A stretch of DNA of 49,945 bases, taken from positions 1-49,945 of IMG/VR virus record IMGVR_UViG_3300024326_000006, one strand, 5' to 3'. Below are positions 1 to 49,945 of the stretch, piece by piece; within the stretch, counting starts at the first letter, position 1; the number at the start of each line of letters is the position of its first letter. The position numbers were made by a program, and so were the translations under genes. The notes under the pieces are model-generated. The model saw nothing but the letters and a program-made list of their open reading frames with translations. It searched no databases and was not told where the DNA came from. Source of the DNA: a virus.

Positions 1-152
1 ATGCGTTTACAATCATCTAGTGTAAGTTCACTCAAATCAATATGCGGATTTAATGCTCCGCCGTTTTGATTTCTATCACACATAGGGCAACTGGCTTGAC
101 AGTTTTGTGTGTTTTCTAAATGTATTGTTTTTATATTTTCGTACTTATACAT
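1..152 (-). CDS. Radical SAM enzyme, N-terminal fragment (cut by window edge)
   Basis: This leftward frame opens with ATG at 152 and runs off the left edge, so only about 50 residues are seen. Residues 18-25 read CQASCPMC, the CX3CX2C signature that holds the radical SAM [4Fe-4S] cluster, preceded by a short beta-strand-like stretch as is usual at the start of this fold. The family cleaves S-adenosylmethionine to a 5'-deoxyadenosyl radical; the substrate cannot be told from this fragment. The start overlaps the end of the 74-residue gene by 8 bases, so it is probably translationally coupled and the last visible gene of the leftward unit that begins at 3029. The family call rests on one motif in the right position; I am fairly sure of it, but not of any subfamily. 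Confidence 0.72.
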   Translation of the reverse strand, partial: MYKYENIKTIHLENTQNCQASCPMCDRNQNGGALNPHIDLSELTLDDCKR

Positions 153-369
153 CCATTATCAACTTTACATCTTTACCAGGACCAACCTTACTGGGTAGGT
201 CGCCATACTGTTCAACATACCATTCAATAACAGCCTTGTACCAGTTTTGACTGTTGTGATGTGCTTTCTTATTAAACTGCCAAATATTATTGTTAGTTGC
301 TTGTATTGTACTTAGAGCTCTTGCACTTTCTTTTTGTAGCTCACGTACACTTAAATCACTTATATCCAA
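145..369 (-). CDS. Small hypothetical protein, 74 aa, TTG start
   Basis: I do not recognise this protein. It is a soluble, mixed-charge 74-residue product with no membrane segment or cysteine motif; the N-terminal third looks helical (acidic/basic SVRELQKESARAL). No ATG lies near the 5' end. The likely start is the TTG at 369, which has AAGG about 10 bases upstream, and it overlaps the end of the methyltransferase-like gene by 14 bases. Its 3' end overlaps the start of the radical SAM fragment by 8 bases. This chain of overlaps, and the lack of any gap, supports it being a real gene of the leftward unit. It could be a small partner of one of the flanking enzymes, but nothing in the sequence shows that. 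Confidence 0.6.
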   Translation of the reverse strand: MDISDLSVRELQKESARALSTIQATNNNIWQFNKKAHHNSQNWYKAVIEWYVEQYGDLPSKVGPGKDVKLIMDV

Positions 370-1396
370 TTCGCATAAACCTTTTGTATTTTTCTAGTTC
401 TAGTTCGCCACTGTACAGCTCTTCGCCGAGATATACTTGTTTTGTAAAACTTTCAAGTGTTTCATGACAGTTAACATGTTCGTTGATTTCAAAATAGTTA
501 TTACTTTGCATTATTACTAAACTTCCGTATGTTATGCTGTCATACCAACTATCAAAGTTATTTATATGTTCGCAACTTGTGTTAATAACAGTATCTGGTA
601 CTGTCCACAATCTCTGAGTTGTACCGTCTGTTTTGTTTACATCGTATATATGTTCGTCAAATCTTATTTCGTGTATGTCTTCAGTGCTGGCTTTAAATTT
701 CCAGTTATCAGTAACCCAAGGTTTGTTAAATATTTCGGCTATTTTCCAAACATCTGGATCTACATCAAAACTCCGAATAAAATCTATTTTTATATCACTT
801 TCAAATAACATAGTAGCAAGAGTAGCATACCACCCTGCACATAAAAATACTTTACCTAGTTCAACATTACATTTTTTAAGCTCATCTACTAGCCAAAGTT
901 TACTTTGTAGCTGTCCTCTACTAAAACAATCTTCGTCTATTTGAACATTATTAGTCTCAAAGTTTTTAAATGCATCAACAAAATGTGTACTATCTCTATC
1001 TTTTAAGAGTCTAAGTATACTCCATATATTGTCATCCATCGTAGCTTTTCTTAAATCTTCGTTGCCTACTAATCTAAAAATACTATGCATGTTGTCGTCG
1101 ACGACTGCTTTTCTTAAATCATCGTTTCCTGGCAGTAATCTAAATAAACTATGTAAGTTTTTTTCTAAGACTGCCTTGCGTAAGTCTTCAGCTTCACCAA
1201 TTATACGTTTGTTATCTATACAACGAAAAATACTATGAATGTTTTTTGTTAAAATAGCACTACGCAAATCTTCATCTGATGTAAACTCTAATATAGCACT
1301 TATATCATTATCAATGTATACACGGCGTAAGTTTTCAAAATATTCATCTTGCGGATTTAGTATTTCGAATCTGTCTAAAAGTTTATATATTTCCAT
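356..1396 (-). CDS. Putative class I SAM-dependent methyltransferase with N-terminal 21-residue repeats
   Basis: The 346-residue product has two parts. Residues about 22-135 hold five tandem helical repeats of about 21 residues of the form (D/N)LRxAxxxxNxxSIxRL. Residues about 160-346 resemble a Rossmann-type methyltransferase: a hydrophobic strand followed by a small-residue loop (KVFLCAGWYATL, near 183) where the SAM-binding glycine loop is expected, then an acidic residue closing the next strand (RSFDVDP, near 209), then a TVINTSCEH segment (near 271) resembling motif IV. The glycine loop is atypical, so the catalytic call is tentative. I chose ATG at 1396 over the in-frame TTG one codon upstream; AAAGGA lies about 8 bases before it. 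The gene overlaps the end of the 548-residue GT-like gene and belongs to the same leftward unit. The substrate is unknown; an FkbM-like sugar or peptide methyltransferase is possible. Confidence 0.55.
   Translation of the reverse strand: MEIYKLLDRFEILNPQDEYFENLRRVYIDNDISAILEFTSDEDLRSAILTKNIHSIFRCIDNKRIIGEAEDLRKAVLEKNLHSLFRLLPGNDDLRKAVVDDNMHSIFRLVGNEDLRKATMDDNIWSILRLLKDRDSTHFVDAFKNFETNNVQIDEDCFSRGQLQSKLWLVDELKKCNVELGKVFLCAGWYATLATMLFESDIKIDFIRSFDVDPDVWKIAEIFNKPWVTDNWKFKASTEDIHEIRFDEHIYDVNKTDGTTQRLWTVPDTVINTSCEHINNFDSWYDSITYGSLVIMQSNNYFEINEHVNCHETLESFTKQVYLGEELYSGELELEKYKRFMRIGYK
991..1333 (-). repeat. Five in-frame 21-28 residue helical repeats in the methyltransferase-like gene
   Basis: Translating the minus strand shows five copies of a unit with the pattern (D/N)LRxAxxxxNxxSIxRL, beginning near residues 22, 43, 71, 93 and 114. 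The spacing is 21, 28, 22 and 21 residues. The middle copies are the most alike (DLRKAVxxxNxHSxFRL). The pattern is amphipathic and suggests a short solenoid in front of the catalytic domain. I do not recognise it as a named repeat family. Confidence 0.8.
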
Positions 1397-3029
1397 CAAA
1401 CTTTTCCTTTAACCAATCAAAATCATTGATAGCTTTTAATGCTTGGCTATCACCTTTGTTGCGAGTGCCGTAAGCTGTGCCTGCTTTGGCTCCTTGCAGT
1501 GCATCCTTTCCAAACGGAGTATCGGGTATCATATGCATACACCAAGTCCTCAAACGTTCATTAGTTTCTTGACTTTTTTGTCTATCAATAATCTTACTCG
1601 ATAGTTTTGCACATTCTCTAAATGCACTTTTCCACGCATTAAACGCATCAGTGTTAAATGCTGTAATATTTGAAACACTTGGCATAGCTACAAACTTATC
1701 ACTAATACTTGTGGTCATATCAGGCTTACTAATATCCATGTTAAGTGTTTCGTGTCTTGGAAATAACTTAATACCGCCATACCCATAAACTAATCCGTTT
1801 ACTGGATTTTTACTACGCCATACATGCACATGATTATATTGCCAAGCTGGAACTTGCCAATCAAAGTTAAAATCGTCAACAACTACAGCATCGCCATCAA
1901 CTATATAAAGCATAGGTGTATTGCATACCTTTGCTGCTTCGATATGTGCCTGATGTATTCCTTTGACACCATGTACTCTATGTATTACTCTATCTGGAAA
2001 TCTAGTTTTTAGATTTTCAAAGTTTTCATCTGCATTTGGTTCTTGATAACTAATAAAAACAATATCGTAAGGGTTAGGTGTACTTGCTTGTATATCTACT
2101 TCTTTTTTGTTAGCAATAAATTTAAAGTGCCATTCACGTTTACTGATTTTAGCATATTTACTGCAAAGTATAATACCATCATGAAACTTGCCATTTAGAA
2201 ATACATGATTAATACGTCTATCAAAACTATTAGAATGTTCAAAATAATCATCAAACATAAAATCTTTACAAACTGTTACCGTTGGGGGAATAATATAAAA
2301 CATTTCAGTTGTACTAGTTTCTAATGCGTTTATATATTCTTCATATGTATCAACAACATTAAATATATTGTACTTACCAGCAACACTTGTAACTATATCG
2401 TGTTCTTTTCGATTTACAGGAAATCTATATTCTACTTCTCGTTTACTTAACGGAACGTGTTTGCTGCATAAAAATAAACCATTGTACAAATCTTTGCCGT
2501 CTACTTGATGTATAAATGCATGGTTTTGTTTTCTATCAATCTGTTCGTGATGTGATATGTAGAACGTGTCAACAAACTCTGTATCAATACTAATATTAGC
2601 AGTACTCATCCAAAACATATCAGTTGTGCTAGTTTCTAATGCGTTTAAGTATTCTTTATATGTATCAATGTTGAATATATCATACGGAGCAGGCACACTT
2701 GCTTGTATATCTACTTCTTTTTTGTTAACAAAAAATCTATGCTGCAACTCTCTGTCTGATATTGTTGCATTTTTAGGTATTAGCGAAACACCATCATAAA
2801 ACTCATTATTTTTAAATACATGAACATAATCAGTGCTCCATGCATCTGGTTCGTAATCAAAGTTAAAATCATTGTTTATTACAATGTCAGGCCACACTAC
2901 CCAGAACATTTTTGTAATACAAATACGCTTTGCATCTTCAAGAGTATCTGCATTTTTTAAAAGAGGAAATCTTTGTTTTACAGAGTTCCACTGTTTGTTT
3001 TTTTCGCCAATAAAGATTATATCATACAT
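1383..3029 (-). CDS. Multi-repeat GT-A glycosyltransferase-like protein, 548 aa
   Basis: The C-terminal region (about residues 320-548) is a GT-A-like domain with a PYDIVFISY start strand and a DGD metal/nucleotide-sugar motif at 378-380. It is a clear paralogue of the 307-residue protein encoded at 7801-8724: both have the FISYxEPNA-type start, the RVHGVKG segment and the xYGxGGIK segment. Residues 2-317 are three tandem copies of about 100 residues that resemble the first half of that domain (ALETSTTxMF, then an NHVF/NHAF strand, then a KREVDI-like end) but lack the DxD. GT-A enzymes move a sugar from a nucleotide donor to an acceptor; the acceptor is unknown. The start at 3029 is the only reasonable Met; no Shine-Dalgarno precedes it and a promoter lies unusually close. 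It heads the leftward unit. Confidence 0.6.
   Translation of the reverse strand: MYDIIFIGEKNKQWNSVKQRFPLLKNADTLEDAKRICITKMFWVVWPDIVINNDFNFDYEPDAWSTDYVHVFKNNEFYDGVSLIPKNATISDRELQHRFFVNKKEVDIQASVPAPYDIFNIDTYKEYLNALETSTTDMFWMSTANISIDTEFVDTFYISHHEQIDRKQNHAFIHQVDGKDLYNGLFLCSKHVPLSKREVEYRFPVNRKEHDIVTSVAGKYNIFNVVDTYEEYINALETSTTEMFYIIPPTVTVCKDFMFDDYFEHSNSFDRRINHVFLNGKFHDGIILCSKYAKISKREWHFKFIANKKEVDIQASTPNPYDIVFISYQEPNADENFENLKTRFPDRVIHRVHGVKGIHQAHIEAAKVCNTPMLYIVDGDAVVVDDFNFDWQVPAWQYNHVHVWRSKNPVNGLVYGYGGIKLFPRHETLNMDISKPDMTTSISDKFVAMPSVSNITAFNTDAFNAWKSAFRECAKLSSKIIDRQKSQETNERLRTWCMHMIPDTPFGKDALQGAKAGTAYGTRNKGDSQALKAINDFDWLKEKFDGNI
2078..3026 (-). repeat. Three in-frame half-GT repeats lacking DxD
   Basis: Residues about 2-112, 116-217 and 220-317 of the 548-residue protein align with each other and with the first half of its own C-terminal GT-A domain. 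Shared landmarks in order are a PYDIF/PYDIV-like strand, a segment ALETSTTxMF, an aromatic-rich NHVF/NHAF or YVHVF strand, a YDG/HDG/YNG turn, and an SKRE-like then KKEVDI end. The position of the catalytic DGD reads WPD, STA and IPP in the three copies, so these copies should not bind the metal. They may bind glycan or serve as structural spacers. Confidence 0.75.
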
Positions 3030-3036
3030 ATAACTA

Positions 3037-3065
3037 GTTATAACATATTTTAATCAACAAGTCAA
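3037..3065 (-). promoter_or_regulatory. Sigma-70-like promoter for the leftward unit starting at 3029
   Basis: Read on the minus strand, TTGACT (3065-3060) is followed after exactly 17 bp by TATAAC (3042-3037), with TG one base before it as in extended -10 elements. A start of transcription 7 bases further on would fall at about 3030, immediately before the ATG at 3029-3027, so the message may be almost leaderless. Confidence 0.7.
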
Positions 3066-3076
3066 GAACAGAATGT

Positions 3077-3084
3077 GATAAATA
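3077..3084 (+). promoter_or_regulatory. T4-like late promoter (GATAAATA) for the tail-fibre gene
   Basis: The octamer GATAAATA followed by C matches the T4 late promoter box TATAAATA in 7 of 8 positions and recurs before several structural genes here. Transcription would start near 3090, leaving the GAGGAA Shine-Dalgarno (3093-3098) and the ATG at 3108 inside the message. It also rules out the upstream in-frame GTG at 3075 as the start. Confidence 0.7.
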
Positions 3085-3107
3085 CTAGAGAAGAGGAACC
3101 AACAAAA

Positions 3108-4523
3108 ATGACCGATTTTATACCAGGTGAAGCATACCGACTAGATATTATTACAGCAGACGAAACAGTTATTGTTGATAGCTGGCAGGGACAGATTAAA
3201 GCCAGTGTTGTTGATGTTGACGGTATTATATTAGTTGATGTTGAAACTGGAAACTTGTATGGTTCTTTGATTGGAACCATTGAAGATACAGAAGGTAATA
3301 CTATTTTATCTTCCACAGGCAATCTAACTGGTAGTGTTACTGGTAGTGTATACGACGACAACGAGGGGTTAGCATTTGATGGTGATACTGGATTGGTTAT
3401 TGCCGATGTTGTCGGAAACATTGTAGATAGCAATGGCGAAGCTATTGTTAATACTGGAGCAAGATCTATTAATGCCGACAGTATTACTGGATCGTTTTAC
3501 GGTGAGCTTACAGGAAGTATAACTGCCGATAGTGTAATATACGGTACATTTAACGGTGACTTTAATGGTACTAGCTACGGAGATTTTTTCGGTGATACTA
3601 CAGGTACACATACTGGTGAAGTAATAGGCGGAGTAACTGGAGACGTAACAGGCAATGTTACAGGAAATCTTACTGGAGAGTTACTTGCTATACAGCCAGG
3701 CGATGATATTGCTACACGACTAACTGGACACAACAATACTGGTGGATACGATCAATGGGAGTTTTACGGTGGACTTGCTCATCCTGTTTATCCTGAAGAT
3801 GATGCAGTTGCAAGAGGTCCTATAGTTAATATTGGAGCAACTAGAGCTGACACAGAAGTAAGAGCCAACTTAAATCATTACGATGGCACACCGGTAATGA
3901 GATTGTCCCTGGAAAGCTCGCCAACTTACAAAGCTGATTTTATGGGAAGACTTGTTGGAGCAGTTGCATATGACACACAAGGCGAAGATGGATTTATTAA
4001 TATTGTATCAGGTTCAAGCAATGGAACACTTATTAGTGGTGTAAATGATAAGGTAAACATTGGTAATGAAAATGACGAAGTAAATATTATTGCTGATAGT
4101 TTAAGTATACAAACTGACTCGATTGACTCTCTTGCACACAGAGGCGAAGGCAATTCTAAAACATCATTATTAAACAATGACGAACTATTAAGTATCGAAA
4201 GCTGGGGATACAACGGTACTGAATACAAACGTGGTGGGCTTTTTGGATTTAAAGTTGACGGGACACCGGCTGCAACTGGAAATACTATGCCGTCAAGTTT
4301 TGGTATACAACTAAGTTCAGCGTCTAATACACATGTTACAAATACAGAAAATAGACTAGAGTTCAACAACAAGGGCGTATTAGAAGTTCCAGTATTTAAA
4401 GCTAGAGGTACTACATTTGCTGACAGAGATAGTATGACAGCAGAAGCAGGTATGATATTGTTTAACACTAGTAATAACAAGTTCCAAGGATATACCGGAA
4501 CAACATGGGTTGACTTACACTAA
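3108..4523 (+). CDS. Tail-fibre-like virion protein, 471 aa
   Basis: This is a Gly/Thr/Ser/Asn-rich, beta-structured protein. The first half carries short repeats of the LTGSVTG/GDVTGNVTG type typical of fibrous phage tail proteins. The last 30 residues (a segment MILFNTSNNKFQGYTG then WVDLH) are the usual C-terminal ending of many tail-fibre-type proteins. ATG 3108 is chosen because GAGGAA lies 9 bases upstream and the late promoter at 3077-3084 would start transcription after the GTG at 3075. It is the only structural gene in the accessory region and the only structural gene on the plus strand of the window, lying between enzyme genes on both sides. Similar TG-rich repeats occur in the 661-residue fibre protein at 16904-18889. 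It probably forms a trimeric fibre or a baseplate appendage; its receptor is unknown. Confidence 0.7.
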   Translation: MTDFIPGEAYRLDIITADETVIVDSWQGQIKASVVDVDGIILVDVETGNLYGSLIGTIEDTEGNTILSSTGNLTGSVTGSVYDDNEGLAFDGDTGLVIADVVGNIVDSNGEAIVNTGARSINADSITGSFYGELTGSITADSVIYGTFNGDFNGTSYGDFFGDTTGTHTGEVIGGVTGDVTGNVTGNLTGELLAIQPGDDIATRLTGHNNTGGYDQWEFYGGLAHPVYPEDDAVARGPIVNIGATRADTEVRANLNHYDGTPVMRLSLESSPTYKADFMGRLVGAVAYDTQGEDGFINIVSGSSNGTLISGVNDKVNIGNENDEVNIIADSLSIQTDSIDSLAHRGEGNSKTSLLNNDELLSIESWGYNGTEYKRGGLFGFKVDGTPAATGNTMPSSFGIQLSSASNTHVTNTENRLEFNNKGVLEVPVFKARGTTFADRDSMTAEAGMILFNTSNNKFQGYTGTTWVDLH

Positions 4524-4538
4524 AAAATATGCTATAAT
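4510..4538 (+). promoter_or_regulatory. Sigma-70-like promoter for the ligase operon
   Basis: TTGACT (4510-4515), a 17 bp spacer and TATAAT (4533-4538), with TGC just before the -10 (extended -10). The -35 lies within the last codons of the fibre gene. Transcription would begin near 4545, upstream of AAAGGAGAG and the ATG at 4576. Confidence 0.8.
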
Positions 4539-4575
4539 GATAACATATTAAAAAGTCTTCAAAGGAGAGTAAAGT

Positions 4576-4794
4576 ATGTTATTTGATTGGAAACATTTAA
4601 AAAAAGCAAATACTAACTATTTTACACATTGTTTTATAGCAATATGTTATAGTTTTTTGGGACTTGGTATTTTTATAATGGGCATATTACACGCATTTTT
4701 TCCTTTTATGTTTGGATTTACACCTTACAAGATTGCTAAAAAAATCACCGACGGTACTGAAAAAAACTTTCCTGCTTGTATCAACGAGAAATAA
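4576..4794 (+). CDS. Small membrane protein of the DUF6356 type, 72 aa
   Basis: The product has one strongly hydrophobic segment (about residues 18-48) between a polar N terminus and a basic C terminus. The order of features (a Tyr/Thr-His motif before the helix, then HAFFPFMF, then a lysine-rich helix) matches my memory of the DUF6356 family of small bacterial membrane proteins, whose function is unknown. AAAGGAGAG lies 8 bases before the ATG, and a near-perfect sigma-70 promoter precedes it. The next gene begins on the very next base after the stop, so it is the first gene of a three-gene operon with the AMP-forming ligase and the GNAT-like protein. It would sit in the host inner membrane; a link to lipid or surface chemistry is plausible from the neighbours but unproven. 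Confidence 0.65.
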   Translation: MLFDWKHLKKANTNYFTHCFIAICYSFLGLGIFIMGILHAFFPFMFGFTPYKIAKKITDGTEKNFPACINEK

Positions 4795-5856
4795 ATGAAA
4801 ATTTTTATAGACGGTGAACAAATATCCGAACAATGGATAAGCGATTACACACTAAGTAATCCTGTGAATTGTTACAGTAACAACCCAGACTGGGAACAGA
4901 ACGTTCTTAAACTATTACACAACTGGTATTGGCAAAATGGATATAGCTATGGCTATAGAGGTGATCAGTTTCTTAATCTAAGTACTAGCGGTACAACTGG
5001 ATTTCCGCAGGACATTGGACATACCAAAGAAACCATAGAACAAGTTGTAGATGCAAATATTAAAACACTAGGGTTAGATAAAAATAGTAAAATACTCAGT
5101 TACTATTCTCCTCGCGGTATTGCGTTTAGTGTGCTAAGTGTATACCTTGCATTAAAACTAGATTGCGAACTATACATCGAAACATTCAAAGGCATTGACT
5201 ATGTAAATCGTGTACACGAAATACGTCCGACACATACATTATTATTACCCAATGTTTGGAAAGTATTACACAAACACGATAGATGGAAGACACTAGATTA
5301 TAGTAGTTTAGAAACTGTTATTACAGGAAGTGATTTTACACCAACAGGTATGCTGGACGAGCTACGTGAGCATAATCCAGGAAAAGTATACAATGTATAC
5401 GGTAGTACTGAAGTACCTCCTATGGTGTTGTACAGCGAAGAAGAAAATACATATACTATAGATAGTATTACTCCGGGTGCAGAAGTTGATATTATAAACG
5501 GGCAGATTGCTTGCAAATGGAGTAGTCAATCTAACATATGGATTAGTGGTGACTGTGTTAACGGTGACAGAAATAGATTTACAATTAACGGACGCAAACA
5601 CAATATGTTTAAACAAAATACTATCAGAGTATACCCTGAACAAATAGAAAAAGCGGCCGTTGCAGCTGGTGCAGAACTTGCATTATGCCAACAAATTAAA
5701 AATCAGTGTATATTATATTATACAGGCAATATAAAAGATATGGCAAATTTTGTAGAACAACATCGATATATTCCAAGATTTAGACTTCGGGCAGTAGATA
5801 AAATAGAAGTAGATAATAATCTAAAAAAGATTATAAGGACGCAAACATTTGTATAA
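4795..5856 (+). CDS. Compact AMP-forming adenylate synthetase (ANL superfamily)
   Basis: ANL enzymes activate a carboxylate with ATP to an acyl-adenylate, often then passing it to CoA or another thiol. The 353 residues hold the family motifs in order: the phosphate-binding loop STSGTTGFP (residues about 63-71), YGSTEVPP (near 202-209), an SGD segment (near 248), and the hinge region GRKHNMFKQNTIRVYPEQIE (near 264-283). A short C-terminal part ends in NNLKKIIRT, a possible match to the catalytic-lysine region. The usual length is about 500 or more; here the N-terminal subdomain is largely missing and the C-terminal lid is short. The loop has Q where most members have K after the Pro. It begins directly after the membrane protein gene and its end overlaps the GNAT-like gene. 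The acyl substrate cannot be predicted; a pseudoenzyme is possible. Confidence 0.75.
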   Translation: MKIFIDGEQISEQWISDYTLSNPVNCYSNNPDWEQNVLKLLHNWYWQNGYSYGYRGDQFLNLSTSGTTGFPQDIGHTKETIEQVVDANIKTLGLDKNSKILSYYSPRGIAFSVLSVYLALKLDCELYIETFKGIDYVNRVHEIRPTHTLLLPNVWKVLHKHDRWKTLDYSSLETVITGSDFTPTGMLDELREHNPGKVYNVYGSTEVPPMVLYSEEENTYTIDSITPGAEVDIINGQIACKWSSQSNIWISGDCVNGDRNRFTINGRKHNMFKQNTIRVYPEQIEKAAVAAGAELALCQQIKNQCILYYTGNIKDMANFVEQHRYIPRFRLRAVDKIEVDNNLKKIIRTQTFV

Positions 5857-6463
5857 ACTAGAAATGTATAATGGTACACAAGATCTAACAGATTTTTATA
5901 AAGGTGCTGCTGCTAAAGGGTTTTATAACAATCATAATAAAACTGTGTTAATAGATTATATTAACAAACACGAAAATGCAAACTTATTTTTATTATACTA
6001 TGGAGATAATATTGTAGGCACTAGTGTGAGCCATAGTTTGCAACAGTTAGGCATACTAGGAAAAAATGCACATAGAATAAGTGCTAGAACATGTGTATTA
6101 AATGATATAGTTGACGGGGAACGTGCCCATGCTGTACACAACTATCGACACTCTCCTATGAATCATTGGACTAGTCAAATGCTTACGCCTGTGTGTATGC
6201 ACTATGTTGGATTAGAAAATCCTCAATATATTAGTACAAATACATTAGAAACTGGAAGTCAAAGTAAAGTACATCGCATATGGTCAAAGATTATGCACAA
6301 CCAAGGATATTTAAAAGATCCTATAGAGTTAGAGTACAAAGGAACATTTCAAACATTTTGGAAAGTTGACGTTGATTTTTATATGAAAAAACTAGAAGAA
6401 AATATGTGGCCTGAAACTAAACAAGCACTAGACGTATTTCTTACAAAGTTCAAAAAAGTCTGA
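5849..6463 (+). CDS. GNAT-like acyltransferase candidate, 204 aa
   Basis: The pattern suggests a GNAT fold: a strand pair LFLLYYGDNIVGTSVSH (about residues 46-62), a central strand region, and near 150-165 an asparagine/threonine strand followed by a helix and an NQGYLKD turn resembling the end of GNAT domains. I do not see a clear acetyl-CoA loop (Q/RxxGxG/A), so the call is tentative. The start is probably TTG at 5849, with AAGGA 10 bases upstream; the alternative ATG at 5864 has no ribosome site and would shorten the protein by 5 residues. The TTG overlaps the ligase stop by 8 bases, so the two are coupled. The 3' end overlaps the opposing radical SAM gene by 36 bases. It could use the acyl group activated by the ligase; that is inference. 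Confidence 0.45.
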   Translation: MYKLEMYNGTQDLTDFYKGAAAKGFYNNHNKTVLIDYINKHENANLFLLYYGDNIVGTSVSHSLQQLGILGKNAHRISARTCVLNDIVDGERAHAVHNYRHSPMNHWTSQMLTPVCMHYVGLENPQYISTNTLETGSQSKVHRIWSKIMHNQGYLKDPIELEYKGTFQTFWKVDVDFYMKKLEENMWPETKQALDVFLTKFKKV

Positions 6464-7801
6464 CATCTCTGGAAACACTTGTTCGTGATCGACATTACGT
6501 CTACGCCCTTGTTCTTCAAAGAAGTTGTGGAAGTCTCTACGTCCTTGAATAACTTTATCTAGTGGATATTCTGTAGATTCCATGTAATCAACTACACGAC
6601 GAAACTTTTCATACTCGATAGTGCTAAATGCATCCTTGCGATTATCATCTGTGTTCTCTTTGATAAACTGCAAATGGTCGTGCATATAACTCATGTAGTT
6701 TTTAGGCAGGATATTGATATCATACTGTAGAGGTTCTTTGAGATGCGGAGTATCAAACCCTAGTCGTTGCCATCTGTGCGTTTCTACATCATTGTATTTT
6801 TTACGCCATTCAAGAATCTTTTCAAGCAATGTGCGGAATGTAGTGACACTGAAAATATTAAATGTAATCATAATAACCATTGGTGCTTCACAGTTGCGCA
6901 TAAAGTAATCTAAGTTGCGTTCAAACACTTCAATGTCTAACCCATCACGAATATACTCTGCACGTTTGCCCCAAGTGTCAATACTTGTAAACATTTTAAA
7001 ACGTCTAATCTTGTTGTTTGTCAACAAGTCATTCACACGGTTTGTAAACTTTTCCAACTGCTTTGGCTTGCCACCTAAGTTGCTGTTGCAGTTTAGTTCT
7101 AACTCTGGTTTAGGATCTGCATCCAGCATATCAAACAACTTGTATGTGCTTTGTTGTATTGTAGGTTCACCACCTGTAATACGCAAAATATGCAAGTCCT
7201 TACTAAGCTCTGGCCACCATTTCCAAAATGCATCTAAATACGGATTGCTTTGTTCTTCAAATATTTCAAACCAGTCAATATCGCATCTGTGATTCTTTAC
7301 GTTTGTATAAGGACCGTGTTGCTTGATCTCTTGATGATATCTACTGCTGGCTTTTGGATGACAATATCCACAACGGAAGTTGCACTCATTACCAAACGAA
7401 ACTTCCAAGTATTCTGGATTAACATCAAACTCTGCACCACCTTCTTTGACAGCTTTCAAGCGTTCTTTGAAAAAGATAGTTTGGTTGCGTTGTTTTCTAT
7501 CACTAACATAGTCTTTGCCCATTGCTTCAATCTTCCAGCAATAGTTGCATCCACTAGGTTGTTCACCTTTCATCATAGCAGCACGTTCTGCTTTCTTTTG
7601 TGCTGTATTGTGTATAGCACTAGGATTCTCTAATAGCGGTGCTGCGTCAATCTTGTGAGGAGCAGGATGATAACAACTATGTGTTTCACCTGTCTGAAAA
7701 TAGATGTTTGCATGATACCACTTGGCAAAGCAAAACGTAGGAGATATTTCCTGCGTAATCTTATCGATACGCTTGATTTCTTCGCTTTCGCTGCGTTCCA
7801 T
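6428..7801 (-). CDS. Twitch-domain radical SAM enzyme, 457 aa
   Basis: Residues 140-147 carry the CX3CX2C signature (CNFRCGYC) and 209-213 the TGGEP motif, which together define the radical SAM core. Four further cysteines lie before the core at 24, 43, 85 and 88 (FCFAxW, HSCYHP, CNYCW), likely ligands of an auxiliary iron-sulfur cluster. This arrangement matches the twitch-domain radical SAM proteins that I recall from marine T4-like phages, whose substrate is not known. Related SPASM/twitch enzymes modify peptides or sugars. It is the last gene of the six-gene leftward operon and its start overlaps the stop of the upstream GT-A gene by one base. Its own 3' end overlaps the GNAT-like gene coming from the other strand. 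Confidence 0.88.
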   Translation of the reverse strand: MERSESEEIKRIDKITQEISPTFCFAKWYHANIYFQTGETHSCYHPAPHKIDAAPLLENPSAIHNTAQKKAERAAMMKGEQPSGCNYCWKIEAMGKDYVSDRKQRNQTIFFKERLKAVKEGGAEFDVNPEYLEVSFGNECNFRCGYCHPKASSRYHQEIKQHGPYTNVKNHRCDIDWFEIFEEQSNPYLDAFWKWWPELSKDLHILRITGGEPTIQQSTYKLFDMLDADPKPELELNCNSNLGGKPKQLEKFTNRVNDLLTNNKIRRFKMFTSIDTWGKRAEYIRDGLDIEVFERNLDYFMRNCEAPMVIMITFNIFSVTTFRTLLEKILEWRKKYNDVETHRWQRLGFDTPHLKEPLQYDINILPKNYMSYMHDHLQFIKENTDDNRKDAFSTIEYEKFRRVVDYMESTEYPLDKVIQGRRDFHNFFEEQGRRRNVDHEQVFPEMSDFFELCKKYV

Positions 7802-8724
7802 TATTGTTCTCTATCTAAGAATTGTTTGCTGTTATCACGTGCCGGATTTTTGTATACTGTTTTAAAAAATAGACTTTGATTTCCATCAAGTGGTTCAGCA
7901 GCAATAGGCAACTCAAGTTCGTCTATCAGTGAATACCCAAGTCCAACAGTTTCTATTTCCATATGGTCTTCATCCATATCTTTGCTATCCCAATACTCAT
8001 TGAGCCAATCAAAATCACGTACATTTACAAAGTCCCAGTCTGTACACATTGTCTTGTACAATCCTTCTCGTGCGCCGTAGATAGCCCAACGGCCGTTCTC
8101 AACATCTGCACCAATCATTAGCCAGATGTACAAACGGTGCAAGTTCTTCCAGTGATTTTTATGAAAGTCCTCTACACTAACACGCATGCCTTGATCCAGT
8201 GCCATTTTAACACCTTCTCTAAATCCAGCACGCCATGCTTGATGCGGTGTAGCATTATTCATAATAGTACTGTATGTACCATTCATTTGTATGTACTGTG
8301 TATCCCAACAGAAATCTACTTGTGCATGTGGATTATCGTTGGGTGCATTTTCGTGTGTACGCATGTTTAATACATGTTGTTTGGGCCAGCACTTAATGCC
8401 GCCATTTCCGTATGTAAGATTATTGATACTATTAAGTGCAGTCCAACTAATAACTTTATTAGTCAAATCTGTATTTTCATCAAAGTCCATTGTTTGCGAC
8501 AAAAACTTTTCATCAATAATATTGTCGCCGTCTATTGTAATAAACCTATCAGTAGTTGATTTGTTAGCGGCTGCTTTGTGTGCGCTATCACTGCCTTTTA
8601 CACCATGCACACGCTCTGCCCACGGAACTTTCTTACACAAGTCTGCATAGTTTTGTTCTGCATTAGGCTCGTCGTATGACAAATATATAATATCGCAATC
8701 AATAACTCTAAATGTGTTAGCCAT
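7801..8724 (-). CDS. GT-A-like glycosyltransferase, 307 aa
   Basis: The N-terminal half is GT-A-like: strand DIIYLSYDEPNA (11-22), a GVKG segment near 41-44, a strand ending in the DGD motif at 65-67 that would bind the metal and nucleotide-sugar, and a conserved YGNGGIKCWP segment near 105-114. It is clearly paralogous to the C-terminal domain of the 548-residue protein at 1383-3029, which carries the same landmarks. The C-terminal half (helical, aromatic-rich) is less informative and ends with an extra tail of about 60 residues absent from the paralogue. GAGGAA precedes the ATG and the gene overlaps the end of the 180-residue gene by 8 bases. Donor and acceptor are unknown. Confidence 0.65.
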   Translation of the reverse strand: MANTFRVIDCDIIYLSYDEPNAEQNYADLCKKVPWAERVHGVKGSDSAHKAAANKSTTDRFITIDGDNIIDEKFLSQTMDFDENTDLTNKVISWTALNSINNLTYGNGGIKCWPKQHVLNMRTHENAPNDNPHAQVDFCWDTQYIQMNGTYSTIMNNATPHQAWRAGFREGVKMALDQGMRVSVEDFHKNHWKNLHRLYIWLMIGADVENGRWAIYGAREGLYKTMCTDWDFVNVRDFDWLNEYWDSKDMDEDHMEIETVGLGYSLIDELELPIAAEPLDGNQSLFFKTVYKNPARDNSKQFLDREQ

Positions 8725-9259
8725 TTATTTCCTCATAATGATAAGTATCAAACCTACGCATAGTATATACTGAAACTTCTTCGTTGTCAAACTCAAAATC
8801 ATTTTCAAACGCTACTTCATCTCCGTTATTAAAACGTATTAATCGATACAATACATTTGGGTCATCTTTTTTTGTTATACTAAAGTAGTAGTTTGAAAGA
8901 TCGATTGTAACTTTTTTATCATTTAAATCTTCTATAAAACCAGGATCAGCAGATATTTTCCAAACATGTTTTACATTATCTTTAGTTAATACTATTTGTT
9001 TGTTATTAGGTACAGTTCTAGGAATCTGATATAGAAAACACCACATCAGCTTGTCCTCGTCGACTTGTGTCTGGTTTTTAATATAATATTTTTTATCTAT
9101 AAAATCATATTCAACCTTGTAGTCTAATAAACTCCAATGTCCTTCTATAAACTTCTTAACATCTTCAAAGTCGCACTCAAGAAACTTAAATCTGTCATCA
9201 GATTCTTTTGAGATTTTATAAATATTTCCATCGTCATCAAAACATACAAATCGTTTCAT
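8717..9259 (-). CDS. Hypothetical protein, 180 aa
   Basis: I do not recognise this protein. It is acidic and rich in aromatic residues, lacks membrane segments, signal peptide and cysteine motifs, and alternates short beta-like strands with charged loops (for example KRFVCFDDDGNIYKI at the N terminus). AGGA lies close before the ATG. It sits between two glycosyltransferase-like genes in the same operon, one base after the stop of the GT8-like gene and overlapping the next gene by 8 bases, so it is most likely made together with them. It could be a partner or substrate of the sugar enzymes, but the sequence does not show this. Confidence 0.6.
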   Translation of the reverse strand: MKRFVCFDDDGNIYKISKESDDRFKFLECDFEDVKKFIEGHWSLLDYKVEYDFIDKKYYIKNQTQVDEDKLMWCFLYQIPRTVPNNKQIVLTKDNVKHVWKISADPGFIEDLNDKKVTIDLSNYYFSITKKDDPNVLYRLIRFNNGDEVAFENDFEFDNEEVSVYTMRRFDTYHYEEING

Positions 9260-9260
9260 A

Positions 9261-10103
9261 TTATATTCCTAAACATTTTTCATATTTTTTCATTAAACTA
9301 TTATTTAAGAAATCTTTTTCAGTGTAATGAAAAATGCCCGATTGCTGATGATTTCCTATTTTTAGCCTCATATCACTGTCAAAATAAACACCAACTCTAT
9401 CTTGCCAACGATATGCAAAGTTAATGTCCCAACCTTGAATCTTTGGTTTCATATGTGTAAATGTAGGATTCTTAACTTTATTGTTTGTAATCAAATGTTC
9501 AATGTCCATTATTTTACAAGCAACTGCTGCGCTAACATCCATGCTTGGACGCAATGCAAACTTTTTTCCAGAACTAGCTGATTTATAAAACTGTTCCCAG
9601 TTGTTTGTTATCATTTCAAGCCAAGTATAAAACTCATGTGCTAAGTCAGATTTCTTAAACCAATGGAGACCACTATACAAGTTTGGAAGATTGTATTTTT
9701 TGAACGCTTTACGATAATAGTTGTCATCTACTAGTTCTCCACGGTATGTATACACATTGCTAGTGTAAAATAAATCATAGTTTCTTAAGAAATCAAACCA
9801 ACTACTAATGTCTTCAAGTATTAACATATCTGTATCTATCACCGCAGTTTCGTTATACGGAATAGCATGATATATTTTCCAACGATTGCTGATTTTCCAA
9901 TCTTCATCCTTGGCATGATCTCCCCACGGTATTTCAACGATATGATCAAACAAATGTTTGTATTTTGTAGGCACACTTTCATTAGTGATAAGACAAATAC
10001 TAACATCTTTGTTTGTAGCATGAATACTCATTGCTGCTAAACATGCTTGTCTAACATAATCAAAACCACTGTTTTGTGCCAGCATTGTAAAGTTATTGGT
10101 CAA
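9261..10103 (-). CDS. GT8-like glycosyltransferase, 280 aa, TTG start
   Basis: The sequence opens with a short strand, a DYVRQACLAAMSI helix (15-27), then a second strand SICLIT, and reaches a DTD motif at 90-92 in the strand context AVIDTDMLIL, all typical of GT8-type GT-A glycosyltransferases. Near the C terminus is FHYTEKDF, which may correspond to the GT8 C-terminal His region. It is paralogous to the neighbouring 273-residue protein, which has the same DYVKQA helix and a DTD motif. The start is TTG at 10103, with GGAGAG 5-7 bases upstream; the next in-frame ATG (10085) has no ribosome site. It overlaps the end of that gene by 11 bases. The sugar donor and acceptor are not predictable from sequence alone. 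Confidence 0.65.
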   Translation of the reverse strand: MTNNFTMLAQNSGFDYVRQACLAAMSIHATNKDVSICLITNESVPTKYKHLFDHIVEIPWGDHAKDEDWKISNRWKIYHAIPYNETAVIDTDMLILEDISSWFDFLRNYDLFYTSNVYTYRGELVDDNYYRKAFKKYNLPNLYSGLHWFKKSDLAHEFYTWLEMITNNWEQFYKSASSGKKFALRPSMDVSAAVACKIMDIEHLITNNKVKNPTFTHMKPKIQGWDINFAYRWQDRVGVYFDSDMRLKIGNHQQSGIFHYTEKDFLNNSLMKKYEKCLGI

Positions 10104-10914
10104 TAATTCTCTCCAAACTAAACTTGTTCATCACATGACAGTTACTACCTTTGAGATTTACAGCAGTGTATTCTCCAAGTCTTTTATTTTTTTGTACTAG
10201 TATTTTTATTTCATCGTCTTTAATCCCAACAGCTACGTCTTTGTCTGTTGCATAAAACTTTGTTCCTGGCAAACTTCCAACAAAGTTTCCTGTTTGATAT
10301 CCATTCATAATATGTACTGCAATACTAAAAGCAAAATCGTTTCTATATACACTTGTTTTAAACTGATACATATTACGATAGTGTATATAGTTTTCTTCAA
10401 TGTGCTTGATCAAATCAAAGAACATTTTGTTTTCATCTGTTTTTCTAAAAAAGATTACAGTAGCCCAATAAAAATCTACACTAGTATCACTTACTTTTTC
10501 AAACTCGGGTACTATTCTATGCATTCCAACATGAGTAGCATCCTTGTATAGCAAAAGATCTTTTTGCTGTACAAAGCAGTTGTTTAGTAAATCATTGCTA
10601 ATGATATAATCAGTATCCATTACAATAGTAGAATCGTAAGGAGTTAACTCATATGCAGATGCTCTGTTTTTATTATTAAACTTTAATGTTTTATCACTAA
10701 AATCGCCATCGGCATATCGTTTACTAGTACTATTTTTAGTCATGTCATCGGAGTGAATAACATAATCAAATACATCAGATTCGATATCTATATCTGTAAC
10801 AATCGAAGTGGGCAAGTCCATATACTTGCGTATGCGTTTAGCAAGGAAAATAGCTTGCTTTACATAATCAACTGATTTATTATTACTTGCGAATAACAAT
10901 ACACCCTTTGTCAT
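10093..10914 (-). CDS. GT8-like glycosyltransferase paralogue, 273 aa
   Basis: This is a second GT8-like protein. Landmarks are an N-terminal strand GVLLFAS, the helix DYVKQAIFLAKRI (16-28), a second strand SIVTDID, and the DTD motif at 100-102 in TIVMDTDYII. The order and spacing match the adjacent 280-residue paralogue, so the pair probably arose by tandem duplication and then diverged strongly. A histidine in NCHVMNKF near the C terminus is a possible equivalent of the GT8 metal-binding His. The ATG at 10914 overlaps the stop of the 115-residue gene in an ATGA arrangement. The two paralogues may add successive sugars of one glycan, which is inference from their pairing. Confidence 0.6.
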   Translation of the reverse strand: MTKGVLLFASNNKSVDYVKQAIFLAKRIRKYMDLPTSIVTDIDIESDVFDYVIHSDDMTKNSTSKRYADGDFSDKTLKFNNKNRASAYELTPYDSTIVMDTDYIISNDLLNNCFVQQKDLLLYKDATHVGMHRIVPEFEKVSDTSVDFYWATVIFFRKTDENKMFFDLIKHIEENYIHYRNMYQFKTSVYRNDFAFSIAVHIMNGYQTGNFVGSLPGTKFYATDKDVAVGIKDDEIKILVQKNKRLGEYTAVNLKGSNCHVMNKFSLERIIDQ

Positions 10915-11258
10915 AAATCCATAATACTTTCAACTGTTCTATTTGTTTTTAACTTATTATATTCAGTTAAGTATTTGTTTGTTGATTGCCAATACACATT
11001 TACGAGTTCATTGGCAAAATCTTGTAATACTTCTATTTCAATAGGTATACCACTATCATCAACTAATATAGTTTCAGTTTGATGTAGTGCCAATAAACTT
11101 TGACAAAAACTTATAAGATCTTTTGTTACAGAAAACTGACCACCATTAAAATAATAAACAAGATTATCGTGGTACTGTTCTTTTAACAAACGTTTTTGAT
11201 TATTTAAAGTAATCATGTAATTGCTAAAATCTAATGCTTTTTCTAAGCGTTCGTCCAT
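10911..11258 (-). CDS. Conserved phage hypothetical protein, 115 aa
   Basis: The product is mostly helical with an N terminus MDERLEKALDFSNY and a central FNGGQFSVTKDLISFCQ segment. I recall proteins of this form next to tail genes in marine T4-like phages, without a known function. It contains no catalytic motif. It is the first gene of the six-gene leftward operon. A consensus sigma-70 promoter at 11282-11310 and AGGAG 6 bases before the ATG support the start. Because it lies directly after the tail module but has its own early-type promoter, it may be either a structural accessory or a member of the sugar operon; I cannot decide. Confidence 0.6.
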   Translation of the reverse strand: MDERLEKALDFSNYMITLNNQKRLLKEQYHDNLVYYFNGGQFSVTKDLISFCQSLLALHQTETILVDDSGIPIEIEVLQDFANELVNVYWQSTNKYLTEYNKLKTNRTVESIMDL

Positions 11259-11281
11259 AAATATCTCCTACTTGTAATAGT

Positions 11282-11310
11282 AGTATATATGCTTTAGACT
11301 ACATTGTCAA
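11282..11310 (-). promoter_or_regulatory. Sigma-70-like promoter for the six-gene GT/radical SAM operon
   Basis: On the minus strand, TTGACA (11310-11305), a 17 bp spacer and TATACT (11287-11282). Transcription would start near 11275, before AGGAG (11269-11265) and the ATG at 11258. It begins 2 bases after the T tract of the terminator at 11313-11336. Confidence 0.85.
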
Positions 11311-11311
11311 G

Positions 11312-12421
11312 TTAAAAATCGGAATCTTTTGTTCCGGTTGGAGTAGGTAATGAGATAGCATTGTAAGTAGTACTATCCCAAACAAAATCACTACTCGGAG
11401 TATAAGTGTATACTGTACTGTTGATTGTTGCTGTAACACTTTCGTCTACTAGCTGCCCTGCTGGTCCGCCTGGTTCTGCCTGGCCGCCTGTTCCAGAATC
11501 GCCATCGTCTAGTTCTATTTTAAACTTTAGTTGTGTTGCTGTATTAAATGCAGTATTAGTACTTGCATAAATCCTAAAAAAGTTATCATCATAAATCTGT
11601 GCTACAGGTACATCTCCTGGATTACCTCCGGCTCTGCCGCCACCTTGTTTTTCAAAAATCTTTGTAGTTGGAGAACCAGTTGTAATACTTGCATTACTAT
11701 AACCTGTTCCTGTGCCTGTTACTGAATCGCAACGCCAGGTATTTTGATTTACTCTACCAAACCGTATTTGTCCAGCATCATTTAACACTTGTGCCCAGTC
11801 CCAATCTTTTGTATACTGAGTGCCTGTGGTTCCTCCACTTGCGTTTGATGCAAAACGTATTTCTCCTCCAGATGCTAAGAAATATAAAAATGCTTGATGA
11901 GATCCAAAATCAACTGTAACTTCGTGCGATATAACTTTAACTGCGTCGGCCGATCCACCAAAACTTGTAGTACGAGAACTAGTTGTACTTGCTCCGCCTG
12001 TTGTTTCTAACGGATTTGGACCATCAAAACTACTAGTTGGAAAATCTGTAGATGTATGATTAAATGCTAGAATAGTATTTGCTGTAGTAGTTAGGTCGGT
12101 AATATGTTGTTCAACAATTTGATCAACTCCTTGTTCAAAGTCAGTAGGATCAATATCAGTTGCTAATGTGCCGGTTTGATGAACATGTGCCGCTTGTATA
12201 TCCAACCATAAATCAAAGTATTGTTGCTCAGTTACTGTATCACTTACACCTGGTGTATTTCCGCCAACTACTGTATTACTACTAAAACTTCTACCATATC
12301 CGCTTGTACTTGTTAGTGGAGTTGTCAATGACCCATATTCAGTCCAAACAGATTGATTGCCTACTCTTCCAGCTATTGATTCTCTAATATTATTATAGTT
12401 AAGAGCAGATATTGATGGCAT
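11312..12421 (-). CDS. Virion structural (tail/fibre-associated) protein, 369 aa
   Basis: A Thr/Ser/Gly-rich, beta-structured protein without catalytic motifs. Its central part shares landmarks with the 305-residue protein upstream: GGEIRF, then a KDWDW/KNQDW segment, then NDAGQIRFGR/NAGQIKFGR, then a long Gly/Ser-rich region, so the two are paralogues. It lies at the end of the leftward tail module and is closed by a terminator within its last codons. AAGGAA precedes the ATG; a possible sigma-70-like promoter lies at 12440-12468. The position after the fibre genes suggests a distal tail or baseplate appendage. The exact T4 counterpart cannot be named. Confidence 0.6.
   Translation of the reverse strand: MPSISALNYNNIRESIAGRVGNQSVWTEYGSLTTPLTSTSGYGRSFSSNTVVGGNTPGVSDTVTEQQYFDLWLDIQAAHVHQTGTLATDIDPTDFEQGVDQIVEQHITDLTTTANTILAFNHTSTDFPTSSFDGPNPLETTGGASTTSSRTTSFGGSADAVKVISHEVTVDFGSHQAFLYFLASGGEIRFASNASGGTTGTQYTKDWDWAQVLNDAGQIRFGRVNQNTWRCDSVTGTGTGYSNASITTGSPTTKIFEKQGGGRAGGNPGDVPVAQIYDDNFFRIYASTNTAFNTATQLKFKIELDDGDSGTGGQAEPGGPAGQLVDESVTATINSTVYTYTPSSDFVWDSTTYNAISLPTPTGTKDSDF
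11313..11336 (-). terminator. Rho-independent terminator inside the 3' end of the tail gene
   Basis: On the minus strand CGGAA (11336-11332) and TTCCG (11324-11320) form a 5 bp stem around a 7-base loop, followed at once by ATTTTTA. The hairpin encodes the last residues of the 369-residue protein and its T tract reaches the stop codon. It would end leftward tail transcription just before the next promoter. The stem is short, so efficiency is uncertain. Confidence 0.6.
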
Positions 12422-12439
12422 CTATGGTTCCTTTTTTAT

Positions 12440-12468
12440 AATGTAACATACTATACATTGTATGTCAA
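12440..12468 (-). promoter_or_regulatory. Possible sigma-70-like promoter before the 369 aa structural gene
   Basis: On the minus strand TTGACA (12468-12463) is followed after 17 bp by TACATT (12445-12440), a good -35 with a weaker -10. The late-like octamer TATAAAAA at 12440-12433 is also present but would start transcription after the ribosome site, so it is the less likely reading. Confidence 0.4.
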
Positions 12469-13386
12469 TCATAAATCGCTTGTTTTTGCATACGACGGGG
12501 CTGGTGAACTTACATAAGAGCCCGATGCTCTAATATGCGAAACTGCACTAGTAAGAACTCCTGCAACATATTCATCTGCTCCTCCGGTGCCAACATCTAA
12601 ATCATTAAATACAATATTAAAAGTAATATCAGTGTTATTTGATTCTAACTTTGCTTCAATATAATATTCGTTATCTGAATATCCGCCCGCAATGCTACCT
12701 GTTTTTCTATATATAGTTTGGTATGAAGTTGTTAAATCCTCATTGCCAATAGCATAAGAAGTTCCTGATGGTTTTGTATTAGTAGTTACTGTTCTTCCAA
12801 ATTTTATTTGGCCTGCATTAAATATAATATCATACCAGTCTTGATTTTTTTGTAGGTTAGTGTCAGCTGGAACATTATCAATATTGATTGACGAATCAAA
12901 TCTAATTTCGCCACCAGCGTTAAAGAAACATCTGCGAGCTGCAATCGAAGAAAAAGATATCTGTACAGTATGATTAACTGATTGAGGCTGGGATGTTCCT
13001 CCCCAAGGCGATGTAGCTCCATCTCTTACACTATTAACTCCGCCTGATTCTATGTCAGCTTGATTGCCATTTAGAATAAATCTATCGTCTTCTAGTTCAA
13101 CTATTAATATTTCATATGCATTATATAAAGCATCTTCTATTTCATTAGAAGTAGCAACTGTATTAATAGTAACTGGTGCAGTATTATTAATGTGTACATA
13201 TACTTTTTCAAAGTCGGCAAACAATGTGTTCATGTCAGAAACTAATACTTCGTTTCCTTCGGCAACTGGATTACTCGATACAGTATTGTTGTATCCTTTA
13301 TCACCAGACCCAACTCCTAATAACGCTGAAATTTTTCCTTGTAGTTCGTTGTATCTTGATTGTGAGATAATGTCGCCGACTGCCAT
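12469..13386 (-). CDS. Virion structural protein, 305 aa, paralogue of the next gene
   Basis: The N-terminal region (ISQSRYNELQGKISALLGVG, then the helical MNTLFADFEKVYVHIN) is probably an attachment part, followed by beta-rich sequence with GGEIRF near 165-175, a KNQDWYD segment, NAGQIKFGR, and a final FNDLDVGTGG stretch. The same order is found in the 369-residue protein. No enzymatic motif is visible. A late-promoter-like octamer TGTAAATA (13403-13410) overlaps the stop codon of the upstream fibre gene, and AAGGA lies 6 bases before the ATG, which supports late, separate expression. Likely a minor tail component or fibre accessory; I cannot assign a T4 gene number. Confidence 0.6.
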   Translation of the reverse strand: MAVGDIISQSRYNELQGKISALLGVGSGDKGYNNTVSSNPVAEGNEVLVSDMNTLFADFEKVYVHINNTAPVTINTVATSNEIEDALYNAYEILIVELEDDRFILNGNQADIESGGVNSVRDGATSPWGGTSQPQSVNHTVQISFSSIAARRCFFNAGGEIRFDSSINIDNVPADTNLQKNQDWYDIIFNAGQIKFGRTVTTNTKPSGTSYAIGNEDLTTSYQTIYRKTGSIAGGYSDNEYYIEAKLESNNTDITFNIVFNDLDVGTGGADEYVAGVLTSAVSHIRASGSYVSSPAPSYAKTSDL

Positions 13387-13402
13387 AACTTTTCCTTTTT
13401 AG

Positions 13403-13410
13403 TATTTACA
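13403..13410 (-). promoter_or_regulatory. T4-like late promoter (TGTAAATA)
   Basis: The minus-strand octamer TGTAAATA followed by C differs at one position from the T4 box TATAAATA. Transcription would begin near 13397, before AAGGA and the ATG at 13386. It overlaps the stop codon of the upstream fibre gene. Confidence 0.6.
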
Positions 13411-14941
13411 CTTTTAAAACGCACTCAACCAACTTTTCTGAAGGATCGTCGCTTGATTCTAATGCAATACCAACTAATGCTTTAGTAGCAGTTTGAGAAG
13501 CAACTCCGTCTTCCCATGCATACAATGCCATTCCTTTTTGAACTATGCCTGTGCATCTTACTGGTACACGGCCCTTTAGTGCAATAGCTTGTCCGTCGAT
13601 TTCTGAATTCATTAAGTAAGCTGGATTTTCACTGATAACACCTATTGCAAAATCGCTAGATTTTGCAGGTCTTGTTTCGGCACTAATATCTTGTGATTCT
13701 GTAAACTTAGCACTCGATACTGCCATTACTGTTCCAACTGGATGTGTTTCTTCTGTTGTATATTTTTCTGCAAGGTCAGCATAACGTGCTTTAGTTGCTG
13801 TACCATTGAATACTGTTGCAGTTAAGTTTCCACTACTATCTCTTGCTGCAATAGTGTTTACTCCTGCTGTAGTAGATGCGCTGCGGGCAGTACCACCTAC
13901 ATCAAGTGCATTGGCACTTGTTGCCGATCCGTTAAATGTAGTAGCATACATTGTATTAAACTTTTCGGTTGCGCTACCAATGTTATACAGGTTTGTTGTT
14001 TCTGGATAAATTCCTTTATCAACTGATGCGTTTCTTATCGAAACAATGCCTACAGCTGATCCTGCTGCTGGTGCAGTTAATGCAAACAATATCTTGTTAC
14101 TTGCGTTATTTTGATTTACAAGTCTTGGAACTGTGCCATCATTTACGTCTATTTTTAAATCGTTACTGTTACCAACTGTAAATCCAGCATCGCCCAATGC
14201 TAATGAATCAGTTGTTTTTAAATAATCACTAGCTAAAAAGCCGCCTAAACGTAATGCATCATTTGCAGATCCCCAAATAATTGGTTCATTGTTAGCACCG
14301 GTAACCGGCTGGTCTAGCTCATTTTGTGTGATTCCTGTAGTACTATTAACTAAAGTAATACCTTTTTTGATTAAACTAAATCCGGTTAACGAAGGAACAC
14401 CAGCTGCTTGTACGCCATTTAATGTAAATTCTTCTCCAGAAATTACATACACACTAACATCATTTATTAGAGCAACAATAATAGTTTTTTCAACTGACGG
14501 AACTGAGTTATCTGTAACATTAACACTAAGCATCTGTGTTGTTCCGCTGCCTGCACTTTGAGGACCTACTAAGATAAATTCACCTGCTGCTGTTTTACCG
14601 TACAGTTGATTACTTGTACTGCTCCACCATAAGTCGCCTTCATCTAGTCCTGCTGGTTCTGAACTTGAAACTTCTGTGCCGCCTGCTGTTTTCCACGCAC
14701 TACCAGTATAAAACTTTAGTTTAGTAGTTCCTGCGTCATACCATACCTGGCCATCTATAGCTTTAGCAGGAGCAGTAGTTCCTCTAAAGTTTTCTAGTAA
14801 ATGAACTAAATTTTCGTTCTGTGCTTCGCCAAAACCACTATAGTTTTTACCAATAAGTTTTAGATCAGTTGTTTGATCTATTGTGCCGTCTTCAACGACT
14901 GTTATCTGTGTACCGTTATATCTATTTACAATATAGGCCAT
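13406..14941 (-). CDS. Tail-fibre protein A of a tandem triplet, 511 aa
   Basis: Residues about 1-130 form a domain shared with the next two genes: an N-terminal MAY strand, a LIGKNYSGFGE loop, a NENxxxLLENF helix, a GQVWYD segment and a GDLWW segment. The middle is beta-rich fibre sequence. The C terminus (about 392-511) contains AEKYTT, NPAYLMN and KGRVPVRCTG segments, a module I know from the distal ends of many marine phage fibres and similar in places to Peptidase_G2-type fibre ends. A GATAAATA late promoter and GAGGAG precede the ATG. Likely a trimeric fibre attached to the baseplate through the shared N-terminal domain. Confidence 0.75.
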   Translation of the reverse strand: MAYIVNRYNGTQITVVEDGTIDQTTDLKLIGKNYSGFGEAQNENLVHLLENFRGTTAPAKAIDGQVWYDAGTTKLKFYTGSAWKTAGGTEVSSSEPAGLDEGDLWWSSTSNQLYGKTAAGEFILVGPQSAGSGTTQMLSVNVTDNSVPSVEKTIIVALINDVSVYVISGEEFTLNGVQAAGVPSLTGFSLIKKGITLVNSTTGITQNELDQPVTGANNEPIIWGSANDALRLGGFLASDYLKTTDSLALGDAGFTVGNSNDLKIDVNDGTVPRLVNQNNASNKILFALTAPAAGSAVGIVSIRNASVDKGIYPETTNLYNIGSATEKFNTMYATTFNGSATSANALDVGGTARSASTTAGVNTIAARDSSGNLTATVFNGTATKARYADLAEKYTTEETHPVGTVMAVSSAKFTESQDISAETRPAKSSDFAIGVISENPAYLMNSEIDGQAIALKGRVPVRCTGIVQKGMALYAWEDGVASQTATKALVGIALESSDDPSEKLVECVLKV

Positions 14942-14971
14942 TGTTGCTCCTCGTGCTTAGTGCTCTTATGT

Positions 14972-14979
14972 TATTTATC
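14972..14979 (-). promoter_or_regulatory. T4-like late promoter (GATAAATA)
   Basis: The minus-strand octamer GATAAATA is identical to the one before the plus-strand fibre gene. Transcription would start near 14966, 25 bases before the ATG at 14941. Confidence 0.7.
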
Positions 14980-14980
14980 G

Positions 14981-16903
14981 TTAAAGTGCCGATGCTGCTA
15001 TTGTGCTGCCATTGACATCCCATAATCCGCTGTTTATCTTCATAGTTATTATTAGTCTAGTTGCTGTTAGATTAACTGTTGCTGTAGGAGAGTTGATTGT
15101 AAAATCGCCTATAACATTAACGTTTTGTGTACCAGCACTGTCAACTGCTGTTAACGATTTTACAACGCCGGTGTTAACATCAATCGGATCTGACGAGCCT
15201 GTATAATAGTAAGCATGTATTTTTGCTGTTTTGCCTTGTGTGTCAAAGGGCGCTACTGGTATTGGATATAGTTCTGTTAATAATACAGCAATATTAGTAA
15301 GCAATCCATCGTCAGCCAAAGTATCACCATATGTTCCTGTTGCATATGTAGTACCAAGTCCAGTAACATCAACTCCCATAACAATAGTTGCTGATTGTAT
15401 TTCGTCATCAACATATCTTTTAACTATTACATCTTGATCCGCACCTTCTGTTAATAATACGTTGTCGGCTTTTCGACGTGGACTTACTGGAGTTTCTACA
15501 TTTGTTATTTTTACTTTGTTTATTAAGTTTATACTACCAGTTGATGCAAACTCTAGATTATTAGTTGTTGTGATACGATCTTCAGTAAATGTCATTGTAT
15601 CACTTTGCAGGTTGTTTCCTACTACTAATGTATTAAGTTGTCCGATTCCTGTTAGGCTACTGTTTACAACTGTTGACCCTAATGTATCTAAAGACAAAAC
15701 ATTTGTGCTGTTAATAGCATAATAATTTAACTCGTTTTCAATATCGATAATATGACTACTAGTCCAACTGTTGGTTGAATTTAACCAAGTCCACCGTTTA
15801 TCGTCGCCTTCAACTCTTATAACAATACCGCCGTCGTCTGCTTCACTATCTGTTGCTAATGTACTATCGTCTTTAATTGCAAGTTCAATCTGATGGTCTT
15901 CAACTCTTAATGTAGCAACATCTAAACTTGTAGCGTCACCTTCGATCAATAAATCTCCAGTAACACGTAAATCACCAGTAACATCTAATGTGTATGCAGG
16001 ATTTTCTTTAAAAACACCAATCTTCTTAGTATCTGCATCAAAATGCATAGCAGTGTATTGTCCAGACACGTCTTTAAGATCTATTTTTAAATCAGCATCT
16101 TGAATATTGTTTTGCCATAACGTTGTTTGGCCACTTACTTTTATTGTAAGATCTGTATCAAGTCCAACACTTAATCCGTTGTCATTTGCTATTGCTAGTC
16201 GACCTGTTGTAACATCGTCAACTACAGCACTTAAGAAACTATTTTGATCAAAAACATTTCCAAGCTCGTCAACAATCTTTCCAGCACTTGATGCTTTTCC
16301 AAGCCATTCAAAATCAACAAATGCTGTGTTTATGTTAACACCTTGTTTTAAATCTGTAAATCCTGTGATAGCCGGAAATGGTGTAAATGTTGTAGTCTCT
16401 TTTGAAAGTACAGCATATAGACTACCGTTTAAATATTTTTTAATAACTACTCTATTTTGTCCTGTAGTATCTTTGATAGTTTCTATTTCATCGCCTGACC
16501 TAAGCTGATTTTTAGTATATGATGGTCCTACTAATACTGCTTCAACTCCGTTCCAAAACAACAACTGATCTTTAGATCCGTCTATCCATATATCTCCTGG
16601 TATTAGTTCTGACGGTTGAGAACTAGCATATATTGTACTATCTGTACTTCTAAATGTTATACCATCGTATATTTTTAATCTACCTGTAGAAGTATCATAC
16701 CAAAGTTGGCCTTTGAGCGGTTTAACTGGTGCTGTACTATTACTAAAGTTTTCCAACATTTTAATAAAGTTTTCATTTATACTTTCACCAAACCCTTGAT
16801 AGTTTTTTCCTATTAGTGCAATATCAGCACTGGATATATCTAACCTACCATCAACTAGTTCTACTAGTAGCGATCCGTCTGTTTTGTTTAGTTTATAGGC
16901 CAT
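14981..16903 (-). CDS. Tail-fibre protein B of a tandem triplet, 640 aa
   Basis: The first 130 residues carry the same domain as its two neighbours: MAY start, LIGKNYQGFGE, NENFIKMLENF, GQLWYDT and GDIWI. The middle holds sequences typical of fibre shafts (KIGVFKENPAYTLDVTGD, then a DLRVTGDLLIEGD-like repeat). The C-terminal 120 residues differ from both paralogues and are beta-rich with a WDVNG segment close to the end. The ATG directly abuts the stop codon of the 661-residue gene, so it is probably read from the same message. The shared N terminus suggests docking to the same baseplate site or to each other, while the unlike C-terminal ends suggest different binding surfaces. Confidence 0.75.
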   Translation of the reverse strand: MAYKLNKTDGSLLVELVDGRLDISSADIALIGKNYQGFGESINENFIKMLENFSNSTAPVKPLKGQLWYDTSTGRLKIYDGITFRSTDSTIYASSQPSELIPGDIWIDGSKDQLLFWNGVEAVLVGPSYTKNQLRSGDEIETIKDTTGQNRVVIKKYLNGSLYAVLSKETTTFTPFPAITGFTDLKQGVNINTAFVDFEWLGKASSAGKIVDELGNVFDQNSFLSAVVDDVTTGRLAIANDNGLSVGLDTDLTIKVSGQTTLWQNNIQDADLKIDLKDVSGQYTAMHFDADTKKIGVFKENPAYTLDVTGDLRVTGDLLIEGDATSLDVATLRVEDHQIELAIKDDSTLATDSEADDGGIVIRVEGDDKRWTWLNSTNSWTSSHIIDIENELNYYAINSTNVLSLDTLGSTVVNSSLTGIGQLNTLVVGNNLQSDTMTFTEDRITTTNNLEFASTGSINLINKVKITNVETPVSPRRKADNVLLTEGADQDVIVKRYVDDEIQSATIVMGVDVTGLGTTYATGTYGDTLADDGLLTNIAVLLTELYPIPVAPFDTQGKTAKIHAYYYTGSSDPIDVNTGVVKSLTAVDSAGTQNVNVIGDFTINSPTATVNLTATRLIITMKINSGLWDVNGSTIAASAL

Positions 16904-18889
16904 TTATGATACTCCGTGATAGATAATAAAGTTAAGTGCAACATACGGATTTGTTATATCTACTGCATCGTTTGCTATATCTACTACACCTCCTGATGTT
17001 TGTAGACGAGATCCAGTTCCAGACGAATCACCGTCATTGGGTACAACTTCAGATGCGGTTGCTGTAGCTGTTGTAGTAGCATAAAACTGCTCTCCTGTAC
17101 TGCTTCGTAAATCGTGTTCGTGTTCCGGCAAGTTGGCTGCTGCTAAGGTAACATCCTCGCTACCTCCTATGCCGCCCATAACACCTACTGTTCCGTCTGT
17201 AATTCTATTATTAGATGCTAATACTCTACCAAGTCCTGCAGGCGATCTTCCTCGCATATCCGGAATCTTAAATAATGTATTTGGATCGCTTGGAGTTCCG
17301 TGATACCATGTTGTTGGATCTGCTGCAAGATATCCTAATACTGTTGCTAAGTTACCATATGTTGTTAATGATTTTTCAGCGCCATCTAAAATAAACCACC
17401 CATCGGGTGCAACTAGGCCTCCAAACATTATCACTGTGCCTACTGGCATAGTATCAATAGATCCAATCAGTTGATCAGGTGTTGCTTTAACTAATGTTCC
17501 GCCTTGATTCAACAACACTTCGTCGGTTGTTCTGTTTACACTAGATGCTGCTGCCCTGTCAGAAATAGCAGTTGATTGTATAGTTGATGTAAACGTTTTT
17601 GAAGAGCCGCCTGTTTGTCCGTCAAATGTAAAACTTGTTGCACTAACATCGCCTGCTAATGAAAATGTAGTTACACTATTAAGTTTGGCTGTACTACCTG
17701 CTGTTCCACTAACATTACCTGTTACGTTACCTGTTAGACTGCCTGTTATACGATTAGCATGAAGTGTATCATATGGCAGTACTGACGATCCAATAGAATA
17801 AACATTTGCTGTGTCAGGCATTATACTTGTTGTAGTTAAACTGCCGTCAACATCAAAGTTTCCTGTTACGGTTAAATTTCCAGTTACACTAGTATTGCCT
17901 GTCAGTCCTGTTGTTCCGGTTACAGTTAAGTTACCAGCAAGTTTTTGATTTCCAACTACATCTAAACTTTCAGTTGGAGATAAGTTGTTAATACCTACAT
18001 TAGTGTTTCCTTTAACTCTAATCGGTATTGAAAATATTCCGTTGTTGTTGACTCTTAAATCTATTGGTGCGCCTGGTACAGCATTTTCAATAATGCTATT
18101 GTTGCCTTCAACTAATACACTTAGTGTTTTCGAAACGCCAACTTCTAATCCGTCATTTGTTTTGATTTGTAGTTTTTCAGCTAACTGATTAACAATATTA
18201 TTACGCATAAATGCAGAACTTGGAATAACTCCGCCACTTACTAACAAGTTTTCTGCTGTTGTTGCAGTACCATTAAATTTTGCTGTAGTCAATGCTTGAC
18301 TAAAGTTTGTTCCAACTTTTATTGGTGTTGTGCTATTAAATCCAGCAAATGCTGTTTTAGGTGAAAACTCAACTCTACTTGTAATAGTAACTGGTATATT
18401 TTCAATGTATACTACAACTACCGTTCGGGTAACATCACCGGTATCTATTAACTCAACTGATTTTGCTCCAGTAGTATTTCCGTTACTAAAATCTGGTCCT
18501 ATTAATAACCAGCCGCTGCCTGTATACAAATATAACTGACTAGTTGATGTATTAACCCAAAGATCTCCTTTAACACTGTTTGTGCTATCAGGTTCTGATG
18601 CGTTCTTTTTTAGGCCGCCGGCTGCAACCCAGTTTGTACCATCATATATTTTTAACTGATCTATGCTGTCTGTAGTATCATACCAAAGTTGTCCTTCAAC
18701 AGGATTTAATGGCGGGTTAGCGTTTGAAAAGTTTTCTAATAGTTTTAAAAAGTTTTCATTAACAGCAACTCCGTAATCTGATAATAATCTGCCTGGAAGT
18801 TTTAAACTAGTTTCGGTATTGATTGCATTATCTTCAACAGTTATAATACCCTTATTGGATTGATCAGTGAATGGAATCTCATATGCCAT
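16904..18889 (-). CDS. Tail-fibre protein C with tail-collar domain, 661 aa
   Basis: Residues 1-140 hold the shared triplet domain (LPGRLLSDYGVAVNENF, LLENF, GQLWYDT, GDLWV). The central part has beta-helical and TG-rich repeats (GSLTGNVTGNV). Residues about 480-545 match the phage tail collar domain: a GTVIMFGG strand, an APDGWFILDG turn, and FKIPDMRGRSPAG. The C-terminal region contains LPEHEHDL, a histidine-rich element that in T4 gp12-type fibres helps bind metal along the trimer axis. It overlaps the 200-residue gene by one base. It resembles a short tail fibre in domain content and may bind the cell surface irreversibly; that functional assignment is inferred from the domain. Confidence 0.82.
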   Translation of the reverse strand: MAYEIPFTDQSNKGIITVEDNAINTETSLKLPGRLLSDYGVAVNENFLKLLENFSNANPPLNPVEGQLWYDTTDSIDQLKIYDGTNWVAAGGLKKNASEPDSTNSVKGDLWVNTSTSQLYLYTGSGWLLIGPDFSNGNTTGAKSVELIDTGDVTRTVVVVYIENIPVTITSRVEFSPKTAFAGFNSTTPIKVGTNFSQALTTAKFNGTATTAENLLVSGGVIPSSAFMRNNIVNQLAEKLQIKTNDGLEVGVSKTLSVLVEGNNSIIENAVPGAPIDLRVNNNGIFSIPIRVKGNTNVGINNLSPTESLDVVGNQKLAGNLTVTGTTGLTGNTSVTGNLTVTGNFDVDGSLTTTSIMPDTANVYSIGSSVLPYDTLHANRITGSLTGNVTGNVSGTAGSTAKLNSVTTFSLAGDVSATSFTFDGQTGGSSKTFTSTIQSTAISDRAAASSVNRTTDEVLLNQGGTLVKATPDQLIGSIDTMPVGTVIMFGGLVAPDGWFILDGAEKSLTTYGNLATVLGYLAADPTTWYHGTPSDPNTLFKIPDMRGRSPAGLGRVLASNNRITDGTVGVMGGIGGSEDVTLAAANLPEHEHDLRSSTGEQFYATTTATATASEVVPNDGDSSGTGSRLQTSGGVVDIANDAVDITNPYVALNFIIYHGVS

Positions 18890-19491
18890 TAAGTATTACC
18901 TCCCGAAAGACTTTGTACTCTTACAGTATAATCAATTTGTATTAACCTATTGAGTGATTTTTGTACTGGATGGAAAATAACATGTGTAAGAAGTCTTCCT
19001 GTTCCGCTAGATGAATATCCGACTAGCCCTAGCTCGTCAAATACAAACTGTTGTTCTGTATTAGCAGCAGTATCAAATGCATCTTGTCCTTCTGGTTCTC
19101 CATAATCTAACAAACAACTTACAACAATATCTGTATAGTTTGTACCAGTAACGTGACGTGTTTCAATCTTATTTCTTTGAGGGTCAACATTGTTTACACT
19201 GCGATCGTCTACCACTTTTGCATATGTTTGATTGTACAAACTTGCATTTGTACCTGTGCTGTTTGGTGTTAAGTATGTAATAATACCAGTTGGATCAACA
19301 GTTGTTCCGCCGTTGCCAAACCCCATTTGATATATGTAGCCTGATCCAGCATTGCCAAGACTTTCAGCAAGACTAATACTCATATTTTCATAATGAATAG
19401 CATTGCGCTTGTTAACAAATACATGCCCACTTTCTGGATTGTGTATTTTTATGTGTCCTTCGAGGTGTACACCGCTTTGTTCGTTAATCAT
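18889..19491 (-). CDS. Virion structural protein, 200 aa
   Basis: The protein has an N-terminal GHIKIHNPESGHVFVNKRN segment and the phrase NAIHYENMSISLAESL followed by MGFGNGG and GIITYLTPN. I recall proteins of this form in the tail region of marine T4-like phages, annotated only as structural. There is no enzymatic motif. A GATAAATA late promoter (19515-19522) overlaps the end of the giant gene and lies 24-31 bases before the ATG, so the gene can be expressed late independently of the giant protein. Its end overlaps the start of the first fibre gene by one base. It may connect baseplate and fibres, which is inference from gene order. Confidence 0.65.
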   Translation of the reverse strand: MINEQSGVHLEGHIKIHNPESGHVFVNKRNAIHYENMSISLAESLGNAGSGYIYQMGFGNGGTTVDPTGIITYLTPNSTGTNASLYNQTYAKVVDDRSVNNVDPQRNKIETRHVTGTNYTDIVVSCLLDYGEPEGQDAFDTAANTEQQFVFDELGLVGYSSSGTGRLLTHVIFHPVQKSLNRLIQIDYTVRVQSLSGGNT

Positions 19492-19514
19492 GTTTCCATT
19501 CCGTTTCTATACTG

Positions 19515-19522
19515 TATTTATC
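19515..19522 (-). promoter_or_regulatory. T4-like late promoter (GATAAATA)
   Basis: The minus-strand octamer GATAAATA followed by C is identical to the others; it covers the last codons and stop of the giant gene. Transcription would start near 19509, 18 bases before the ATG at 19491. Confidence 0.75.
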
Positions 19523-22500
19523 GTGGTAGCGATATTGTTTTGTCTGTTATAAATCTAGCTATTTGATTTTCACTATCTGCTAGAGTTTTTCCTGTATCAT
19601 TCCATATTCTTCCTGTTCGACGAACAACTTCAATAAATGTTCCGTCTGCAGGAGGGTCAATATAATCTGCAAGTGTTAGCACGGTTACTGTGCCGCTTTC
19701 TGTTGATATATTTTCAATAGTATATTCAGGATCTATTGTTACATCTGCCTCAGGTGAATCTTGATCTACTGTTTTGTCAAATGTTATAATGTTATCTTTA
19801 CGCAATCTAGCTCCAGCTAAAAATACATCAATCTCGTTAATACTAGTTGGAACAAAATCAAGTATAAACTCCTTGGTACTAGCATCGCCAACAAACATAG
19901 TTTTAGATGTTTCGTCTTTGTAAGGAATATTTTCTTCTATACCCTGGCCTTGTACTTTTGTTGCTGTTGAATATTGTTCTTTAATGCCTGTGCCTAAAGT
20001 ACCTCTTCTTATCTGTCTAAGAAGGTTGCCATCAACACTAAAATATTCAATACGCTCTTTGTCTATCCAAACAACACCCGGTACACCCAATGCCTTGTTA
20101 GGTTCTTGAATACCTGTACTGTCAACTAGTTGAATATTAGAATCATAATAGTTTAATGGTTGTTGCAACTCGTATTCGTTGTCTTTATTTAAACGCTTGA
20201 AGTGGAATCTATTTAACATATCTTTGAAAATACGATATCCAAACTTAGGATTACTTGTTAATCCTGTAAACTGCAATACTTCAACTTTGTCATTTGATGT
20301 AACTTTACTGTAAAGCTGAACGCCTGTTCCACTAGCATCAAGTGAATAATCGTTTTGTGGCGAAAGCAATATTCCATTTTTAAATACCCAAACAAAGTTT
20401 GCACTTAATGCAGGTTTTTCAAGTTTGATAAATCCTCTGCTTAATAAGTTTTTATCAATATAAAACTGTGTTCCAGCAGGTGCTTGATTTGTATTCCAAA
20501 CAATATCATATGTATTTCTTTCAAATCCGTTTATATCGTGATTACTGAATACATAGATGTCTATAGTTTCCCAATCAGCTGGTGCTTCAGTTAATGATAA
20601 AATATCTGTTTCTATAAGAGTAATATCTCCAATAACTGCTTTTGTACTATCATTTTCCCAACTTGCTACAATCTCCGGTGTGTCGTCAATACTTTTTAGT
20701 TGGAATAATTCTCTAATATATCCTTGTAGTTCTATTAATAGTGTTGAACCTGATCTACTAAACTTTTCAACACAAGCAATAACTGTAGTACTATCATCAG
20801 CCAATTCAAAACTTATATCTTGCCCAACTACTGGATCATTAACTGCTGTGCCATTTTGTATTTCTACTGTTGTGTTTATAAAGTAATATTCTGCATCTCT
20901 AATAATAAAGATTTCTAATGTATCTCCAATAAGTCCAACATTGTTGTTAAGAAGTTCTACTCTACCGTTTGCAGTATCATAATAGTAATCAAGAACATTA
21001 ACAATAGAACCATTAATATAAAGTATAACATCTGTATTTCTAACGGCTGTTGTATCTTCAAACTGCCATCTATCAATATCATATGATCTATTACTATCTA
21101 TTGTATATTTTTTTCTATAGCCTGCATTTAAGAATCTACCATCTCCACGCTTGACTAAAATATTATGTGCAAGAGGCTTATTAATAATAGGCAATGCAAC
21201 ATCATTTGTAAATCTATGAACTTTATTTTGGCCATCTGTTGCAAAGGTATTGTCGATTACCATCTGACTGTATTGGTTTACATTACCATCATATATTGTA
21301 TATCCAATAATTTTGCCGGCAGTTATTTTAATCGGAAACTCCAGCTGTGCTGTATTGTTATCTGATTCTGTAAGCCCGTAGTCAGTTGTATCATTTTGTA
21401 ATACACCATTGATTGTTACAAAAGAACTTAATCCAGTTTTCCATGTGATTGGCAAATCGTATATAAAAGTGTCACCAGTAGAAACAATATTATCACTATC
21501 AAGTAAATCAACTCCGTTAGTTCCGATTGATAGTATAGAAAGATTTTTTCCTGCATCTAGTGCTGTACTATCATTTAAACTTATAACTTTGTTTTCATAA
21601 TCAACATTTAGATCGTTGTTATCAATAATATCGCTGTCAACTTTTACAATCAGTGTAGTATTTGATTGTGGAAAACTATCAAACTCCCATTCGATAGTTG
21701 TGCCATCTGTGATATAGTTTCTAACACTAATAACACCTTGTCCGTCTGAACTTCTATTGTACACTTGAATATCAACTGTATCTAGTACTTGTCCCGGAAC
21801 TTGTTCTTCTGGTCCTTTACTGTTTGTTTCTGTAACAAATCCGTCGCCATCAACAACTATATCTCCAGAATCTATTCCAGTTGCAGTTGTATATTCAAAG
21901 TTTCCACCTTGCAAACTTACATCAAATGCTGTTGACTCTGGAGTAAAACTACCATCACTAGTAGATTTTCTAATGATCACAATATCGCCGTCTTTGGTTT
22001 CTATAACATCACTATCTAAGAATATAGTATTTGTAATATTGTCGCCTTGTGGTGATACCATTTTTGCATTTGGATTAGCTGTTACACTAACTCCGTCATA
22101 TGCAGGATCATCTATTCTTACATTGTTAAGATACACGTTGTATGTTACACCTGAGTCTAAAACACTACTCAGTGTTATTATTTGAGTACTACCATCTAGT
22201 GTAATAATCTCGTCTTCGTAGTTAGTGTCAAATGTATCAAAATCAATACCAAACCCGTTTGCATCAAATCCGGTATTTTCTCCAAAGCCGATACTATCCA
22301 TTTGTACGCCGCCGTAATCAACACCGTCCATTAGCTGACTTAGTTCTTTTCCTGGCATATTTGTAGTAGGCTTATAGAAGAAGTTTATTCTATCTTCGGC
22401 TGTTAATAAACTAGATGATTTTTTATAGTTTATAACAATCTGAGCATTATTTGCAGGTGCATTTGCAAATGTTATTTTACCACGAAATCTATCAAAGGTT

Positions 22501-25500
22501 TTGGTTGTATCAATAACATTTGATGATACAAAATCACTAAGTAACTGCGGTTCGCCAGCTACAGTTATTGATATATCAGCACTGTTTGTACTCAATGGCC
22601 ATTTTAAACTAAAATCAGTTAAACCACCGTTGCCAACAAAAGTTTCTGTTTCATCTAATGTAGTAAAGTAATATGCACCAACAACTCTATCAAACTTCAT
22701 TAACATATGAGTTGATCTGATTACACTGTTTCCTATTTGTGCATAAACAACTGCATCAACACCATCCTCTGTTAAACTTCCGTTTATTGTTACAGTTGGT
22801 GTTGTAAAGTATTTTGCGCCTGTAGTATTAACTTCTATATATTGTATAGAACCGCCGCCGATATAAGCAAGCCCTTCTAGTGTTGGGCCGCCGCCTCCGC
22901 TTACTGTTACATTTGCAGTGTCAGTATATCCGCTGCCGCCGGTGTAAACCACAAACTCTGTTATTTCAAATCCAACATTATCTAACCAATGCTTTTGTGG
23001 ATATGTAGTTGTAGTATCATTTATACCAGTAATGCCATTGTTGAAAAACTTAATAGTTTCGCTAATAATCTGTCCACGCTCTGCATCATAACGAGGTGGT
23101 AAATCAAAATCAGTAACACTAGTTTGTGTTGGTTCTGTTCTACCATAAGAACTAATATATTCTCTAATCTTAGTACTATACGGTTTTACTTCTTCTATGT
23201 AATCTTGATAGTTTGGAAGATTGTCGTTTTGATATGTTACTTTTTGTGTAAGCTCTCCGACATTGTGTTTTGCAACTACAAAACTTGATTTAAATATCCA
23301 ATCTAAATCAACTTGTTCGCTCATTGCATATCTAATGCTACTAAAGAATAGTTTGTTCCATTCTACTTCTAGCTGATCAACAAATAAGTTATCTCTTAGT
23401 GCATATAGTATTATTTTTATTTCGTCTGTTGGTTCGCTATCATATAACGATATATCATAGATTATATTATCAAATCCAACTGCATCGTTTTGATATAGTG
23501 TATTGCTAAACTCTATTGTACCATTTTGTCTACCTACTACTTTATAGTTAATAGTATAGTCTACTTCAACTTGATTGTCAATCTTTTCTAATAATATCCA
23601 GCCGCCGCTGCCAATATTTTCAATCTTAACAGTATTTCCTAGTTTATCGTCTAATGCTTCAAGTGCATAACTTCCGTCAATCACAAAATCAATAGATGTA
23701 ACTTCGTTATATCCAGTTGAATACCAATCAACATATCTCCAATACTTGTTAACATCATAGCTTTGAATATAGTTTCTAAACCATTCCTGTGTAGAAGACA
23801 TCCAGTTGTACACTGCCCATAGGCCGCCTACTTCGGAGTCAGTTGTTACAAGGACACTAAATGGACGCACAATAAGCGTAGTATCATTTAAATAGTTTTT
23901 GCCACCATCAACTACTTCAACTTCAATAACTTGACCAAGATTGTTGATGTAAGTTTTTAACTCTGCGCCGGAACCTTGTCCTTCTACAGTTACAGTAGGA
24001 CCATGACGTTTGCCTGTTGTATAGTTACTATCAACATATCCTCTACCAGATTGCGTAATAGTTGCACCTGTAATAGTTCCATCAACAATAATAGGCGTAA
24101 GAGTTGCTTGTTTGATTTTTGCAGTACCTACAAATCTCAACAAACTTTCACTGTCAATTTGAGTATCCCACTCATTGCTAAACTTACTTGGAGGAGTTTC
24201 TGTTTGGAATAATGGAGAAATATCAAAATCATCAACTATTGTATATTGAGACAATACTCCGTTTACTCTTTCAACAACTTGTTTTAATGCTTCTTGTCTA
24301 TTAACAAAAATAGTTTGATTTGGATTATTTAAAATACCGTATCTTTGAGCAACACTAATATTTAAATCAGGCAGAACTCTTCCGTTTCTGTCGTAGCCTG
24401 CTAAACTATCAACCCACTTGTCGACAATGTCATTGTTTGGCTTGCTAGATGCTAATCCTTCAACAACTAATGCATACTCGCTGTGAATATTTCTATTTTC
24501 TGCATTGTCTTGAACATAGTAATCAACATGCAAAATAGTATCTTTGTCTTTTACTAGATTTTTTATATTATGTAATGCAAACTTTTTGCCATCGAGTAAT
24601 GTAACATGTCTATAACCTTGTCCTGCTGGATCTGCTATTAAGTTTGCAACATCAAACGAACTAATCTTCCTGCCATATGTAGTAGGCAGTGTATTTTTAT
24701 TCTTAACCCAGAAATAATATTTTGGTGCAAATACATTTGCTACACTATCATATACTCTTGCTCTTACATAAGAATCATCACTGTATAATGATGTTCCACT
24801 TATGCTGCTGGCCAAGCCTTCGGTAGTATCAGCTATTTGATCCCATTCGCTTGGTAACAAGTCACTCTCAACCCATTCGTATACATCTACACTAAATCCA
24901 GGAATAATCTGATTCCATGTATTTGATTTATATTGTATACTTCCTTGATATGGATTATACCACTTTATAGCATCGAGATTCCACCATAGTTTTCCAACCT
25001 GTTGTTTCCCCCAAAGATCTGATACACCGGTATCTCTAGTACCAACATTGTAAACTGCTGGATCATAATAAGTTTTATAACTAAGTTCTTGTTCTGCCGG
25101 TCCGGCAATACGGCCTGCTATTGGATCTATGTAATCAAGATATGTGATTAAATCATTTGTGTTTGTATCATATAGCCACACACCTTTGATTTTATCAATA
25201 TCAACATAACTATCGCCTTGACTATTAATATTCCAAGCAGTAGCATTTAAATCAGTTCTATGATCTTGAATCAGTCCTGTTTTATCATCAACAGTAGTTC
25301 CAATCGAAATAACATACAAATGATTTCTATTTAATACACTTAATATATTAGAAGAATCAGATATGTCTACTTGTGAATAAAGTTTTTCAGCATATACTAA
25401 CTTGTTGTTTAATGTTTCGTATACATAAACTTGTCCATTATCTTTGATTTTATCAAATATATTTGTTGCTTTATTATCAAACTCTGTAAGTTCTTGATCA

Positions 25501-28500
25501 AATGTTACATATGCTGCGGTATCGCCGTTGCGACTTGTTACAGCAAGTTTATTAGAGTTAAAACTTACATTTGTGCCAAATCTTTCAGTCTTTTCTCCGT
25601 TGGGTGCAAGCAATATTTGATCTTGAACATATGCTTCGTTTGTAAGTTTGTATACATATACTGCACCATTGTAAATACCATTGATATTTGATAGCTGTGC
25701 GCCTATTGCTATTTTAGAACCATCGTCATTTAAACTTAATGTAGTTCCAAACGCTTCGTTTTCGGTTGCAGGGTTGATGTTTTCGTCAAACACAAATCTG
25801 CCGTTTGTTTTTCTATAGATTGCAATACGATATTCGCCGCCGTTTTGTATACCACCAAGTGCCAATACTTCGCCATTTTTACTAATATCATAAGTTGTGC
25901 CGATGCCCAATGCATTTAAAAAATCACTACTATCGTTAAGAGCTGGCGCTGTTTCTTCTGAAGAATCAGGAACATAACCTAAATAATCAACATATGTATC
26001 AAGTACGTCCCATTGACTGTTATCAAAAGGATTACCTGCAAGTACTGTTGTATTAGCTTGACGAAGTTCGCCTTCATAGTAGACAATATTATTAGGAATA
26101 TATTTTGCAATACTTTCCCATTCACCTTTGTAGTTTGTGTCTCTTGAATATGCATAAGATGTTACAGCATCTTGCCCTTTGTTGTTAACAAAGTAAACAC
26201 GGCCGTTGTCTCTAAGACTTCTAATAACAGTATTATGTTGGAAATCACTTGGAGAAGCTGATTTAATTGCAATACCAAACTGTTCGTTTTCTGTTGGATC
26301 TGGACTTAGAATAATGTCTACTAAATCAAAAGACTGATCTATTAGTCTTTTATAAATGTAAACCACGCCTTGGTTTGCATATCCAAGACTTGTTCCAGAT
26401 GTGTCTGTAACTATTAGTTCTGATATTTCCCAATCTTGACTTAGTAGATTAATAGTAGAACTTTCTGCTGTAACATTAACTAGTGCTCTCCATATTGCTC
26501 CACGTTGACTTACATAATCGCCTGCTAGATAACTTTCTCCTTCAGTAAATATACCTCTATAACGTGTTTTAACATTAGCAGCAGTTGGTGCGCCAACATA
26601 CAAATACTGACCATTGTCTGTTATTTCAACACTTGTACCAAACGCACCACCATCATGATGATTAGACAATGGTTCTAATGTCTGTTTTAATTTAAATTCA
26701 CTGGCTTCGCTGCCACGAGTATATACATAAACTTTGCCATCATCTTTATCAGGTGTTCCAACTGCCAATGTAGTATTATTGTTGCTAACAGATACAGCTG
26801 ATCCAAACTCCCTATTGTCTATTTCAGGTGCTGTAATACTTTGTTTAAAACTACGTATAATACTGCTGTCGTATACTCCAAATGTTCCGTTTCCAGTATT
26901 GTCAACCCACACTCTATCATCATCGTCTAAATCATAAAGTTTAGTAATATTGTTTATATCTGCAGGAGTTGATACTCTACGTGATGATAGTTCTGATACT
27001 ATTCCAAGAGTGCTATCTGCTAGGTCAATAAAATCTTCAGTTATTGGATTATCTAGTTGTATCTCAATATCTGTATATCCAATATTTTGTACAATCCAAA
27101 AGCCATTAACTTCATTATTAATATTATTGAATCCAACAATATCGCCTTCTACAAACGTAATAGGCTTACTAAAGTTTGCTTTAAATCCTAATGTTGTCTT
27201 TTCAATAGATTCAATAGATATAGGCGATACAATATGCTTGTAAACATTCCACGATTGTGCATCTTTTGGTACCCATATATAACTACCAATATCAACACTA
27301 TCAATATCTAAAACCAACATATCGTTTTTTGTAGTTGTTAAAAAGTTCACTTGATCTAGTTTAACATAACCAGCAGTTTTAGTATATTCTGTACTATTTG
27401 TTGTTAACGGCAACGATGTATGTGCATAATCATCTGGTGAAAGATAAACGTCTTTTCTTGGATATTGATAAACCAAGTCTGTACGTATTGAATCTACAGT
27501 TTCAACAAACTCTATAAGTTGTGGTTCAATTCTAAACTGGCTTTCGTCTAGTTTAAATTCAACTTCGTCATAACTTGTAGTTGCGCCGTATCTACCAACA
27601 CGTATTGCCCATTCTTCGTATAGCTCTACACTATCAGTGTTTGCTGATCCAAGTTTATCAAACAGTTTTGTAATAGCGTTTGATGTACCTTTGTCTTGTA
27701 TAAATCCTTGATAAAACTTATACTGACTAACATCGTCTTGTATAATATTAGCAAGATATTCACGTTTTTGATACCCAATAAGATGCTGTGCTAATCTTTG
27801 TTGTTCGCTATCAAAGTTGTCAGTATCTAAGTCGTAAAAATCTGCAAACTGATTTGCCCTGTAATCCCAGTTTGGTTTTAGTTCACTTGTAGGTTTACTA
27901 TCTAGTCTACTCCAGTTTCCGTTGACAAACTCCTGTGTGCCGCTGTGTGTAAACCTAGCTGCATAGTAAAATTCTTTGTATTTTACTAGTTCGGCAGTTT
28001 TATAATCTTTGTAACTAGTCCATTCAGTAACCTTAGCATCATCGTATATAAATCCAGGAATATTTAAACTACCATTCCATTCATCAGTTCTATAACCTAC
28101 AACTTTTAAACGCTCTTGTCTATATCCAGTTTCAGGAACATATATTGTATCATTAAATACTGTTGTATTATCGATCAATACAAGATGTTCTTTTTGTATC
28201 AGCGGTAGTTTAATAAGATAGATGCCTTCTTCATTTGATGTTAAACTAAATTTGTTGCTATTATCTCTATATATACTAGAACGATTTTTACTAACTACAT
28301 TTCCATTTTCATTTAACACTGCAAATCCATAAAGATTATTATGTACATTGTCAACTACATAAAACTCTTTTTCAAATTCAATCTGATTAGCTAAAGGTGA
28401 TAAAGTTATCGTACTAGTATTTGCCCAGTTTTGTGTTATCCAAAATAGAAACTCTTTAGATGCTAGTTGCCAGTTTTCAACTGTTTCGGTTGTTTTGTTA

Positions 28501-31500
28501 AAATATTCAAACTTAAATCCAATGTCTTTTAAATATTTTTGATATCCTAATAAAAAGTTAACTACTTGCTGTTCATCGTTTAATATTGTTCCGTAGTCAA
28601 GTGTTGATATTTCATTTGTAAAAGACTTTCTAAAATAGGCGCCGCGGCCACCGTTTTCAGGTAAGCTCGGTAGCGGTGTATATAAACTTAAATCAAAGTC
28701 AGTTGTTGTAGTATGATTTGCATTTACTCTATAATATCTATCGTTATATTCTACAAGTTTACCGGCAACTAAAAACTTATTTTCAGTCCACGTTATATAT
28801 GCTTCACTTATACCGCCGACATTTACAAAAGGATCATTTGCACTTTCTCTTGGTATATTATATTTAAAATACGGAGTATCTTTATCATATCCATTTATAC
28901 GATATCCACTTTGTGTTCTTTCAATAATCACACCACTATAAGTTGCTACTATTTGGGGACTAGAAGTTCTCAAAACAATGTTATAGTTTTCATCCGGAAC
29001 AAATATGTTTCCTTTATTCAACGGAGTTTTACTATCTAATACTAGTTTTAGTTTGTTCTTTTCGGCAAACCCAGCAAGTTTAAATCCTATTTTATTATCT
29101 AAAAGTTTTAGATTATTAGTGTATGTGGTATACGGATACAAAGAATCTGCATTAATATATTCACTAATATAGTTTAAAAATCCTGCACTTACAGCATTTT
29201 CTATTTTAGGAAATATTAAATCCGTTGTGTTTATTCTTTTGTTTGTAGCAGTATAGATTAAGTTTCCAGCAATGTCACGCTGTGTTCTACTTCTGTCAAA
29301 TCCAACACCCATTGTATGTGCAGGTCTAACGATCAATGCAGCAATCATCAAGCTGAACGGATAACCACTGCTTCTTCTCCACGCTGTTTCAGTTGGTGCT
29401 TCGTCGCCAAACTCAAATAGATTTTGACTTTGTGGTGCATAACTGAAGTTGCTTACGTATCCGCTTTCTAAAGGTGATATTAGTTGGCCATTTTCATTGA
29501 CTGGAATATGCTTTAGTAAGTTATGTCTAATATATTTTTTATTTCTTAGTATTGTTTTACCAGGTTCTCTAATCACGCCGTTTTGCAGGTCGGTCCAAAG
29601 TATTAAGTTATTGCTTGTGTAAGGGGCTGGGCCATAAACGTTTTCCCACCATGCTGGTTGTATTCCGTATCCTAACATTTCCCAAGGATGTGTATGCGGG
29701 CGATCAGTATCAAATGCCTGTCTATAAATGCCGCGCCAAAATCCTGGTACTGCTTCATTGCGGTCATTTGTACTTCCTGTATAGTTATAAGTAAAACTAT
29801 CTCCTTGTACTATAAAGTTATTTTTAGTATAATCAGAAATCTTTGCAACATCAGTCCAGTCAATAAAATCTTTGATAATAATATTATTAATTTCTTGTGA
29901 TGATATTTTTGTATTTCTATCTGCGCCACCTACAATATCATTTATGTCAAATATATCTGGATTATAATCAACTTTTAGATTATTAAAAATACGCTTTTCC
30001 ATTTCTAAAATCAAATCGTCTCTATAATCGTTATAAGCAAGTGTAATGCTGCCGTCATGGCCTCTAATAACAGTTTGCGGAGTTTGATAGCTAGAGTCAA
30101 CAAATAGTTCAGGAACATATGCCGGGAACATTCCTATTTTTGTAGGCGTTGGTGGAATAAAACTACCTTCAGTATTATCATATTCGTGTATAGTTAATAT
30201 ATCGCCATCAGTTAGTGTTGCTGAAATATCTACAAATCCAGTTCCTGTAAATGTATAATCTTTGTTAAACACAAGTTGTTGATCATTTAGATATATGTAC
30301 AAGGCTTTATTACTAATGGCAGATTTATCAAATACTGTTGATAGTGAATAAACTGTTAATCTACTATCGAGTATTTCGTATTCAATCTTTTTACTGCCGC
30401 CTGTAGCTGCCATATCTGTACTATAAAAAGGAGTACTAGTAGTCTTTGTATTATTGATTTCATTAAAGATAAAATCAACATATTCTTTTACTGTTCCGTT
30501 AAATGAAGTTTCGGTTGCTGTCTGTACAAACTGTCTTTTAAACTTAGTATATTCATTTAGTGCATATCTAATAGCTGCAACAACATTTGAACTTTTATTA
30601 ACTAGATGATAAAGTGACAAGTTTAACGGGCCACTGTGCTGAACAAACTTTCGGCCATATTCGGCAACTGGTCCTAAATCTCGTAGATTGTTTATGCCAG
30701 GTTGAATACCTGCAAATGTTGCAACTTCTGAAACTAGTCCTTCAACATGATCATTTACTTCGCCTAATGTAAAATCTGTAATATTTTTATTAGACGGATT
30801 TCTTTCAAAGTTGTGTGGAATCTCATAATATCCATTATTGTTTTTGTCTGCTGAGCTTTTAGTTTTAATAACAACAATATCAGTAAATCCAATATCGTCA
30901 GGAAGTATAACCTTAGTTGTTTTATTTTCGTTGACTGTTTGATAATCAGATTTATAACTATTATTGACATATACTTTTATTTCTAAGTCTGTTAGGTCTG
31001 CACTATTGTTATAGACATTAATCGGAAATCTATTTGTGTATTCTTCGCCAGTGTATTTTTGTATAACATATTGACTACTTTTTATGTTTGCTTTTTTCCA
31101 AGCATTAGTGTATGATATAACTTGATTATTATATTCTTGTAAGAAGAAAACATCACTACTTATAGTTTTAAAAATACTATTGACTTTATACTTGTAATCT
31201 TCTGCAAGTAAAGAAAAATCAAAAACAATATCGCCGATATTTACAAAGTTTTTGTATGTAAGCGGAAATCCAAGTTCTGTATCGTTAGCACCTTCTCCTA
31301 CTCTATAAGTAAAAAGTCTATTACCAGCAAAATCTGTACTATCATAAACTGTATTATCTCCGAGGCTATTTCCACTACTGTCAAACAAATCAAACTTTGG
31401 TGCTTGATTTAATCCTGTTTTATCTTGAGCCGGTTGCCATCCTGTTGCATTATACCAATACATTTTTCCAGCATTTTTAACTCCGTCTTTGACTAGTACA

Positions 31501-33140
31501 GTTTGATCTAGAATAGGATCAGTATCGTCTGTTTCAACTAAACTTATTTGAGTAGTATTAGTATGAGTAATAAACTTAACTTTAAATATTTTATCTTTTA
31601 CTAAACTGTCAGTATCTGCTGTAAACAGTATACGCATTCCTTCAACTAAATCTATTCCATCAATGTTATATCCTACAGAACCTTCTATTGTACTGAATAC
31701 ATCTTTTGTAAATGTATCAACTAAATCAACATTAAGTTTAGCTTCATTACCGTGATTCCACAAACGTAAATTTGGTTCAAACTCGATGATAGGACGTTTA
31801 GCTCTTGCTGTTTGATCTAACTCAATTGCCTGATTGTTAATATTTGCACTTTTTTCAATAACCGATTTGTGGAACCAACGATTGTATCTGGCCCATGCAT
31901 TTCTACTAGTGTCTCTTCTGTTTATACAAATATAATCTTTAGTTCCTGCGTAACTTCTAGCATTACTCCAAGGAACACGGTCAAATCCGTTTACATCAAA
32001 AGGTACTTGTGTATCCTGTGTAAATATAGCCGGAACTTCAAGGTCGCTAACTGGAACTAGTTTAATAGATTTGCCTACACCTTCGACATAGTATAGACCT
32101 TGTGCATATGTTGCTGGCGTTACATTGCCTTGAAAATATACTTTCATACCATTTGACATATTCCAACCATCAATAGTTGTGTATGTTTTCTTGCCTACTA
32201 TTTCGTCGCCTACATTTATGTCGCTGTTTTCTTCTATGTCAAAAACATTAAATGCACCACTGTTGTCAATGTCGTTTTGACTAACATAATACAGATTTTC
32301 AGGAGCGTCACCCGGTACTGTAAATTCAATGACGCCATTTTCAATAAATCCATCTTCTAAGTAATCTTGTGGATTTACTAATGTGTCGTCTACGTTTTCA
32401 TGTGTTAGTACAATACCTTCTCGATACAACGTGCTAACTAATGTACTATCAGGTGAATACTCAACTTTTTTCTGTCTGCTTGTTGCAAAACTAATAGGGT
32501 GTCCAGGAACATTAACTTCAAATCTGTATGTTTGTCCTCTAAACAATCTTATGCTTTTATTACGTGTTACTCCATCAGGAGAAAATACATAAGCTGTATT
32601 ATCATCATCAACTACAGTTTCAATAGTAAAAGTGCTGACTACTTCTCTGCCTTGTCCTCTTATAGGAACTTCTTGTGGACCATTTGGTAACCAATAGTAT
32701 TCTCTAAAGTTAGTAAACTTATCAAAATCAATATGTGGGTTCCAAGCATAAAACTCTTGGGCAAAAAGTTTATCTTGGTTTTTAATAGAACCACCAAAGG
32801 CACTTATTTGTCCTAATATATCAACATAGTCGGCATCAAACTCTACATTTCCAAGATTGTCCTGCACAATAGCAAAAGGTTCTAACTGATAGTTTTCTCT
32901 ATTAGAATTGATGTCACTAATATAACTATCTTTAGTAGTAACTGCTTTGGCAACTCTACTTCCAACAAACCCATTAATCTTTTCAACAACACCTGGATTA
33001 GTTAACTGATCAACTGTACTACCTAAAAACTTTTTATTTGGATTAGTTCTAAAATATCTCGGAAGTAATGAAGCAGAAGTTCTTTTTGAGTCCGAACTTC
33101 CTGGTACAGGGTATTCGTTTTGATCGTCATTGTATGCCAT
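19518..33140 (-). CDS. Giant virion structural protein, 4540 aa (about 500 kDa)
   Basis: One open frame of 13.6 kb with no interruption. The N terminus (LLPRYFRTNPNKKFLGS, then the aromatic ILGQISAFGG and FREYYWLP region) looks like a docking domain. Near 197-225 is a cupredoxin-like GQTYRFEVNVPGHPISF segment. Residues about 2100-2540 hold FG-GAP-like repeats suggesting a beta-propeller. Further on are Gly/Ser-rich GGSGY-type and SGRGYV-type repeats (around 2980-3400) and several copies of a VxGDGxTxxFxL-like unit toward the C terminus, where the protein ends in ISLPR. It abuts gp6 with a one-base stop/start overlap and occupies the place of T4 gp7-gp10. It may be a baseplate arm or a very long fibre. 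No protease or lysozyme motif was seen. Confidence 0.82.
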   Translation of the reverse strand: MAYNDDQNEYPVPGSSDSKRTSASLLPRYFRTNPNKKFLGSTVDQLTNPGVVEKINGFVGSRVAKAVTTKDSYISDINSNRENYQLEPFAIVQDNLGNVEFDADYVDILGQISAFGGSIKNQDKLFAQEFYAWNPHIDFDKFTNFREYYWLPNGPQEVPIRGQGREVVSTFTIETVVDDDNTAYVFSPDGVTRNKSIRLFRGQTYRFEVNVPGHPISFATSRQKKVEYSPDSTLVSTLYREGIVLTHENVDDTLVNPQDYLEDGFIENGVIEFTVPGDAPENLYYVSQNDIDNSGAFNVFDIEENSDINVGDEIVGKKTYTTIDGWNMSNGMKVYFQGNVTPATYAQGLYYVEGVGKSIKLVPVSDLEVPAIFTQDTQVPFDVNGFDRVPWSNARSYAGTKDYICINRRDTSRNAWARYNRWFHKSVIEKSANINNQAIELDQTARAKRPIIEFEPNLRLWNHGNEAKLNVDLVDTFTKDVFSTIEGSVGYNIDGIDLVEGMRILFTADTDSLVKDKIFKVKFITHTNTTQISLVETDDTDPILDQTVLVKDGVKNAGKMYWYNATGWQPAQDKTGLNQAPKFDLFDSSGNSLGDNTVYDSTDFAGNRLFTYRVGEGANDTELGFPLTYKNFVNIGDIVFDFSLLAEDYKYKVNSIFKTISSDVFFLQEYNNQVISYTNAWKKANIKSSQYVIQKYTGEEYTNRFPINVYNNSADLTDLEIKVYVNNSYKSDYQTVNENKTTKVILPDDIGFTDIVVIKTKSSADKNNNGYYEIPHNFERNPSNKNITDFTLGEVNDHVEGLVSEVATFAGIQPGINNLRDLGPVAEYGRKFVQHSGPLNLSLYHLVNKSSNVVAAIRYALNEYTKFKRQFVQTATETSFNGTVKEYVDFIFNEINNTKTTSTPFYSTDMAATGGSKKIEYEILDSRLTVYSLSTVFDKSAISNKALYIYLNDQQLVFNKDYTFTGTGFVDISATLTDGDILTIHEYDNTEGSFIPPTPTKIGMFPAYVPELFVDSSYQTPQTVIRGHDGSITLAYNDYRDDLILEMEKRIFNNLKVDYNPDIFDINDIVGGADRNTKISSQEINNIIIKDFIDWTDVAKISDYTKNNFIVQGDSFTYNYTGSTNDRNEAVPGFWRGIYRQAFDTDRPHTHPWEMLGYGIQPAWWENVYGPAPYTSNNLILWTDLQNGVIREPGKTILRNKKYIRHNLLKHIPVNENGQLISPLESGYVSNFSYAPQSQNLFEFGDEAPTETAWRRSSGYPFSLMIAALIVRPAHTMGVGFDRSRTQRDIAGNLIYTATNKRINTTDLIFPKIENAVSAGFLNYISEYINADSLYPYTTYTNNLKLLDNKIGFKLAGFAEKNKLKLVLDSKTPLNKGNIFVPDENYNIVLRTSSPQIVATYSGVIIERTQSGYRINGYDKDTPYFKYNIPRESANDPFVNVGGISEAYITWTENKFLVAGKLVEYNDRYYRVNANHTTTTDFDLSLYTPLPSLPENGGRGAYFRKSFTNEISTLDYGTILNDEQQVVNFLLGYQKYLKDIGFKFEYFNKTTETVENWQLASKEFLFWITQNWANTSTITLSPLANQIEFEKEFYVVDNVHNNLYGFAVLNENGNVVSKNRSSIYRDNSNKFSLTSNEEGIYLIKLPLIQKEHLVLIDNTTVFNDTIYVPETGYRQERLKVVGYRTDEWNGSLNIPGFIYDDAKVTEWTSYKDYKTAELVKYKEFYYAARFTHSGTQEFVNGNWSRLDSKPTSELKPNWDYRANQFADFYDLDTDNFDSEQQRLAQHLIGYQKREYLANIIQDDVSQYKFYQGFIQDKGTSNAITKLFDKLGSANTDSVELYEEWAIRVGRYGATTSYDEVEFKLDESQFRIEPQLIEFVETVDSIRTDLVYQYPRKDVYLSPDDYAHTSLPLTTNSTEYTKTAGYVKLDQVNFLTTTKNDMLVLDIDSVDIGSYIWVPKDAQSWNVYKHIVSPISIESIEKTTLGFKANFSKPITFVEGDIVGFNNINNEVNGFWIVQNIGYTDIEIQLDNPITEDFIDLADSTLGIVSELSSRRVSTPADINNITKLYDLDDDDRVWVDNTGNGTFGVYDSSIIRSFKQSITAPEIDNREFGSAVSVSNNNTTLAVGTPDKDDGKVYVYTRGSEASEFKLKQTLEPLSNHHDGGAFGTSVEITDNGQYLYVGAPTAANVKTRYRGIFTEGESYLAGDYVSQRGAIWRALVNVTAESSTINLLSQDWEISELIVTDTSGTSLGYANQGVVYIYKRLIDQSFDLVDIILSPDPTENEQFGIAIKSASPSDFQHNTVIRSLRDNGRVYFVNNKGQDAVTSYAYSRDTNYKGEWESIAKYIPNNIVYYEGELRQANTTVLAGNPFDNSQWDVLDTYVDYLGYVPDSSEETAPALNDSSDFLNALGIGTTYDISKNGEVLALGGIQNGGEYRIAIYRKTNGRFVFDENINPATENEAFGTTLSLNDDGSKIAIGAQLSNINGIYNGAVYVYKLTNEAYVQDQILLAPNGEKTERFGTNVSFNSNKLAVTSRNGDTAAYVTFDQELTEFDNKATNIFDKIKDNGQVYVYETLNNKLVYAEKLYSQVDISDSSNILSVLNRNHLYVISIGTTVDDKTGLIQDHRTDLNATAWNINSQGDSYVDIDKIKGVWLYDTNTNDLITYLDYIDPIAGRIAGPAEQELSYKTYYDPAVYNVGTRDTGVSDLWGKQQVGKLWWNLDAIKWYNPYQGSIQYKSNTWNQIIPGFSVDVYEWVESDLLPSEWDQIADTTEGLASSISGTSLYSDDSYVRARVYDSVANVFAPKYYFWVKNKNTLPTTYGRKISSFDVANLIADPAGQGYRHVTLLDGKKFALHNIKNLVKDKDTILHVDYYVQDNAENRNIHSEYALVVEGLASSKPNNDIVDKWVDSLAGYDRNGRVLPDLNISVAQRYGILNNPNQTIFVNRQEALKQVVERVNGVLSQYTIVDDFDISPLFQTETPPSKFSNEWDTQIDSESLLRFVGTAKIKQATLTPIIVDGTITGATITQSGRGYVDSNYTTGKRHGPTVTVEGQGSGAELKTYINNLGQVIEVEVVDGGKNYLNDTTLIVRPFSVLVTTDSEVGGLWAVYNWMSSTQEWFRNYIQSYDVNKYWRYVDWYSTGYNEVTSIDFVIDGSYALEALDDKLGNTVKIENIGSGGWILLEKIDNQVEVDYTINYKVVGRQNGTIEFSNTLYQNDAVGFDNIIYDISLYDSEPTDEIKIILYALRDNLFVDQLEVEWNKLFFSSIRYAMSEQVDLDWIFKSSFVVAKHNVGELTQKVTYQNDNLPNYQDYIEEVKPYSTKIREYISSYGRTEPTQTSVTDFDLPPRYDAERGQIISETIKFFNNGITGINDTTTTYPQKHWLDNVGFEITEFVVYTGGSGYTDTANVTVSGGGGPTLEGLAYIGGGSIQYIEVNTTGAKYFTTPTVTINGSLTEDGVDAVVYAQIGNSVIRSTHMLMKFDRVVGAYYFTTLDETETFVGNGGLTDFSLKWPLSTNSADISITVAGEPQLLSDFVSSNVIDTTKTFDRFRGKITFANAPANNAQIVINYKKSSSLLTAEDRINFFYKPTTNMPGKELSQLMDGVDYGGVQMDSIGFGENTGFDANGFGIDFDTFDTNYEDEIITLDGSTQIITLSSVLDSGVTYNVYLNNVRIDDPAYDGVSVTANPNAKMVSPQGDNITNTIFLDSDVIETKDGDIVIIRKSTSDGSFTPESTAFDVSLQGGNFEYTTATGIDSGDIVVDGDGFVTETNSKGPEEQVPGQVLDTVDIQVYNRSSDGQGVISVRNYITDGTTIEWEFDSFPQSNTTLIVKVDSDIIDNNDLNVDYENKVISLNDSTALDAGKNLSILSIGTNGVDLLDSDNIVSTGDTFIYDLPITWKTGLSSFVTINGVLQNDTTDYGLTESDNNTAQLEFPIKITAGKIIGYTIYDGNVNQYSQMVIDNTFATDGQNKVHRFTNDVALPIINKPLAHNILVKRGDGRFLNAGYRKKYTIDSNRSYDIDRWQFEDTTAVRNTDVILYINGSIVNVLDYYYDTANGRVELLNNNVGLIGDTLEIFIIRDAEYYFINTTVEIQNGTAVNDPVVGQDISFELADDSTTVIACVEKFSRSGSTLLIELQGYIRELFQLKSIDDTPEIVASWENDSTKAVIGDITLIETDILSLTEAPADWETIDIYVFSNHDINGFERNTYDIVWNTNQAPAGTQFYIDKNLLSRGFIKLEKPALSANFVWVFKNGILLSPQNDYSLDASGTGVQLYSKVTSNDKVEVLQFTGLTSNPKFGYRIFKDMLNRFHFKRLNKDNEYELQQPLNYYDSNIQLVDSTGIQEPNKALGVPGVVWIDKERIEYFSVDGNLLRQIRRGTLGTGIKEQYSTATKVQGQGIEENIPYKDETSKTMFVGDASTKEFILDFVPTSINEIDVFLAGARLRKDNIITFDKTVDQDSPEADVTIDPEYTIENISTESGTVTVLTLADYIDPPADGTFIEVVRRTGRIWNDTGKTLADSENQIARFITDKTISLPR
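25500..26830 (-). repeat. FG-GAP-like beta-propeller repeats within the giant protein
   Basis: Minus-strand translation of this stretch shows at least five units with an FG-containing strand followed by a strand ending in IGA, VGA, VGT or similar: EFGSAVSVS/LAVGTPD, AFGTSVEIT/LYVGAPT, QFGIAIKSA, AFGTTLSLN/IAIGAQ, RFGTNVSFN/LAVTSRN, with GxVYVYK-like strands between. This is the FG-GAP pattern of integrin-alpha-type propellers. Clear DxDxDG calcium loops were not seen in every copy. Confidence 0.75.
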
Positions 33141-36100
33141 TAGTAATCATTTCCTTCAGTAATGGTAGTTGTCGAAGTTGTTGCACTTTGAACACCTGTA
33201 TTTAAAACTTCGTTACTTGTAATAACATTTGCAGTTGCTTTAAGTCTTGATGCAGTAATACTATCAATAACTTCAATATCACTAACACTTGCACTACTAA
33301 TCAATATTTCGTCATTTTCGCTTTTTAGTTCATACATACTACCAAACGACTGTGTTTCGCTTTTTGGTACTAGAACAATACTACTTATATCGGGCGCAAC
33401 TTGCTTCATAATATATGCTGCTAGTTCACTAAAATAAAACGTTTCTCCAAAGTCCCAGTTTTCTAAAGCAAAAAATTCATTAATACTATCTACAACTCTT
33501 GATTTTATATCATTATCGTTTACAACACGATTTGTATTTTTTACTATTTTAAATGTTGCTTGCACATCGGTATCGCTTTCTGAACCAAATAAAGATTTAT
33601 ATTTTACAGGATGATATATTACTTCATCACTGATTGATTTAATCTTTTTAATATCTTTACCAAAATCTAAAAACAACGAGTCGCTGCTAGGTGGTAAAGG
33701 TTTTGTTGTAATATCGCCCCTAAGATATCTTCTATATTCAACATCATATGATTTTGTTAAAATATATAAGTCAACAATATTACTACTACTTGGATCAATA
33801 CGTCGATTTTCAGCAGCAGCATGTTTGTAATCAAATCTAATATTGTCTCTACCTTTATATGCTTTGTAATCAATGCATAGTTCTAATCCTGTTTGTAATG
33901 AATTAAACTTTTTAAATACATTAGTGCTACTAATATAAAATATTGTTTTTGCATCATAAGAACTATATGCGCCAATTGCTGCTTCAGTTTGTTTTACTAC
34001 AATATATTCAGCTGCGGCGTTAACGTATTCGTAAGTTTCTACATCATTTTTTTCAAACTTTTTAGAAAATATATATTTTGTATCTGGCAAGTAATTAGGT
34101 GCAACAATATTTGTAAATAAATCTGGATCGTCAATCACGCCATCTGCATCACTGTCGGTAAATCCTACTTCTAGTTTTTTACTATCTATATACCCATCAA
34201 CACTACGATACTCTTTAACAACTTGCCATTTCCAGTCTTGATTAAACGGCGTTAGTATATCAGGTTTATTATTATTACTTAAAACGCTAATACTATCAGT
34301 AATAATTTTACCAACTTTACTATCATATATACGATCATTGCCGTCAAAGTAAAAACGTATTTGTTTATCACTTTCAAATACATATCTTACAGCACGACTA
34401 GTTACTGTGTATTTTTCTCCGTCTGTTTCAAACAAGAAAAGCCAACTAGCATCTTGATTTGTGCCTGTAGCATCTCCAGTTTTTCCTGTATCAAACTCAC
34501 TAGTTGTATCAAGATTACTGTTTGTAATAACCTTCCAGTTAGTTGTTTCAACATCATATCGTAGTCCAAATGTTTTGAATGCAAATACTTGATCAACCAT
34601 TTGTGATAATGTATCATTTACAATGATATTATTTAATACCGGAATGATTTCTGAAAGTTTGCTAGTCGAAGGCACTTCGTCGTTGAGTATAATAGGACCT
34701 AATGTACTATTGATATCACCTATTGTTCCGTTTTCATATACACTTATAATTTTAGTCCATATATATTCTTTGTCACCTAGTGTAGATACTTCGCCCAACA
34801 CTAGATTGTTATCTTTATCATAATGATATCCAGTTGGAGGCGTAAACTTAACTAAACTTCCAGCAGCAGCAAACTTCATTGTTGTAGCTGTAAAACTCGA
34901 TACTGCAACTGGTACAGAAAACTGATCTTGAAATATTCCACTACTTTGATTTGTTTCGTTTGTTGTAGCATTCCATGTATAGTTTAAATCAGCAATACTT
35001 GCATTTCTACTAAAGTTTTTGTAATAAAAGTTTTTAGTTTGTGTGTTTTTTATTATTTCTAAAACTTGATTATTAATAACTGCCTCAATATCTGTTTTTG
35101 AAACAAAGTTAAAAGTAAATTTATTTTTTAAATCTTCTGTAAAAATACTTCCGTCATCTCCAAACATTAATGTGTTGCTGTATTTGCCAGTTGCATCACG
35201 CAAATCATAGTATCTACTAATACCGCTACTTGTTCTATTAATACTTTTTGTTTTAATAATCTGCTGACTTACTCCTAGAGGACCAATATTGTAATCTTCA
35301 CCTGTAATCAAACGATTTTGTGTGTAATATGTACTAGGTGCATTTGTTTGAATGCTTTCATTCGATTCTGATTCGTCAGCATTTGAAACAACTGATTGTA
35401 ATTCTAGCACAATATTAAGTGTTTCTGCTGAGTTATTTTTACTAATATAAGGAACTTGTATTTGTATTCCTGTCATATCAGCTGGATTTATATTAAACTG
35501 TTCATTTGCTGATGTTCTATAATAAACTTTAAAATCACCCTTTGGTAATGTTCCAAAAGTTCCGTCACTAAACACAAGACTTATTCGATCGCTTACACGA
35601 CTTAGAACACTATACAAGTCACGAACACCTTTAGTAACACTGTTATACACAATATTATTACCTTCTGTGTTTTCAACTTTTTGCCATAGTGATTCTTCAT
35701 TTCCGTTGCTGTCTAACTTGTAAAGCCAAACATCACTGTTGTTGATGTTATCGCTGTCAATATTTACAGTTGTATTTGGAACAGGATTCATTACAGAAAA
35801 TGTATTTTCTTGTAAACTACCTTGTCTAAAGTGCATAAAAAATCCACTGTTTGAACTTCCTGCACCTTGTCCGTTATCTCTATATAAAAATCCTAGTTTA
35901 TTTCCAGGAAATGGTTCTTCTTCGTATATTGTTGTATTATCTGTATTAATACCAGTACTAACAATTTCAAACTTGCGAGATGCATCGTCTATATTTTTTG
36001 TAAAACTGTATATAGGCAATCCTGTATTACTTGCGCTGAATCGATATTGTTCAGTTGCTACACCATTTACAATGGCTTTTTTAATAGGACGGCCAAATGT

Positions 36101-36604
36101 AGAGTTTGCTGGCAACGAAGCATTCATAATCTTAATAAACTGTTCATACCAATCAGAGTTAGTAGGATCGTTCCATATAATAGTTTGATTAGATAGATTG
36201 TTGTTGTTGGCATCAATAACATCTTCGGTGGTACTAACACTTTCTATTTTTAGTAACCCGTTTGCTGGAATATTTCTATTTGCATTATAACTAATAAGTC
36301 TTGCTAAACGGAGAATACTCTCTCTACGATCAGCAGTTTCAATAAAATTTTCTCTAGCATTTAAGTCTGTACGGAAAGCAAGGTTTTGGCCTAAAAATGC
36401 AATAAGGTCGATAAGTGCAAGATACTCACTGGACTCTATGTAGTCGTTAAAGTCTTCAGGATAGTTTTCACGAATATATGTAATCATAGTTCTGCGAAGA
36501 TTATCAAAGTCGTAACTTTGGAAATCTGCGTATCTAAAACTTTGATATATTGTTTTCCAGTCTTCTGCTAGTAGAAGTCTATTTTGCCTATCGGTCGTTG
36601 ACAT
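33140..36604 (-). CDS. 6: Baseplate wedge protein gp6 (baseplate J-like)
   Basis: The 1154-residue product begins with a conserved gp6-type region: a SFRYADFQSYDFDNLR segment, YIRENYPEDFNDYIES, LIDLIAFLGQNLAFRTD and a REN..ETADRRESILRLA helix. This N-terminal part and the size fit the T4-like gp6 family, which forms the ring of dimers holding the wedges together around the hub. Later parts include the FSDGTFG-type strand and a C-terminal ALENWDFGETFYFSELAAYIM segment, typical of baseplate J-like proteins. It lies directly downstream of gp25, as in other T4-like phages. GAGGAAC precedes the ATG and a weaker late promoter (GGTAAATA) is at 36628-36635. The stop overlaps the start of the giant gene by one base. 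Confidence 0.9.
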   Translation of the reverse strand: MSTTDRQNRLLLAEDWKTIYQSFRYADFQSYDFDNLRRTMITYIRENYPEDFNDYIESSEYLALIDLIAFLGQNLAFRTDLNARENFIETADRRESILRLARLISYNANRNIPANGLLKIESVSTTEDVIDANNNNLSNQTIIWNDPTNSDWYEQFIKIMNASLPANSTFGRPIKKAIVNGVATEQYRFSASNTGLPIYSFTKNIDDASRKFEIVSTGINTDNTTIYEEEPFPGNKLGFLYRDNGQGAGSSNSGFFMHFRQGSLQENTFSVMNPVPNTTVNIDSDNINNSDVWLYKLDSNGNEESLWQKVENTEGNNIVYNSVTKGVRDLYSVLSRVSDRISLVFSDGTFGTLPKGDFKVYYRTSANEQFNINPADMTGIQIQVPYISKNNSAETLNIVLELQSVVSNADESESNESIQTNAPSTYYTQNRLITGEDYNIGPLGVSQQIIKTKSINRTSSGISRYYDLRDATGKYSNTLMFGDDGSIFTEDLKNKFTFNFVSKTDIEAVINNQVLEIIKNTQTKNFYYKNFSRNASIADLNYTWNATTNETNQSSGIFQDQFSVPVAVSSFTATTMKFAAAGSLVKFTPPTGYHYDKDNNLVLGEVSTLGDKEYIWTKIISVYENGTIGDINSTLGPIILNDEVPSTSKLSEIIPVLNNIIVNDTLSQMVDQVFAFKTFGLRYDVETTNWKVITNSNLDTTSEFDTGKTGDATGTNQDASWLFLFETDGEKYTVTSRAVRYVFESDKQIRFYFDGNDRIYDSKVGKIITDSISVLSNNNKPDILTPFNQDWKWQVVKEYRSVDGYIDSKKLEVGFTDSDADGVIDDPDLFTNIVAPNYLPDTKYIFSKKFEKNDVETYEYVNAAAEYIVVKQTEAAIGAYSSYDAKTIFYISSTNVFKKFNSLQTGLELCIDYKAYKGRDNIRFDYKHAAAENRRIDPSSSNIVDLYILTKSYDVEYRRYLRGDITTKPLPPSSDSLFLDFGKDIKKIKSISDEVIYHPVKYKSLFGSESDTDVQATFKIVKNTNRVVNDNDIKSRVVDSINEFFALENWDFGETFYFSELAAYIMKQVAPDISSIVLVPKSETQSFGSMYELKSENDEILISSASVSDIEVIDSITASRLKATANVITSNEVLNTGVQSATTSTTTITEGNDY

Positions 36605-36627
36605 TCGCTGTTCCTCACTTTATAGTA

Positions 36628-36635
36628 TATTTACC
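36628..36635 (-). promoter_or_regulatory. Late-promoter-like octamer (GGTAAATA)
   Basis: The minus-strand octamer GGTAAATA matches the T4 box at 6 of 8 positions and lies 24-31 bases before the gp6 start, the same distance as the better matches elsewhere. GAGGAA follows downstream of the predicted start of transcription. Confidence 0.5.
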
Positions 36636-36656
36636 TGAAGTAAAAAACTGCGTACT

Positions 36657-37094
36657 TTAAATTAATCCGTTGTCTTGATCAAACTTTATACGCATACTTT
36701 CGCTGATGCTATAAGGAATATAAGTTAGAGAACAATCAATCTGTATGCCACTTTCGTAACTATCAACGATTACACTGTCAACATTAACTCGTGGGTCAAA
36801 GTTGACTATCTCTGTTACGTCTTCAATGATAAGCTGTTTTAGGTCATCAGTAAATGGTTCAAATAATATATCCCATATGATAGTTCCAAACTCTGGATTT
36901 TCAAGTTTTTCGCCTTGACGAATATGAAAATGATTTATAATATCTTGTTTGATTATACTAATATCGTATAAGTTAAATCCTTTAGGATTAGCTACTGTGC
37001 TAACTCCTCTGTATTGTTTAGAAACTACAGGAGGGTTATCAATGTCATTTGATACTGTTACATTTTTGTATAAAGGTTTTTCATTTGTGGCCAT
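36657..37094 (-). CDS. 25: Baseplate wedge protein gp25
   Basis: The 145-residue protein carries the gp25-family hallmarks: an NHFHIRQGEKLENPEFGT segment near 63-80 followed by IIWDILFEPFTDDLKQ, with an IDCSLTYIPYS strand near the C terminus. gp25-like proteins form the core of the wedge and serve as the site where the contractile sheath begins to assemble. The gene lies just before gp6, the usual order. The ATG follows AGGA at a spacing of about 10 bases; the same stretch contains a GATAAATA octamer too close to the start to give a normal leader. It overlaps no neighbour; 7 bases separate it from the stop of the upstream Gly/Ala-rich gene. Confidence 0.92.
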   Translation of the reverse strand: MATNEKPLYKNVTVSNDIDNPPVVSKQYRGVSTVANPKGFNLYDISIIKQDIINHFHIRQGEKLENPEFGTIIWDILFEPFTDDLKQLIIEDVTEIVNFDPRVNVDSVIVDSYESGIQIDCSLTYIPYSISESMRIKFDQDNGLI

Positions 37095-37098
37095 AACG

Positions 37099-37106
37099 TA
37101 TTTATC
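37099..37106 (-). promoter_or_regulatory. Late-promoter-like octamer directly at the gp25 start
   Basis: The minus-strand GATAAATA is identical to the clear late boxes, but transcription 6 bases downstream would begin inside the gp25 start codon. It overlaps AGGA, which probably acts as the ribosome site. It could therefore be a leaderless promoter or a chance match. Confidence 0.35.
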
Positions 37107-38361
37107 CTACTGTCATATAGTTAAATGCGGCTTGACTTTCGGCGGGTAATTTTAATAGTTCGGTTGACCTGTTACTAGGATTCAACTCTACTATTCTATC
37201 AAAGTCATATGATCCTATTTTAAATACTTGTCCGTCTACTACAATGCCTAGTATTGTATCTTCTTTTGCTTTTTCTTCAACACTTACTCCAAACCCGTTG
37301 TTCTTTTTAACAAGTTTAGTTCTAAACTTTTTAGCACAACGCTTACAAGCAGTTGCCATATTTGCAAATGCAGGATCATTTGTTGTTTTAAATGTTTTTT
37401 TATCTATTTGTTTGGCTAAACTTGCCATATTATTAAGTTGTCCTACTGGATTTTCTTTGAATATAATATCTTTAGCTATTTGTTTACCTGCTTTGCTAGT
37501 AATATTTGGTTTGTTAAATATTTTTCCAACCAAGTTTGCTCCTACGTTTGCAGCAGCGCCGGACAATATATCTTGTAAGCCAGTTGGTAATCCGTTTACT
37601 GCTCCTGAAAGGTTTTTTGTAAAGTCTCCTATTCCTCTACTGAACTGATCAAACACAGGACCTACACCTGGAATACCAGAAATAGCTGCTCCTAATCCGC
37701 TGGCTAGTTTTCCTGCCATATCTCCTAATGCACCCGATACTGCTCCAAGTGCATTTCCAATAGCGCCATCAATAGCACCTAATGCACTTCCTAATGCACC
37801 AGACAATCCTGTACTCGATAACAAATCTCCCATTACACCAGGAAGTTTTCCTAATAACCCACCAAGGAAAGATCCTGCTATACTACTTAATCCGCCTTGA
37901 ACACCTTGTAAGAAACTATCTGCTATATATTCAACTGCATTAGTAGTTGTATCTTGTATTTCAGTTCTAACTTCTGCTGGATTAGCTGCGTTTGTGCCGC
38001 CTGCATACGTATCGACTACTACTTCTTCTCCGGCTGCATTATTTCCAGTGCGTTGTGCAGCAATTTCAGGAGTGTTTCCGGCTGCAAGAATAGCAGGACT
38101 AACAAATCCTAAATTTTCAACAAATGCTGCTGAGTTTCCTGCTAGTTTTCCTGCTAATGTTCCAAATACTGCGCCTGCGGCGCCTTGTAGTGCTCCTTCG
38201 AGATTGCCCTCGGCTATACCGCCAGCTATACCGCCAACAAGTGCTACTGTAGGCAAAGGTGCGTTAGCAATTGCCTGATTTATTCCTTGTACTCCTCGAG
38301 ATATTGATTCCCTAATAATAGGATCAACTAACTGCGAGTTGTTTATTGCAAATGCTACCAT
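37102..38361 (-). CDS. Gly/Ala-rich tail-hub-region protein, 419 aa
   Basis: I do not recognise a family. Residues about 35-300 are dominated by Gly, Ala, Leu and Ser with repeated small-xxx-small spacing (GGIAGGIAEG, LGSALGAIDGAIGNALGAVSG), i.e. glycine-zipper-like hydrophobic helices. Near 338-341 is a CKRC pair within a basic stretch, and the C-terminal 60 residues are polar. It lies between the gp5-like spike and gp25, under a perfect late box and with AGGAGG before the ATG, so it is a late virion gene. It might sit in the tail lumen or hub and reach the host membrane at injection, as small-xxx-small helices can pack in membranes; that is inference. It is too short for a tape measure protein of a T4-like tail. 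Confidence 0.65.
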   Translation of the reverse strand: MVAFAINNSQLVDPIIRESISRGVQGINQAIANAPLPTVALVGGIAGGIAEGNLEGALQGAAGAVFGTLAGKLAGNSAAFVENLGFVSPAILAAGNTPEIAAQRTGNNAAGEEVVVDTYAGGTNAANPAEVRTEIQDTTTNAVEYIADSFLQGVQGGLSSIAGSFLGGLLGKLPGVMGDLLSSTGLSGALGSALGAIDGAIGNALGAVSGALGDMAGKLASGLGAAISGIPGVGPVFDQFSRGIGDFTKNLSGAVNGLPTGLQDILSGAAANVGANLVGKIFNKPNITSKAGKQIAKDIIFKENPVGQLNNMASLAKQIDKKTFKTTNDPAFANMATACKRCAKKFRTKLVKKNNGFGVSVEEKAKEDTILGIVVDGQVFKIGSYDFDRIVELNPSNRSTELLKLPAESQAAFNYMTVG

Positions 38362-38377
38362 AATGCCCTCCTAGTAG

Positions 38378-38385
38378 TATTTATA
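38378..38385 (-). promoter_or_regulatory. T4 late promoter, exact consensus (TATAAATA)
   Basis: The minus-strand octamer TATAAATA followed by C is identical to the T4 late promoter consensus. Transcription would start near 38372, at the beginning of AGGAGG (38372-38367), which precedes the ATG at 38361. It overlaps the stop codon of the gp5-like gene. Confidence 0.8.
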
Positions 38386-39880
38386 AGTCGTTCATTAGAG
38401 TTCGATCTGTATGAACAGGGCGTTCGTCCATATGCACGTCTTGACTTTCTGTATCAACTGCTTCAGTTTTATCAGGTGCTGTTTCTATTGGGTTCCAGTT
38501 TTCGTGTCCATTCCAAGGCTCGTGTTGCGGAACACGTTGCGGAAACTTTGCTTTAACTGCATCTGCGGCTGCTTCTGCTGCTGGCCCATTAAGATTGATA
38601 TCGCCTCCAGAGATTGTTGTATTTGCTGCTCCGATAGAAAAGTTTCCTCCGGCAGTGTTTTTAAATGCGCCGCCACTTTTGATGTTCATTTCTGCGCCGG
38701 CTGAGATATTTCCATTGGCACCAACTTTTATTTCCATATTTCCAGCAGCACTTTGATGTATACTTCCATTTACAATCATATTAATGTTTCTACCAGCTTC
38801 AAAGTTAATATCTCTATCAGCAACAAAGTTAAAATCTGTTTCAGTGTGAAAACTAATACTATCTTTAGCATAAACATCAAGTTTGCCGTTGCTTGTCATT
38901 TCTATCCAAGCGGTTCCTCTGCTATTATTAATATATATTAGATCTTCGCTGGTGTTAATCATTATTTGCGCACCAGTGCGTGTTCTAAAGCGTATCATTT
39001 CGTTTGCAGGTCTAGTCACATCGCCGCCGGCTTCACTAGATTCTTTGTTTAGGTATTTGTAGGGAGTATCTTCAGGCGAACCTTCTCTTATAAGTTTATC
39101 ATCGCCGTCATCAATGACAAAGCTACTACTGCCTAAGCGACTTACATGTACTGTTGCTTGGCTTTCTTTTATACCTATTCTTCCTTGCGGTGAACCTCCA
39201 CGCTTGTCGACAGGGCCTGGACTACTTAATCCAACCACTGCACTTGGAAATTCACGTTGCGCACTACTAGTTGTTATTCCTCTGATATCATCTTCAACTA
39301 ATCCTTGCTCTTTTAGAGACGCAATAAAATCTTCGTTGATAGGTCTTTTGTATTTTACAGGATTATTAGTTTGTATTTTTGTTATTTTTTTATTATATTC
39401 TCCAGCTGGTAGTTTTTTACCTTTTAGTTCTGTTGGAACTGGGCCGCTAGTTTGTTCAGTACTAGGTTGTCCACCAGGTAACATAAATGTCATACCTCTT
39501 TCAGGTACACATCCAAACCAATACCCAAAATCTCTACTTCCTTCAACAAATGTACACAACACCAATGTTCCAGGATCTGGAGGAATAGCCCAAAACCCAT
39601 AACTTTTTTGTGTGTTTGAATATGTGTCGTTTTTTCCTAAATGCTGCGCTCCTGTAACTCCATAAAATGGACTTGCATAGTAGACTATTGAAGTTTGTCC
39701 TAATGTTTCGCCTGCTGTGCCTGCTTCGCTTATTTTTAGAAGCTCAACTTCTAATGCTCCAAGATATAAAGGATCAGCATGTTTGATAACTCTAGCCAAA
39801 TAAGTGCCTGGTGTTGAATCATTTTGACCACTATCAACTGATCTTGTTTGTTCTGCTTTTATTGGTCCGTTGTTTTGCAT
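38381..39880 (-). CDS. 5: gp5-like baseplate hub spike without a lysozyme domain
   Basis: Residues about 20-135 form an OB-fold-like domain (LARVIKHADPLYLGALEVEL, then GFWAIPPDPGTLVLCTFVEG), as in gp5/VgrG-type spikes. Residues about 290-430 are short alternating strands rich in Asn/Asp/Gly (FNFVADRDINFEAGRNINM), the expected triple-stranded beta-helix needle. A VPQHEPWNGHENW motif near 445, which I associate with marine T4-like gp5, follows. T4 gp5 carries a lysozyme domain between OB and needle; here the intervening 150 residues show no lysozyme-type catalytic pattern. The spike would pierce the outer membrane. The gene abuts the VrlC-like gene with no gap. Confidence is high for the spike role, lower for orthology to gp5 in the strict sense. 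Confidence 0.82.
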   Translation of the reverse strand: MQNNGPIKAEQTRSVDSGQNDSTPGTYLARVIKHADPLYLGALEVELLKISEAGTAGETLGQTSIVYYASPFYGVTGAQHLGKNDTYSNTQKSYGFWAIPPDPGTLVLCTFVEGSRDFGYWFGCVPERGMTFMLPGGQPSTEQTSGPVPTELKGKKLPAGEYNKKITKIQTNNPVKYKRPINEDFIASLKEQGLVEDDIRGITTSSAQREFPSAVVGLSSPGPVDKRGGSPQGRIGIKESQATVHVSRLGSSSFVIDDGDDKLIREGSPEDTPYKYLNKESSEAGGDVTRPANEMIRFRTRTGAQIMINTSEDLIYINNSRGTAWIEMTSNGKLDVYAKDSISFHTETDFNFVADRDINFEAGRNINMIVNGSIHQSAAGNMEIKVGANGNISAGAEMNIKSGGAFKNTAGGNFSIGAANTTISGGDINLNGPAAEAAADAVKAKFPQRVPQHEPWNGHENWNPIETAPDKTEAVDTESQDVHMDERPVHTDRTLMNDL

Positions 39881-42226
39881 TTAACTATTAAATCCTGTGT
39901 TTACTTGACTTGCTCTATTAGCATCTTTTACTTTATTTGCTTGATCTGAAGTTCCTGATGTATTTGTATCTTCGGGTTGTCCTCGTCTTCTTAGTAGTGT
40001 AAGCTCTTGTGTAAACATATTTCGTTGAATTTTGTTTTCAATAGCAGTTACTCTATATAATCCATTAAACTGAGATACAGGAACTGTATCTTCTGGATAA
40101 ATCATTCCTCCAGTATCTGGATTGTAATCTATTGGAGTTCTAAAGTTTAATATAACATCAACTTCACTACGTTGATAATCAACTTGTCCTCCAGCAGTAG
40201 TGTTTAAATCGCCAGCTTCGTCGGTCCAGTTACCCATACCACTGTCAACTATAAAATAAGGATCTCCAAATATTTCAAGTTTAACTTCAACTAAGTCAAC
40301 ACTACCGTTTCCTAGTATTTGATCGTGAAATTTACGTGCCCATCTTATTTTACTATTATCAATACCAGCTCCGCCGCCACCTTGGGTGCTACTAGAGTTT
40401 ACAAATCCTTGTGTAGCTAACCCAGTTGAGCTATTTGCTCCCGAAGGTTGAATATTTAATCCTAACTGAGAAGGCTTTGTCTGAGTAAGATTAAACTGTG
40501 TTCCTCCAGTTTTTGCATCAATACTTAGTTGTCCACTATCGGGTTGTATAAACTGAAAAAATGCTGCTTTGAAGCTTATATCAAACCTAACAATATCAGT
40601 ATTTTCTCCACTGTAAATGTAATTGTACTCTTTTTTTGCATTTTGTCTTAGGCTGTTGTAGTCTACACCTGCTGCTCCAGCGTTTTGAAAGTGACTACTA
40701 TGTACTTTATACTCTACAACTTTGTAATGATTTACTTTTGCATCTTCTCCAAACACATTTTCTTGTTGTGCATTTGGTTTTAGGTAACTTTCTGCATCTA
40801 TTCTAAACCACGGAACCATTCCGTTTTCATCAGGCGCTCTTTCTTTTATAGATTTGCCCCAATCGCTTGTTAATATTACATCTTCAATTATTTTTAGTAT
40901 CGATGTTCCAGAACCATAGTTGAAAACTCTTTCATCATTACTGACAGTATTCTTAGCACGAGTCATAACTTTATTTCTCTTGTCATAAACTTGCCCTGTT
41001 TGAGGCATTGGCACTGTTCCGCTTTCTTCTGCTCCTGAAATAATTCTTGCAGAGCCAAGATTATTTAAACTAGCAGGATCCTGTGCTATTGATGATAACT
41101 TTTCTCCGATACTACTTTTTGTTAATACCTGGCCTGTAATCATACTCAAGAATGCTTCAAAGTTTTGCGGTGCTTGCGCTCCTAAAAATCCACTAATGTT
41201 TTCAAAAAGTCCTTGTATGTTTCCTGATTTAAAATTTGATAATAACCCTCCAAGACTTTTATCAAGTCCGCCTGCTATTCCTCCTAATACATCATTAAAA
41301 CTATCTTTTAAACTGTTGCCGCCAAGTACTCCGCCTACAACGCCTCCTACAACACCAGCTGCTACTGCACCAAATATTTTTCCGCCTTTGCCGCCACCGC
41401 CTCCGCCGCCTCCGCCGCTGCGAGACGCAGTAGTAGCGCCTGCATCGCTTGTATTCGGTATTCTTGAAGGATTACCAGAAGACGCAATATCTTTTGGAAA
41501 TGTAATAACTATTTCTGATGCTTCTGCTATTTGATTTGCTTTTCGAAGTTCTTCATAATGTCCATTAATAATAGTTGTTAAACTTTGTTCGCCACTTTGT
41601 AGTAGTTTTTCAACAGTATTGCCTGTTAGTGCTATATCAACTGGACTTGATGTTGCATCATCAAGATATGCTTGTTCATTCCATGGCAATGCTTCAACTG
41701 TATATGTTGTACCACCTTGGTTTACTTCAAACTCTATGTTTGTTAGTTTAATAGGAACATCTCTACGAAGATTTAATCCTGATTCTGTAACAATAACATC
41801 TCCATCGTCGTCATATCCAATAAACTCCATTGATAACATAAATGGAGCGTTAGCATAGTTCTGAAATCCACTCATAGTTGCAGCTATTTGACAAGTTTGT
41901 AAGAATAATCCCATACTATATGGTTCTTCAACTGTAAAAGTTATAAATGTAGCGTTTGTACTACGTGATTTTGAGTTTGGAACACATAATGCTTCGATAT
42001 TAACATTATCAATAAAATATTCTAGCTTGCCGCCAATAATATCTTCGTATTCAGTTGTGACTTTGTTGTCGCCGGCGCCGCCGCCGCTTCTAAGAATAAC
42101 ATTTTGAGGACCGTATGCTCTATAGGTTTCATTAGGTACAGCAATCTCATCTCTTGTCAAACAAGACATTGTAAATATAGTATTGAAACTAGAAAACTGA
42201 TGTAGACTGTTTGTTTCTATAGACAT
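39881..42226 (-). CDS. Tail hub structural protein, VrlC-like, 781 aa
   Basis: The gene lies between gp53 and the gp5-like spike, where cyanophages carry a structural gene named vrlC; I assign it by position and memory of that order, not by a motif. The N-terminal third (about 1-250) and C-terminal third (about 480-750) are beta-rich, with MGLFLQTCQIA, FMLSMEFIGYDDDGD and ELTLLRRRGQPEDT segments. Between them is a run of nine glycines (about 271-279) followed by a glycine-zipper segment (GAVAAGVVGGVVGG) and a helical stretch. The DNA there is GC-rich compared with its surroundings. The protein may take the place of T4 gp27 in the hub. TTAGGA lies before the ATG, and the gene overlaps the gp53 stop by one base. 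Confidence 0.65.
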   Translation of the reverse strand: MSIETNSLHQFSSFNTIFTMSCLTRDEIAVPNETYRAYGPQNVILRSGGGAGDNKVTTEYEDIIGGKLEYFIDNVNIEALCVPNSKSRSTNATFITFTVEEPYSMGLFLQTCQIAATMSGFQNYANAPFMLSMEFIGYDDDGDVIVTESGLNLRRDVPIKLTNIEFEVNQGGTTYTVEALPWNEQAYLDDATSSPVDIALTGNTVEKLLQSGEQSLTTIINGHYEELRKANQIAEASEIVITFPKDIASSGNPSRIPNTSDAGATTASRSGGGGGGGGGKGGKIFGAVAAGVVGGVVGGVLGGNSLKDSFNDVLGGIAGGLDKSLGGLLSNFKSGNIQGLFENISGFLGAQAPQNFEAFLSMITGQVLTKSSIGEKLSSIAQDPASLNNLGSARIISGAEESGTVPMPQTGQVYDKRNKVMTRAKNTVSNDERVFNYGSGTSILKIIEDVILTSDWGKSIKERAPDENGMVPWFRIDAESYLKPNAQQENVFGEDAKVNHYKVVEYKVHSSHFQNAGAAGVDYNSLRQNAKKEYNYIYSGENTDIVRFDISFKAAFFQFIQPDSGQLSIDAKTGGTQFNLTQTKPSQLGLNIQPSGANSSTGLATQGFVNSSSTQGGGGAGIDNSKIRWARKFHDQILGNGSVDLVEVKLEIFGDPYFIVDSGMGNWTDEAGDLNTTAGGQVDYQRSEVDVILNFRTPIDYNPDTGGMIYPEDTVPVSQFNGLYRVTAIENKIQRNMFTQELTLLRRRGQPEDTNTSGTSDQANKVKDANRASQVNTGFNS

Positions 42227-42528
42227 TAGATTCCTAACTCTGTTTTTAACTTAGATTTTTTAGGTAAAAATATTTTAGTGCCTGCTTCAAAGTCAAACAC
42301 AGGATCTTTTATTATATCCATGTTTCTTTGAGCAAAAACCCACCATAACTTTGGCGTATTATACAAATCGTATGCTAGTAAATCAGGACGATGCGAATAT
42401 TGAGGTTCAATAGTATAAAGAATATCATCATCTTCTGCTGGCACGGGTCTAATAGAGAAAATACCTAACTCTCCAGTACTTGTAAGTTTTGTGTTTCCAT
42501 AAGGACTAGTTTTTCCGTAGTTTGCCAT
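42226..42528 (-). CDS. 53: Baseplate wedge protein gp53
   Basis: The 100-residue product contains the gp53 core: YSHRPDLLAYDLYNTPKLWWVFAQRN followed by DPxxDFEAGTKIFLPKK, which also resembles LysM-like tail proteins of other phages. T4 gp53 is about twice as long, so this is a compact version that keeps the conserved part. In T4 it joins the wedges to one another and to the hub. Its stop overlaps the VrlC-like start by one base and its start overlaps the gp48-like stop by one base, so the three genes are translated as a coupled set. Confidence 0.85.
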   Translation of the reverse strand: MANYGKTSPYGNTKLTSTGELGIFSIRPVPAEDDDILYTIEPQYSHRPDLLAYDLYNTPKLWWVFAQRNMDIIKDPVFDFEAGTKIFLPKKSKLKTELGI

Positions 42529-43316
42529 TAGATAAATCCTTTATTTGCTATATTACCATTAATAAACTGATCCATATTAAAACTTGACACTTTGCTTCTG
42601 CTGTATGTTGGTTTTAATGTTAAACTTAATGAACTCATTGTCGGAACCATTTGATATGTTGATGAATATTCTCCAAATGATCCTGTGTTTACTTTAATAT
42701 AATCAATTTCATCAGCTAAATCAAATGTAAACTGTGTAACCACAGTAGGAACATTATTTAAAACATAATCTCCATATCCACTTAGTTTTACAACAGGCGG
42801 AGGAGATCCTTTTTCGCTACTTTCGCCATAAAACATCTTAGTTAAACTTCTAAACAGATGAACACAAGCAACCCAATACATTCCGTCTTGTTCAGACTGC
42901 ACTGGAAATCTTCCAACGATGCTTATATCTTCATGCCTACTATTAACATACTGAGGAAAAGGATAATTACTATGTGTAGGAGACATTTCATCGTAGTTTG
43001 CTACTGTTACAAGACTTATTGTTGGCGTAACTGGAAAAACAGCATACCAATCTGTTTGTGCTAAAGGAGCTAGTATAGGACTGTATCTATAAGTAGATAA
43101 TGTAGGAACTTTTATTTTAACTCGCCAATCTGGAACTGAATCGTTGGTTGGAGCAAAACGTGCAGTTGTTGCTGAACCTCTATCCGGCTCAGCACCTGGT
43201 GGTAATAATCTCGATCGTATCGATTTTCCAACACTCGATCTGTTTGCAAAGAATGTGTTGTTAATATTTCTAGTACCAACTGTGTTTGGTACTGATTGAT
43301 TTGGTTTTCTTGCCAT
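42528..43316 (-). CDS. 48: Baseplate tail-tube initiator, gp48-like
   Basis: The 262-residue protein has a disordered basic N terminus (about 1-60), followed by a WRVKIKVP strand near 64-71, a PVTPTISLVTVANYDEMSPTHSNYPFPQYVNS region near 95-125, and a DISIVGRFP strand. These are features of the tail-tube-like caps gp48/gp54 of marine T4-like phages, with order gp48-gp53-vrlC-gp5 as expected. In T4 gp48 caps the hub and gp54 starts tube growth; I cannot fully separate the two from sequence alone, but the neighbour gp53 favours gp48. It heads the leftward tail module in this window, with TAGGAG before its ATG and a late-like box at 43334-43341. Confidence 0.72.
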   Translation of the reverse strand: MARKPNQSVPNTVGTRNINNTFFANRSSVGKSIRSRLLPPGAEPDRGSATTARFAPTNDSVPDWRVKIKVPTLSTYRYSPILAPLAQTDWYAVFPVTPTISLVTVANYDEMSPTHSNYPFPQYVNSRHEDISIVGRFPVQSEQDGMYWVACVHLFRSLTKMFYGESSEKGSPPPVVKLSGYGDYVLNNVPTVVTQFTFDLADEIDYIKVNTGSFGEYSSTYQMVPTMSSLSLTLKPTYSRSKVSSFNMDQFINGNIANKGFI

Positions 43317-43333
43317 TGTAAACTCCTACATAC

Positions 43334-43341
43334 TATTTAGT
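43334..43341 (-). promoter_or_regulatory. Late-promoter-like octamer (ACTAAATA) before the gp48-like gene
   Basis: The minus-strand octamer ACTAAATA matches the T4 box at 6 of 8 positions. Its predicted start of transcription near 43328 precedes AGGAG (43327-43323) and the ATG at 43316. It shares one base with the divergent sigma-70 -35 box. Confidence 0.45.
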
Positions 43342-43369
43342 TGACAAAATAAACTATGTATATTATAAT
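43341..43369 (+). promoter_or_regulatory. Perfect consensus sigma-70 promoter for gp55
   Basis: TTGACA (43341-43346), a 17 bp spacer and TATAAT (43364-43369) are identical to the E. coli sigma-70 consensus. Transcription would start near 43376, just before AAGGAG and the ATG at 43389. The late sigma factor is thus under an early or host-type promoter, as expected. Confidence 0.88.
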
Positions 43370-43388
43370 ATAATAAAGGAGTCGATAA

Positions 43389-44219
43389 ATGGCTAGAAAA
43401 GTAAACTATCTCAACAACAAAGACATGTTATTAGAGATACACCGAAGTAAGGCTACGTTTTGTAGTTATATTGCACCCGAACATGCTGATTATGATATTA
43501 TTTTACCTAGTGTAGATAAAATTAACATTAGAACTATTGCAGAAGCAAAGAGAAATAAAGCAAAACTGCAAGGATCTCGTGCATACGAAGCAGCAAAAGC
43601 AGCTGGTAAAAAGGTAAAGATGGCAGAGTTTGCTGTGGACTATAGAAAGATTGAAAAAAACGAACTAATCTTCCGTATTATGACATTTGATCATGTTCCA
43701 GACGAACCCGGACGTAAGAAGAATCCTAAAACAGTTGCAGATCACAAAACTAAACTAAACTTTCCTCCATTTCAACATTATAAGTTTGATGACGAAGACA
43801 ATATTATTTGTGTAGGTAAAAGTCACTGGGAAGGTGGAATGGAAAATGGTTATTTCAACAAAGGGCACGGCATGGCAACCAACAAACTTGCTATGATGTG
43901 GTTAAAACTTGTTGATCGGTACGCTACAAGAGGCAATGTGCGTGGATACACCTATAACGACGAGATGAAAGGTCAAGCAATCCTCCAACTATCGCAGATT
44001 GGACTACAGTTTGACGAATCAAAGTCAAATAATCCCTTTGCATACTACACTGCTGTGGTTACTAACTCGTTTGTACGTGTAATCAACATCGAAAAACGTG
44101 CGCAGAACATACGTGATGACATTTTAGAAATGAATGACATGAATCCTTCACACACTAGACTGCACAGCGGCGAATGGGAAGCTGCTGTGAAGCGCGAAGA
44201 AGGTGCTACCAAAAAATAA
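43389..44219 (+). CDS. 55: Late sigma factor gp55, with a large internal insertion
   Basis: T4 gp55 is a small sigma-family protein that directs host RNA polymerase to TATAAATA late promoters. The start (NYLNNKDMLLEI, 6-17) matches the N-terminal NYVNNKELL motif of T4 gp55, and residues about 160-258 give the conserved sigma-2-like core (YNDEMKGQAILQLSQIGLQFDE, NNPFAYYTAVVTNSFVRVIN, KRAQNIRDD). Between them lie about 130 extra residues, mostly basic then aromatic (GRKKNPKTVADHKTK, FPPFQHYKFD), so the protein has 276 residues instead of about 185. The C terminus ends in basic EGATKK and lacks the hydrophobic-acidic clamp-binding tail of T4 gp55. Its matching promoters occur in front of the tail genes of this window. 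AAAGGAG lies 7 bases before the ATG. Confidence 0.88.
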   Translation: MARKVNYLNNKDMLLEIHRSKATFCSYIAPEHADYDIILPSVDKINIRTIAEAKRNKAKLQGSRAYEAAKAAGKKVKMAEFAVDYRKIEKNELIFRIMTFDHVPDEPGRKKNPKTVADHKTKLNFPPFQHYKFDDEDNIICVGKSHWEGGMENGYFNKGHGMATNKLAMMWLKLVDRYATRGNVRGYTYNDEMKGQAILQLSQIGLQFDESKSNNPFAYYTAVVTNSFVRVINIEKRAQNIRDDILEMNDMNPSHTRLHSGEWEAAVKREEGATKK

Positions 44220-44222
44220 AGG

Positions 44223-44251
44223 TTGATCTTCTAGAAATTTTAGTTTATAAT
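44223..44251 (+). promoter_or_regulatory. Sigma-70-like promoter for the gp47-gp46-halogenase operon
   Basis: TTGATC (44223-44228), a 17 bp spacer and TATAAT (44246-44251), immediately after the gp55 stop. Transcription would start near 44258, ahead of GGAG (44263-44266) and the TTG start at 44274. Confidence 0.75.
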
Positions 44252-44273
44252 ATACAGGAAATGGAGAATATTC

Positions 44274-45287
44274 TTGTTTAACAAAGCGGCAGTGTTTACT
44301 GACATACACTTAGGTATGAAAGGCAACTCTCGAGTTCACAATCAGGACTGCGAGGACTATATTGACTGGTATATCGAACAAGCTAAGGCTCACGGATGTG
44401 AAACTGGCTTGTTTTGTGGCGACTGGCACCATAATAGAAACAGTCTTAACCTTACAACTATGGATACAACTATTAGACTACTAGAAAAACTAGGTGCTGC
44501 CTTTGAAAACTTTTATATGTTTGCTGGTAACCACGACTTGTACTACAAAGACAAGCGTGATATCAGTTCAACTGAGTTTGCAAGACACATACCGGGCATT
44601 ACCGTAATAGATCAAATGATGGTCCAAGACGATGTTGCACTGGTTCCGTGGTTAGTTGGCGACGAGTGGAAGAAGATCGAAAAGTTAAAAGCAAAATACT
44701 TATTTGGTCACTTCGAACTCCCATCGTTTTATATGAACGCTATGGTACAGATGCCAGACCACGGAGAACTAAAAGCTGAACACTTCAAGAATCAAGAGTA
44801 TGTGTTCAGTGGACACTTCCACAAGCGTCAGAAACAAGGAAAGGTACATTACATTGGTAATGCTTTTCCACACAACTACGCAGATGCGTGGGACGATGCA
44901 CGTGGTATGATGATACTGGACAAAGAAAATGATGTAGAACCATTGTACATCGACTGGACAGAGTGTCCTAAGTACCGTACAGTCAAGCTATCAAAGCTGA
45001 TCGACGAGAAAGATACTCTTATCAAGCCAAACATGTATCTCAGGGTTACACTTGACATTGATATCAGCTACGAAGAAGCAACTTTTATCAAAGAAACCTT
45101 TATGGAAACATATAGTTGCAGAGAAATAACACTTATTCCAAACAAAAACATCGAAGATATTACAACCGACCTTGACATTGAACAGTTTGAGAGTGTGGAT
45201 CAGATTGTAAGCAACGAGATACAAGCAATCGACAGTGAACAGTTTAACAAAAAACTATTATTAGACATATATAACGAGCTAACATGA
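44274..45287 (+). CDS. 47: Recombination endonuclease subunit gp47 (SbcD/Mre11-like), TTG start
   Basis: The metallophosphatase motifs are all present in order: DxH at 10-12 (FTDIHLG), GDWHH at 49-53, GNHD at 85-88 and GHFH at 180-183. With gp46 it forms the Mre11/Rad50-type nuclease that resects DNA ends for recombination-dependent replication and helps degrade host DNA. The 337-residue length is normal for the family. The start is TTG at 44274, with GGAG 7 bases upstream; the ATG at 44261 is in another frame and soon stops. The stop overlaps the gp46 ATG as ATGA, so the two subunits are coupled. A sigma-70 promoter lies directly upstream. Confidence 0.93.
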   Translation: MFNKAAVFTDIHLGMKGNSRVHNQDCEDYIDWYIEQAKAHGCETGLFCGDWHHNRNSLNLTTMDTTIRLLEKLGAAFENFYMFAGNHDLYYKDKRDISSTEFARHIPGITVIDQMMVQDDVALVPWLVGDEWKKIEKLKAKYLFGHFELPSFYMNAMVQMPDHGELKAEHFKNQEYVFSGHFHKRQKQGKVHYIGNAFPHNYADAWDDARGMMILDKENDVEPLYIDWTECPKYRTVKLSKLIDEKDTLIKPNMYLRVTLDIDISYEEATFIKETFMETYSCREITLIPNKNIEDITTDLDIEQFESVDQIVSNEIQAIDSEQFNKKLLLDIYNELT

Positions 45288-47062
45288 TTAAGATACAAGA
45301 CTTAACCGTAAAAAACTTTATGAGTGTGGGTAATGTTACCCAGGCTGTTGACTTTAACAAAGAACAACTAACACTTGTACTAGGAGAGAACTTAGACCAA
45401 GGCGGAGATGACACTGGATCACGTAATGGTACAGGTAAGACTACTATCATTAATGCATTAAGCTATGCATTGTATGGTACAGCTCTTACAAACATCAAAC
45501 GCAACAACTTGATCAACAAAACTAACAGTAAAGGCATGCTAGTCACTCTTAACTTTAGTATAGGTGCTAACCAATACCGTATTGAGCGTGGTAGATCTCC
45601 AAATGTACTCAAGTTTTACGTAAACAATCACGAGCAGAAGGACGATTTACACGACGAATCACAAGGTGATAGCCGTAAAACACAAGAAGATATTAATAGT
45701 TTGCTTGATATGACTCACGACATGTTTAAACACGTGGTTGCACTCAATACTTACACAGAACCTTTCCTAAGTATGCGAGCAAACGATCAACGTGCTATTA
45801 TTGAGCAGTTGTTGGGCATTACCATACTTACTGAGAAGGCAGATAACTTAAAAGAAAAAGTAAAACAAACAAAAGATGCCATTACAGAAGAAACATTAAA
45901 GATTAATGCCATTGAAGCTGCAAATAAAAAGATTGAACAGAGTATTGAAACACTTGCAGGCAGACAACGTGCTTGGCAAAGCAAAAGTAGGCAAGACCAA
46001 GGAAAACTAGCAACAGGCATCGAAGAATTAGAAAAACTAGACATTGAAGCTGAACTTGATGCGCATGAAAAACTAGCTAACTGGACTGAACACAACAATA
46101 AAATAACCTCTTTAAGGAAGGAGTTAAGCACACTCGAACCTGCACTACGGCGTGCCACTACTAGTGTTGAAAAGGTTAATAAAGACATCTTAGAATTAAA
46201 AGATGCAACATGTTATACCTGTGGACAAGAGCTACATGCAGACAAAAAAGCCGAGATTGAATCACGAAAAGTGCAAGAACTTGACGATGCAGTTGCATAT
46301 CAAGGCGAAGTTTCAAGTAAACTGAGCACAACTATGCAGTTATTAGAAGAAATAGGCGATATCAACGGCAAGCCTACTACTTTTTACGAAAATGCAAAAG
46401 AAGCATACGAACATCGTAACAATGTAGACAATTTACGCAATACTTTGATAAGTAAACAGCAAGAAGAAGATCCTTATCAAACACAGATTGACGATTTAAC
46501 AGAAACAGCACTACAAGTCATTGACTGGGAACCAGTTAATCAACTTACATTACTCAAAGAACACCAAGAGTTTTTGCTAAAACTGTTAACAAACAAAGAC
46601 TCGTTCATTCGTAAAAAGATTATAGATCAAAACTTAGCGTACTTGAACAACAGGCTCACATACTATCTTGATAAACTAGGCTTACCACATCAAGTTCAGT
46701 TTCAAAATGATTTATCTACTGAGATTACTCAGTTAGGACAGGATTTAGACTTTGATAACTTGAGCAGAGGCGAACGTAACAGGCTAATACTAGGCATGAG
46801 CTGGGCATTTAGAGATGTTTGGGAGTCGTTGTACCAAGGTATCAACCTATTGTTTATTGACGAGCTCATTGATAGCGGTATGGATACTGCTGGTGTTGAA
46901 TCAGCACTTGCTGTACTGAAGAAAATGGGCAGAGAACGTAGTAAAAATGTTTTTTTAATCTCACACAAAGACGAATTGATAGGTAGAGTTAACCATGTTA
47001 TGAAAGTTATCAAAGAAAACGGCTTTACTAGTTACGAAAATGATATTGATATTATAGACTAA
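45284..47062 (+). CDS. 46: Recombination endonuclease subunit gp46 (SbcC/Rad50-like)
   Basis: The 592-residue protein has the SMC-like ABC layout. Walker A is GSRNGTGKTT at 45-54. A long coiled coil follows and is split by the zinc hook C310-Y-T-C313. A second coil leads to the ABC signature LSRGERNR near 493 and Walker B LLFIDE near 523-528. It supplies the ATPase of the gp46/gp47 nuclease. A run of acidic glycine-rich residues (GENLDQGGDDTG) just before Walker A is longer than in many relatives. It overlaps gp47 by 4 bases and the small basic protein gene by one base, so all are one operon. Confidence 0.95.
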   Translation: MIKIQDLTVKNFMSVGNVTQAVDFNKEQLTLVLGENLDQGGDDTGSRNGTGKTTIINALSYALYGTALTNIKRNNLINKTNSKGMLVTLNFSIGANQYRIERGRSPNVLKFYVNNHEQKDDLHDESQGDSRKTQEDINSLLDMTHDMFKHVVALNTYTEPFLSMRANDQRAIIEQLLGITILTEKADNLKEKVKQTKDAITEETLKINAIEAANKKIEQSIETLAGRQRAWQSKSRQDQGKLATGIEELEKLDIEAELDAHEKLANWTEHNNKITSLRKELSTLEPALRRATTSVEKVNKDILELKDATCYTCGQELHADKKAEIESRKVQELDDAVAYQGEVSSKLSTTMQLLEEIGDINGKPTTFYENAKEAYEHRNNVDNLRNTLISKQQEEDPYQTQIDDLTETALQVIDWEPVNQLTLLKEHQEFLLKLLTNKDSFIRKKIIDQNLAYLNNRLTYYLDKLGLPHQVQFQNDLSTEITQLGQDLDFDNLSRGERNRLILGMSWAFRDVWESLYQGINLLFIDELIDSGMDTAGVESALAVLKKMGRERSKNVFLISHKDELIGRVNHVMKVIKENGFTSYENDIDIID

Positions 47063-47271
47063 TGAACGATACTCACGACCAGATAATGCAAGCCGTATTA
47101 AGTTACTTGAAGGCTAGTGAAACATTTGAAAGAAGACCAAGCGAAAGTACAAAACGTACTGCTCGAAGAGAACTAAGATTGCTGATCGGTTTAGCAAAGC
47201 AAAGACAAGACGAAATCATAAACAAATATGAAAGTCATATGATTGATTTACGTAGTAGGAGAGATAAATGA
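47062..47271 (+). CDS. Small basic helical protein, 69 aa
   Basis: The product is highly charged and helical, with the basic stretch ESTKRTARRELRLLIGLAKQRQ at its centre. I recall small proteins of this form downstream of gp46 in T4-like marine phages, with no known function; it might bind nucleic acid. It overlaps gp46 by one base (TAATG) and the halogenase start by 4 bases (ATGA), which supports its being a real, coupled gene. There are no cysteines and no membrane segment. Confidence 0.65.
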   Translation: MNDTHDQIMQAVLSYLKASETFERRPSESTKRTARRELRLLIGLAKQRQDEIINKYESHMIDLRSRRDK

Positions 47272-48911
47272 AAATAACTGTTGTAGGAAGTGGAACTGCT
47301 GGTAGTTTAACAAGTGCCTTCATAGCAAAAGAGTTTCCTAATGCAACAGTTGAAATGATACACAGTGAAAAAGTTGGTATCATAGGTGTTGGTGAGAGTA
47401 TTACACCACATTTACCCGGAATGCTTGGCGGACTAGGTGTAGATGAAAAACGTTTTATGCGTGAAACAGATGCTGTGTTTAAATACGGCAACAGCATGGA
47501 AGACTGGACAGATACCGCAGACGGTCCTGATGTATTGAGAATGTTTTACTGGAGTAACGGATTAGAAAAAGAAAATACTTGGGAAAATGTTACAAGCACT
47601 TTCCCAAATGAAATAAAAACAACTGATGTTTGGTTAGATGTATTCAAGAATGGAAGTGCGCCCGACTTAGATGTGTATCATCATAATGCCGAAGGGTATC
47701 AATACTGCAAGGATTTAAAAATGCCATTTGATGACGATGGCAACTACTTATTACCTGCTACTGCAACATATGCTTATCATATTGACGCAGAAAAAACATC
47801 TCCATGGATTAGAAAAAATGTTTGTAGTGTATACGGTGTAATAGAAACAATAGCCCATGTTGAAAAAGTAAATACCAACGACGAAGGTATTACCAGTGTT
47901 ATACTAGACAACGGACGTGAAGTTACTAGTGACATTTGGATAGACTGTACTGGACTGTCTCGAGTTTTAATCGGCGAACTTACAAAAGATATGCACACTT
48001 ACCAAGCAAACAAAGTAAACAGTGCATGGGTATGTCCTATCAACTATGAAGACAAAGAGTCCGAGCAAGTTAACTACACTAGAAGTATTAGACGAGACAT
48101 GGGTTGGCAGTTTAGTATTGCGTTAACTAATAGAATAGGTACCGGATTAGTTTACAGTGATGAATATTTTACAGACGAACAAGCATTAGAATATTGGCAT
48201 AGTATTATTAAAGGAAGACAAATACGAGAGCCAAGAAAATTAAAATGGACGCCTGGAAGATTAAAAACTCCAAATGTAGGAAATACATTTGCTATTGGCA
48301 TGGCAGCAGGATTTATTGATCCGTTAGAAGCCAATGCTGTTGTTAGTGCAATATCATGCATGAAAAGACTTGCATGGATGCTACAACGTGACTACGACAA
48401 AGATTACTATAATCGCAAAGTTACATACTACTTTGACGATATAGCAGACTTTACAGCAGTTCATTATACATTGAGTAGACGTGGCGATAATCATTTTTGG
48501 CAAGACATGAGACGTATTGGACGTGAACTTGATCATAAAGGACTTGTTAAGAAAAAATATTACGAACAAGCAAACTGCATGGATAGTGTTGTAGGTTATG
48601 TTACAGCATTTCCAGATGTAAACTGGTTGGATATTGCCAACAACTGGGTACAAGATTTAGATGATTGGCCTAGTAAGTCATCACCTGAACAACAGTCAGC
48701 ATATATTCGCAGAGTACGTAATGAAAAGTTATTACACGAAATACATGCAAGTAATAATAAAAAATCGATTGACATGTTTATGAAAATGTATAATAATGTT
48801 AATGAATACAACAAAGGCTTAAACAAATGGCCAACTGATTACTTTAGTAAGATGTTTGGTCAACAATATATTAACAGGCACATCAACAACTCAAAAAAGA
48901 CACAAGTATAA
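47268..48911 (+). CDS. Flavin-dependent halogenase (PrnA/RebH/VirX1-like)
   Basis: The 547-residue protein has the tryptophan-halogenase fold signatures: FAD loop GSGTAG at 7-12, VGESITP at 41-47, lysine K72 in the FKYG context where PrnA has its catalytic K79, and PLEA at 352-355 with E354 in the place of PrnA E346. The GWxWxIP motif is replaced by GWQFSIA at 279-285. The family uses FADH2, O2 and halide to make HOX, passed by the lysine to an electron-rich substrate. The cyanophage Syn10 enzyme VirX1 is a characterised viral relative that iodinates diverse substrates. No flavin reductase is visible nearby. It lies in the gp47/gp46 operon behind the small basic gene. The natural substrate is unknown. 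Confidence 0.88.
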   Translation: MKITVVGSGTAGSLTSAFIAKEFPNATVEMIHSEKVGIIGVGESITPHLPGMLGGLGVDEKRFMRETDAVFKYGNSMEDWTDTADGPDVLRMFYWSNGLEKENTWENVTSTFPNEIKTTDVWLDVFKNGSAPDLDVYHHNAEGYQYCKDLKMPFDDDGNYLLPATATYAYHIDAEKTSPWIRKNVCSVYGVIETIAHVEKVNTNDEGITSVILDNGREVTSDIWIDCTGLSRVLIGELTKDMHTYQANKVNSAWVCPINYEDKESEQVNYTRSIRRDMGWQFSIALTNRIGTGLVYSDEYFTDEQALEYWHSIIKGRQIREPRKLKWTPGRLKTPNVGNTFAIGMAAGFIDPLEANAVVSAISCMKRLAWMLQRDYDKDYYNRKVTYYFDDIADFTAVHYTLSRRGDNHFWQDMRRIGRELDHKGLVKKKYYEQANCMDSVVGYVTAFPDVNWLDIANNWVQDLDDWPSKSSPEQQSAYIRRVRNEKLLHEIHASNNKKSIDMFMKMYNNVNEYNKGLNKWPTDYFSKMFGQQYINRHINNSKKTQV

Positions 48912-48932
48912 TGTATAAAATATAAACACTAT

Positions 48933-49388
48933 ATGAGTTGGACATACAAAGGTAAACAGATAGAATCAATACCAGATGAGTACGAAGGATTTGTTTATCT
49001 TATTACTAACACTACCACAGGCCAAAAATATATAGGTAAAAAACTAGCAAAGTTTAAAACTACCAAGCCACCACTCAAAGGCAAGAAGAATAAACGTAGA
49101 GGCTACAAAGAAAGCGACTGGCAAACTTATTGGGGATCCAGTGATAGACTAAACGCAGACGTAGCATCACTAGGCGAAGATAAGTTTACAAGAGAAATAT
49201 TATACCTATGTAAAGGTAGGGGCGAAATGTCCTACATAGAGGCAAGAGAACAGTTTGACAGGCGTGTACTTGAAACAGATGAATACTACAACGGTATCAT
49301 TAATGTTAGAGTAGGCGGATCGGATAAACTAAGACAAGCATTATTGGAACACCATGTCAAGCAAAAAAAAGATACAACAAAGACTTGA
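48933..49388 (+). CDS. GIY-YIG nuclease-like protein, 151 aa
   Basis: Residues 19-37 contain FVYLITNTTTGQKYIGKK, a GIY-YIG module in which GIY reads FVY. A lysine-rich stretch (KPPLKGKKNKRRGYKESDWQTYWGSSD, with KPP at 45-47), a REILY strand and a conserved glutamate in the EAREQF helix follow, as expected for the remaining active-site residues. Such proteins in T4-like phages are often stand-alone homing-type (Seg) or repair endonucleases; no separate DNA-binding domain is visible, so the target is uncertain. No Shine-Dalgarno was evident before the ATG, which follows the halogenase by 21 bases. It overlaps the next gene by 35 bases. Confidence 0.75.
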   Translation: MSWTYKGKQIESIPDEYEGFVYLITNTTTGQKYIGKKLAKFKTTKPPLKGKKNKRRGYKESDWQTYWGSSDRLNADVASLGEDKFTREILYLCKGRGEMSYIEAREQFDRRVLETDEYYNGIINVRVGGSDKLRQALLEHHVKQKKDTTKT

Positions 49389-49617
49389 ACAACTTGAGCG
49401 CAGTAGACAAACTAAGCGACAACGCTGGATAGAACAAAGTGAAGAACTTAGAGAGAAGACTGCAAATTACAAAGGCAAAGATACAAATCTAAACCTTAGT
49501 GAAAGACAAATTGATTCTTGGACAACTAAAAAAACTGGTATATCACCTACTCAAGGCAGTAAAGCAGATAAAAAAGCAGGCAGAACTAAAGGTAGATACC
49601 TTAAAGGCAAGCTATAA
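49354..49617 (+). CDS. Small basic hypothetical protein, 87 aa
   Basis: I do not recognise it. The first half is a charged helix (KKKIQQRLEQLERSRQTKRQ), the second half is polar and lysine/glycine-rich, ending TKGRYLKGKL. The ATG lies 35 bases before the stop of the GIY-YIG-like gene in another frame, an overlap typical of this genome. The composition would suit a nucleic-acid-binding or virion-associated protein, but no motif shows this. Confidence 0.55.
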   Translation: MSSKKKIQQRLEQLERSRQTKRQRWIEQSEELREKTANYKGKDTNLNLSERQIDSWTTKKTGISPTQGSKADKKAGRTKGRYLKGKL

Positions 49618-49945
49618 GGCAAAGCATTCCAACACCTAAGGTTGGCGGGCCAGTTTATAATACCGCTGTGGAAAAAGCTCTCGTATAGAAGCACACGTAC
49701 ATATTGATTGACACACCAGAGTGTGGAAGCCACCAAACAAATTGGGCTCACTGGTTGATATAGATTGTTTTGTTGGCAGTCGAAAAACACAAACACAGTA
49801 CATAAAAACTCTTTAGCAATAGGAACGAAGCGAGAGGTAATGTATTATAAACTGCACATTAACTCAGTTAATGTACGTTTTATGTTACATATGTCGACGT
49901 AGGTTGGGAAAGGTCAGAGCCCATTGTACTTTGTGTATAAACAAT
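49618..49945. other. Gene-free stretch with several inverted repeats
   Basis: No convincing gene is seen on either strand, in contrast to the dense packing elsewhere. Inverted repeats are CCAAC/GTTGG (49629-49645), CACAC/GTGTG (49712-49725) and a longer one at 49856-49874. A lone TATAAT at 49656-49661 and TTGACA at 49708-49713 lack partners at 17 bp. I see no tRNA T-loop. It may be a leader of the next gene, a structured RNA or an origin-like region. Confidence 0.5.
49856..49874. repeat. Perfect inverted repeat, 9 bp arms
   Basis: ACATTAACT and AGTTAATGT flank a single central C. The left arm can also pair with TAATGT about 15 bases upstream, so alternative hairpins are possible in RNA. A palindrome of this kind could also be an operator on DNA. 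Confidence 0.65.

Follow-up and report, generated by a model that had tools for sequence, protein, structure and literature searches.

A chain of glycosyltransferase genes ending in a radical SAM gene keeps a fixed place directly behind the tail operon in relatives of the phage that carries the window, by which we mean the whole stretch of DNA analyzed, a 49.9-kb piece of the genome of an uncultured, T4-like marine jumbo phage. Judged from gene order, the constant partner of this core is the upstream tail operon and not the tail-fiber gene. We propose, as a plausible but tentative explanation, that tail proteins of the phage are modified by the core, next to which variable tailoring enzymes are encoded. 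The surface-modification island that the original prediction placed here is real, but it is only the margin of a larger island.

Genes and protein families of the island

Features of the window (coordinates, strand, description):
3..152, minus: rSAM1, class-B radical SAM protein of which the contig end leaves only the N-terminal 50 aa
145..369, minus: p145, conserved 74-aa small protein overlapping rSAM1
356..1399, minus: Rossmann methyltransferase-like protein with N-terminal repeats (putative label)
1383..3029, minus: GT548, GT-A domain (aa ~319-548, DGD motif) after three degenerate repeats
3078..3085, plus: ATAAATAC, late-type promoter motif before the fiber gene
3108..4523, plus: tail-fiber-like protein (PHROG matches in orthologs)
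4576..4794, plus: small DUF6356 protein, one membrane segment predicted (PF19883, 34.5 bits, cut-off 24.4)
4795..5856, plus: AMP-forming (ANL) ligase, 353 aa (PF00501)
5849..6463, plus: GNAT/FeeM-like acyltransferase (weak; FeeM)
6428..7801, minus: rSAM2, N-terminal-twitch radical SAM enzyme (NF033640)
7801..8724, minus: GT307, GT-A glycosyltransferase, core (AlphaFold2 fold, homology with GT548)
8717..9259, minus: p180, core protein (predicted beta-hairpin and helix series)
8762..8790, minus: internal sigma-70-like promoter 5' of GT307, within the p180 gene, TTGACA-17-TATACT
9261..10103, minus: GT280, GT8/glycogenin-like glycosyltransferase, core (weak glycogenin likeness)
10093..10914, minus: GT273, GT8-like glycosyltransferase, core (homology with GT280)
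10911..11258, minus: p115, which opens the core operon
11282..11310, minus: core-operon promoter, sigma-70-like, TTGACA-17-TATACT
11312..13386, minus: s369 and s305, which close the tail operon and are constant neighbors of the core (gene order in relatives)
13406..36604, minus: tail operon (s511, s640, s661, p200, a 4540-aa protein, gp6-like baseplate wedge; comparison with PA5oct)

The ORFs lie where the original prediction placed them, in three units: one on the minus strand from 11258 to 6428, one on the plus strand from 3108 to 6463, and a second minus-strand unit from 3029 to 1, which runs off the contig end. The prediction of a decoration-type enzyme set is supported. Both predicted radical SAM enzymes stand. 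rSAM2 is complete and belongs to N_Twi_rSAM (NF033640; 299.5 bits, curated cut-off 170), while rSAM1 is cut to 50 aa by the contig end, its full form being a 359-aa protein with CxxxCxxC on a near-identical contig (L082:771-1850). The CxxxCxxC cysteines of rSAM2 (C139, C143, and C146) and four N-terminal cysteines are invariant in 16 of 16 alignment rows, and the same type of cysteines is also invariant in an 8-row alignment of paralogs.

The prediction of at least four GT-A-like proteins mostly held. GT307 is homologous to the C terminus of GT548 (hhalign, 99.4%), and a second homologous pair is formed by GT280 and GT273 (97.6%). Profile matches were weak for GT548 against Glyco_tranf_2_3 (E = 9.5e-4; 19.7 bits, below the cut-off of 27) and for GT280 against glycogenin (E = 0.085), and the GT273 profile had no glycogenin/GT8 match. 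The DXD residues are invariant in GT307 (D65/D67; 36 rows), GT280 (19 rows), and GT273 (18 rows). The AlphaFold2 model of GT307 (pLDDT 87.9) has a GT-A fold, and the Foldseek and VIA rows shown for it are mostly GT-A or related nucleotidyltransferases (top Z, 10.4). Peptide S-glycosyltransferases, SunS and ThuS, head the Foldseek rows (E = 5 to 9e-4), at low TM-scores of 0.30 to 0.33 and with alignments mainly over residues 2 to 191 of 307; ThuS itself scored Z 9.6 (3.3 Å over 138 residues), and other GT-class rows tie with it (6p61, Z 10.4; B4GALNT1, Z 10.3). From this predicted fold, the acceptor of GT307 cannot be read. For p180, the PDB returned nothing at E 0.001 (VIA top Z, 5.5 over 73 residues), and BFVD at E 0.001 returned only three proteins, phage or unnamed.

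Outside the core, a tail-fiber PHROG was matched by 3 of 14 orthologs of the fiber-like gene, the window copy matching only PHROGs of unknown function. The ANL ligase was correctly called (PF00501, 64.3 bits against a cut-off of 29.9), and its N-terminal part is short, since the match begins at profile position 170. The GNAT-like label stays weak (FeeM in 6 of 18 orthologs; best E, 0.012), and the methyltransferase label was not confirmed: nothing convincing was found among 19 orthologs, with Spermine_synth (E = 0.03) and AdoMet_MTase (E = 0.11) in one member each. p145 shows 65 to 100% identity across 54 loci, with conservation over most of the sequence. In all 35 distinct cases the following gene is adjacent to it: rSAM1 in 16, another gene in 18, and another CxxxCxxC protein in 1.

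Purifying selection acts on the genes (dN/dS 0.02 to 0.26 in three pairwise comparisons), and an Rfam scan of the window gave zero matches. In tblastn searches of 50,697 phage records, GT307, GT280, the methyltransferase-like protein, p180, and p115 had zero matches; rSAM2 and the best N_Twi_rSAM paralog matched two Vibrio phages only, in a collection that may not include CP220/CPt10. The one cellular match, a 13.5-kb "Neisseriaceae" MAG contig with a radical SAM protein at 74% identity, was set aside as a possible phage contig caught in binning. We found no description of the operon p115-GT273-GT280-p180-GT307-rSAM2 in the literature, subscription papers and supplements aside.

The core and the tail operon

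The tail operon of the window matches that of Pseudomonas phage PA5oct (Arenbergviridae, NC_071039), with homologous virion proteins and an Arenbergviridae-like order of gp6, giant virion protein, p200, fiber-type genes, s511, and s305. In the PA5oct record, an ESI-MS/MS note marks the homologs of five of these (gp6, giant protein, p200, s511, s305), that of s305 being recorded as found in virions. We take s369 and s305 to be virion proteins by way of PA5oct; PHROGs matched 0 of 28 members of the two families, and tblastn of s305 against phage records hit 10, every one a PA5oct-type Pseudomonas phage. These virion proteins have diverged more quickly than the enzymes have (median identity 53% for s369 and 47% for s305 versus 65 to 93%). 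The PA5oct operon differs in that it stops after the s305 homolog, with no core module detected: its 32.9-kb tail stretch has no match to p115, the glycosyltransferases, p180, or rSAM2, the GT307 and GT280 profiles match nothing in the whole genome but do match a control contig, and no N_Twi_rSAM stands above the cut-off.

With rSAM2 as bait, all 62 loci with at least 5.3 kb upstream, among the matches listed, have an unbroken codirectional chain of virion gene, p115, GT273, GT280, p180, GT307, and rSAM2; this set was drawn from 78 loci that differ in their rSAM2 DNA, one of which, the window itself, was skipped. Because every locus recruited with this bait carries rSAM2 by construction, s511 was added as a bait, which left 40 loci (80 minus 8 duplicates minus 32 with less than 7 kb downstream). 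Among the matches listed for s511, the three glycosyltransferases are in order in 39 of 40 loci and all five core genes in 36 of 40, and an rSAM2-family match is found in 33 of 40, so rSAM2 is not universal. The exception to the 39 is uninformative because two huge virion genes occupy most of its stretch. The two sets of counts are partly dependent, as at least four contigs are common to both, and related sequences within them are not independent events. The scans for relatives took the best 80 of 429, 366, 415, and 572, more distant relatives falling outside.

Linkage across related phages, the lack of which the original prediction would have held against itself, is thus strongly conserved (62/62; 39/40). 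The idea of an island organized around a central fiber was not supported: among the matches listed, 50 of 71 rSAM2-bait loci have that fiber gene no more than 6 kb away, against only 2 of 40 s511-bait loci with it, and we rejected the fiber as the organizing principle.

To the left of the window the island continues, as seen on a near-identical contig with 15 radical SAM ORFs in 26 kb, together with PP-loop-like, oxygenase-like, and nitroreductase proteins. On a 330-kb contig, all 14 radical SAM matches fall within a single 43-kb block, and the stretches from nine contigs hold 120 radical SAM ORFs, 9 to 20 each. Unlike the core, this periphery is variable in content.

Promoter classes

Sigma-70-type consensus sites within the window alone are at chance level (61 versus 63.4 expected), and for this reason we judged the promoter claim by comparing relatives. 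A sigma-70-like site (at least 10 of 12) lies upstream of p115 in 50 of 54 distinct stretches, against 5% of base shuffles, and upstream of GT307 in 53 of 58 and of GT548 in 21 of 33. The sigma-70 promoters that had been predicted therefore recur on enzyme genes; the early synthesis predicted with them is what promoter type, and only promoter type, would suggest. The late-type promoter predicted for the fiber gene was borne out, with ATAAATAC upstream in 23 of 35 stretches and in zero of those for p115, the glycosyltransferases, p180, or rSAM2. Its 4 copies in the window all precede fiber-operon or tail-operon genes. The split is not clean, as the virion gene s369 is preceded by a sigma-70-like site in 31 of 46 stretches, and ATAAATAC precedes virion genes in 8 of 46 (s369), 7 of 50 (s305), 9 of 45 (s511), and 0 of 43 (s640). 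The exact T4 late promoter, TATAAATA, was a rejected candidate, being below chance in the window (3 versus 9.9 expected).

Possible targets and related systems

Our proposal builds on the observed gene order and its conservation, the promoter classes, the intact catalytic motifs, and neighbors that are tail proteins by way of PA5oct. The core p115-GT273-GT280-p180-GT307-rSAM2 would have been added at the 3' end of the tail/fiber operon in a marine lineage related to PA5oct, a gain in that lineage presumably, and not a loss in PA5oct. Working in the cytosol of the host, both ahead of tail assembly and while it proceeds, its enzymes would act on freshly made phage tail (fiber) proteins, which would make the acceptor a virion protein. 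The GT-A enzymes would assemble a short glycan, and rSAM2, together with a variable neighboring set (further radical SAM enzymes and 2OG-oxygenase-like, PP-loop-like, ligase, and acyltransferase-like ones), would tailor the protein or the glycan. The SunS and ThuS rows for GT307 also speak in its favor, as do the few membrane proteins and the zero count for NDP-sugar pyrophosphorylase given below. We infer this order of reactions, and the benefit may lie in receptor binding, shielding, or stability. Counted against decoration of the virion are the related tail of PA5oct, which does without the module, the faster divergence of s369/s305 relative to the enzymes, the epimerase and the SGNH- and DegT-like proteins, and the 33/40 count for rSAM2. 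SGNH-, DegT-, and amidinotransferase-like proteins, noted by eye, would also fit a glycan pathway.

The main rival explanation, which we regard as rather unlikely, is that the glycosyltransferases and tailoring enzymes act on host-made LPS or capsule precursors, altering host surface glycans during infection and blocking superinfection by competing phages. Published work has read similar phage gene sets in this way, in the available text for two cases: the pelagimyophage host recognition cluster, where radical SAM cassettes occur with tail fibers and glycosyltransferases of GT8 type (PMC7029224), and jumbo-phage clusters of the P-SSM2 type (PMC7824862). The GT8-like appearance of GT280 and GT273, the early-type promoters, and an epimerase/dehydratase (PF01370) in 8 of 14 contigs, inside the radical SAM block in three, point the same way. 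Such clusters are, however, described in the text available as sporadic and polymorphic, whereas the core order here is constant, and action on the host surface would leave the fixed position behind the tail operon unexplained. NDP-sugar pyrophosphorylase (NTP_transferase) was found in 0 of 14 contigs, all fragments, with controls in 14 of 14. Membrane proteins are few: since only 4 of 347 ORFs (at least 100 aa, nine contigs, simple hydropathy count) have three or more hydrophobic segments, all in a desaturase-like cluster, no flippase or polymerase is seen. Host enzymes could supply both functions.

It is improbable, in our judgment, that the product of the radical SAM block during infection is a small molecule or modified peptide of a secondary-metabolite or RiPP-like kind, which the glycosyltransferases decorate. 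The density of the 26-kb block, class B and C radical SAM members that match peptide-maturase models below cut-off, and a Trp halogenase 36 kb away would suit such a product, as would p145, which in every case seen directly precedes its neighbor gene, often rSAM1, and could be the peptide or its adaptor; a cyanophage metabolite cluster with a halogenase and oxygenases has been proposed in the available text of PMC7824862. By eye, no precursor with leader and core was recognized, the conservation of p145 extends over most of the protein, and it is the tail-adjacent core that is constant while the remainder varies. Modification of phage DNA or tRNA nucleotides, by QueC/QueE-like PP-loop and radical SAM chemistry with sugar addition by the glycosyltransferases, is very improbable: where the island recurs, PP-loop-like genes do alternate with radical SAM genes, but no queuosine-type model exceeded its cut-off among 20 proteins scanned with NCBIfam, and the place and constancy of the core go with tail genes, not replication genes.

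If the core does modify the tail, host range and receptor recognition would depend on posttranslational chemistry in a widespread ocean phage group, and such chemistry would be invisible to host prediction from sequence. A stronger version, which we think unlikely, would make this widespread marine lineage a virion-decoration factory, with tail proteins glycosylated and radically modified (for example, C-C or thioether cross-linked, epimerized, or methylated) and a swappable battery of at most ~20 radical SAM and other tailoring enzymes diversifying tail chemistry while the tail gene stays unchanged. Action of the core on the tail would be, to our knowledge, the first case of radical SAM chemistry on virion proteins, and we know of no radical SAM partner in mycobacteriophage virion glycosylation. 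It would also yield many N-terminal-twitch radical SAM enzymes that have yet to be studied. Even if the host surface is the target, such strict attachment to a tail operon is an arrangement that is new and can be tested.

Among known systems, the pelagimyophage cluster resembles ours in gene content and in belonging to T4-like marine phages; as described, it is hypervariable and nonsyntenic between VrlC and gp14, whereas the core here is fixed behind the distal tail operon (PMC7029224). The P-SSM2-type LPS/capsule and S-SSM6a halogenase clusters share glycosyltransferases, 2OG oxygenases, a halogenase, methylase-like enzymes, and occurrence in large phages, but by that account are sporadic and include sugar-nucleotide enzymes, and the available text does not use the word "radical" (PMC7824862). 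Moraphages are also large aquatic metagenomic phages, whose core has four putative glycosyltransferase orthogroups; their description sets them apart by a frequent Lys-tRNA ligase and, in the text available, no use of "radical" (PMC12619734). Membership in that group was unsupported here, with the ligase (TIGR00499) in 0 of 14 contigs, which are fragments. Mycobacteriophages, unrelated to these phages, have glycosylated virion proteins (capsid and tail tube; Freeman et al. 2023, as cited in the text available of PMC12619734). Campylobacter phages CP220/CPt10 are described with 11 to 12 radical SAM proteins each, an exchangeable module of five, and, in the available text, no glycosyltransferase core; their putative glycine amidinotransferase is a feature shared with our lineage 2, in which an amidinotransferase-like protein was noted by eye (PMC2853527).

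Tail operon and adjoining enzyme core

The window, which makes up a single IMG/VR virus record (49,945 bases), is a fragment of a T4-like jumbo phage, as judged from its genes for a T4-type late sigma factor and SbcCD-like proteins, from a long tail operon on the minus strand that runs from gp25/gp6-like baseplate to fibre-type proteins, and from its gp6-like protein, which is 32 to 36% identical to the counterparts in Agrobacterium phage Atu_ph07, Salicola phage SCTP-2, Pseudomonas phage PA5oct, and Cronobacter phage GAP32. The open reading frames (ORFs) of the original prediction are present in region 1-11258 (the island), which lies downstream of this operon.

19518-33140, minus strand: tail-operon ORF of 4540 aa, matched in PA5oct by an 11.6-kb virion protein gene
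11258-6428, minus strand: the core, genes p115, GT273, GT280, p180, GT307, and rSAM2 (GT, glycosyltransferase)
6428-7801, minus strand: rSAM2, radical SAM protein
1383-3029, minus strand: GT548
145-369, minus strand: p145, 74 aa

A tblastn search with the tail-operon gene s305 found matches in ten PA5oct-type records only, of 50,697. The PA5oct operon comprises, in order, the baseplate wedge, the 11.6-kb virion gene, a small hypothetical gene, p200, a long-tail-fibre subunit, and homologues of s511 and s305, and the record marks "ESI-MS/MS" for each of these except the small hypothetical gene. The constant neighbours of the core are thus, through PA5oct, identified as tail proteins. The PA5oct operon stops after the s305 homologue, whereas in the window the core module follows. 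Profiles of the six core genes had no match in the 32.9-kb PA5oct stretch, those of GT307 and GT280 had none in the whole PA5oct genome (a control contig was positive), and N_Twi_rSAM had none above cut-off in PA5oct. The module therefore sits behind a tail operon that functions elsewhere without it. In some relatives the s305/s369-type virion genes are enlarged (1114, 1679, and 1498 aa; L286:6241-14707, L303:12513-17009).

Far from the island, a tryptophan-halogenase family protein (47268-48911; PF04820, E 1.6e-76) lies beside gp46/47-like genes. A short protein at 48933-49388 has conflicting labels: one PHROG that it hits is named NAD synthetase (E 6e-39), and others are homing-endonuclease PHROGs. 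Over the last ~330 bases of the contig (49618-49945), no Rfam family matched, and the one ORF there is short, lies on the minus strand, and overlaps the stretch (81 aa, 49551-49796).

Core order and promoters in relatives

An rSAM2 scan of IMG/VR matched 429 stretches, and the 80 best went forward; two further scans with distant rSAM2 copies yielded a second lineage, and removal of duplicates by rSAM2 DNA left 78 loci. Among the matches listed, the chain from virion gene through p115, GT273, GT280, p180, and GT307 to rSAM2 was whole and codirectional in all 62 loci with at least 5.3 kb upstream. Downstream, again among the matches listed, lay the fibre gene within 6 kb (50/71), the GNAT-like gene within 4 kb (54/75), GT548 within 8 kb (50/69), the methyltransferase-like gene within 9 kb (44/63), and the ligase within 5 kb (25/70). 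Even a weak fibre match (E up to 10) was not found in the 21 loci lacking the fibre. In L026, L043, L047, and L049, the GNAT-like gene is inverted, running with rSAM2 rather than against it, and there is no ligase match.

Because rSAM2 had itself selected these loci, we added a search with the tail gene s511; its best 80 of 572 matches included 40 distinct loci whose downstream sequence reached 7 kb. In this set, all five other core genes stood in order in 36 loci. Three of the remainder (L240, L243, and L250) had the glycosyltransferases but no detectable p180 or p115, and L286 is uninformative, as its stretch is taken up by two very large virion genes, of 1114 and 1679 aa. An rSAM2-family gene followed in 33 of the 40 (37 if the rSAM1 family is counted too) and the fibre in 2; in some (L232, L233, L255, and L287), p145-rSAM1 came directly after GT307. 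p145, conserved over most of its length, directly abuts the next gene in 35/35 distinct cases (rSAM1 in 16). The p180 of L303 (19138-20442) has 434 aa versus the usual 180 to 200 or so.

Two promoter classes had been proposed, sigma-70-like for the enzymes and late for the fibre. Scans of the window alone were at or below chance, and it was comparison of relatives' distinct upstream stretches that lent support to both classes, for the enzymes and the fibre. Strong sigma-70-like sites preceded p115 in 50/54, GT307 in 53/58, the tail-operon gene s369 in 31/46, and GT548 in 21/33 stretches, against 4 to 5% in base shuffles. The late-type motif ATAAATAC preceded the fibre in 23/35 (background, 0.058 per kb, both strands) and was rarer before other virion genes (7 to 9 of 45 to 50; s640, 0/43). 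From promoter class we would infer the timing of expression.

Island enzymes and the radical SAM block

rSAM2 is an N-terminal-twitch radical SAM protein (profile NF033640) whose seven cluster cysteines do not vary across 16 diverse copies and whose dN/dS (0.02 to 0.06 in three comparisons) indicates strong purifying selection. Other labels fared unevenly: the ligase was supported, and the four GT-A-like proteins hold up as two pairs (GT307 with GT548, GT273 with GT280), while profile searches gave no convincing methyltransferase match and the GNAT label drew a weak FeeM match only. The AlphaFold2 model of GT307 (pLDDT 87.9) has a GT-A fold. SunS and ThuS, both peptide S-glycosyltransferases, headed its Foldseek rows with low TM-scores (0.30 to 0.33), and VIA alignment placed bacterial, ganglioside, and polypeptide glycosyltransferases near one another (Z 8.8 to 10.4), so the fold does not tell the acceptor class. 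GT548 has three degenerate ~100-aa repeats. The first can be aligned to the GT-A half of the C-terminal domain of the same protein (Z 19 versus shuffles; DGD motif lost), and the second cannot (Z 1.1). The GT548 proteins of relatives differ in length, in most cases from about 300 to more than 600 aa, so the number of repeats seems to vary.

A contig 99 to 100% identical to the window in island proteins (L004/G001) extends past the window's left end by 26.4 kb, with 15 CxxxCxxC-bearing ORFs, two PP-loop-like proteins and one resembling short-chain dehydrogenases (both weak matches), Asp/Asn hydroxylase-family and nitroreductase-family proteins, and others. Twelve contigs had 8 to 21 NF033640 matches each, but sub-cut-off matches also occurred in all 14 control genomes, and therefore only the counts over the curated cut-off (4 to 13 per contig, 85 total) are family-specific. 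Stretches of nine contigs held four radical SAM clusters (69, 26, 21, and 4 ORFs; 9 to 20 per contig), and eight long contigs had 4 to 18 matches each. The 14 matches of a 330-kb contig all fell within 46,753-89,316, reaching up to the core.

Possible targets and known systems

It is quite possible, if a little short of probable, that the island modifies virion proteins, since the core is fixed to tail genes, catalytic residues are invariant, purifying selection is strong, membrane proteins are few (at least three hydrophobic segments in 4/347 island ORFs, all desaturase-like), and no NDP-sugar pyrophosphorylase was found among 14 contigs. That it instead alters the host surface we consider rather unlikely, although the glycosyltransferases are GT8-like, epimerases occur in 8/14 contigs (in three of them inside the radical SAM block), SGNH-, DegT-, and amidinotransferase-like proteins are present by eye, and similar gene sets are so interpreted in PMC7029224 and PMC7824862.

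Related cassettes are known. Pelagimyophages carry tail fibre, GT8, and radical SAM cassettes within a hypervariable cluster (PMC7029224), glycan and halogenase clusters of large phages have been reviewed (PMC7824862), Tasman Sea viromes have been reported as rich in radical SAM and glycosyltransferase genes (PMC7150976), and moraphages have four core glycosyltransferase orthogroups (PMC12619734), although their Lys-tRNA ligase was not found in the 14 contigs searched here. Campylobacter phages CP220/CPt10 encode 11 to 12 proteins of the radical SAM type, besides putative amidinotransferases (PMC2853527), and by eye the lineage-2 island shares an amidinotransferase-like protein with them (L180:18837-19841, L179:17693-18673). 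A fixed glycosyltransferase-radical SAM operon behind tail genes was not found described in the available text of these five papers, and our literature search found no report of one. The component parts are of known kinds; their arrangement is a new variation on these.

Vibrio phages K566 and K567 (OZ196521.1, OZ196593.1) are the only phage-collection records with a detectable rSAM2 relative (27% across half of the protein). A "Neisseriaceae" MAG includes a 13.5-kb contig (L101), possibly a binned phage contig, that encodes a radical SAM protein with 74% identity to the 465-aa paralogue of the island.
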